Source of the DNA: an uncultured Sphingomonas sp.
GTDB lineage: Bacteria > Pseudomonadota > Alphaproteobacteria > Sphingomonadales > Sphingomonadaceae
DNA: 33,166 bases
Reading direction: 5' to 3'
Assembly (NCBI GenBank): GCA_913775025.1
Contig: CAJYJW010000238.1
Span: 1-33,166 of the forward strand
Part shown: one piece after another, positions 1 through 33,166 of the stretch
Layout: each line of letters starts with the position of its first letter
Numbering within the stretch: position 1 is the first letter of the stretch
The notes under the pieces: model-generated
What the model was told of the DNA's origin: nothing
The model's input: only the letters and a program-made list of their open reading frames with translations
Database searches by the model: none
Position numbers and translations under genes: made by a program

Positions 1-1022
1 GCGATGGCGTCCTCGAATCTTGCCAAAGGCCACACCTTGGTCACCTGTCTGCCAAGATCGATCCGCCGTTCCTGTGCCAGGGCGATCAAAGCGGGATAAT
101 CCTTTTCCGGACGCGCCCCGCCGTTCAAGGTCGCGACGATCTCCTTGCCCATCGTGACGCCGTTCAGATCGAAACTCGCGCGCGCACCTGCGGCACTCTG
201 ACCGATCAGCACGACCCGCCCGCCGCGTTTGGTCGCCATGATCGATGCCTCGGCGGCCGAGGCGGCACCACTGCATTCGATGGCGACATCGATCGGCGCG
301 AACGCCTCACGCAGCTGCGCCGCCAGCGTTTCGGCATCCATCGCGCGGGTGGCGCAGAAAAATCGCCTCGCACCGACATCGCGCGCCGCCTGCTCCTTGG
401 CGGGATTGAGGTCGACCGCCAGCACTTCGGCACCGGCCAGCGCCGCGCCGGCGATGGCATTCACCCCTATGCCGCCGACACCGATCACCACTACCCGATC
501 GCCTGATGTCACCTGCCCCAGCGTCCGCGCCGCCGCGTAGCCGGTAGAGACGGCGCATCCGATCAGCGCCGCCTGTTCGGGCGGAAGATCGCCGGTGCGA
601 AACAGCTGCCCCGTCTTCGCCACGATCTCCCCCGCGAAAGAGGAGACGTTAGAGAAACTATATGTCGGCCGCCCCTCCCATGTGAAAGGCTGCGGCGCCA
701 CCATGCCCCATGTCACGTCGCAGTTCGCCGGTGTGCCGCGCGCGCATTCCCGGCATTCCCCGCATGGTGTTTGCGTGCCAACCAGCACCCGATCGCCGAT
801 TGCATAATCGCTGACGCCGGGGCCAAGCGCCATGATCTCGCCCGCCGCCTCATGCCCGAGCACGATCGGCGCGCGGATCATTCCGCTATCCACCATGTTG
901 AGGTCGCTGTGGCATAGGCCCGATCGCAGCACGCGCACCTTCACCTCGCCCGGTCCTGGCTCGCGAACGGCGAGCGCATCGGTCAGGCGCAATCGTTCCC
1001 CGTCGAACACGATCCCGCGCAT
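1..1022 (-). CDS. Zn-dependent alcohol dehydrogenase (MDR family), 3' end cut off
   Basis: Medium-chain dehydrogenase that should oxidise an alcohol or reduce an aldehyde/ketone with NAD(H) in the cytoplasm. The 340 residues visible start with MRGIVFDG and show the catalytic-zinc set (Cys in GLCHSD, His in GHEAAG, Cys in IGCAVSTG), the four-cysteine structural-zinc lobe (CGECRECARGTPANC) and a Rossmann fold (VVVIGVGGIG) with Asp in AVDLNP, pointing to NAD rather than NADP. The gene runs off the left edge, so perhaps 20-40 residues are missing. Its ATG overlaps the stop of the upstream SnoaL gene by one base (TGATG), so the two are probably co-translated. Family assignment is firm; the substrate is not known. 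The family resembles class III-like and benzyl/aryl alcohol dehydrogenases. Confidence 0.93.
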   Translation of the reverse strand, partial: MRGIVFDGERLRLTDALAVREPGPGEVKVRVLRSGLCHSDLNMVDSGMIRAPIVLGHEAAGEIMALGPGVSDYAIGDRVLVGTQTPCGECRECARGTPANCDVTWGMVAPQPFTWEGRPTYSFSNVSSFAGEIVAKTGQLFRTGDLPPEQAALIGCAVSTGYAAARTLGQVTSGDRVVVIGVGGIGVNAIAGAALAGAEVLAVDLNPAKEQAARDVGARRFFCATRAMDAETLAAQLREAFAPIDVAIECSGAASAAEASIMATKRGGRVVLIGQSAAGARASFDLNGVTMGKEIVATLNGGARPEKDYPALIALAQERRIDLGRQVTKVWPLARFEDAI

Positions 1023-1534
1023 CACCCTCTCCTTGCTGCGAGCCGTTTCAGCATCCACGATGGATCGTCACCGGTGGCGGTGCCGGCTGACGCATCCTTG
1101 CTGATCATGGCGAAGCGATCTTCGTCCACATCGACGATATCGCCCGAATCGAATACCAGCGAACGGTGGCTGAACTTCCAGCGTCCATCCCGTCTGGCGT
1201 AGCGGTCAAGATAGCGGCCATGGATGATGTATTCGCGCCGCCCGGGGCCATAAGTGCGATGGTAGGCGCGAACATGATGCTCGCCTTCGGCCATGTCGCC
1301 ATCCACGGCGAACAGGCTATTGGTGATGCTGTGCACCGTCAGCTCCCACGGCGCCATGGCGGTCGGCAGCCACGCTACGAATGCGTCCGGCCCGCCGCGA
1401 AACATGGCGCCATGATCGTCGATCGCATCGTCATGATACAGCGAGCGGACGAGGGTGAAATCGCGGCGATCGCATCCACGGCAATAGAGCGCCACGAGGT
1501 CGGCGAGGGCGATCCTGTCGAGCAGTTCCTGCAT
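1022..1534 (-). CDS. SnoaL-like / NTF2-fold protein
   Basis: A 170-residue single-domain protein of the SnoaL-like NTF2 superfamily, recognised from the N-terminal helix (LADLVALYCRGCDRRD), the motif for a small cone-shaped pocket (SLYHDDAIDDHG) and the late strands (YIIHGRYLDRYARRDG, WKFSHRSLVFD). Members include ketosteroid isomerase-like and polyketide cyclase-like enzymes as well as non-catalytic ligand binders, so no reaction can be named. A ribosome site AAGGAAG sits 5 bases before the ATG. It is the first gene of a two-gene unit with the Zn-alcohol dehydrogenase and diverges from the EthD gene. The same domain occurs fused to an EthD domain at 4621-5439, suggesting a recurrent EthD/SnoaL partnership. 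Confidence 0.85.
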   Translation of the reverse strand: MQELLDRIALADLVALYCRGCDRRDFTLVRSLYHDDAIDDHGAMFRGGPDAFVAWLPTAMAPWELTVHSITNSLFAVDGDMAEGEHHVRAYHRTYGPGRREYIIHGRYLDRYARRDGRWKFSHRSLVFDSGDIVDVDEDRFAMISKDASAGTATGDDPSWMLKRLAARRG

Positions 1535-1717
1535 GGCACTTCCTTCGCGGCCTGCCGGCTAAATTGCAATGATAACTACGCAATAGGCTTTCTTCTTGCC
1601 CATCCTGTCTAGGAATGCCACGAAACGATGATATCGGAATGCGCAAAGTTCGGTATTGACCGGGCGTGAAGGATCGATGGTGCTCAGGCTCCATCTCGCC
1701 CGACAAGTGAGGATGCG
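1535..1717. promoter_or_regulatory. Divergent intergenic promoter region
   Basis: 183 bases between the divergent SnoaL and EthD genes, more AT-rich than the flanks. A TTGACC hexamer at 1656-1661 could be a -35 box for the EthD gene, but no good -10 follows at 16-18 bases. The arms attgc/gcaat flank a 12-base spacer near 1563-1584. A Shine-Dalgarno-like GAGGAT lies 3 bases before the EthD ATG. Promoter activity is inferred from layout. Confidence 0.4.
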
Positions 1718-2437
1718 ATGGAAAAGATCGTCTACGCGTTGTGGTGCAAGCCGAATGAGGATCGCGCGGCCTTGAACGCCCGGCTGCGGGCGGACGCCGT
1801 GCCCGCCCTGCTGTCGCTGAGCAACGTGCGGGCGCTCCGCCTCAACTTCCAGGATGCCGATGTCGCGCGCGCGGAGCCGCTGCGCCAGGCCGGCCCCGGC
1901 GAACAGATGGATGCCGTCGCGCAGCTATGGGTGGATGCGGCGCATGACATGTTCCGCAAGCCGGTTGACGAGATCCTCTCCGCCGCCTGCGGACGCATCG
2001 ATGCCTGGGTCGTGCTCTCGTCCGATATCATTCCGAATACGCTTCACCCCTCCCAGGAGGGCGTGCGGACGGAGGGCTGGTCGCAATTCTGCTTCATCCG
2101 CCGGCCCGACCGGCTTTCGCCGGAGGAATGGCGGCACAATTGGCAGGTGCTGCACACCCCGGTCGGTATCGAGACGCAGTCGAACTTCGAATATGTGCAG
2201 AATTTCGTCGTCCGCCCGCTGACGGAGGGCGCATTCCCTTATGCCGCCATCGTGGAGGAGTGCTTTCCGACCGCGGCGATGGACGACAGCCACGTCTTCT
2301 TCGATGCCGTCGGGGATCAGGCGCGCTACGAAGCCAACCTCGCCACCATGTCCGAAAGCTGCAGCCATTTCGTCGAAATGCCGGGCGGCATTCATGTGCT
2401 GCCCACCAGCCAATATGATTATCGCAAGCTCGATTGA
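1718..2437 (+). CDS. EthD domain-containing protein
   Basis: 239 residues with two ferredoxin-like (dimeric alpha/beta barrel) halves: residues about 1-100, and about 115-235 containing the EthD signature region (RLSPEEWRHNWQVLHTPVG). EthD proteins are small cytoplasmic proteins found beside oxygenases and CoA pathways; some are accessory proteins and others isomerase- or decarboxylase-like enzymes, so the role is open. GAGGAT before the ATG fixes the start. It stands 27 bases ahead of the large OYE-type flavoenzyme gene on the same strand and probably shares its message. The first half is more divergent and lacks the EthD His motif, so only the second half may carry a functional site. Confidence 0.85.
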   Translation: MEKIVYALWCKPNEDRAALNARLRADAVPALLSLSNVRALRLNFQDADVARAEPLRQAGPGEQMDAVAQLWVDAAHDMFRKPVDEILSAACGRIDAWVVLSSDIIPNTLHPSQEGVRTEGWSQFCFIRRPDRLSPEEWRHNWQVLHTPVGIETQSNFEYVQNFVVRPLTEGAFPYAAIVEECFPTAAMDDSHVFFDAVGDQARYEANLATMSESCSHFVEMPGGIHVLPTSQYDYRKLD

Positions 2438-2464
2438 ACGCCTGACTACATAAGGATGATCAAA

Positions 2465-4612
2465 ATGGCGCAGCCCCGCACCGCCGCCCGCCCCCGCCCC
2501 CGCGCGAACAGCCACCCCCGGCTGCTTTCGGAAGGGCGCATCGGCCCGCTCATACTCAAGAATCGCATGATCGTGACGGCGATGGGCGTAAGCCTTTCTG
2601 AAGCGGACGGCCATGTCAGCCAGCGGCTGATCGATTATCATGTCGCCCAGGCGCGGGGCGGGGCGGGGCTGATCGTGCTTGGGGTGACGGGCGTCGCCTT
2701 TCCGGTCGGCCAGGTCTGCCTCAACCAGACGGCCATCTCCGACGATCGCTATCTGCCGGGCCTGACCCGACTGACCGAGGAGATTCATGCCGCAGGCGGG
2801 AAAGTGGCCGCGCAGCTTCACCACGGCGGGCTCGTCGCGGCGTTCAGCGCGGGTGGTGGCCACCCCTTGTGGGGCCCGGCTTATCCCGCCCCCTATTCCG
2901 GCGATCTGCTCGATTATTTCCTGCCCGAGGAAATGGCGGCCTTCGCGGGTGGCCCGATCCCGGAGGTGAAGATCATGGATGCGGAGGACGTGGCGCATGT
3001 CGTCCGTCAGTTCGCCGATGGCGCGCTGCGCGCGAAGCGGGCGGGGATGGACGGCGTGGAGATCCATGCCGGCCACGGTTATCTCCTGTCCTCCTTCATC
3101 TCGCCCGCCACGAACTCCCGCACCGATGAGTATGGCGGATCGCTGGAGAAGCGCGCCCGCCTGCTTCTGGAGGTGGTGCGTGCGGTCCGCGCCGCCGTCG
3201 GCCCCGATTTCGCCATGTGGGTGAAGCTCGATTCACGCGAGGTCGGCAAGGCGGGCGGCATCACGATCGACGATGCCGCCATGCTCGCCCCGCTGGTCGA
3301 GGCGGCGGGCGCGAACGCGATCACAGTTAGCGCCTATCACGATACGGGGCAGGCGAAACTTCATTCCGCCTCGAACATCCCGCACGAACCCGGCGCCCAT
3401 CTGGAGGCGACGCGGGCGATCCGTAAGGCAGTCTCCGTCCCGGTCATCACCTCCGGCCGGCTGGAGGTGGATGCCGCCGAAGAAGGACTGGAGGCGGGCA
3501 ATTACGACTTCGTCGCGATGGGGCGTAAGCTGCTCGCCGATCCCGATCTGCCAAATAAGCTGGCGGAGGGGCGCATCGCCGATATCCGGCCGTGCATCTA
3601 TTGCTACACCTGCGTCAGCGCGATCTACGTGCGAGAGCCGATGCGCTGCGCGGTGCGCCCGGAAACCGCCTTCGAGGGGCGCGACTGGCTGCCCAAACAC
3701 GCCCGCCGCCGCGTCGTGGTGGTGGGCGGCGGCCCCGGCGGCATGGAGGCGGCGCGACGGCTGGACATGTCGGGAGACGAGGTGATCCTGCTGGAAAAGT
3801 CCGATCGGCTGGGGGGAACGTTGCGGTTCGCCGGGCTTGCCTATGAACCGAACGAACGGCTGCTCGACTGGCTGCGGCGGCAGGTCGAGGCGAGCGATGT
3901 CGACGTGCGGCTGGGCACGACGGCGACGGCGGCCTCGATCGCCGCCCTCAAGCCCGATCTGGTGCTGGTCGCCACGGGCGCCGTGCGCGACATGCCGCCT
4001 ATAGCGGGCAGCGATCTGCCGCATGTGTTCAGCGGCGACGATATGCGCGCCATGATGCTTGGCGAAAGATCGGACGACCTGAAGCGCAAGACGAGCTGGA
4101 CGACGCGCCTCGCGACAAAGGTGGGCGCGATGACCGGCGCCACCGCCAATCTCGATCTCGTCCGCAAGGCGACGCATGCGTGGATGCCGCTGGGGCAGAA
4201 CATCGTCATCATCGGCGGCGAGCTGGTCGGGTTGGAGCTTGCCGAGTTCCTGATGGAGCGTGGCCGTTCCGTCACCGTGGTGGGCGCGGCCGACAGGTTC
4301 GGCGGCGGGTTGCTGCTGGTGCGGCGCATGCGGCTGCTGGCCGAACTGAAGGAGCATGGCGTCGCGCTGTTCCCGGCCGCGCAAGATATTGCGATCGAGA
4401 AGGACGCGGTGCGCTTTACCGATGCGGCGGGCGCCGGCCAACGCGCGGCGGCGGATCATGTGATCGTCGCGGTCGGCGCGCGTGGGGACACGACCCTTGC
4501 TGATGCGCTTCTGGCTGAGGGCCTGAACGTCCGCGCCTATGGCGACGCGACCGGCGTCAGCTATATCGAGGGTGCGATCCGCGGCGCGGCGGAGGCGGTG
4601 GCGGCGGGCTGA
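2465..4612 (+). CDS. 2,4-dienoyl-CoA reductase-type flavoenzyme (OYE barrel + Fe-S + FAD/NAD)
   Basis: A 715-residue oxidoreductase of the NADH:flavin oxidoreductase / 2,4-dienoyl-CoA reductase family. Order: FMN TIM barrel (about 15-370) with the active-site region IHAGHGYLLSSF and the SRTDEYGGSLEKR motif; a cysteine cluster (about 377, 380, 383, 395) for a 4Fe-4S centre; a FAD-binding GGGPGGMEAARR near 420; and a second dinucleotide site IIGGELVGLELAEF near 580. Such enzymes reduce or form C=C bonds next to a carbonyl; relatives act on dienoyl-CoAs, bile acids (BaiCD/BaiH) and ketosteroids. Cysteine spacing is C-x2-C-x2-C-x11-C, one residue shorter in the second gap than in E. coli FadH. 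An ATG at 2456 is in frame, but AAGGAT is placed correctly only for 2465. It converges on the EthD-SnoaL gene with 8 bases between the stops. Confidence 0.9.
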   Translation: MAQPRTAARPRPRANSHPRLLSEGRIGPLILKNRMIVTAMGVSLSEADGHVSQRLIDYHVAQARGGAGLIVLGVTGVAFPVGQVCLNQTAISDDRYLPGLTRLTEEIHAAGGKVAAQLHHGGLVAAFSAGGGHPLWGPAYPAPYSGDLLDYFLPEEMAAFAGGPIPEVKIMDAEDVAHVVRQFADGALRAKRAGMDGVEIHAGHGYLLSSFISPATNSRTDEYGGSLEKRARLLLEVVRAVRAAVGPDFAMWVKLDSREVGKAGGITIDDAAMLAPLVEAAGANAITVSAYHDTGQAKLHSASNIPHEPGAHLEATRAIRKAVSVPVITSGRLEVDAAEEGLEAGNYDFVAMGRKLLADPDLPNKLAEGRIADIRPCIYCYTCVSAIYVREPMRCAVRPETAFEGRDWLPKHARRRVVVVGGGPGGMEAARRLDMSGDEVILLEKSDRLGGTLRFAGLAYEPNERLLDWLRRQVEASDVDVRLGTTATAASIAALKPDLVLVATGAVRDMPPIAGSDLPHVFSGDDMRAMMLGERSDDLKRKTSWTTRLATKVGAMTGATANLDLVRKATHAWMPLGQNIVIIGGELVGLELAEFLMERGRSVTVVGAADRFGGGLLLVRRMRLLAELKEHGVALFPAAQDIAIEKDAVRFTDAAGAGQRAAADHVIVAVGARGDTTLADALLAEGLNVRAYGDATGVSYIEGAIRGAAEAVAAG

Positions 4613-4620
4613 GCGCAGGC

Positions 4621-5439
4621 TCAACCCAGCTCCTCCGCGCCGGCTGCGAGGATGGCCGGATCGCCGCCATGCGTCGCCCACAGGGCATCGCGGCGGACGA
4701 TCCGCCAGCCCTCCGCACGGCGTTCCCAACGATCAATATATTCGCCGTTCGAATCGAAGATCGCGCCGCCCGGATCATTGCGGCGCTGATGCCGCGCCTG
4801 CACATAAGCGCGGCTCACGGCAGTGTCCCCCGCCGGATCGACGAGGATGCTGCCGAGCAAATGTTGCGTGCCGCCGCACGCATCGAGATAACGGCGCATC
4901 TGATCGGCCAGCGCCGCCATGCCCTGCCGCTCGCCCTGGCCATAATCGAACTCGATATCGTCGGCGAAGACGTCGCCGAGATCGTCCCACGCCTTCGTAT
5001 CCAGCACGCGCGCGAACCGGGCGAGGCCCCGCGTGATTGCCCGCTCGTCCTGCAACGCGCGCAACCCGTCCGCCTCCAAAGTGACGCGGCCGGAGATCGG
5101 GCCACCATGCTCTTCCACCAGCATCATCCGCGTGGCCGAGCGATCGAACACATGCTCCTCGTCCTGCGCGATCAGGCGCGCGACCTCGGGCTCGGCGCAG
5201 CGCGCGGCGAAACGATCGTAGGCGGCGCGATCGGCGAAGCACAATTCCGTCACGCAATCGAAATCGATGGGGACGCCGAACGCGAACGCACCCTCGCGCT
5301 GTACGAAGTTACGCTTGTACGAAAGGATATCGGGGCAGAGGCCGACGATCAGAGGCGCATGGCGCGTCTCATAATAATGGACGAACGCCTCATTCGAAAG
5401 GTCGGCCCTGCGTTTCAGCAGCGCCACGCATTTGATCAT
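4621..5439 (-). CDS. EthD-SnoaL fusion protein
   Basis: 272 residues with two unrelated small domains: an EthD-like ferredoxin fold at about 1-110 (IKCVALLKRRADLSNEAF, YYETRHAPLI, SYKRNFVQ) and a SnoaL/NTF2-like domain at about 130-258 (ARVLDTKAWDDLGDVFADDI, GEYIDRWERRAEGWRIVRR). It is the last gene of the long minus-strand operon, 26 bases after the aldolase stop. The frame stays open upstream into the aldolase, but the MIKCV start preceded by GGCGGGGG is the natural one and matches the usual EthD N-terminus. The reaction is unknown; the SnoaL half often carries hydratase, isomerase or cyclase-like pockets. The window also encodes the two domains as separate proteins (1022-1534 and 1718-2437). 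Confidence 0.85.
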   Translation of the reverse strand: MIKCVALLKRRADLSNEAFVHYYETRHAPLIVGLCPDILSYKRNFVQREGAFAFGVPIDFDCVTELCFADRAAYDRFAARCAEPEVARLIAQDEEHVFDRSATRMMLVEEHGGPISGRVTLEADGLRALQDERAITRGLARFARVLDTKAWDDLGDVFADDIEFDYGQGERQGMAALADQMRRYLDACGGTQHLLGSILVDPAGDTAVSRAYVQARHQRRNDPGGAIFDSNGEYIDRWERRAEGWRIVRRDALWATHGGDPAILAAGAEELG

Positions 5440-5465
5440 GACCACCCCCGCCCAGTCGCACGGTC

Positions 5466-6638
5466 TCAGCCGCCACTCAGGATAAGCCCGCTCGTCGGTA
5501 CGCCCGTGCCCGCCGTCACCAGCACCAGGCCGTCGCCCGGCACCTGATTGACGGATGTGCCGCGCACCTGCCGAACGCCCTCGGCGATGCCGTTCATGCC
5601 GTGGATATACGCCTCGCCCAGCTGCCCGCCATTGGTGTTGATGGGCAAACGCCCGCCAATCTCGATGCCCTCGTGCCGAATGAAGTCCTTCGCCTGCCCC
5701 TTCGGCGCGAAACCGAACGCCTCGATCTGCGGCAGCACGAAGGGGGAGAAATGGTCGTAGAGGATGGCGGTGCGAATATCCCCGGCGCCCGCCCCCGCCT
5801 GCGCGTAAAGCTGCTCCGCCACCAGGTCCATTTCGGAAAGACGAGAGATGTCGGACCGGTAATAGCTCGTCATCATCTGCTGATCGTCCGCCGCACCTTG
5901 GGCCGCTGCCCGAATGATCGCGGGCGGCTGGCGCAGCTTCGCGGCGCGTGCGGCGCTCGTCACCACGATTGCCTGCGCGCCGTCCGATTCCTGACAGCAG
6001 TCGAGCAGGTGAAGAGGCTCGACGATCCAGCGCGAGGCCTGATGCTGCTCCAGCGTGATCGGCTGCTCGTAGAACCAGGCCTTCGGATTGGTCGCGGCAT
6101 GGCGGCGGCAGGCGACCGAGACGCGGCCGAAATCCTCCGATGTCGCCCCCGTCTCGTGCATATAGCGTCGCGCCGCCATCGCCACCCATGATGCGGGGGA
6201 GACCAGGCCGAAGGGCACGTAATAGCCGTAATGCGCGCTTTCCGCATTGGGTACCGGCGGCGGGGTGTAGCCGCTGCCGAAGCGATATTGCGATCGCTCA
6301 TTCATCGCGCGATAGCATACGATGACCTCGGCGACGCCCGTCGCCACCGCCATCGCTGCTTGCATGATCGGCGCGCAGGCCGCGCCACCGCCATAATGCA
6401 CGCGGCTGAAGAACTTCAGCCGCCGCCCGCCGATGTTGCGGAAGACCTCGATTTCGGGGTTGTTGTCCATCGTGTAGGTGCAAAGGCCATCGACCTCGGC
6501 GCGGTCGATCCCGGCGTCTTCCAGCGCAGTGGTGATCGCCTCCACCGCCAGGCGCAGTTCCGACCGGCCGCTGTTCTTGGAGAATTCGGTCGCACCGATG
6601 CCGACGATCGCGGCCTGCCCGGATAGCGCATCGCTCAC
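5466..6638 (-). CDS. Thiolase-fold acyl-CoA retro-aldolase (Ltp2-like)
   Basis: 390 residues of the SCP-x/lipid-transfer thiolase family. Ltp2 of actinobacteria is not a thiolase but an aldolase that cleaves the beta-hydroxylated C3 side chain of a steroid acyl-CoA to a 17-ketosteroid and propionyl-CoA, working with a DUF35 partner. The two tyrosines reported as essential in Ltp2 of Thermomonospora curvata (Tyr294, Tyr344) occur here at exactly 294 (AILYDHFSPF) and 344 (GEAYIHGMNG). A Cys sits at 88 (GGGAACAP). Length matches Ltp2 (about 386). Its ATG overlaps the stop of the MaoC gene (ATGA), and the DUF35 partner is two genes further upstream. The substrate could be another alpha-methyl-branched acyl-CoA. 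Confidence 0.88.
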   Translation of the reverse strand: MSDALSGQAAIVGIGATEFSKNSGRSELRLAVEAITTALEDAGIDRAEVDGLCTYTMDNNPEIEVFRNIGGRRLKFFSRVHYGGGAACAPIMQAAMAVATGVAEVIVCYRAMNERSQYRFGSGYTPPPVPNAESAHYGYYVPFGLVSPASWVAMAARRYMHETGATSEDFGRVSVACRRHAATNPKAWFYEQPITLEQHQASRWIVEPLHLLDCCQESDGAQAIVVTSAARAAKLRQPPAIIRAAAQGAADDQQMMTSYYRSDISRLSEMDLVAEQLYAQAGAGAGDIRTAILYDHFSPFVLPQIEAFGFAPKGQAKDFIRHEGIEIGGRLPINTNGGQLGEAYIHGMNGIAEGVRQVRGTSVNQVPGDGLVLVTAGTGVPTSGLILSGG

Positions 6639-7033
6639 AGCGCGGCTCCATATTCGAGGGTGACGGTGGCGGTGACGTGATCGCCTATACGATTGCGCCC
6701 GCGTACCGATACGGTCGCCCGGTCGCCATCCACGCTCGCGACCTCACCGGTCAGCACCATCGTATCGCCAACGAAGTTGGGCGCGCCGAGGCGTATGGCG
6801 ATCCCCGCGATACGCGGCCCCGGCCCGCACCAGTCGCTCACGTAACGCTGGACGAGGCCGTTGGTCGTCAGGATGTTCATGAAGATGTCGGGCACGCCGG
6901 TCGCCTGCGCGGCGGCCTTGTCGTGGTGGACGTTCTCGAAATCATTGGTCGCGATCGCGCCCGCCACGATCGCGCCGGCGGTGATCGGAAAGCTGAGTTC
7001 GGGCAGCGTCTGCCCTGTCGTGGGACGCGTCAT
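6635..7033 (-). CDS. MaoC-like enoyl-CoA hydratase subunit (ChsH1 type)
   Basis: A 132-residue single hot-dog protein. It keeps the hydratase-2 catalytic pair: Asp31 and His36 in NDFENVHHD. In the mycobacterial ChsH1-ChsH2 hydratase the short subunit holds the active Asp/His and the longer MaoC-DUF35 subunit provides the rest of the tunnel; length (ChsH1 about 129) and residue positions fit. The expected reaction is addition of water to an alpha,beta-unsaturated acyl-CoA, producing the substrate of the downstream aldolase. Start chosen at MTRPTTGQ because it overlaps the preceding dehydrogenase stop as ATGA; the frame is open upstream only as a shadow of that gene. Confidence 0.87.
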   Translation of the reverse strand: MTRPTTGQTLPELSFPITAGAIVAGAIATNDFENVHHDKAAAQATGVPDIFMNILTTNGLVQRYVSDWCGPGPRIAGIAIRLGAPNFVGDTMVLTGEVASVDGDRATVSVRGRNRIGDHVTATVTLEYGAAL

Positions 7034-8160
7034 GCCAGCGGCTCCGTCTTGCCTGATGCGATGGCGGCGCCGATGCGCGCCGCCATCGGCGCCTGCCCGC
7101 CCAGCGCCTCGCCGATCTGCGTTGCGGTGAGGAAGTAGCGGTGGATCGGATAGGTCACGTCCGCCCCCATGCCGCCGTGCAGATGCTGGGCCGTGTGGAC
7201 GACACGGTGCCCGCCCGCCGCCGCCCAATATTTGGCGGTGGCGATATCGGCCTCCTGCGCGGCGCCCGTATCGATCTGCCACGCGGCGAGCAATGCGGTG
7301 CCGCGCATCGCCTCGACATCGATGAACGCGTCGGCGGCGCGCTGCTGCACCGCCTGAAAGCTGCCGAGCGCCTTGCCGAACTGCATGCGGTTGGAGGAAT
7401 AATCGGCGGTGCGGCGCAACGCTTCGGCCGCCACCCCCACCTGCCGCTGCGCCAGCGCGACCTGGCCCCGCTGCACGAGTTCGCGCACGATCCGTTCGCC
7501 CGCGCCCGCATCACCCACGATCGCATCGCCGGGCAGCGATACGCCGTCGAGCGTCACCATCGCCTGCGGTTCGCCGCTGGTGGAGGCTTGCGCCGCGATC
7601 GTGACGCCAGGGGTGCCGGGATCGACGAGGAATAGCGCGGGGCCGTCCGCCGTCGTCGCGGTGACCAGCAGCGCCTGCGCCTCTGCGCCGTAAGGCACCG
7701 CCACCTTCGAACCGGTCAGCCGCCAGCCGTTGCCCTCCGCCTCCGCGCGTGCGACAGGCCGTGCCGGGTCCAGCCCACCCACTTCTTCCACCGCGCAGGC
7801 GAGGATCGCCTCGCCCGCGATCACCTTCGGCAGCCACGCGCGTTGCGCCTCGCTCCCCTCGCGGTCGAGCGCGACTGCCGCCATCGCCAGCGTGCCGGTG
7901 AGCGGCAGCGGTGCCAGCGTACGGCCCTGCTCCTCCAGCAGCAGGCCGAGATCGATCAGCCCGAGGCCGAGGCCCCCGCCCGCCTCCGACACCGCGATGC
8001 CCAGCAGCCCCGCCTCCGCGAGCGTGCGCCAGAGCGCCGCGTCATAAGGCGCGCCGCTGGCGGCGAAATCGCGCAATGCCTCATCGCTGGTCGCATCGCC
8101 AAGGATACGCGAAGCGAGATCCCTAAGGTCGCGCTGATCGTCCGAAAGGTTGAAATCCAT
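7030..8160 (-). CDS. Acyl-CoA dehydrogenase, non-catalytic-type subunit (FadE28/ChsE1-like)
   Basis: 376 residues with the acyl-CoA dehydrogenase fold: N-terminal helices (FNLSDDQRDLRDLASRIL), a middle beta domain (about 120-230) and a C-terminal helical domain ending QHLHGGMGADVTYPIHRYF. Where the partner has Glu (NHERIGLA) this protein has LVQRGQVALAQ, so it lacks the catalytic base. That is the pattern of FadE28/ChsE1, which forms an alpha2beta2 enzyme with FadE29/ChsE2 and contributes to FAD and substrate binding. The likely partner is the ACAD at 9099-10274, with the DUF35 gene between them. A GAGGAA site precedes the ATG; the stop overlaps the next gene (ATGA). Confidence 0.9.
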   Translation of the reverse strand: MDFNLSDDQRDLRDLASRILGDATSDEALRDFAASGAPYDAALWRTLAEAGLLGIAVSEAGGGLGLGLIDLGLLLEEQGRTLAPLPLTGTLAMAAVALDREGSEAQRAWLPKVIAGEAILACAVEEVGGLDPARPVARAEAEGNGWRLTGSKVAVPYGAEAQALLVTATTADGPALFLVDPGTPGVTIAAQASTSGEPQAMVTLDGVSLPGDAIVGDAGAGERIVRELVQRGQVALAQRQVGVAAEALRRTADYSSNRMQFGKALGSFQAVQQRAADAFIDVEAMRGTALLAAWQIDTGAAQEADIATAKYWAAAGGHRVVHTAQHLHGGMGADVTYPIHRYFLTATQIGEALGGQAPMAARIGAAIASGKTEPLA

Positions 8161-8169
8161 GTCCGTTCC

Positions 8170-9102
8170 TCAGGCGAGGCGAAAGGCGGGGAGGATGTAG
8201 CCGGGCTCCACCTCGACGAAATCGGCGGTGACCGCGCGGCCGATCGCGACATCCTCCGGCGCGGCATCAAGCATGTTGGCAACGATGCGCACGCCCTCCT
8301 CAAGCTCCACCAGCACTACCGGCAAAGGATAGGCGAACCCAGGCATCTGCGGCTGGTGCATCACCACGAAGCTGTGGATCGTACCGCGTCCGCTCGCCTC
8401 GACGATCTCGAAATCCAAGCTGCCGGTCACCGGGTCCATCGGCCCCGGCGGATGACGCAGCCGCCCGCCGAACGACTGGAACAGCAGCTTGCGGTTTGTC
8501 AGCCCCTCCCAGAAGAAGGCGTTGTCATGCGTGATCGCGGGGCGCGGGTGGGGGAAGCTGTCCGCTTCCTGCGCCGGCGGCGGCGGCGCGGCGGGGCTGA
8601 GGTTCGGTTTGAACTTCAGCACGCGAAACGTCATCCGGCCGACGGGCTCGCCCGCGACCGTGAAGTCATAGGCGAGCGTCACGAAATGGCCGATGCCGAG
8701 GCCGGTGCGCTTCTCCTCCGACACGTCCGCCACGGTCGGCGTCGAGGTGACGACATCGCCGATCGTCAGATAGCGGTCGTATCGCTGCTCGACATTCGTG
8801 GCGACGACACCGGTGTAACCCGCCGCGTCGAACAGCGCGAGAACGGGCATGTCCTCCTCGCTCGTCCGCCCGCCGGGGCGATAGGGCGGCATCGCCCACA
8901 CATCCAGCATCGCAGGCGGCGCGACGATGCCGGGGTGCCCCGCCGCGCGTGCCGCCGCCTCATCGGTATAGACGGGGTTCGTCTCGCCCATCGCCTCGCA
9001 CCAGCGGCGGATCATCGGCAGGTTCACGGCATCGCGCGCCGTGGCGGGCGCATTCGCCGCGCGGCCGACCCAAGCGCGTGCCTCTTCGAGCAGTCCGCTC
9101 AT
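8170..9102 (-). CDS. MaoC-DUF35 fusion protein (ChsH2 type)
   Basis: 310 residues, the length of mycobacterial ChsH2 (about 311). Residues 1-168 form a MaoC hot-dog domain, a proline-rich linker spans about 168-180, and 185-310 is a DUF35/OB-fold acyl-CoA-associated domain (RHPPGPMDP, EASGRGTIHSFVVMHQP). The MaoC half lacks the Asp/His pair (the equivalent stretch reads MGETNPVYTD), as expected for the helper half of a split hydratase. The DUF35 half would dock on the Ltp2-like aldolase. The zinc-ribbon cysteines usual in DUF35 are absent (LLFQSFGGRLRHPP; PMDPVTGS). Start MSGLLEE overlaps the upstream ACAD stop (ATGA). Role: hydration of the enoyl-CoA and hand-over to the aldolase (inference from family). 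Confidence 0.88.
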   Translation of the reverse strand: MSGLLEEARAWVGRAANAPATARDAVNLPMIRRWCEAMGETNPVYTDEAAARAAGHPGIVAPPAMLDVWAMPPYRPGGRTSEEDMPVLALFDAAGYTGVVATNVEQRYDRYLTIGDVVTSTPTVADVSEEKRTGLGIGHFVTLAYDFTVAGEPVGRMTFRVLKFKPNLSPAAPPPPAQEADSFPHPRPAITHDNAFFWEGLTNRKLLFQSFGGRLRHPPGPMDPVTGSLDFEIVEASGRGTIHSFVVMHQPQMPGFAYPLPVVLVELEEGVRIVANMLDAAPEDVAIGRAVTADFVEVEPGYILPAFRLA

Positions 9103-10274
9103 GCGCGCGCCGCCCGCGGCATCTTGAGGCCGACCTGCGCCACCATATCGCGCAGCACCTCGGCGGTGCCCCCGCCGAAGGTGTTGATCTGGCATTTGCG
9201 ATATTCGCGCTCGATCCGCCCGCGCAGCGCCGCGCCCGGCGAGCCGTCCTTCACGAGGCCGACCGGCCCCAGCACGTCGAGCAGAAGCCGCATCACCTTG
9301 ATGACGCCCTCCGTGCCGAACACCTTGAGGCCCGAGGCGAGATCGGCGCGGGTGGAGCCCTGCGCAACTTCGCTCGCCACGCGATTGCCCATCTGGCCGA
9401 TCGCGCTCAGCGTCGCATAGGCTTCGCCCAGCGCGGACTGCACCCACGGCACGTCAATAAGCGTACCGCCCCCCGCCTCGACCTCGCGCGCCCAGGCGAC
9501 GACCTGATCGAAGCAGCCGTTGGCGCCGTAGGTGAGCGCCGCCAGGCCGATGCGCTCGTGGTTGAGCTGCTCGGCGATCAGCCGCCAGCCACCGTTCACC
9601 TCGCCGATCACCATGTCGGCGGGCACGCGCACATCCTCGTAATAGGTCACGTTGGTGCGGAAGCCGCCCACCGTCCAGATCGGCGAGACGGAGAAGCCGG
9701 GCAGCGTCGTATCCATCATCAGGATGGTGATGCCCTTGTGCGGCGGCGCATCGGAATCGGTGCGGACGGCAAGGAACACATAGTCCGCCCCTTCCGCGCC
9801 GCTGGTGAAGATCTTCTGCCCGTTGACGATGTAGTCGTCGCCGTCGCGCACCGCCCGCGTCTTCAGGCTGGCGAGATCCGTGCCGGCGCCCGGCTCCGAA
9901 TAGCCGATGGCGAAGATCAGGTCGCCGCTCGCGATGCGCGGCAGGATGGCCTTCTGCTGCGCTTCCGTCCCCAGCCGCATCAACGCGGGGCCGACGGTGT
10001 TGACCGTGACGAACGGGAAGGGCGCGTCCGCCAGCACCAGTTCCTCCAGCAGAATCTTTTGGGTGAGCGGATCCAGTCCCTTGCCGCCATAGGCAACGGG
10101 CCAGCCCGGCGTCAGCCAGCCGTCCCGCCCCATCTGGCGGATCACGCGACGATATTCGGGTCCGCTCTCCGCATTAAGGGTCGCGGCGCGCGTCTCCGGG
10201 GTCATCAATCCGTCGAGATACGCACGGAACTCGGCGCGAAGCGCCTTCTGTTCGGGGCTGTAATCAACCTGCAT
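9099..10274 (-). CDS. Acyl-CoA dehydrogenase, catalytic subunit (FadE29/ChsE2-like)
   Basis: 391 residues (FadE29 is 387). It shows the ACAD N-domain (MQVDYSPEQKALRAEFRAYL), the flavin/substrate motif FAIGYSEPGAGTDL (about 121-134), the beta-domain sequence ADYVFLAVRTD, and near the C-terminus INTFGGGTAEVLRDMVA. Glu240 in NHERIGLA lies where isovaleryl-CoA dehydrogenase and FadE29 carry the catalytic base. Expected reaction: FAD-dependent alpha,beta-dehydrogenation of a branched or steroid side-chain acyl-CoA, electrons passing to ETF. It overlaps the ligase stop by 11 bases and the DUF35 gene by ATGA. The presumed partner is the ACAD at 7030-8160. Confidence 0.92.
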   Translation of the reverse strand: MQVDYSPEQKALRAEFRAYLDGLMTPETRAATLNAESGPEYRRVIRQMGRDGWLTPGWPVAYGGKGLDPLTQKILLEELVLADAPFPFVTVNTVGPALMRLGTEAQQKAILPRIASGDLIFAIGYSEPGAGTDLASLKTRAVRDGDDYIVNGQKIFTSGAEGADYVFLAVRTDSDAPPHKGITILMMDTTLPGFSVSPIWTVGGFRTNVTYYEDVRVPADMVIGEVNGGWRLIAEQLNHERIGLAALTYGANGCFDQVVAWAREVEAGGGTLIDVPWVQSALGEAYATLSAIGQMGNRVASEVAQGSTRADLASGLKVFGTEGVIKVMRLLLDVLGPVGLVKDGSPGAALRGRIEREYRKCQINTFGGGTAEVLRDMVAQVGLKMPRAARA

Positions 10275-12087
10275 GGTCTGCTCCCTCGAAAGGTGGAATG
10301 CCGAGACGGTCGAGCGCCGCTGCGGTCAGCGGAACGTAGGTGGCCGCCGCCGGATCGGCGACGAACAGCGGATCGCCCTTCACGCGGGCAGGGTCGTAGC
10401 CTTCGCGCTGCACATCCACCTTGCGCAGCTTGAAGGTGGAGGTCATGTCGGCGGCATCGGTCAGCCGCACGAACAGCGGCACCGCATAATGCGCCAGATG
10501 CGTGCTGGCGTAGGCGTGGAAGCCTGCCGGATCGAACGCCACGCCTGGCGGATAGGTGAGCGCCACCATCCCCGCACGCCCCTCCGTCCCCGGCACCAGC
10601 ACGCCGTAGACGTTGACAACCGAGGGACCGGAGAAGCCCGCCAGTACCGTCTCCACCTCGGCGGTCGAGACGTTCTCGCTCTTCCAACGGAAGGTGTCGC
10701 CGGCGCGATCGACGAAGAAGACGTAATCCTCCTCGTCGAAGCGGACGAGATCGCCCGAGCGGAACCAGCGGTCGCCAGGCTTGAACAAATCGCGGATCAG
10801 CTTCGCCTCGGTGGCTGGGGCGGAGGTGTAACCCTCGAAGAAGCCGCCGACGCCGGTGCCGTCGAGCACTTCGGCGACGAGTTCGGCCACCTCGTGCGGG
10901 CCGGCCAGCACATAGCCGCCGTCTGCATTGCGGACATGCTCGCCGGTCGCCACGTCATACTTCAGAAAGCGAATGTTGGTCGCTTGCGGATAGGGCAGGC
11001 GGCCGACCGATCCGATCCGATTGTCGACGTTGGTGACGCCGTAGTTCGCCTCGGTCGATCCCAACCCCTCATAGACATCGCGCACGCCGAAACGATCGAC
11101 GAAGGCGGCCCACACGTCGGGCTTGAGACCCGCCCCCGTCATCGCGCGCAGGCCGTGATCGCGATCGCCGGGCGTAGAGGGCGAGGCGAGCAGATAGCGG
11201 ACGATCTCGCCGATATAATAGAAAGCGGTGATGCGGTGGCGGCGCACGTCCGCCCAGAAACCCGAGCGGCTGAACCTGCGCCGCAGCACGAACGGCCGCC
11301 CGGTCGCGAGCGAGACGGAAGGCACCACCATGCCGCCGGCGCCATGGTAAAGCGGCAGCACGCAATAGAAAGTGTCATCGTCGCCGAACTCCAGCAGGCC
11401 CGCCATCATCTCGCCGGCGTTCAGGAAACGCATGTGGCTCATCTTCGCGGCCTTGGGCAGGCCGGTCGTGCCGGATGTGAAGATCAGGTAGAGCGGATCG
11501 GCCATCACGATCCCGTCGCGCAGGGTGGGATCGGGATTGGTGTCTGCGGCGGCGGCCATGGCCGCATCGAGATCGCGCCAGCCGCTGGCGGTGCGATCCG
11601 CCCCCGTCTCGGATTGCTCGAACACGAGTACGGGCAGATCTTCCGCCGCCATCCCCTCGATCAGGGCGGCAAGCTCGGATCCGACAATCAGCGCGCGCGC
11701 GCCCACCTGCGCGAAGGCGTGTTTGAGCACCGGCCCCGTCGCCGTCGTATTGATGAGAGCGGTGACGATGCCCGCCTTCGCCAGCCCCAGCCACAGCATG
11801 ATATATTCGGGCCGGTTGAGCATCAGCAGCGCCACCACGTCGCCGCGCCTGAGCCCCGCCGCCATTGCCGCATGCGCCACGCGATTGGCACGCGCATTCA
11901 TCGTGGCGAAGCCGATCGCCTGCTCCTCGAACAGGATGAAGGGCGCGTCGTTCTCGCTCGCCGCCCGCTCCTCCAGCCGGTCGGCCACGGTATAGGGCAG
12001 ATCGCGCGCGAAGGGGGCGACGCGCGCGTAGCCACGCATCAGCCGCCGCATCGTCTCCTCGCGCGGGGGGGCGACGAAACCGGTCAT
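10264..12087 (-). CDS. FATP-type acyl-CoA ligase
   Basis: 607-residue AMP-forming ligase of the very-long-chain/fatty-acid-transport-protein branch. Visible are the phosphate loop FTSGTTGLPK (about 203-212), YEGLGSTEANYG, the SGDLVRFDEEDYVFFVDRAGDTFRWKSEN hinge region (written here in parts: SGDLVRFDEE, FVDRAGDTFRWKSEN), and the C-terminal lysine motif TSTFKLRKVDV. Relatives activate long-chain acids, bile acids and cholesterol side-chain acids (FadD17/FadD19 types) to CoA thioesters. Sitting directly before the ACAD/MaoC/DUF35/Ltp2 genes, it probably makes the CoA ester they consume. ATGA overlap with the upstream alpha/beta hydrolase. Substrate not determinable from sequence. Confidence 0.92.
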   Translation of the reverse strand: MTGFVAPPREETMRRLMRGYARVAPFARDLPYTVADRLEERAASENDAPFILFEEQAIGFATMNARANRVAHAAMAAGLRRGDVVALLMLNRPEYIMLWLGLAKAGIVTALINTTATGPVLKHAFAQVGARALIVGSELAALIEGMAAEDLPVLVFEQSETGADRTASGWRDLDAAMAAAADTNPDPTLRDGIVMADPLYLIFTSGTTGLPKAAKMSHMRFLNAGEMMAGLLEFGDDDTFYCVLPLYHGAGGMVVPSVSLATGRPFVLRRRFSRSGFWADVRRHRITAFYYIGEIVRYLLASPSTPGDRDHGLRAMTGAGLKPDVWAAFVDRFGVRDVYEGLGSTEANYGVTNVDNRIGSVGRLPYPQATNIRFLKYDVATGEHVRNADGGYVLAGPHEVAELVAEVLDGTGVGGFFEGYTSAPATEAKLIRDLFKPGDRWFRSGDLVRFDEEDYVFFVDRAGDTFRWKSENVSTAEVETVLAGFSGPSVVNVYGVLVPGTEGRAGMVALTYPPGVAFDPAGFHAYASTHLAHYAVPLFVRLTDAADMTSTFKLRKVDVQREGYDPARVKGDPLFVADPAAATYVPLTAAALDRLGIPPFEGADHAG

Positions 12088-12944
12088 GCCGCATGCGCCT
12101 TCAGGAAGGGGAGGATGGCAGAGACGAAGGCGTCGTTATCGTCGCCCGCCACCATATGATGCGCGCCATCGATCGGCACGACCTCCGCCTCCGGCAGAAG
12201 CGCGCGGAACCGCGCGGCCCCGTCCGCCGAAACGATCTCGCTCGCGGTGCCGTACACCAGCATCAGCGGCGCCGTGATCGCGCGGGCGGCGGCGGAGAGG
12301 CGTTCGTTCATCGCCTCCATGTCCCACCCGTCCTGCGGGGCGACGAAGCCGGGATCCCAGTGCCAGTACCAGCGGCCGTCCTTCTTCTGCCGCAGGTTGC
12401 GCGAAAGGCCGTCGAGCCGTTCGGGCCGCGGACGGTGGGGCAGATAGCTCGCGATCGCATCCGCCGCCTGTTCCAGCGTATCGAACCCGCCCGACGTGCC
12501 GCGCATGAAACCCACGACATGCTCGCCGCCCTTCGCCTCCAGCCAGGGGACGATATCGACCAGCACGATCCCGGCGGCGGGGGCCGCCGGCCCCTCCCCC
12601 ATCGCCAGCATCGAGGCCAGCCCACCGAGCGATGCGCCGACGACGAGCGGCGGCGCATCGAGTGTCGCGATCACGTCGCGCAGATCGTTGGCGAAGGCGT
12701 CGAGCGTGTAGCGGTTGTCGGCGCTCCAGTCGCTGTCGCCATGCCCGCGCATGTCGAGCGCGATCGCATCGAAGCCGTCGTCCGCCAGCGCGCGCGCCGC
12801 CGTCGCCCACGCGCCGCGCGTCTGCCCGCCGCCGTGGAGCAGCAGCACCGGCGCACCACGTGCCCCGCCGTAACGCGTCGCGACGAGCGAAAGGCCGTCA
12901 CGCGCGGTATAGCCCAGCGTCGTTTCCGCCACCGTCAGTTCCAC
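12084..12944 (-). CDS. Alpha/beta hydrolase
   Basis: 286 residues with a GTG start. The oxyanion HGGGQTRGAW (His38), nucleophile elbow GASLGG (Ser105), a late acidic region (YGTASEIVSADG) and the catalytic His region GAHHMVAGDDND give the full hydrolase triad. It could cleave an ester, lactone, thioester or C-C bond. The GTG at 12944 is chosen because GGAGG lies about 10 bases upstream and it overlaps the Coq4-like stop by 10 bases; an upstream in-frame extension would run deep into that gene. The position between a Coq4-like gene and a CoA ligase suggests release or editing of an acid before activation (inference). Confidence 0.87.
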   Translation of the reverse strand: MELTVAETTLGYTARDGLSLVATRYGGARGAPVLLLHGGGQTRGAWATAARALADDGFDAIALDMRGHGDSDWSADNRYTLDAFANDLRDVIATLDAPPLVVGASLGGLASMLAMGEGPAAPAAGIVLVDIVPWLEAKGGEHVVGFMRGTSGGFDTLEQAADAIASYLPHRPRPERLDGLSRNLRQKKDGRWYWHWDPGFVAPQDGWDMEAMNERLSAAARAITAPLMLVYGTASEIVSADGAARFRALLPEAEVVPIDGAHHMVAGDDNDAFVSAILPFLKAHAA

Positions 12945-13741
12945 AGCGCCGATGCCTCCGCCGTATCGGCCTCGCGCACGCCGTTGATGCCGAGATGCGT
13001 GCGCGCCTGCTCTGGCGTCATGTCGAGCACGTCCTCGTAGCGGATCATGTAGATCGGCGCGGATTCGCGGCCGACCTTCGCCCCCCGCTCGATCGTGTCC
13101 AGCACGGTTAGCCACGTCTGCGGGTAATGCAGCACCGCGCGCGTCACGATCCGCGTCGATCCGAAGATCGAGAAGGCCGAAAGTTCGCCGGCAAGCTCGG
13201 GGCTCAGATGCACGAACAGGTTCGTCAGCCGCATGTAATAAGGCACCAGCTCGCCGATGAAGTCGAACCCGCCGCCGCCCAGAATATGTTCGAAATCATG
13301 CTGCTGGCCGGCGCGGAGCTGAAAATATTCGTAATCGTTGCGGGGCGTGAATTTGGGCACGATATCGACCTGCAAGCCGTTCTCCACGAGCTGGCGATAG
13401 AAGATGCCGCCCACCGTATCCGGGGCGTGCGCGGCAAGATCGTCGCGCTGGAAATCGGAGGAGAAGCGCGCCCCGAACCATGCGTCGAGCGCAGGATTTT
13501 TCGCACGCTCGGCGGCGATCAACGCGTTGATATGATCGATATCCTGCACCTCGCGCATAATGAGCGCGAGTTTCATCGAATCGGACGGCGTCGGCACGTC
13601 CGGGCCGTTGCGGCGGAGCATATGCGTCGCCACCCAGTCGCGCAGACGTGGATCGTTCAGATAGCGCGACGAGCTTATCAGCGTGCTGCTTTCGGTGGAG
13701 AGCGGCACGATGCCCTTCATCAGGTAGCTATAGTCGTTCAT
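12935..13741 (-). CDS. Coq4-like protein
   Basis: 268 residues. The key evidence is the HDxxH-x11-E metal motif of the COQ4 family: His148, Asp149, His152 and Glu164 in QQHDFEHILGGGGFDFIGE. The helical surroundings (RDWVATHMLRRNGPD, LFVHLSPELAGELSAFSIFG) also fit. Coq4 binds a metal and prenylated lipid and has been linked to organisation of the ubiquinone-synthesis complex and to oxidative decarboxylation of the ring precursor. Here there are no ubiquinone genes; the gene sits between an AtuA-like gene (ATGA overlap) and an alpha/beta hydrolase in a catabolic operon, so a role on a hydrophobic catabolic intermediate is likely. Function unproven. Confidence 0.8.
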   Translation of the reverse strand: MNDYSYLMKGIVPLSTESSTLISSSRYLNDPRLRDWVATHMLRRNGPDVPTPSDSMKLALIMREVQDIDHINALIAAERAKNPALDAWFGARFSSDFQRDDLAAHAPDTVGGIFYRQLVENGLQVDIVPKFTPRNDYEYFQLRAGQQHDFEHILGGGGFDFIGELVPYYMRLTNLFVHLSPELAGELSAFSIFGSTRIVTRAVLHYPQTWLTVLDTIERGAKVGRESAPIYMIRYEDVLDMTPEQARTHLGINGVREADTAEASALWN

Positions 13742-15534
13742 GGCATCCTCTCGGGCAGGCGCTGAGCGAGATCGGCGGGTATACGGACAGGAAAGCGCAT
13801 GATGACCTGGGCCATGCCCTTCGCGGCCGGGTCCAGCCCCTTGCAACGCAGGATGCCGCCGTCCAGCGAGTCGCGGACCACGAAATTGAGCGCGTTTAGC
13901 CCAGGCGCGACATAACGGTCGACGGCGAGCGGGCTGCCATCCGCGGACAGATGGCGATACCATTCGCCGACCGCCTGAGCGGTCATCGCCGTCGCGATCC
14001 ACGGCAGAAATTCGGGCTGGCGGGCGATCACGGCCACGTTGAACAGGCTGCCCTTGTCGCCGCTCCGCCCCCAGGCCAGCCGGATGAGGTCGACCTCGAC
14101 CAGTTCTCCGTCCGCCACGTCCGGCGCCGGGGCGGGATGAACGGCCGGCACGCTCGTTTCGCCGACGAATGAGGCGACGGTCCAGCACCTGTCACCCATC
14201 GTCACCGTCGCTGCCACCTCCTCGCGGGGCAGCAGGAAAGCGAAGATGCCGGTCAGCGGCAGCACGCTCGTGGCGATATTGATGCCCGTACCGACCGACA
14301 TGGTGGTGATGCCCGACGCCTGCTCGCGCGCGAAGAGACCGGCGCCTTCCGGTGTTGGATGATCGATCGTCATCTTCAGGATGACTTCGCGGGAGTCGTG
14401 GATCCGCGCCTGCGCGCCGAAACTTGCCTCCTCCCCGATGACGATGGCCGCGCTGTCCGTGAAGTCGGCCATGTTGCGCGACCGCAGCAACGCTCGTGCG
14501 CGCGACAGGATGGCCGCGCCCTGCCGGCGTGCCTTCGCGCCCGCTTCCTCCCCGATGATGGGTTGATAGGCGACCGCGCGCCATCCGGCCTCATGCGTCA
14601 CGCTGGCCTTCAGATACGGCGTCGGTGGCCGGCCCCGCGCGCCGGAGACATGGACCCGGTTCGGCCCGTCCGAGGTCAGCCGCACCTCGCTGAAATCGCA
14701 TGACACATCCGCCACCACATAGTCGGCGGGATCGCTGACTTCGTAGAGTAGCTGTTCGGCGACCGTACCGACCGAGACCAGGCCGCCCGACCCTTCTGGC
14801 TTGGTGATGACGACGCTGCCATCCGCGCGGCATTCGCCGATCGGAAAGCCGATCGTCTCCCAGCCCTCCACAGCCCGCCAGTCCGTGAACGTACCGCCTG
14901 TGATCTGGGTACTGCATTCCAGCAGATGCCCAGCGAGCGTGCCGGCGGCGAGCTTGTCGTGATCGTCCGGCCCCCAGCCGAAGGCATGGATGAGGGGGCC
15001 GAGAACGATGGCGCTGTCGACCACCCGCCCCGTCACGACGATGTCGGCGCCCGCCGCGAGCGCGGAGGCGATGGGGAAGCCGCCGAGGTAGGCGTTGCAG
15101 GTGAGCGCGCCATCGGGAAACGGCGCGCCGGTGAACATGTCGCTGGCTTCCCGCAGATCCTGCACGCGGTCGATCAGGTCGTCGCCCGTGATCGCGGCCA
15201 CCTTCAGCGACAGGCCGGCCTCGGCGATTTTCCTCTCCAACGCGCGCGCCAGGCCCAGCGGATCAAGCGCGCCGGCGTTCGCGACCACCTTGATGCCCTG
15301 TCGCGCGATCTCGTACAGATGCGGGCCGACGTGAATGGCGAGGAAATCGGGCGGATAGAGCACGGGGGGGTCGGCCCTGCGCTGGCGACCGAACATGCCC
15401 ATGCTCGCCTCGGCGAGATAATCGAACACGAGATAGTCCAGGCCACCGGCCGCGAGCAGCTGCGGCACGCCATGGGCGCTGTCGGCGAAATAGGCCGATC
15501 CGCCACCGATCCGGATCACACGTCCATCCACCAT
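13738..15534 (-). CDS. AtuA-like protein (DUF1446 + C-terminal AtuA ferredoxin-fold domain)
   Basis: 598 residues. The N-terminal about 450 residues are the acyclic-terpene-utilisation AtuA/DUF1446 domain (RIGGGSAYFADS, DYLVFDYLAEASMGM, ITGDDLIDRV, GRVVDSAIVLGPLIHAFGW); the last about 110 residues are the AtuA-like C-terminal domain (LIRLAWGRSGDKGSLFNVAV). AtuA is needed for citronellol/geraniol use in Pseudomonas but its biochemical role is not settled. Here there is no geranyl-CoA carboxylase, so the terpene link is only by family. First gene of the main operon; GAGGCGG lies just before the ATG. A 155-base gap with an inverted repeat separates it from the AraC-type gene. Confidence 0.88.
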   Translation of the reverse strand: MVDGRVIRIGGGSAYFADSAHGVPQLLAAGGLDYLVFDYLAEASMGMFGRQRRADPPVLYPPDFLAIHVGPHLYEIARQGIKVVANAGALDPLGLARALERKIAEAGLSLKVAAITGDDLIDRVQDLREASDMFTGAPFPDGALTCNAYLGGFPIASALAAGADIVVTGRVVDSAIVLGPLIHAFGWGPDDHDKLAAGTLAGHLLECSTQITGGTFTDWRAVEGWETIGFPIGECRADGSVVITKPEGSGGLVSVGTVAEQLLYEVSDPADYVVADVSCDFSEVRLTSDGPNRVHVSGARGRPPTPYLKASVTHEAGWRAVAYQPIIGEEAGAKARRQGAAILSRARALLRSRNMADFTDSAAIVIGEEASFGAQARIHDSREVILKMTIDHPTPEGAGLFAREQASGITTMSVGTGINIATSVLPLTGIFAFLLPREEVAATVTMGDRCWTVASFVGETSVPAVHPAPAPDVADGELVEVDLIRLAWGRSGDKGSLFNVAVIARQPEFLPWIATAMTAQAVGEWYRHLSADGSPLAVDRYVAPGLNALNFVVRDSLDGGILRCKGLDPAAKGMAQVIMRFPVRIPADLAQRLPERMP

Positions 15535-15611
15535 GCCGCCTCGCCGCTATCCGTGCCCGGCAACCCGTCCGCTCGATTGGTCCGCCTTCGCCGGCATCCT
15601 AGACGAGGGAT

Positions 15612-15651
15612 GGTGCGCGGCATGGCCGACGTATCGCCATTCCTGCGCACC
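15612..15651. repeat. Inverted repeat upstream of the AtuA operon
   Basis: Arms ggtgcgcggcatggc (15612-15626) and gccattcctgcgcacc (15636-15651) pair in two blocks (7 and 5 bp) around a short loop. It lies between the AraC-type gene and the operon start, about 80 bases before the AtuA ATG. No T-run follows on either strand, so an operator or leader hairpin is as likely as a terminator. The rest of the 15535-15689 gap shows no gene. Confidence 0.4.
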
Positions 15652-15689
15652 GATGGCCAAATCCGATCCCGTACGGCCCGCCGCGATCG

Positions 15690-16535
15690 TTAGTTCACCG
15701 CGATGCGCTCGTTCCGGTAGCGCCCCGGCGTAACGCCGGTGGCGCGGCGAAAGGCGAGGGAAAAGCTGCTGGGCGTTGCGAAGCCGAGGCGGGCGGCGAT
15801 CTGCTTCAACGGCAACGCCGTCTCGCCCAGCATTACGCGCGCCCGCGCCAGGCGTGCTTCTTCCACGAACTGATGGACGGTGCGCCCGGTCGTCTTGCGG
15901 AACGTGCGGACGAGATGGCCGGGGCTCATGTCCAGCAGGGCGGCGAGATCGGCGATGCGCATCCCCCCTCCATCGGCCGTCTGCACATGATCCTCCAGCC
16001 GGCGCAATTGCCACGGCGCCAGCATGCCGACGTGCCCCTGCACGCTCTGCGCGGCGCGTGCGAGATAGCGCGCCAGATCGACCCGCACCCCGGTCGCCAG
16101 TGCATCGATCAGGATGTCATGCGCGAAACCGGGCGTCATCGCCTCCCTCGCCATGCGCTGCATGGCCGCGTGGATATGCGGATCGCGAATGTCGCAGCAC
16201 AGCGCCAGATGCGAGAGGTCGCCACGATCGAAATCGGCGGGAAGGATGCCAGGCTCCATCGTGCAGGATGCGACGCGCCGCTCGCCCCCGGGCCCGCTCG
16301 CCTCGATCAGCACCCCCGCCGGCACGATCATCAGGTTCCCCAGCGCCAGGAGCCGGCTTGCGCCCGCATCCGAGCGGAACAGGCCCCGCGCGTTACGCGC
16401 CTGACCGCCGATCAGCGCCATCACGTCCCTGGGCGGTGACCGCATCTGATAGGACGGTGTTTCGTAGCGATAGGTATAGACGTGGATGCGCGCCTGATCG
16501 GTGCGTAATTCCACGCTGGACGGCGCTGTTGCCAT
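15690..16535 (-). CDS. AraC-family transcriptional regulator
   Basis: 281 residues. The C-terminal about 100 residues hold two helix-turn-helix units: MRIADLAALLDMSPGHLVRTF and, later, IAARLGFATPSSFSLAFRR followed by ATGVTPGRYRNE, the typical AraC/XylS end. The N-terminal half (about 1-165) is a sensor region without a clear recognised ligand motif. It is transcribed toward the AtuA operon and probably regulates it or the neighbouring receptor/SDR/VOC unit. GGGAGAG lies 7 bases before the ATG. The 114 bases upstream (16536-16649) contain a small ccggg/cccgg hairpin (about 16551-16566) and no gene. Confidence 0.9.
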   Translation of the reverse strand: MATAPSSVELRTDQARIHVYTYRYETPSYQMRSPPRDVMALIGGQARNARGLFRSDAGASRLLALGNLMIVPAGVLIEASGPGGERRVASCTMEPGILPADFDRGDLSHLALCCDIRDPHIHAAMQRMAREAMTPGFAHDILIDALATGVRVDLARYLARAAQSVQGHVGMLAPWQLRRLEDHVQTADGGGMRIADLAALLDMSPGHLVRTFRKTTGRTVHQFVEEARLARARVMLGETALPLKQIAARLGFATPSSFSLAFRRATGVTPGRYRNERIAVN

Positions 16536-16649
16536 GTCGAGCTCTCCCGCTGTGCCGGGTTTGCCCGGTCCATAGCATTTTGTCTGAACCGTCCTTCTAC
16601 AGGATCGGGGGATGCTTATCGATCGTCAATGATCCGCCTGCGACCAATA

Positions 16650-17162
16650 TCACGCCGACGCCGCTTTATGCGACAGGTCGATCTCGATCACCGAACCCCC
16701 TCCGCGCTCTGCGGCGGCGGCCGCGATGCCGGAATCCATCATCGCGCGCATGCCATCGCCCTCAATCAGTTCGTAATAGCTATCGCGATCATCGGGATGT
16801 TCGAGATAGGCGACGCGCACCGCATCGTTCGCGGCTTCGAACACCGGCGTCAGCCCACGCTTGACCGCCCCGACCATCGCCGCATCGAGATCCTCGACGA
16901 TCCATGCGAGATGGTGTGGCCCGCGCCTGCCGGCATAAGGCGATGGCATATGCGAAAGTGGCCGTATCAGTTCGATCTGAACCGACCCCTGATAACCCAG
17001 CGCGACGTCGATCGTGACGGTGGTCGGTGCGTCGCGATAACGGCCGTGCAGCGTGCTATTGCGAAAGATCGTCCAGGGACCGATACCCAGCGCGAGCCGC
17101 GCCGCCACCGCGGCATCGAGATCCTCGACGACATGGCCGATCTGATCGATCGTTCCGAACAT
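16650..17162 (-). CDS. VOC-family (glyoxalase/dioxygenase-fold) protein
   Basis: 170 residues with two beta-alpha-beta-beta-beta modules and a full vicinal-oxygen-chelate ligand set: His10 (QIGHVVEDLD), Glu64 (VQIELIRP), His83/84 (GPHHLAW) and Glu131 (YYELIEG). The family includes methylmalonyl-CoA epimerase, glyoxalase I and extradiol dioxygenases; the metal set with two Glu resembles epimerase/glyoxalase-like members more than dioxygenases. If the Ltp2-like enzyme releases propionyl-CoA, an epimerase role would make sense, but this is speculation. A very strong AAGGAGGT sits 5 bases before the ATG, just after a GC-rich hairpin. Confidence 0.85.
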   Translation of the reverse strand: MFGTIDQIGHVVEDLDAAVAARLALGIGPWTIFRNSTLHGRYRDAPTTVTIDVALGYQGSVQIELIRPLSHMPSPYAGRRGPHHLAWIVEDLDAAMVGAVKRGLTPVFEAANDAVRVAYLEHPDDRDSYYELIEGDGMRAMMDSGIAAAAAERGGGSVIEIDLSHKAASA

Positions 17163-17186
17163 CCCCTACCTCCTTGCCCGCCACTT

Positions 17187-17231
17187 GACGCGGCTCGCAC
17201 GATCGCCACGCTTCCGGTGCGACGCCGCGTC
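17187..17231. repeat. Strong GC-rich inverted repeat (hairpin) before the VOC gene
   Basis: Arms gacgcggctcgcac (17187-17200) and gtgcgacgccgcgtc (17217-17231) pair over 14 bp with one bulged base around a 16-base loop. It lies between the SDR stop (17280) and the ribosome site of the VOC gene. No T-run follows. It may be an mRNA processing/stability element, an attenuator or an operator. Confidence 0.55.
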
Positions 17232-17279
17232 GGCGAAGTCAGTTCAACGGCCGCACCTCCCGCCGATAAGAAGGCAGTT

Positions 17280-18086
17280 TCAGAGATAGCCGAACGCCGG
17301 CTGGGCCCGATCGGCGATCATCTTGTGCCGCCGCTCCAGCATCGGATCGAGCGCCTCGGGTTGCGGCACGATCCAATAGTCGCCGCGCGCGATCGCATCC
17401 AGCACCCGTTCCGCAAACGGCTCCGGATCCATGCCATGTTCGCCGATCATGGAACGAAGATTATCGACGAAACCCTGCGTCGCCGGATGTACCTCGCCGC
17501 TGAAAGGATCGTCGAATATGGCGGACCGGACCGGACCCGGCGCCAGCAGGCTGACGGCGATCGGCGCTTCAATCATATCGAGTTCGCCTTTCAGCGACTC
17601 GGTCAGCGCGACGACGGCGAATTTCGTCGCGCTATAGGGCGCCATCAGCGGTGCCGGGTTAAAGCCGCCGACCGATGCCGTATTGACGATGCGCGCAGCG
17701 TGGCCCGCCTTCAGCATCCGTGGCACGAATGCACGGATGCCGTTCAGCACCCCGCCCACGTTTACCGCCAGCGATGCATCCCAGCGGCGGGGTTCAATCT
17801 CCCACATCAGCCCCGTCGCCATGATGCCCGCGTTGTTGAACAGCAGATCGACGCTCTCGAGACGTTCGAAGGCTACGGCCGCCAGCCGGTCGACCGCCGC
17901 CATATCCGTCACGTCGGTTGGAACGGCGATCGCATCCGGCAATGCCTGGGCTACCTGCTCCAGCGCCTGCCGATCAAGATCGGCGAGAACCAGTCGCATG
18001 CCCCGCTTCGCCGCCTCGCGCGCGAGGCCGAGGCCGATACCACTTGCAGCGCCGGTGATGACCGCGCCCTTGCCCTCGAACGTCAT
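17280..18086 (-). CDS. Short-chain dehydrogenase/reductase
   Basis: 268 residues, classical SDR: cofactor motif GAASGIGLGLA near the N-terminus, DLDRQ after beta-2 (favouring NAD), NNAG in the middle, catalytic Ser in NTASVGGF and Tyr-x3-Lys in YSATK. Oxidises an alcohol or reduces a ketone in the cytoplasm; the substrate is unknown. It follows the TonB-dependent receptor with only two bases between stop and start, so the two share a transcript, and the product may act early on the imported compound (inference). The extended C-terminal segment (IARGDYWIVPQPEALDPMLE) is seen in SDRs acting on large hydrophobic alcohols, but this is weak. Confidence 0.92.
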   Translation of the reverse strand: MTFEGKGAVITGAASGIGLGLAREAAKRGMRLVLADLDRQALEQVAQALPDAIAVPTDVTDMAAVDRLAAVAFERLESVDLLFNNAGIMATGLMWEIEPRRWDASLAVNVGGVLNGIRAFVPRMLKAGHAARIVNTASVGGFNPAPLMAPYSATKFAVVALTESLKGELDMIEAPIAVSLLAPGPVRSAIFDDPFSGEVHPATQGFVDNLRSMIGEHGMDPEPFAERVLDAIARGDYWIVPQPEALDPMLERRHKMIADRAQPAFGYL

Positions 18087-18088
18087 GC

Positions 18089-20554
18089 TCAGAACGACAC
18101 CTTGAATTCGACGGAGACGCGGCGTGGCTCGCTGTAGAACTTGCCACCGGTGCCAAGCGCCGAGAAATCGATGCCGTAGACGACCTGATCCTCGTTGAGC
18201 AGATTCTCGCCGAGGACCGCCAGTTCACCCTTGGCGTTGCCGCCGAGGGGAATATTCGCGAGAGCCACGCGCGCATCAACGTTGTTCGTTGCCGGCGAGT
18301 CCACGTCGCGCTGGAACGGGTTCACCGCGTCGTTCGGGTAGAAATAGACGTGGCTGCGATAGGCGTAGCTGACCCGCGCCGAGATCTGGCCGAAACTCAT
18401 CGGATCGAACTGATATTCCGCCGCGACGTAGGAGTTGAACTTGGCGACGTTCGGGAATCGGGCGGTGCTCGCGATATTGCTGATGACGTTCGTATTCGGA
18501 TTGAGGAACAGGAACGTCTTATACTTCGGGTCGGTGTAGCCGAGCGAACCATTCAGCGTCAGCCCGTGGACGGGCACCGCCGTCACCTCAAGCTCTACGC
18601 CCTTGAAGTCCGCCTTGCCGGCATTGACCAGCAGGGTCGATGCCCCGCCCGTGCCGGAGGCGAACTGCGGCACCTGCAAATCGTCATACTTGCTGTAGAA
18701 TGCCGACAGGTTGACGCGCAGGCGGCGGTCGAAGAAATCGGTCTTGAAGCCGCCTTCGTAAGAGACCAGCTTTTCCGGCTGGAACGAGTTAAGAGCAAAC
18801 CGGCCGCTGGCATCGATGCTGCCCGGCGCGCGCGGGTTGAAGCCACCCGACTTATAACCGCTCGACGCCTTGGCATAGCCCAGGATCGAGGGCGTGAACT
18901 GATAGCTGGCGGAGCCGAGCCAGGACATGTTATCGAAGCTGACCCGATCCGTTCCGTTCCCAGGGTCTGGCACGCCGTTGCTGGAGTTGAGCAGGGTCAG
19001 GCGCTTCTTGTCCTTGGTGTAGCGGACGCCGCCCGTAAGCTCGAAGCCTTCCAGCGACGCGGGACGCCAGCTGATCTGCCCGAAGGCCGCGTAGGAACTG
19101 GAGCGGGACCGGTAGGCCGCCAGGGGAGACAGGTTCAGGCCGATCAGATCATACCCTTGAGCGGCGATCGCATTGGCCACGGCGACCGGAAACCCGAGAA
19201 ACGGCAGCGCGGCCGGACGCTGCACCAGCGTGAACTGCTGCTGGTTGAACTCGCTTCCCTTCTCCGTGAAATAATAGAGGCCGCCGACATAGCTGAAGTC
19301 GCCGACCTTGCCGGTCGCCTGCAATTCCTCGCTGAACTGATGCTGCCGCTGCGGATCATTCTGGCCATCGTAGGGATGCACGCTTTGCACCGAGACGAGC
19401 GTCGGCGAGGTGAAATCCACCACCGGCCCCCTCAGATCGCCCTGACCGGACAGGCTGAGGACGTTGCCGATCGCCAACTTGCGGTAACCGGTGATCGACT
19501 TGACCGTGAGCGCCGGCGCGAACTCGTAGCTCATCGTCAGGTTATGGCCCTGGCTGACGCTTTTCGCGCCGATCCGACCGTTGTAGCCGAGCTGATAGCC
19601 TTCCTTGAGGCGCTGATCCGGGCCGACAAACTGGAACGGCAGGCCGCCGTTTGCGGGCGACCGGCTGTAATAGGCCAGCGCATCCGGCGTCGCGGCGACC
19701 GTCTGGAAGAAGGCGGGGGTGCCGGTGCGGTTGTCGTAATCGAAGGCGTAACCGATCTGCAACGGACCGAAGTCCCCCCGCAAGGCCGCCGTGAGCGCAT
19801 CGACGTTCAACGCGCCCGGATCCTTGCTCTTCTTGGTATAGAAATTGTTGAAATAGCCATCCCGCTGGCGATGGTAGTAAGAGAAGGCGGCCGACACGCC
19901 CGAGTCTCCGAATTCGCCCGTGTCGATACGCCCGCGCCCGAACCAGTTGTTGCGCGTGCCGTAGCCGCCCTTGACGGTGACGCCGAACTCGTCCTGCGGC
20001 TTCTTCGACACGAGTTGGATCGCGCCGCCCGTCGTGTTGCGACCGAACAGCGTGCCTTGCGGGCCGCGCAACACCTCGATCCGCTCCAGATCGACGAGGT
20101 CGAAGATCGAGCCAGCGCTGCGCGCGACATAGACGCCATCGAGATAGACCCCGACCGCCGTATCGAGCGCAAGCGACGGGTCGGTCTGGCCAATGCCGCG
20201 GATATTGATCGACGCCGCCGAAAGCGACGAGGACTGTTGGCTTATCACCAGATTCGGCGCGACTTGCGCGATTTTATCGACCTGCGTGATATTGATCTTC
20301 TCAAGCGCGACACTGTTGAGCGCGGTGATTGAGATCGGTGTTTTCTGCAAGGATTCCGACGTCCGCCGCGCGGTTACCACGATGTCCTGAATGCCATCCT
20401 GGCCGGGGGCCGTCTGCGTAATCACATCCGCGTTCGAGGCGGCAGGCTGCGTCGTCTCCTCCACTGGCGCCAATTGCGCATGTGCGGAGACGGATGCGGT
20501 CGCCAGAACGAAGGCCGCGCTATGCAATGCCAAACGAGACTTTATGCAGGTCAT
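18089..20554 (-). CDS. TonB-dependent outer-membrane receptor
   Basis: 821 residues. A signal peptide is clear (Lys/Arg start, hydrophobic LHSAAFVLATASVSAHAQ, cleavage after AHA). The plug domain (about 50-170) begins with a TonB-box-like DIVVTARRTSESLQ and includes NIRGIGQTDPS and VEVLRGPQGTLFGRNTTGG-like sequence (here IEVLRGPQGTLFGRNTT). The rest is a beta-barrel with the usual sphingomonad landmarks (GYKSGGFNPRAPG, EKLVSYEGGFKTDFFD) and ends in phenylalanine (EFKVSF), as barrels do. It should import the island's growth substrate or a metal chelate using TonB energy. GAGGGG before the ATG. Followed at once by an SDR gene. Confidence 0.95.
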   Translation of the reverse strand: MTCIKSRLALHSAAFVLATASVSAHAQLAPVEETTQPAASNADVITQTAPGQDGIQDIVVTARRTSESLQKTPISITALNSVALEKINITQVDKIAQVAPNLVISQQSSSLSAASINIRGIGQTDPSLALDTAVGVYLDGVYVARSAGSIFDLVDLERIEVLRGPQGTLFGRNTTGGAIQLVSKKPQDEFGVTVKGGYGTRNNWFGRGRIDTGEFGDSGVSAAFSYYHRQRDGYFNNFYTKKSKDPGALNVDALTAALRGDFGPLQIGYAFDYDNRTGTPAFFQTVAATPDALAYYSRSPANGGLPFQFVGPDQRLKEGYQLGYNGRIGAKSVSQGHNLTMSYEFAPALTVKSITGYRKLAIGNVLSLSGQGDLRGPVVDFTSPTLVSVQSVHPYDGQNDPQRQHQFSEELQATGKVGDFSYVGGLYYFTEKGSEFNQQQFTLVQRPAALPFLGFPVAVANAIAAQGYDLIGLNLSPLAAYRSRSSSYAAFGQISWRPASLEGFELTGGVRYTKDKKRLTLLNSSNGVPDPGNGTDRVSFDNMSWLGSASYQFTPSILGYAKASSGYKSGGFNPRAPGSIDASGRFALNSFQPEKLVSYEGGFKTDFFDRRLRVNLSAFYSKYDDLQVPQFASGTGGASTLLVNAGKADFKGVELEVTAVPVHGLTLNGSLGYTDPKYKTFLFLNPNTNVISNIASTARFPNVAKFNSYVAAEYQFDPMSFGQISARVSYAYRSHVYFYPNDAVNPFQRDVDSPATNNVDARVALANIPLGGNAKGELAVLGENLLNEDQVVYGIDFSALGTGGKFYSEPRRVSVEFKVSF

Positions 20555-20963
20555 CCGTATCCCCTCGACGCCGGCGTGATACGCGAGCCGGCTCTCGACG
20601 TCCGCTTACGGCGGTACGGCAAGAGCGGTCAACACGATTCGCGTATTTTTAATCCTGCTTCTGTGCGCATAGCCCTGCTACAGGCAGTTTATGACGACGC
20701 GGCACAAAAAAGAGCATCGCCTGACTCTTAGGCGTAAGGTACATTGCCATTGCGCAGTATGTGGCGAGGAGTTTCGGTTATATCTTAGCAGATTTGGTCC
20801 ATGCTGGCATGGTTGCAGTGATTTGATGCACTATTTCCGACGCACGAGAAAGCTGAACAGGCCCTGACCTGCGTCCAATCGGATCAGGCCTTCATCGCCG
20901 TAATCATGGAAGACGGCGGAGGGCTTTTGCCTATTTGTTAACGCACAAGCGGAGGATGAAGGA
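20555..20963. promoter_or_regulatory. Divergent promoter region of receptor and SDR genes
   Basis: 409 bases with no credible gene and lower GC than the flanks. For the receptor (minus strand) a TTGACC hexamer sits at 20632-20627, but the -10 is poor. Symmetric elements: atacgcga at 20579-20586 with tcgcgtat at 20639-20646 flanking that hexamer; ccatgc/gcatgg at 20799-20812 with a 2-base centre; cgcct/aggcg at 20718-20734. These are candidate regulator sites for divergent control. GGAGG lies 8 bases before the SDR ATG at 20964. Confidence 0.45.
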
Positions 20964-21740
20964 ATGGAAGATGTGGGAAGCCGGTTGGCTCTGCCAGCGA
21001 CGGGCGTCGTCATCACGGGCGGTGCCTCGGGGCTCGGCCTCGCCTCCGCCCGCGCGCTCGCGGCGGTAGGCCGGCCCGTCGCGCTATGGGACCTCGATAC
21101 CGCCCGTTCGGAGGCGGCGGCGGCTGACATCATGAGCGAATTTGGCACCATCGCCTCCGGCCACGGCATCGACGTGCGTGACCTCGCGGCGATCGAGCAG
21201 GGTGCGGTGGCGACGCGGGAAAAGCTGGGCCGTGTCGGCGGACTGGTTCATTGCGCCGGCGTCGTCGATAGGGACAATCTCGACGGCATGACGGAACAGA
21301 GTTGGGACGACGGTATCGCCGTTCATCTACGCGCGCTGCCTTTTCTCATCAAAGCGTTCCTCGCCGATCTCCAGGCGTCCCCCGGCTCCGCGATCGTCGC
21401 GACGGCGTCGATCAACGCCACGCTCGGGCATGAGGTCAACCCGATCTATTCAGCAGGCAAGGGCGGCGTCCTTTCGATCGTGCGCTCGCTTGCCGATCGC
21501 CTCGGTCGGGACGGTATCCGGATCAATTCCATTTCCCCCGGCCTGATCGTGACGCCAATGATAAGGCCGACGCTGGATATGGTTGGCGCTGCCCGGTTCG
21601 AACAGCGCATTCTCCTGTCACGGCTCGGCCAGCCGGAGGAGATCGGCCGTGTCGTAAGGTTCCTGCTATCCGACGAGGCAAGCTACATCACGGCATCCGA
21701 GATCGTCGTCGACGGTGGAAACGTCTCCTCCCAGCGATGA
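20964..21740 (+). CDS. Short-chain dehydrogenase/reductase
   Basis: 258 residues, classical SDR: GGASGLGLASA (cofactor loop), DLDTAR after beta-2, HCAG in place of NNAG, catalytic Ser in TASINATLGHE, YSAGK as Tyr-x3-Lys, and the C-terminal ITASEIVVDGGNVSS typical of the family. Divergent from the TonB receptor across a 409-base regulatory gap. GGAGG fixes the ATG. Substrate unknown; the Thr-rich helix after the active site (SPGLIVTPMIRP) is standard. It probably acts on a hydroxyl or keto group of the imported compound (inference). Confidence 0.92.
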   Translation: MEDVGSRLALPATGVVITGGASGLGLASARALAAVGRPVALWDLDTARSEAAAADIMSEFGTIASGHGIDVRDLAAIEQGAVATREKLGRVGGLVHCAGVVDRDNLDGMTEQSWDDGIAVHLRALPFLIKAFLADLQASPGSAIVATASINATLGHEVNPIYSAGKGGVLSIVRSLADRLGRDGIRINSISPGLIVTPMIRPTLDMVGAARFEQRILLSRLGQPEEIGRVVRFLLSDEASYITASEIVVDGGNVSSQR

Positions 21741-22096
21741 GGCCGCGCGGCCATATCCGATGCGGAAAGAAGCTGGCGGGGCGGCTGCTCCACCTGCGCC
21801 GCGCAACTGGCATTCCGCTGATCGGGGCGGTGTATCGATGAAGTGGTGCGCGACTTGGAAGACGTGCGCCAAGCCGAAGTGCCGAAGGACGGCGCAAGGC
21901 GTAGCGGCCCGACCAGGGAGAATTCGCTTGCAGCCACCGGGCAGACCTTTGCATGCCGTGCCACGCTTCAGCCCCAGCTTGGTCTAGGTAGTCAGGCCAA
22001 CGGGTGTCCGATACCCATCGCTGCTGTCGCTCTCGCAGGGGGCGGCAGTTGCATGACGCGGTGGAGGTTTCTGGGCGTACCTTCGAGGACCGATGC
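21741..22096. other. Gene-poor stretch between convergent genes
   Basis: 356 bases between the convergent SDR and OYE-type genes. Short open frames occur on both strands but none has a ribosome site, codon bias or family resemblance, so none is called. A perfect 12-bp palindrome ggccgcgcggcc (21741-21752) follows the SDR stop directly. No T-run terminator is seen. It may be decayed coding DNA. Confidence 0.4.
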
Positions 22097-23221
22097 CTAA
22101 TTGAGACCGAGGGAAATCTGAGGTTCGAAAGGCTCCATTTGATCGAACTGCCCAAGCCTCAGCTTGCGCGCCCAGGCCGCATCGCCAAGGATTGCGCGGC
22201 CGAGCGAGACGAGATCGAATTCCCCGCGCGCCAGCCGTTCGCGTACATCGTCGAGATGGTCGAGCGCGACGGTCGCCTTCGTCGCGTAGATATTGGCTTC
22301 ACCATATTCCAGCGAGGTTTTGGCCAGCCCGATACCTCCCCCGGCGATCGTCGGCTTACCGGTGAGCGATCTTACCCAGCCCGCAAGGTTGAGGGGGCTG
22401 TCCGGAAACTCCGGCCTGAAGAAGCGGCGTTGCGAACAGTCGAACAGGTCGACACCCGCATCGACAATCGGCGCAAGCAATTCTGCAAGCTCCGTCGGCG
22501 TATTCGCCAGTCGCGCGGCATAGTCGGTCATCTTGAACTGCGACAGTCGCAGCAGGATAGGAAAATCCGCATGGGTAGCGGCGCGACATGCCGCTACGAT
22601 CTCCGCGGCGAAACGGCTGCGATCCCGCCCGTAGGCGTCGCTGCGGCGGTTGGTGCGAGACCAGAGGAACTGATCGATCAGGAAACCATGCGCGGCGTGG
22701 ATCTCGATGCCATCGAACCCGACCCGGTGGGCATCGGCGGCAGCCCGGGCGAATGCCTCGATCACCGCGTCAATATCCGCCAACGTCATCACCTGCCCGT
22801 CCTCCCGCCCGGGGCCGGCTTCCGCACCAACTTGTGCGCCGGGCAGCCAAACGCCCGAAGGGCCGATGCCGGGCAACGTCGGCGGGTTCATCGCCAACCC
22901 CTGCAGGCCGGCGTGGGCCAGTTGCGGCACGATCCGGCCGCCGGCCGCATGCACTTCTTCTACGATCCCCGCCCAGGTATCGAGGGGGCTCCCGTGAAAA
23001 TGCGGTTCGTTATCGTCGAAGGAGGATCGCGGATGACCTATGGCGGTCGCCCCCGTTACGATGAGACCAATCTCCCCCTCGGCGCGACGACGGTAGAAAC
23101 CGGCATAGGCCGCATCCGGCAAACCCCCGGGCGCGCGGCCCTGCCCCATCGGCGCCATGACGATCCGGTTCGGCAGGCTCAGCGGGCCGATCGTCATCGG
23201 CGCCAATAGCGGATCGTGCAT
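22097..23221 (-). CDS. Old yellow enzyme-family NADH:flavin oxidoreductase
   Basis: 374 residues forming a single FMN TIM barrel: MTIGPLSLPNRIVMAPMGQG at the N-terminus, IVPQLAHAG, the active-site segment IEIHAAHGFLIDQFLWSRTNRR (seen as HAAHGFLIDQFL then WSRTNRRSDAYG), and the C-terminal phosphate site with DLVSLGRAILGD. It reduces an activated C=C bond or carries out the reverse desaturation. It has no Fe-S or second FAD domain, unlike the 2465-4612 enzyme. Divergent from the HsdA-like SDR over a 460-base gap. GAGGCG lies 6 bases before the ATG. A ketosteroid or enone substrate is plausible from context only. Confidence 0.92.
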   Translation of the reverse strand: MHDPLLAPMTIGPLSLPNRIVMAPMGQGRAPGGLPDAAYAGFYRRRAEGEIGLIVTGATAIGHPRSSFDDNEPHFHGSPLDTWAGIVEEVHAAGGRIVPQLAHAGLQGLAMNPPTLPGIGPSGVWLPGAQVGAEAGPGREDGQVMTLADIDAVIEAFARAAADAHRVGFDGIEIHAAHGFLIDQFLWSRTNRRSDAYGRDRSRFAAEIVAACRAATHADFPILLRLSQFKMTDYAARLANTPTELAELLAPIVDAGVDLFDCSQRRFFRPEFPDSPLNLAGWVRSLTGKPTIAGGGIGLAKTSLEYGEANIYATKATVALDHLDDVRERLARGEFDLVSLGRAILGDAAWARKLRLGQFDQMEPFEPQISLGLN

Positions 23222-23681
23222 ATGCTCGCCTCGCGTGTCGTCTTGTCTCGGGAGTAGGAGCGGTGGCCGCCGGACGACAATAGTTGTGACGAGTCGGCGT
23301 ATCTAATTGTCGACATATTCGGCGGGGACGGCTTTGGCAGATAGTATACGAAATAGATATGCCGCTCTCGCGAGGACGCGGCTGGCACGCATAGGCTACC
23401 ATGGCGCACGATCCGGTGGGAGGCTTCATCCCTGTCGCCCGCGCATCGCCATTCGCGCTGGATCCGTTTCGACGACGGCCCGGCGGCGCGGTTGTCGAAA
23501 CGCGATGTTTCGGGCCGCTGACCTATGCCCCCACGCCGCGATCCTGCGAAATCACGGCGAAACACCGGCCCCTTCCCCAATGTCACTTTGCGTAACACGG
23601 TTTATCCCTTTATGGTTACAGCGACAAAATCATCTTACGCTCCACCACATATGCGTAATTCAACCGAAGGGATGTCATCAG
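23222..23681. promoter_or_regulatory. Divergent promoter region with repeated gcgtaa elements
   Basis: 460 bases without a credible gene. Before the HsdA-like gene, ttgcgtaa (23588-23595), ttacgc (23635-23640) and gcgtaa (23653-23658) form one inverted pair with a 12-base spacer plus an upstream copy, a layout typical of operator sites. GAAGGGAT lies 8 bases before the ATG at 23682. Left half: AT-rich patches around 23290-23360 could hold the promoter of the OYE-type gene. Confidence 0.4.
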
Positions 23682-24446
23682 ATGCAACGCACTTTCTTGC
23701 TCACGGGATCGGCATCGGGGATCGGCCAGGCCACTGCCGAGCGCCTGCGTGCGGATGGGGAGCGCGTTATCGGCGTCGATCTGCGTGACGCGGACATCAC
23801 CGTCGATCTCGGCACCGCCGACGGGCGTGCGAGACTTGCGGCAGAGGCCGCCCGGCTTGCGCCCGATGGGCTGGACGGCGTGCTGGCCGGCGCCGGCATA
23901 TCCGGCCAGAACCTTCCTCGCGAGACGATTGCGATAAATTACTTCGGCGCGGTTGCGACGCTTACCGGCCTTCATCCCCTGCTGGCGAAAAAACCGCGCG
24001 CGCGCGCCGTCGCGATCTGCTCCACCGCGGCGCTGCTGCCGCATGATGATGAGGCGATGCAGGCCTGCCTGGCCGATGACGAGGCGGCGGCGCTCTCGGC
24101 CATCAGCGAGCGACCGCAGACGGCCTACATGACATCGAAGCGGGCCTTGTCGTTATGGCTGCGCCGCACGGCTGTATCGAAGACATGGGGCGGGGCGAAC
24201 ATCCTCCTCAACGGCGTCGCCCCGGGGGTGATCCAGACGCCGATGACGAAGCCGTTGTTCAGCGATCCCGAGATGGTCCGCCTGATGGCGCTCTCCAATC
24301 CGATGGCGGTCGACGGCTATGCCGAGGCGGAGGAGATCGCCGAGCTGATCGCCTATCTGTTGCGCTTCGAGGGGCATTATCTGGTCGGCCAGATCATCTT
24401 CAACGATGGCGGCACCGACGCCATCATGCGGCCGGATGTCTTCTGA
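23682..24446 (+). CDS. SDR similar to HsdA (3-alpha-hydroxysteroid dehydrogenase / carbonyl reductase)
   Basis: 254 residues. It aligns by eye along its length with Comamonas testosteroni HsdA (257): GSASGIGQAT, IGVDLRDADITVDLGTADGR, NYFGAVATL, Ser114 in ICSTAAL (also Ser114 in HsdA), a long insertion before Tyr149-x3-Lys153 (AYMTSK), GVAPGVIQTPM, and the distinctive end DGGTDAIMRPDVF. HsdA interconverts 3-alpha-hydroxy and 3-keto steroids with NAD. Relatives also include coniferyl-alcohol dehydrogenases, so the steroid role is probable but not certain. ATG at 23682 chosen for GAAGGGAT upstream; longer frames lack support. 23 bases before the next SDR start. Confidence 0.88.
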   Translation: MQRTFLLTGSASGIGQATAERLRADGERVIGVDLRDADITVDLGTADGRARLAAEAARLAPDGLDGVLAGAGISGQNLPRETIAINYFGAVATLTGLHPLLAKKPRARAVAICSTAALLPHDDEAMQACLADDEAAALSAISERPQTAYMTSKRALSLWLRRTAVSKTWGGANILLNGVAPGVIQTPMTKPLFSDPEMVRLMALSNPMAVDGYAEAEEIAELIAYLLRFEGHYLVGQIIFNDGGTDAIMRPDVF

Positions 24447-24469
24447 CCCACGATGGACGGAGCGATCAG

Positions 24470-25279
24470 ATGACGCAGGGCAGCATGAACGGGCGGGCGG
24501 CGCTCGTCACCGGCGCGGCAGACGGCGTCGGCCAAGGCATCGCTACCCGCTTCGCCGAGGCGGGCGGCGCGGTGATCGTCGCCGATTATGATCTGGCGAA
24601 GGGGCTGGAGACTACCGAGCGCCTGCGGAAACTCGGCGGCACGGCCGAGTTCGTTCACTGCGACGTTTCGCGCCGGGAAGCGGTGGTCGCCGCGGTGGAC
24701 GCAACCGTCGATCGTTTTGGCGCGATCGACGTGCTGGTGAACAATGCCTATCGCGGGCGCGGCCTGCATCGCATCGAGGATAAGTCGGACGACATCTTCG
24801 AGGATGCGATGCGCGTCTGCCTCTACGCGGCGAAATGGTCGATGGAGGCGGCGATGCCGCATATGCGGGCCCGTAGATGGGGCCGCATCATCAACGTCTG
24901 TTCCCTGAACGGCGTGAACGCGCATATGGGCAGCGCCGATTACAATGTCGGCAAGGAGGCGTTGCGAAGCTATACCCGCAGCGCGGCCCGCGAATGGGCA
25001 CGGCACGGGATCTGCGCGAACATTATCTGCCCGGCGGCCAAATCCGCGGCATTCCGCGCATTCGAAGCCATGCAGCCGGAGGTGGCCGCGGCGTCTTCCG
25101 GCGCTAACCCGATGGGACGGATGGGGGACCCCGCCGAGGATATCGGCGGCGTGGCGCTGTTCCTCGCCAGCGACGACGCCCGCTATCTGACCGGCAACAC
25201 GTTGTTCGTCGATGGCGGAGCGCACATCAACGGGGTGGCATGGGCACCCGATCTCGACAGCCTGTCCGCCCCCGCCTGA
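24470..25279 (+). CDS. Short-chain dehydrogenase/reductase
   Basis: 269 residues, classical SDR: GAADGVGQGIA (cofactor loop), DYDLAK after beta-2 (NAD preference), NNAYRG in place of NNAG, CSLNGVNAHMG with the catalytic Ser, YNVGK as Tyr-x3-Lys, and YLTGNTLFVDGGAHING near the end. It follows the HsdA-like gene on the same strand with 23 bases between and is likely co-transcribed. ATG at 24470 has GGACGGAG upstream; an internal ATG at 24485 is a weaker choice. A role on a second hydroxyl of the same substrate is an inference. Confidence 0.9.
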   Translation: MTQGSMNGRAALVTGAADGVGQGIATRFAEAGGAVIVADYDLAKGLETTERLRKLGGTAEFVHCDVSRREAVVAAVDATVDRFGAIDVLVNNAYRGRGLHRIEDKSDDIFEDAMRVCLYAAKWSMEAAMPHMRARRWGRIINVCSLNGVNAHMGSADYNVGKEALRSYTRSAAREWARHGICANIICPAAKSAAFRAFEAMQPEVAAASSGANPMGRMGDPAEDIGGVALFLASDDARYLTGNTLFVDGGAHINGVAWAPDLDSLSAPA

Positions 25280-25286
25280 CGCGACG

Positions 25287-25339
25287 GACGCCCCTGCACC
25301 GCGAGCCATGGATGCCGCACGGTTCGCTGGTCGGGCGTC
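25287..25339. terminator. Candidate bidirectional terminator between convergent genes
   Basis: Nested arms: gacgccc (25287-25293) with gggcgtc (25333-25339), and gcgagcc (25301-25307) with ggttcgc (25321-25327, one G-T pair). It lies in the 92-base gap between the convergent SDR and GMC genes. No long T-run follows, so termination is only suggested by position and fold. Confidence 0.4.
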
Positions 25340-25371
25340 TTCCCTGCCTCTGACGCCTGGGCGGATCCCCC

Positions 25372-26988
25372 TCAGACACCTGCCAGTATAAGCTCGGCGG
25401 CCTTTTCGCCGATCATCATCGATGCCGCGTTGGTGTTGCCCGTAACGATCGTCGGCATGACGGATGCATCGGCGACGCGCAGCCCCGCGATGCCGCGTAG
25501 GCGCAGCTTCGCGTCCACCACCGCGCCGGGATCGTCCGTGGCGCCCATCCGGCAAGTGCCGACGGGGTGAAAGATCGTCGCCGCACGCTCCCGCAGCCAT
25601 GCGTCAATCGCGGCATCGGTCACCACCTCGGCACCAGGCTCGTCCTCGGCGATCCGCCAGGGCGCAAGCGCCGGCTGCTCGCCGATCGCCCGCGCCATGC
25701 GGACCGCCGCCCGTAGGGTGGCGACATCGCCCGGGGTGGCAAGGTGGTTCGGATGTATCTCCGGCGCGGCGAACGGATCGGCGGAACGAAGCCGTACCGT
25801 GCCCCGGCTTTCGGGATGCAGCGCGATCATGTCGATTGAAAAGCCGTCGAACGGTTGCATACCCTTCTGACCGTGATTCACCATCGCGCCGGGAATGAAC
25901 TGGATCTGCACATCGGGCCGATCCAGTTCGGGCCGGGTGCGCAGGAAGCCGCCCGCCTCAAGCGAATTGCTGGCGCCGAGCCCGCCGCGCGAGATCAGAT
26001 ACCGCAGGCCGATCATCGCCGCGCGCCAGCCTTTTGTACGGCTCCACAGCAGGGGCAGGCGGGAACGGTAGGTCACCGCGATGTCGACATGATCCTGAAG
26101 GTTGCGGCCGACGCCCGGCAGCGCCGCCACGACCGGCAGGCCGAGCGCGCGTAGGCTCTCAGGATCGCCGATGCCGGACAGGTTGAGGATCTGGGGCGAT
26201 TGCATCGTACCCGCCGATACGATGATTTCGCGCGTCGCCGTGATGCGACCGGGAGTCCGATCCTTGCCGCTGACATATTCGACCGCGACGGCCCGCCCGC
26301 CCTCCACCACGATGCGCGTGACATGAATGTCCGTGCCCGCCGTCAGATTGGGTCGTTTCAGCGCCGGCAGCAGGAACGCCCGCCGGGCGCCGGCGCGTCG
26401 CCCGCCATCGATATTGACCTGATAGCGCCCGACGCCGTCCTGTTCGGCCCCGTTGAAGTCTTCCGTCTCCCGATGGCCGGCGCTGCGGCCTGCCGCGATG
26501 AAGGCGCGATAGATGGGATCACGCGAGGTGCCGTAGCGGACGGCGAGTTCGCCGCCCTGCCCGTGCCAGTCATCGGCGCCGCCCTCGAAATCCTCCATGC
26601 GGCGAAACAGCGGCAGCACGTCGTCGTAGCTCCAGCCGGCAAGCCCCATCTGCCGCCATTGATCGTAATCCGCGCGGTTGCCGCGAACATAGAGCATGCC
26701 GTTGATCGCAGACGAGCCGCCCCATCCACGCCCGCGCGGCACGAACATCCGTCGCCCGCCCAGCGCCTCCACCGGCTCGCTTTCGAACGCCCAGTTGCTC
26801 GGGTTCGCATCGCGCATCAGGGTCGCCATGCCGGCCGGCATGGTGGCCAGCAGGTGGGCGTTGCGTCCGCCCGCTTCCAGCACCGCCACCCGGTTCGCCG
26901 GATCGGCGCTCAACCGGTTGGCGAGCACGCAGCCGGCAGAGCCGGCGCCGATGATGACGTAGTCCGCCTGGTCGGGCAGCCCGCTCAT
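25372..26988 (-). CDS. GMC-family oxidoreductase (choline/alcohol dehydrogenase-like)
   Basis: 538 residues. FAD-binding YVIIGAGSAGCVLANRLS at the N-terminus, GMC signature 1 (GRGWGGSSAINGMLYVRG), signature 2 (SAGTMQSPQILNLSGIG) and the catalytic His/Asn end (HPVGTCRMG; TGNTNAASMMIGEKAAELIL). Oxidises an alcohol to an aldehyde or ketone, passing electrons from FAD to oxygen or a membrane acceptor. Last gene of the right-hand minus operon. Its ATG overlaps the stop of a 17-codon ORF (ATGA), implying coupled translation. The family includes cholesterol oxidase-fold, choline and polyethylene-glycol dehydrogenases, so the substrate is open. Confidence 0.94.
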   Translation of the reverse strand: MSGLPDQADYVIIGAGSAGCVLANRLSADPANRVAVLEAGGRNAHLLATMPAGMATLMRDANPSNWAFESEPVEALGGRRMFVPRGRGWGGSSAINGMLYVRGNRADYDQWRQMGLAGWSYDDVLPLFRRMEDFEGGADDWHGQGGELAVRYGTSRDPIYRAFIAAGRSAGHRETEDFNGAEQDGVGRYQVNIDGGRRAGARRAFLLPALKRPNLTAGTDIHVTRIVVEGGRAVAVEYVSGKDRTPGRITATREIIVSAGTMQSPQILNLSGIGDPESLRALGLPVVAALPGVGRNLQDHVDIAVTYRSRLPLLWSRTKGWRAAMIGLRYLISRGGLGASNSLEAGGFLRTRPELDRPDVQIQFIPGAMVNHGQKGMQPFDGFSIDMIALHPESRGTVRLRSADPFAAPEIHPNHLATPGDVATLRAAVRMARAIGEQPALAPWRIAEDEPGAEVVTDAAIDAWLRERAATIFHPVGTCRMGATDDPGAVVDAKLRLRGIAGLRVADASVMPTIVTGNTNAASMMIGEKAAELILAGV

Positions 26989-27038
26989 GCGGATGCGCCG
27001 TTTGCGGGAAGGGCGGGTGTGACGACGAAAGCACGCAT
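26985..27038 (-). CDS. 17-codon small ORF coupled to the GMC gene
   Basis: The frame MRAFVVTPALPANGASA starts 3 bases after the upstream ACAD stop, has AAAGGAT 6 bases before its ATG, and ends with TGA overlapping the GMC ATG (ATGA). It occupies nearly the whole gap between two genes. Its beginning, MRAFVV, resembles the start of MDR quinone/alcohol dehydrogenases, so it could be a relic; it could also be a leader peptide feeding ribosomes to the GMC start. No function can be assigned. Confidence 0.4.
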   Translation of the reverse strand: MRAFVVTPALPANGASA

Positions 27039-27041
27039 ATT

Positions 27042-28205
27042 CTATCCTTTCGGCTCACGCGGCAGGCCGAGCGCGCGTTCGGCGATGATGTTGCGCTGTA
27101 TCTGGTTGGTGCCACCGTAGATCGTCGCCGCGCGGGTGGAGAGGAACAGGTCCGCCATGCGTGAAAGCGGTTCATCCCCTGCACCGCCAACCTCGCCGCT
27201 TTGCCCCGCGACGTCCATCGCCAACTCGCCGAGATCGCGATACCAGCTTGCCCAATGCACCTTCTGCGTCAGCGCCGCGCGCGGTAGCTGATCAGCGGAA
27301 AGGATGCGCAGCGCTGTGGCCCGCATGATCCGAAGGCCGGCGTAGGCGCGCGTCAGGCGATCGCGGATCGCCGGGTCGTCGATGGTGCCGTTGGCGCGGG
27401 CGACCGCGACGATCGCATCATAATCGGCGATGAAGCCCATCTGCTGCCCAAGCGTCGATACGCCACGCTCAGTCATCAAAAGGCCCATCGCCACCGCCCA
27501 CCCGTTGCCGACGCCGCCGACCACGTTTGCCGCCGCCGTGCGTGCGCCGTCGAAGAATGTCTCGTTGAACTCCGCCTCGCCGTTCATTTGGCGGATAGGG
27601 CGCAGGGTTATGCCGGGTTGGCGCAGCGGCACCAGCAGGAAGGACAGACCCTTCGATCCGCGGCTTCCCGGCTCGGTACGGGCCAGCACGAATATCCAGT
27701 CCGCATGTTGGGCAAGGCTGGTCCAGATCTTCTGACCATCGATCACCCATTCGTCGCCCTCCAGCGTGGCGCGGGTACGCAGGCTGCCAAGGTCGGAACC
27801 GGCGTTGGGCTCCGAATAGCCCTGCGCCCAATATTCCTCGCCCGAAGCTATGCCGGGCAGGAAGCGGGCCTTCTGCTCGTCGCTGGCGAAGTGGATGAGC
27901 GTCGGGCCCAGCAATTCCACCCCGATATGGCTCATCCGGCCGGGCGCGCCGGCGCGGGCATATTCCTCCGCGAAGATCACCTGTTCGGCCAGGCTTGCGT
28001 CGCGGCCGCCATAGGCCTTGGGCCAGCCGATCACACTCCAGCCGTCGGCCGCCAGCGTGCGTTCCCACGCACGGCGTTCTTCGGGAAACGCGCTCTGGCT
28101 CTTGAGGTGGCGCAGCTTGGCGAAGCGGCCGGAAAGCTGCGTTTCCAGCCAATCCACCACTTCGGCGCGAAAGCATTCCTGCTCGTGTGTGAACCCTAAT
28201 CGCAT
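27042..28205 (-). CDS. Acyl-CoA dehydrogenase, catalytic subunit (FadE29/FadE17 type)
   Basis: 387 residues. N-domain MRLGFTHEQECFRAEVVDWL, flavin motif WAQGYSEPNAGSDLGSLRTR (126-145), WTSLAQHADWIFVLART, catalytic-base Glu247 in LLMTERGVS, and the C-terminus YGGTNQIQRNIIAERALGLP. Length and Glu247 equal mycobacterial FadE29. Dehydrogenates an acyl-CoA at alpha,beta, electrons going to ETF. Only one base separates its start from the stop of the next ACAD upstream, its likely partner in an alpha2beta2 enzyme. A second such pair is in the main operon, so the pathway probably uses two dehydrogenation steps on different chain lengths (inference). Confidence 0.93.
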   Translation of the reverse strand: MRLGFTHEQECFRAEVVDWLETQLSGRFAKLRHLKSQSAFPEERRAWERTLAADGWSVIGWPKAYGGRDASLAEQVIFAEEYARAGAPGRMSHIGVELLGPTLIHFASDEQKARFLPGIASGEEYWAQGYSEPNAGSDLGSLRTRATLEGDEWVIDGQKIWTSLAQHADWIFVLARTEPGSRGSKGLSFLLVPLRQPGITLRPIRQMNGEAEFNETFFDGARTAAANVVGGVGNGWAVAMGLLMTERGVSTLGQQMGFIADYDAIVAVARANGTIDDPAIRDRLTRAYAGLRIMRATALRILSADQLPRAALTQKVHWASWYRDLGELAMDVAGQSGEVGGAGDEPLSRMADLFLSTRAATIYGGTNQIQRNIIAERALGLPREPKG

Positions 28206-28206
28206 C

Positions 28207-29253
28207 CTAGGCGGCTTTCGCTTCGAGACCGATCAATCCCGCAAGGCGCGCGCGTGAGGCGGCGGGCGTACCCAGCAGGGTTGCCGCCCCTTGTGCGCGA
28301 CGAAAGAAGAGGTGCGCATCATGCTCCCATGTAAAACCGATGCCACCGTGCAGTTGGATCATGTCGCCGGCGCAGCGGCGCAACGTTTCGATCGCCGTGA
28401 AATGGGCGATCGCTGCCGCTTCGGCGAAGCCCTCATCCATTTCCGCCGCCGCCGCAGCCGCGTACAGCACGGCGGAGCGTGCCGCCTCGGTCGCGATCAT
28501 CATGTCGGCCATGCGATGCTTCAGCGCCTGGAAGCTGCCGATGGGGCGGCCGAACTGAACGCGCTGCTTGGTGTAATCCACCGTGCGGGCGAGCGCCGCC
28601 TCCGCAGCGCCCAGGCATTCCGCCGCCAGCGTGACACGCGCCCGGTCCAGCGCATCGGCGATAGCGGGCCCGGCCTCGTCCACCACCGCCACCGCCACGC
28701 CATCCACCGTGACGGCGGCCAGCGGGCGGGTGAGATCGAGCGAGGGCGCAGGCCTCGCCTCGAACGCCGTCATTACCGCCAGCCGCGTGCCGCCCACGAT
28801 CAGCAGCAGATCCGCGCTGTCGGCGAACGGCGCCAATCCCCGCGCCGTGACGTGCCAGCCGCCATTCCGCCGCGTGAAGGCCTCGTCCGTCACGAACAGG
28901 ATCGTCGCGATCTTGGTGCCATCGGCAAGCGCCGGTACGTCATCGGTCAGCCCCGTACCGATCAACAGCGGGATTGCCGTCCCGATACTCGGGATGAGCG
29001 GGGACGGCCACAGCCCCCCGCCCGCCTCGATCGCCACGAGCGCCAGCTCAATAGGCCCCAGCCCTGCGCCGCCCAATGCCTCCGGAACGGCGATTCCGCC
29101 GAACCCCATCTCGCCGATGGCATTGGCCCATTGCGCACGGTCATATCCTTGCCCACCCGCGACGGTAGCGCGTAACCCGGAGGCGAAATCTGCGAACAGG
29201 CCGCGGGCGGTTTCCGCCACAAGCGCCTGCTCCGGCGTCTCGACGAACTGCAT
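28207..29253 (-). CDS. Acyl-CoA dehydrogenase, partner subunit (FadE28 type)
   Basis: 348 residues, short for an ACAD and near FadE28 (about 339). It has the ACAD helical N-domain, a reduced middle domain and the C-terminal QLHGGIGFTWEHDAHLFFRR motif, plus VDYTKQRVQFGRPIGSFQALKH (seen as TKQRVQFGRPIGSFQALKH). The stretch equivalent to the catalytic Glu reads DRARVTLAAE, with no Glu at the base position. It should therefore work only with the neighbouring ACAD (27042-28205). The ATG overlaps the Rieske stop by one base (TGATG). The frame continues upstream inside the Rieske gene but the MQFVETPEQ start is clearly right. Confidence 0.9.
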   Translation of the reverse strand: MQFVETPEQALVAETARGLFADFASGLRATVAGGQGYDRAQWANAIGEMGFGGIAVPEALGGAGLGPIELALVAIEAGGGLWPSPLIPSIGTAIPLLIGTGLTDDVPALADGTKIATILFVTDEAFTRRNGGWHVTARGLAPFADSADLLLIVGGTRLAVMTAFEARPAPSLDLTRPLAAVTVDGVAVAVVDEAGPAIADALDRARVTLAAECLGAAEAALARTVDYTKQRVQFGRPIGSFQALKHRMADMMIATEAARSAVLYAAAAAAEMDEGFAEAAAIAHFTAIETLRRCAGDMIQLHGGIGFTWEHDAHLFFRRAQGAATLLGTPAASRARLAGLIGLEAKAA

Positions 29254-30368
29254 CAGCCGGCCGCCTGTGCGGGCGCAGGTGGCTGCTCGGCGTAGAATTG
29301 TTGATAATAGCGGCGATAGCGGGCGATGGGGCCGTCCCCCGCGCAGATGATCGCATCGTGCAGATAGACCTGCCGATCCCAGATCACCTTGTCCTGGTCG
29401 AACTGTTTGCAGATATCGCGGATCAACGCGCGGGCGAGGCCGGCACCCGCCCCTTCCGTCTGCGCGCGCGGCTGGGTGAAGGCGAAGCGGGCATGCACGC
29501 GGTCGCGGTCGATCGGCGTGATCGCGGCGACGAGCAGCGTCTCCGAAATGCCCTCGAAGCGGGTATAGGCCTGCCCCGGCCCGTTCTGGCCGTTGACGAT
29601 ACGACCATCCACCTCGCCGGCGGGCGTGCCCATTTTCGCGCTGACGATGCCGGAGCGGCGCTGCCCGTCCCACTGGATTTCCGCATCCGGGAAGCCCGCC
29701 GTGCCGTGGACGAACTGGAAATGCGCACTGTCGACGCCGTTCTCAGCCATCGACTGAAGCGGACCGTATACGAACCATTCGTGCCGCTGGTATTCGGTCC
29801 AGGCCGGGTCGCTGGTTTCGGGATAGTGATCCAGCGCCCATTTCGGCGCCTCGCCATGCGGATGGTACCAAGTCCAGATGAAACCGTTGGCTTCCTCCAC
29901 CACCCACTGGTGCGGGCAGGGCCGCTTGACCTGCGGCGGGATGGAGGGGGAATAGGCGATCTCCTGCACCACGCCCTGCCCATCGTAGCGCCATGCGTGG
30001 AACGGGCATTCGATGAGATTGCCCGAGACACGTCCGCCATAACCGAGATGCGCCCCCAGATGGCGACAATAGGCGTCGAGAACGCGGACCTTGCCGTCCT
30101 CGCCGCGCCACATCACCAGCTCGCGACCAAAATAGCGCAGCGGCACCGCCTCGCCCGCTTTCAGTTCGTCGGAATAGCCGAGTGCGAACCAGCCGAGGGG
30201 AAAGGGCAGATCGATGCCGCGTTCCTCCGGCGTGGGGCGATTGCGCACCTCCGCCACACGCCATTGCGCCAGAGCCTCGCCCTTCAGCTCGGACAGCATC
30301 TTCCACACCGCGACGGGGGCGGTGCGGGCATCGGTAGGGGCACCCAGCTTGGGATCGATGTCGGTCAT
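29253..30368 (-). CDS. Rieske non-heme iron oxygenase (KshA/DAF-36-like)
   Basis: 371 residues. The Rieske [2Fe-2S] ligands are Cys101/His103 (CRHLGAHLG) and Cys121/His124 (CPFHAWRYDG); the mononuclear iron motif is Asn210, Asp213, His216, His221 (ENGVDSAHFQFVHG), and a further acidic ligand is probably in IWDRQVY. The single-subunit layout and the CRHLGAHL...CPFHAW pattern recall 3-ketosteroid 9-alpha-hydroxylase KshA and the DAF-36/Neverland sterol desaturases. Hydroxylates or desaturates a hydrophobic ring substrate using O2 and electrons from a ferredoxin reductase, which is not in the window. GAAGGAC before the ATG; 11 bases after the amidohydrolase stop. Confidence 0.92.
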   Translation of the reverse strand: MTDIDPKLGAPTDARTAPVAVWKMLSELKGEALAQWRVAEVRNRPTPEERGIDLPFPLGWFALGYSDELKAGEAVPLRYFGRELVMWRGEDGKVRVLDAYCRHLGAHLGYGGRVSGNLIECPFHAWRYDGQGVVQEIAYSPSIPPQVKRPCPHQWVVEEANGFIWTWYHPHGEAPKWALDHYPETSDPAWTEYQRHEWFVYGPLQSMAENGVDSAHFQFVHGTAGFPDAEIQWDGQRRSGIVSAKMGTPAGEVDGRIVNGQNGPGQAYTRFEGISETLLVAAITPIDRDRVHARFAFTQPRAQTEGAGAGLARALIRDICKQFDQDKVIWDRQVYLHDAIICAGDGPIARYRRYYQQFYAEQPPAPAQAAG

Positions 30369-30379
30369 CGCTTCGTCCT

Positions 30380-31249
30380 TCAGTCGAGCTTGAGCGCACG
30401 ACGCGCATTGTCGCGCAGGAATCTGGGCCATACGTCCGGTTTGAACGGAACCTGATCCAGATCCGCAAAGATACGGTCAAGGCTAAGACCCATCGGGAAA
30501 TAGCCCGCATAGATAATTTTATCCGCGCCGCGCGTGTTGGCGTAATCGATGATTGCCTTGGGATAATGCTTCGGCGCGAAGGCGCTCGTCGAGTAATAGA
30601 GATTAGGATATTTTATCATCAGCTTGACGGCCAATGCTTCCCAGGGCTCCGCTCCATGCCGCATGATGAAGCGCAGTTCGGGGAAGAACCAACATACCTC
30701 ATCAATCAGTTCGACATGTTGCGGCGCCATCGGAAGACGTGGCCCTGGCACGCCCACGTTCACCAGCACGGCGATGTCCAGTTCGCAAGCGAGCGTGTAG
30801 ATCGGCCACATCCGCTTGTCGTTGATCGGCACCTGCGGCACGCAGCCGCTCGGGAATACGCTGATCGCCTTGATCCCCACCTCGGCATGGGCGCGGCGGA
30901 TGGCGCGCACCACATCGACCCCGCCGTTTGGATCGACCGGCATGTCAAAGATGAAGCGATCAGCGAAACGATCGCGCACGATATCGTTCAGCGGCGAGCC
31001 TTCATTATAGCCGATCAACGCCTGATCGATGCCAAAGCGATCCATCTCGCTTACGGTCCAGCCGGGCAAGTCGTCCACACCCTCGGCGGTCGGAATATTT
31101 CTGAACATATATTGTGCGGGCATCGCGAACTGGTCGAGGCTTTCCCGGTCACGCAGCAGCGGCTTGAAGAAATTGAACCAGTCGGACCGGTCCTCGCGCA
31201 TAGGCACGCCCAGCATCGTATCGATAACCTTGATGTCACGCGGGCGCAT
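30380..31249 (-). CDS. Amidohydrolase-fold protein with altered metal site
   Basis: 289 residues with the TIM-barrel pattern of amidohydrolase_2 (ACMSD-like) proteins: IKVIDTMLGVP at strand 1, DLPGWTVSEMDRFGIDQALIGY, MWPIYTLACELDIAVLVNVG, ELRFIMRHGAEPWEALAVKL, KIIYAGYFPMGL. In typical members strand 1 carries HxH and strand 8 carries a metal Asp in GSDxP; here they read DTMLG and AGYFP, so those ligands are missing while the middle His (RHGAEPW) stays. It may bind metal differently, be a non-hydrolytic lyase or bind ligand only. GGAGGAG 7 bases before the ATG; overlaps the ligase stop by 14 bases. Confidence 0.82.
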   Translation of the reverse strand: MRPRDIKVIDTMLGVPMREDRSDWFNFFKPLLRDRESLDQFAMPAQYMFRNIPTAEGVDDLPGWTVSEMDRFGIDQALIGYNEGSPLNDIVRDRFADRFIFDMPVDPNGGVDVVRAIRRAHAEVGIKAISVFPSGCVPQVPINDKRMWPIYTLACELDIAVLVNVGVPGPRLPMAPQHVELIDEVCWFFPELRFIMRHGAEPWEALAVKLMIKYPNLYYSTSAFAPKHYPKAIIDYANTRGADKIIYAGYFPMGLSLDRIFADLDQVPFKPDVWPRFLRDNARRALKLD

Positions 31250-32855
31250 CGGCGCTCCTCCCCACTTCGTGCGCGGCGCGCAGCGCCCGCTTGTCCACCT
31301 TGCCAAGCGCGTTTCGCGGAAGGCCCTGCTCGTTCAGTCGGATCTCGGTAGGGCGGCGGTAATCCGCGAGCGCATGGCGCAAGTGGGCGTGCAAGGCGTC
31401 AAGGTCGACGGGTCCCGCGCCCCGCACCACCGCCACCAGTCGTTCACCCAGTCGCGGGTCCGGCACGCCGTAGGCCGCCGCCTCGACGATGCCCGGATGC
31501 TGCTGGATCGCCGCCTCCACCTCCGCGCAGTAGATGTTTTCGCCACCGGAAATGACCATGTCCGTCAGACGATCCAGGATCGTCAGATTGCCGTGTTCAT
31601 CCAGCGCACCGATATCGCCCGTGCGGAACCAGCCGTCGTGCAGCGCGCGCGCGGTCGCGTCCGGGTCGTTCCAGTAGCCGCTCGTCACCATCGGCCCGCG
31701 CACGATGATCTCGCCCGCCTCGCCTATCGGCACATCCCGCCCGGCCGCATCGCGGATGCGCACCGCGGCGAGCGGCAGCACCCGCCCCACCGCGCGGGGA
31801 TTATCAAGATAGTCGGTCCCGGTGTGCATCGCGATCATGCCCGCCGTCTCGGTCGCGCCGAACCCGGTTCCGACGATCGCCCGTGGGAAGGCGGCGACGA
31901 CGGCATCGAGCAGGTTCACCGGCTGCGCCTGCCCGCCTGTCGATACCGACGTGAGCGTCGACAGGTCCGCGCCCGCCCGATCCTTCGCGGCGATCAGATC
32001 CCAGATCATGGCCGGGGAACCCGAGACCGCCGTCACGCCCTCACGCTCGATCAGGCCGACGATCGCGTCCGGTTCCCACTTCGGCGCCAGCACCAGCCGC
32101 CCGCCCGAAGCGAGCGCGGACAGGAAGGTCGCGTGGCACCCGCTGACATGGAACAAGGGAAAGGCCAGCAGGGTCGCCTGCTGCGGCCGCGGCATCGCAA
32201 GCGCATCCGGCCCCATCATGCGGATCGCGATGATTGCGCCCGCCATCTGCGCCAGCAAAAGCCCGGTGAGCGCCGCGCGATGGCTGAGGGTCGCACCCTT
32301 GGCACGTCCCGTCGTGCCGGAGGTGAACAGGATCATAGCCGGGTCATCCGGCTTCACCTCCGGCCGTGACAGCGGCGGCGCGCCAGGTGACGTATCGATG
32401 CGCGGAACCAGACAGGTAAAGCCTTGCGGCGCCAAGAGGGCGGCACGCTTTTCGTCGGCCAGCACCAATTTCGCTTCCACCAGCGTGATGGCATGCGCCA
32501 TGTCGTGTACCGTGCCGCGGCTGTTGACCAGCGCCGGGATCGCACCCAACCCGACTGTGGCGATGAAGCCGACCATCCAGGCCACCGAATTGGCGCCGGC
32601 CAAAGCGACCCGGTCACCCGGTTGGACGCCCTTCTCCACCAAGGTCGACAAAAGCCGGGATGCGGCCGCCGCGACCTCGGCGAAGGTCAGCGAGCAGCCA
32701 TCCTCCACTACAAACGGGCGGTCGGCGAACCGATCGAAACTGTCGAAAAGGCAGGCGAGCCCCGCCTCCGCCCGACGAAGCCCCCGCATGGGGGCTCCAT
32801 CCACCGCGATATCGATGAGTTCGAACGGCCCGCCCCTACGGGTCAGCGCGTCCAT
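31236..32855 (-). CDS. AMP-forming acyl-CoA ligase
   Basis: 539 residues, ANL superfamily: phosphate loop ILFTSGTTGRAKGATLSH, FGATETAGM, FRTGDIGALDEHG, the hinge LTDMVISGGENIYCAEVE and the catalytic lysine region LPRNALGKVDKRAL. Activates a carboxylic acid to its CoA ester through an acyl-AMP. First gene of the right-hand operon after a TetR gene. The ATG at 32855 is preferred because GGAAG lies 7 bases upstream; a GTG at 32879 is in frame but lacks a site. It differs from the FATP-type ligase at 10264-12087, so the pathway probably activates two different acids. Confidence 0.93.
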   Translation of the reverse strand: MDALTRRGGPFELIDIAVDGAPMRGLRRAEAGLACLFDSFDRFADRPFVVEDGCSLTFAEVAAAASRLLSTLVEKGVQPGDRVALAGANSVAWMVGFIATVGLGAIPALVNSRGTVHDMAHAITLVEAKLVLADEKRAALLAPQGFTCLVPRIDTSPGAPPLSRPEVKPDDPAMILFTSGTTGRAKGATLSHRAALTGLLLAQMAGAIIAIRMMGPDALAMPRPQQATLLAFPLFHVSGCHATFLSALASGGRLVLAPKWEPDAIVGLIEREGVTAVSGSPAMIWDLIAAKDRAGADLSTLTSVSTGGQAQPVNLLDAVVAAFPRAIVGTGFGATETAGMIAMHTGTDYLDNPRAVGRVLPLAAVRIRDAAGRDVPIGEAGEIIVRGPMVTSGYWNDPDATARALHDGWFRTGDIGALDEHGNLTILDRLTDMVISGGENIYCAEVEAAIQQHPGIVEAAAYGVPDPRLGERLVAVVRGAGPVDLDALHAHLRHALADYRRPTEIRLNEQGLPRNALGKVDKRALRAAHEVGRSADAPA

Positions 32856-32880
32856 CACCGCACTTCCGCTTTCCAACACC

Positions 32881-32912
32881 CATGCTCCTACGCTTTCGCG
32901 TAGGAGTGCATG
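32881..32912. repeat. Hairpin between TetR gene and ligase operon
   Basis: Perfect 9-bp stem ctcctacgc (32885-32893) with gcgtaggag (32898-32906) closing a 4-base loop that reads GAAA (GNRA type) in the minus-strand RNA; outer catg blocks (32881-32884, 32909-32912) extend it with a 2-base bulge. No U-run follows. Lies in the 66-base gap 26 bases before the ligase ATG, so it could be an operator, attenuator or factor-assisted terminator. Confidence 0.5.
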
Positions 32913-32917
32913 CCATT

Positions 32918-32931
32918 TGGACTATAGTCCA
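32918..32931. promoter_or_regulatory. Perfect 14-bp palindrome, candidate operator
   Basis: The sequence tggactatagtcca reads the same on both strands. It contains the TetR gene's TAG stop and stands about 65 bases before the ligase start, followed on the plus strand by an AT-rich patch. Size and symmetry suit a TetR dimer, which may control the ligase operon from here. Confidence 0.45.
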
Positions 32932-33166
32932 GATATTTTTATGCGCGGTGGTATCCTTGGCGCCGGGCGATTTGGTTGCAGCATCGTTGCCAGAAGTCTC
33001 GCCGCCCCCTCCAACCGTTCCGCCACGGGGTAGCTGGCATCGATGCGCCACGCATGGATCATGCCCAGGAAGGTGTTGCAGACGATCTCCGCGGCGACGT
33101 CCAGATCGACTTCCGGTGCGATTTCGCCACGCTCGCCGGCATCGGCCAGCAGGTTGGCGAACGAGG
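32922..33166 (-). CDS. TetR/AcrR-family regulator, C-terminal part only
   Basis: The last 81 codons of a gene that begins beyond the right edge. The visible protein (SFANLLADAGERGEIAPEVD, then VAAEIVCNTFLGMIHAW, ASYPVAERLEGAARLLATML) has the wording of the TetR ligand-binding C-terminal domain, where an accessory-gene helix follows a D/E-rich turn. The DNA-binding half is not in the window, so the family call rests on the C-terminal pattern alone. It is upstream of and co-directional with the ligase operon, 66 bases away, and is the likely local repressor (inference). Confidence 0.75.
   Translation of the reverse strand, partial: SFANLLADAGERGEIAPEVDLDVAAEIVCNTFLGMIHAWRIDASYPVAERLEGAARLLATMLQPNRPAPRIPPRIKISGL

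Follow-up and report, generated by a model that had tools for sequence, protein, structure and literature searches.

A tightly packed set of five genes on the minus strand at positions 5466-10274, coding for ChsE2, ChsH2, ChsE1, ChsH1 and Ltp2, was confirmed at the level of sequence as an igr-type C3 side-chain module, and the operon that contains it is very probably one for the removal of a steroid C3 side chain. The window, by which is meant the whole stretch of 33,166 nucleotides analysed, is from an uncultured Sphingomonas sp. (GCA_913775025.1, contig CAJYJW010000238.1). The five open reading frames had been placed in a sequence-only reading of this DNA, and an ORF check returned the same frames with the same lengths. 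Within the module, adjacent genes overlap by 4 bp or are separated by 9 bp, and the overlapping run extends upstream past ChsE2 through CoA ligase, hydrolase, Coq4-like and AtuA genes. The CoA ligase belongs to the module, though absent from the finding of the earlier reading. The genes and their supporting evidence were as follows.

2456-4612, plus strand: OYE-like flavoenzyme, a BaiCD relative (401 bits against that NCBIfam model, under its cut-off of 825)
4621-5439, minus strand: EthD-SnoaL fusion, 26 bp past Ltp2 (Pfam)
5466-6638, minus strand: Ltp2-type retro-aldolase, 390 residues, with YDHF (294-297) and Tyr344 (structure match, PRK07855, residues, tree)
6635-7033, minus strand: ChsH1-type MaoC hydratase subunit, 132 residues, with Asp31 and His36 (structure match, residues)
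7030-8160, minus strand: ChsE1 (FadE28-type) acyl-CoA dehydrogenase subunit, 376 residues (structure match)
8170-9102, minus strand: ChsH2-type MaoC-DUF35 fusion, 310 residues (structure match, Pfam OB_ChsH2_C)
9099-10274, minus strand: ChsE2 (FadE29-type) acyl-CoA dehydrogenase subunit, 391 residues, with Glu240 (structure match, residues)
10264-12087, minus strand: acyl-CoA ligase, proposed activator of a C22 steroid acid (StdA2 position; PRK08279, gene order)
12084-12944, minus strand: alpha/beta hydrolase in the overlapping run (Pfam Abhydrolase_1, 4-bp overlap)
12935-13741, minus strand: Coq4-like protein with an HDxxHx11E pattern (H148, D149, H152, E164; Pfam Coq4, three-sequence alignment)
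13738-15534, minus strand: AtuA-family protein at the head of the overlapping run (Pfam AtuA, 439 bits)
15690-16535, minus strand: AraC-family protein, candidate regulator of the operon (Pfam HTH_18)
18089-20554, minus strand: TonB-dependent receptor (Pfam)

The assignment by family in the sequence-only reading was borne out by comparison with solved structures, in which the igr counterparts ranked first for all five adjacent genes. Ltp2 matched 6ok1_A, the crystallised T. curvata enzyme, at 567 bits (runner-up 165), ChsE2 matched 6wy8_B at 400 and 4x28_A at 393 bits (runner-up 141), ChsE1 matched 6wy8_A at 266 and 4x28_D at 207 bits (runner-up 117), and ChsH1 matched the small chain of 4wnb/4w78 (4wnb_B/4w78_B) at 123 bits (runner-up 33). 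As an igr-type module demands, ChsH2 is a MaoC domain with a C-terminal DUF35 fused on (structure match, Pfam), residues 6-175 (MaoC half) matching 4wnb/4w78 and residues 187-309 (DUF35) matching 6ok1_B. Ltp2 also scored 664 bits against NCBIfam PRK07855 (cut-off 469).

Catalytic residues were followed in alignments built from the best tblastn match per locus, in rows drawn from the best 80 of at least 574 relatives plus 12 chosen ones, the sample to which all residue counts refer. Tyr294 and Tyr344 of the aldolase, already pointed out from the sequence, are both present in the window and, with D295 and F297, were retained in 92/92 rows, and H296 in 91/92. In igr-type modules the catalytic Asp/His is confined to ChsH1, and the catalytic Glu of the acyl-CoA dehydrogenase (ACAD) pair to ChsE2. 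The earlier statement that Asp/His occur only in the short MaoC protein held, with D31 and H36 in ChsH1 (89 of 90 rows, the remaining row being a gap) and Tyr replacing His in the window's ChsH2, as at the same position in 74 of 86 rows. Its companion, that only the longer ACAD has the Glu, needs a caveat: E240 was seen in ChsE2 (85/88 rows), and ChsE1 carries a non-conserved Glu351 close to an alternative ACAD glutamate site; this residue is probably not catalytic, because Glu was found there in only 8 of 88 rows. At the three loci that are exceptions for E240 (L012, L013 and L021), ChsE2 was not found next to Ltp2, and the best ChsE2 match in them may therefore be a paralogue. The roles of the YDHF motif and Tyr344 (T. 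curvata numbering) were taken from the available part of PMC12329534, according to which the Sal/Shy C5 aldolase has a YDCY motif and Gln where Ltp2 has Tyr344, and SCP-2 thiolase an HDCF motif with the catalytic Cys; the window aldolase has YDHF in place of both motifs, and Tyr344 instead of Gln.

The FadE28-type gene had been described as moved relative to igr, and as a distinguishing trait this was misleading. The order ChsH2-ChsE1-ChsH1-Ltp2 was uninterrupted in 77/92 rows, the commonest arrangement in a set of the best 80 of at least 574 relatives together with 12 stretches from chosen ones, and 6/92 had the igr order of mycobacteria, in a sample that leans to near relatives, under-represents mycobacteria and has some rows clipped by contig ends (the S. 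laterariae locus is in twice, L008 being L156, which leaves 91 distinct rows). Novelty of gene order was rejected on this count. The CoA ligase scored 690 bits against PRK08279 (cut-off 625); it heads the block in 16 sphingomonad rows, representing 15 distinct loci, and follows ChsE2 in 10 further loci among the same best 80 and 12 chosen relatives. A review table places a C3-side-chain CoA ligase of C. testosteroni CNB-2 at the matching position. The alpha/beta hydrolase adjoins the ligase in 13 of the 15 distinct sphingomonad loci. The Coq4-like protein scored 24.4 bits against Pfam Coq4 (cut-off 22.9) and had no match among NCBIfam models. Within the stretches examined, Coq4 was present in 8/15 of these loci, with one more at 35% identity, and AtuA in 6/15; the flanking genes had rightly been held to be outside the known igr operon, and these two are moreover inconstant even among sphingomonads. 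An AraC homologue was found upstream on the same strand in loci L150, L152-L156 and L158, and homologues of the TonB-dependent receptor (38-70% identity) were located in the stretch surrounding the operon in 9 of the 15 loci.

The orthologue in C. tardaugens was published in 2026 as an 'igr-like operon' (EGO55_03105-EGO55_03125; available part of PMC12882949), a description absent from the sequence-only reading. Its gene order is the same, and its genes are orthologous (Ltp2 81%, ChsH1 72%, ChsE1 51%, ChsH2 63%, ChsE2 77% and CoA ligase 66% identity), and the published primer core occurs once in genome G197, 0.66 kb from the Ltp2 gene, which identifies G197 as the C. tardaugens genome. C. tardaugens differs in having a pair of KstD-like genes ahead of the operon, on its strand (41% and 29% identity to the Comamonas query); Coq4 and AtuA homologues were not found in the 20 kb around the operon, and bsd I has a separate chromosomal location, whereas here the similar cluster is in the same window. 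The same five enzymes are coded by ORF40-44 of Comamonas testosteroni TA441, which lie in one mega-cluster with Sal/Shy homologues, and gene disruption showed that the Comamonas orthologues remove the propionyl residue (PMC12502768, in the sections available). The Comamonas loci examined have the same ChsH2-ChsE1-ChsH1-Ltp2 block with a related CoA ligase beside ChsE2, but ChsE2 and the ligase are placed after Ltp2 and not, as in the window, before it; against C. suwonensis, the five enzymes have 33-66% identity and the ligase has 45%. The actinobacterial igr order is cyp125-fadE28-fadE29-chsH2-chsH1-ltp2. The window shares with igr all five enzymes, the key residues and the DUF35 fusion, and differs in gene order, in the extra hydrolase, Coq4-like and AtuA genes, and in that no P450 was matched on its contig (E 1e-20).

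Genome context gives good support to steroids as the substrate class, since it contains HsaC-, HsaA-, HsaD-, HsaE-, HsaG-, KshA-type and KstD-like genes for a 9,10-seco ring pathway, most of which score below strict NCBIfam cut-offs or lack one. Contig C40 of the same genome carries HsaC-type (280 bits), HsaA-type (384 bits), HsaD-, HsaE- and HsaG-type genes, the HsaC-, HsaA-, HsaD- and HsaE-type proteins scoring below the NCBIfam equivalog cut-offs, together with candidate ipdA, ipdC and echA20 genes named from family type and gene order; no model matched the neighbour at the would-be ipdB position. On contig C333 a KshA-type gene (PF19298, 188 bits against a cut-off of 23; no NCBIfam match at E 1e-30) accompanies a split methylmalonyl-CoA mutase and MeaB, and the end of this contig falls about 50 bp from the window's left end when placed on the coordinates of Sphingomonas jatrophae, in which the operon lies within a single steroid island of about 75 kb. 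Linkage of ring genes to the operon is seen in relatives and not in the window's own assembly, which is fragmented. The best KstD-like gene of the genome has only 39% identity to the Comamonas query.

For the family, 397 genomes were taken evenly from a larger group and only the best few first-look candidates per genome were scored; lists of genomes with the operon, HsaC and the Rieske gene were combined by hand for cross-counts. Ltp2 of this type (at least 78% identity) was found in 14 of the 397. An HsaC-like gene was present in 14/14 operon-bearing genomes and in 42/383 others (p = 2.6e-13), and lay on the same contig as Ltp2, 26-48 kb away, in 6 of the 14. HsaD (NF045632) was useless as a marker, since 13/14 control genomes also matched and 0/9 genomes passed the cut-off; HsaC and KshA were taken as ring-pathway markers instead. 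P450 genes, considered as a marker for hydroxylation of sterol side chains, were set aside; they occurred at E 1e-20 in all 14 operon-bearing genomes. The Comamonas Sal-position query gave one clear orthologue (69%) and two distant matches (36-37%) in these 14 genomes, so the usual preceding side-chain step is mostly missing. Counting against the steroid explanation, C. tardaugens with its orthologue deleted kept its growth on cholate and deoxycholate (PMC12882949), and the operon is present in R. wittichii RW1, reported in the available part of PMC4810484 not to grow on cholate or cholesterol.

The proposed mechanism takes each reaction, complex and substrate class by analogy from characterised homologues. 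Briefly, the ligase at 10264-12087 would couple CoA to a steroid acid with a three-carbon (C22 acid) side chain, ChsE1-ChsE2 would oxidise the steroid acyl-CoA to the C17(20) enoyl-CoA, and ChsH1 with the MaoC half of ChsH2 would hydrate this to the tertiary 17-hydroxy-acyl-CoA. Ltp2, docked on the DUF35 half of ChsH2, would then cleave the product by a retro-aldol reaction, with Tyr294 as base, His296 as oxyanion residue and Tyr344 as acid, giving a 17-ketosteroid and propionyl-CoA. The 9,10-seco ring pathway, whose genes are on other contigs of this genome, would take up the 17-ketosteroid, and the methylmalonyl-CoA mutase set next to the KshA-type gene could receive propionyl-CoA. As a guess, a bsd I-like cluster in the window could trim a C24 bile-acid side chain upstream.

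This cluster, which was absent from the finding of the sequence-only reading, is in the right half of the window, which corresponds to bsd I, a bile-salt cluster of C. tardaugens; the set lies together at 27042-32879.

27042-28205, minus strand: large acyl-CoA dehydrogenase subunit (Scd4A position; Pfam)
28207-29253, minus strand: small acyl-CoA dehydrogenase subunit (Scd4B position; Pfam)
29253-30368, minus strand: Rieske oxygenase (monooxygenase of the set) with a KshA_C domain (Pfam KshA_C 95.7 bits; 61% to the C. tardaugens gene)
30380-31249, minus strand: amidohydrolase (Pfam Amidohydro_2)
31236-32879, minus strand: acyl-CoA ligase, CasG/SclA-like (NCBIfam CasG 387 bits, below the cut-off of 750; content shared with C. 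tardaugens)

The amidohydrolase, the Rieske oxygenase, both dehydrogenase subunits and the CoA ligase are shared with C. tardaugens bsd I (EGO55_16295-16335, tags matched to genes by content); the window's cluster differs in having the ligase first, and MaoC and hydrolase genes were not noted beside it. The module could be the C3 stage of bile-acid side-chain degradation after this cluster, with the window as a complete two-stage pathway, a reading that we consider unlikely. A bsd I-type Rieske gene is present in 12 of the 14 operon-bearing genomes, and its distance to Ltp2 is 22.6 kb in the window, 16.6 kb in S. jatrophae and 14.2 kb in genome G169, but in the other nine genomes with both, the two are more than 100 kb apart or on separate contigs. 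The gene is missing from G182 and from G227, which is RW1, and the operon is missing from 27/39 genomes that have the Rieske gene. A bile acid is doubtful as substrate because C. tardaugens deleted for the igr-like operon still grows on cholate and deoxycholate, as reported in the available text of PMC12882949. Of the steroid, bile-acid or terpenoid acyl-CoAs suggested from the sequence, steroid has gained support, bile acid is in doubt and terpenoid is not supported, the AtuA family name being all that pointed to it.

An action on a non-steroid alpha-methyl acyl-CoA, from a terpenoid or aromatic acid, is quite improbable. AtuA- and OYE-like genes lie near the module and also occur in other pathways. 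Ltp2-like proteins of 57-62% identity form a sister clade, and among them is the aldolase of an IS6100-flanked plasmid locus resembling ipfDE, with identical catalytic residues (YDHF/Tyr). In IpfD/IpfE of ibuprofen degraders, too, a retro-aldolase of the thiolase type is paired with an OB-fold (DUF35) protein, and propionyl-CoA release has been proposed for them (PMC9195938, in the sections available). Because the sister clade does such chemistry on a non-steroid, an Ltp2 fold alone is no proof of a steroid substrate. Nevertheless, in quick trees with many open forks (35/111 in one tree) the window protein was inside the Ltp2 (igr) clade, apart from the Comamonas Sal and five same-genome paralogues and outside the ipf-like clade, and the DUF35 partner, stand-alone in IpfD/IpfE, is fused in ChsH2. 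Within 20-kb stretches, the six chromosomal sister-clade genes had no ChsE1, ChsH1 or ChsH2 orthologue, only distant ACADs of 27-35% identity; HsaC co-occurred with the sister clade in 2/7 genomes, against 14/14 for the operon. The sister-clade proteins were also rejected as a second igr copy, given the missing orthologues and their clustering with the ipf-like plasmid protein. Finally, every part of the module comes from a large family, which would suit a reading as a common set for branched-chain beta-oxidation that includes an SCP-2 thiolase and resembles igr only generically. This reading has virtually no chance of being right and is refuted at sequence level by the wide structure-match margins of all five proteins, by YDHF with Tyr344 and by the tree; with the protein inside the Ltp2 clade, the alignment test that the earlier reading had set does not refute the module.

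This kind of operon was already known from other bacteria, and with the orthologue from C. tardaugens published it cannot count as a new type; judged from open-licence literature, its sphingomonad version is in our view little described. Two strains discussed in print, C. tardaugens and R. wittichii RW1, have the operon, and the available parts of the cited papers give no growth substrate for it. Its bearers form a coherent minority of the family, each genome with this Ltp2 also having the HsaC-like ring gene. We suggest, tentatively, that the sphingomonad module may be detached from the known upstream pathways and may scavenge C22 steroid acids, such as bisnorcholenoic acids from sterol-degrading actinobacteria, or an unrecognised plant or microbial steroid, in which case the co-transcribed hydrolase and Coq4-like protein would ready the substrate.

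The window, contig C238 of its assembly (3.57 Mb, 346 contigs, 96% complete), carries ten genes head to tail on the minus strand. The nearest named relative among the matches listed is S. jatrophae, whose Ltp2 is 93% identical to that of the window. The genes of the run and its upstream neighbour are:

13738–15534, minus: AtuA, first gene of the run
12935–13741, minus: Coq4-like protein with an HDxxHx11E pattern, Pfam score just above cut-off
12084–12944, minus: alpha/beta hydrolase, between the Coq4-like gene and the CoA ligase
10264–12087, minus: CoA ligase, directly before ChsE2
10274–5466, minus: ChsE2, ChsH2, ChsE1, ChsH1 and Ltp2, in that order
4621–5439, minus: EthD-SnoaL fusion after Ltp2, last gene of the run
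15690–16535: AraC-family gene, upstream of the run

Because successive gaps from AtuA to EthD-SnoaL span only −11 to 26 bp (−4, −10, −4, −11, −4, 9, −4, −4 and 26 bp), the run looks like one transcript. The Coq4-like gene lies inside the operon in 8 of 15 sphingomonad loci, as in the window, with one further homologue at 35%. Two OYE-family enzymes flank the operon (2456–4612 and 22097–23221), one of them BaiCD-related and scoring below the BaiCD cut-off.

Core proteins were compared with solved structures, and the best relative of each was of igr type with a clear lead over the next: 567 against 165 bits for Ltp2, 123 against 33 for ChsH1, 400 and 393 against 141 for ChsE2, and 266 and 207 against 117 for ChsE1. 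The single ChsH2 chain matched first the MaoC chain of ChsH1-ChsH2 structures (159 bits) and, further along, the DUF35 domain solved together with Ltp2 (111 bits). Ltp2 also scored 664 bits to the NCBIfam 'lipid-transfer protein' subfamily PRK07855 (cut-off 469). Tyr294, Asp295, Phe297 and Tyr344 of Ltp2 were invariant in 92 aligned rows and His296 differed in one; roles of Tyr294, His296 and Tyr344 are assigned for the T. curvata enzyme in the available text of PMC12329534. Asp31 and His36 of ChsH1 were kept in 89/90 rows and Glu240 of ChsE2 in 85/88. Less tidy is Glu351 of ChsE1, which lies near the alternative ACAD glutamate position; it was not taken as catalytic, since Glu occurs there in just 8/88 rows. 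The ChsE1 of locus L150 (genome G251, approx. 9778–10900) stops aligning in register with related sequences midway, apparently through a frameshift or an error in sequencing. Solved-structure matches of all five proteins and kept residues of Ltp2, ChsH1 and ChsE2 bear out the igr-type module claimed in the sequence-only reading; the enzyme types are strongly backed by sequence, and the module is complete and probably functional. Most likely, the CoA ligase would activate the substrate, followed by alpha,beta-dehydrogenation at C17–C20 and addition of water at C17; a retro-aldol step would then release propionyl-CoA and leave a 17-ketosteroid.

Gene order was read in 92 rows (the best 80 of at least 574 relatives plus 12 family-genome stretches, one locus occurring twice). 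The unbroken block ChsH2-ChsE1-ChsH1-Ltp2 was present in 77/92 rows, so the position of the FadE28-type gene between both MaoC genes, previously read as a distinguishing move, is the rule in this sample. Ligase-ChsE2-ChsH2-ChsE1-ChsH1-Ltp2 occurred in 16 sphingomonad rows, ChsH2-ChsE1-ChsH1-Ltp2-ChsE2-ligase in 10 loci including Comamonas, and the mycobacterial igr order in 6 rows. For C. testosteroni CNB-2, the accessible part of PMC8399759 lists a C3-side-chain CoA ligase at the matching place beside the module. The ligase-to-Ltp2 order is identical on Novosphingobium sp. ES2-1 plasmid p3 (L193, 8503–15173), with ETF genes upstream of the module and a P450 gene downstream. Since PLSDB types this plasmid as conjugative, the module may be transferable among sphingomonads.

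In a quick tree of 114 aldolase-like rows, with many open forks and unsure placement of long branches outside the Ltp2 clade, 17 operon proteins (those of the window and of 15 sphingomonad loci, plus that of an alphaproteobacterial fragment, L011) formed one group with support 100. This group lay inside the Ltp2 clade, with beta-/gammaproteobacterial and actinobacterial proteins, and separate from the Comamonas Sal-position protein and five own-genome paralogues. A second quick tree, also with many open forks, was made minus three long branches and plus two plasmid proteins; in it, a branch with support 99 again has all eight labelled operon rows on the same side. A sister clade of Ltp2-like aldolases (L162–L167 and L194, the last on an S. 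granuli plasmid, 8588–10152) showed 57–62% identity to the window Ltp2. Three of its loci were read (L162, L165, L194), and in these the aldolase follows a stand-alone DUF35 of 127–144 aa, and 20-kb stretches around the six chromosomal genes held no ChsE1, ChsH1 or ChsH2 orthologues. The clade clusters with a plasmid-encoded protein whose IS6100-flanked locus resembles ipfDE of ibuprofen degraders.

The module is of a known kind, and one orthologue from the same family is already in print. That orthologue is the igr-like operon of C. tardaugens, described in 2026; a strain from which it was deleted still grew on cholate and on deoxycholate (PMC12882949). The published primer core, present once in genome G197 at 0.66 kb from its Ltp2 gene, links this genome to the operon; identities to the window were 81% for Ltp2, 77% for ChsE2, 72% for ChsH1, 66% for the CoA ligase, 63% for ChsH2 and 51% for ChsE1. 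Work on mutants of the Comamonas orthologues ORF40-44 (2025) showed that these genes serve to take the propionyl residue off the cholate side chain (PMC12502768).

A further stretch of the window (27042–32879) encodes two ACAD subunits, a Rieske oxygenase with a KshA_C domain, an amidohydrolase and a CasG-like ligase, five genes that match in type those of bsd I, which is cholate-induced in C. tardaugens according to the part of PMC12882949 available. Equivalence to EGO55_16305-16325 was assigned by matching gene content to that description, not by locus tags. The C. tardaugens counterparts sit together near 3.467 Mb and are 66% (amidohydrolase), 60% (Rieske), 43% and 61% (ACADs) and 44% (ligase) identical. 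As judged from gene content, the contig carries two steroid side-chain clusters, the operon and the bsd I-like one. The Rieske gene, scored at E 1e-110 in 397 family genomes (below 50% identity in 3/39 positives), was present in 12/14 operon genomes, absent from G182 and R. wittichii RW1, and found without the operon in 27 genomes; the two clusters are therefore separable. Rieske and Ltp2 genes are 22.6 kb apart in the window, 16.6 kb in S. jatrophae and 14.2 kb in genome G169, which hints at a possible two-stage pathway in these three organisms; in the remaining nine genomes with both, the clusters were >100 kb apart or on separate contigs.

Candidate ring-pathway genes were located on two other own-genome contigs, where HsaC, HsaA, HsaD and HsaE denote types because their scores fall under strict equivalog cut-offs:

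C40 (10.5 kb): HsaC-type, 280 bits to NF045631, below cut-off
C40: HsaA-type, 384 bits to NF045629, below cut-off
C40: HsaD-type and HsaE-type, both below cut-offs
C40: HsaG-type
C40: CoA-transferase, ipdA candidate
C40: 266-aa gene adjoining the CoA-transferase, ipdB by position only, no model matched
C40: nitronate-monooxygenase-type gene, ipdC candidate
C40: two crotonases, one an echA20 candidate
C333: KshA-type oxygenase (PF19298, 188 bits), without an NCBIfam match at E 1e-30
C333 (L168, 3391–6338): split methylmalonyl-CoA mutase and MeaB

The mutase and MeaB beside the KshA-type gene would fit propionyl-CoA disposal. Among KstD-like genes in this genome, the top match was 39% identical to the Comamonas query. 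S. jatrophae holds the bsd I-like ligase, operon, KshA-type gene, mutase and hsa/ipd genes within ~75 kb (1.885–1.960 Mb). When placed on S. jatrophae contig C6, the end of C333 and the left end of the window are ~50 bp apart, and C40 maps further along; for the present assembly, the linkage of these contigs is inferred from S. jatrophae.

Across the 397 family genomes, the operon marker (Ltp2, ≥78% identity) was found in 14, own genome included. An HsaC-like gene (E 1e-40 or better) occurred in 14/14 of these vs 42/383 others (one-sided Fisher p = 2.6e-13, which overstates independence as the genomes are related), and lay on the contig of Ltp2, 26–48 kb off, in 6/14. A Comamonas Sal query, named by place and YDCY motif, was run at E 1e-50 and gave one clear orthologue (69%) and two distant matches (36–37%) among the 14, so that the usual C5-stage enzyme is missing in most carriers. 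In the part of PMC4810484 available, R. wittichii RW1 grows on testosterone and is reported not to grow on cholate or cholesterol, and the side-chain gene set is only partial in two Sphingomonas strains; by that account the operon occurs in a strain using neither common side-chain steroid. Two observations speak for a C22 steroid acid, imported in that form, as a reasonable, if tentative, candidate for the natural substrate: the negative growth results in print, and the normal C5 stage that most carriers lack.
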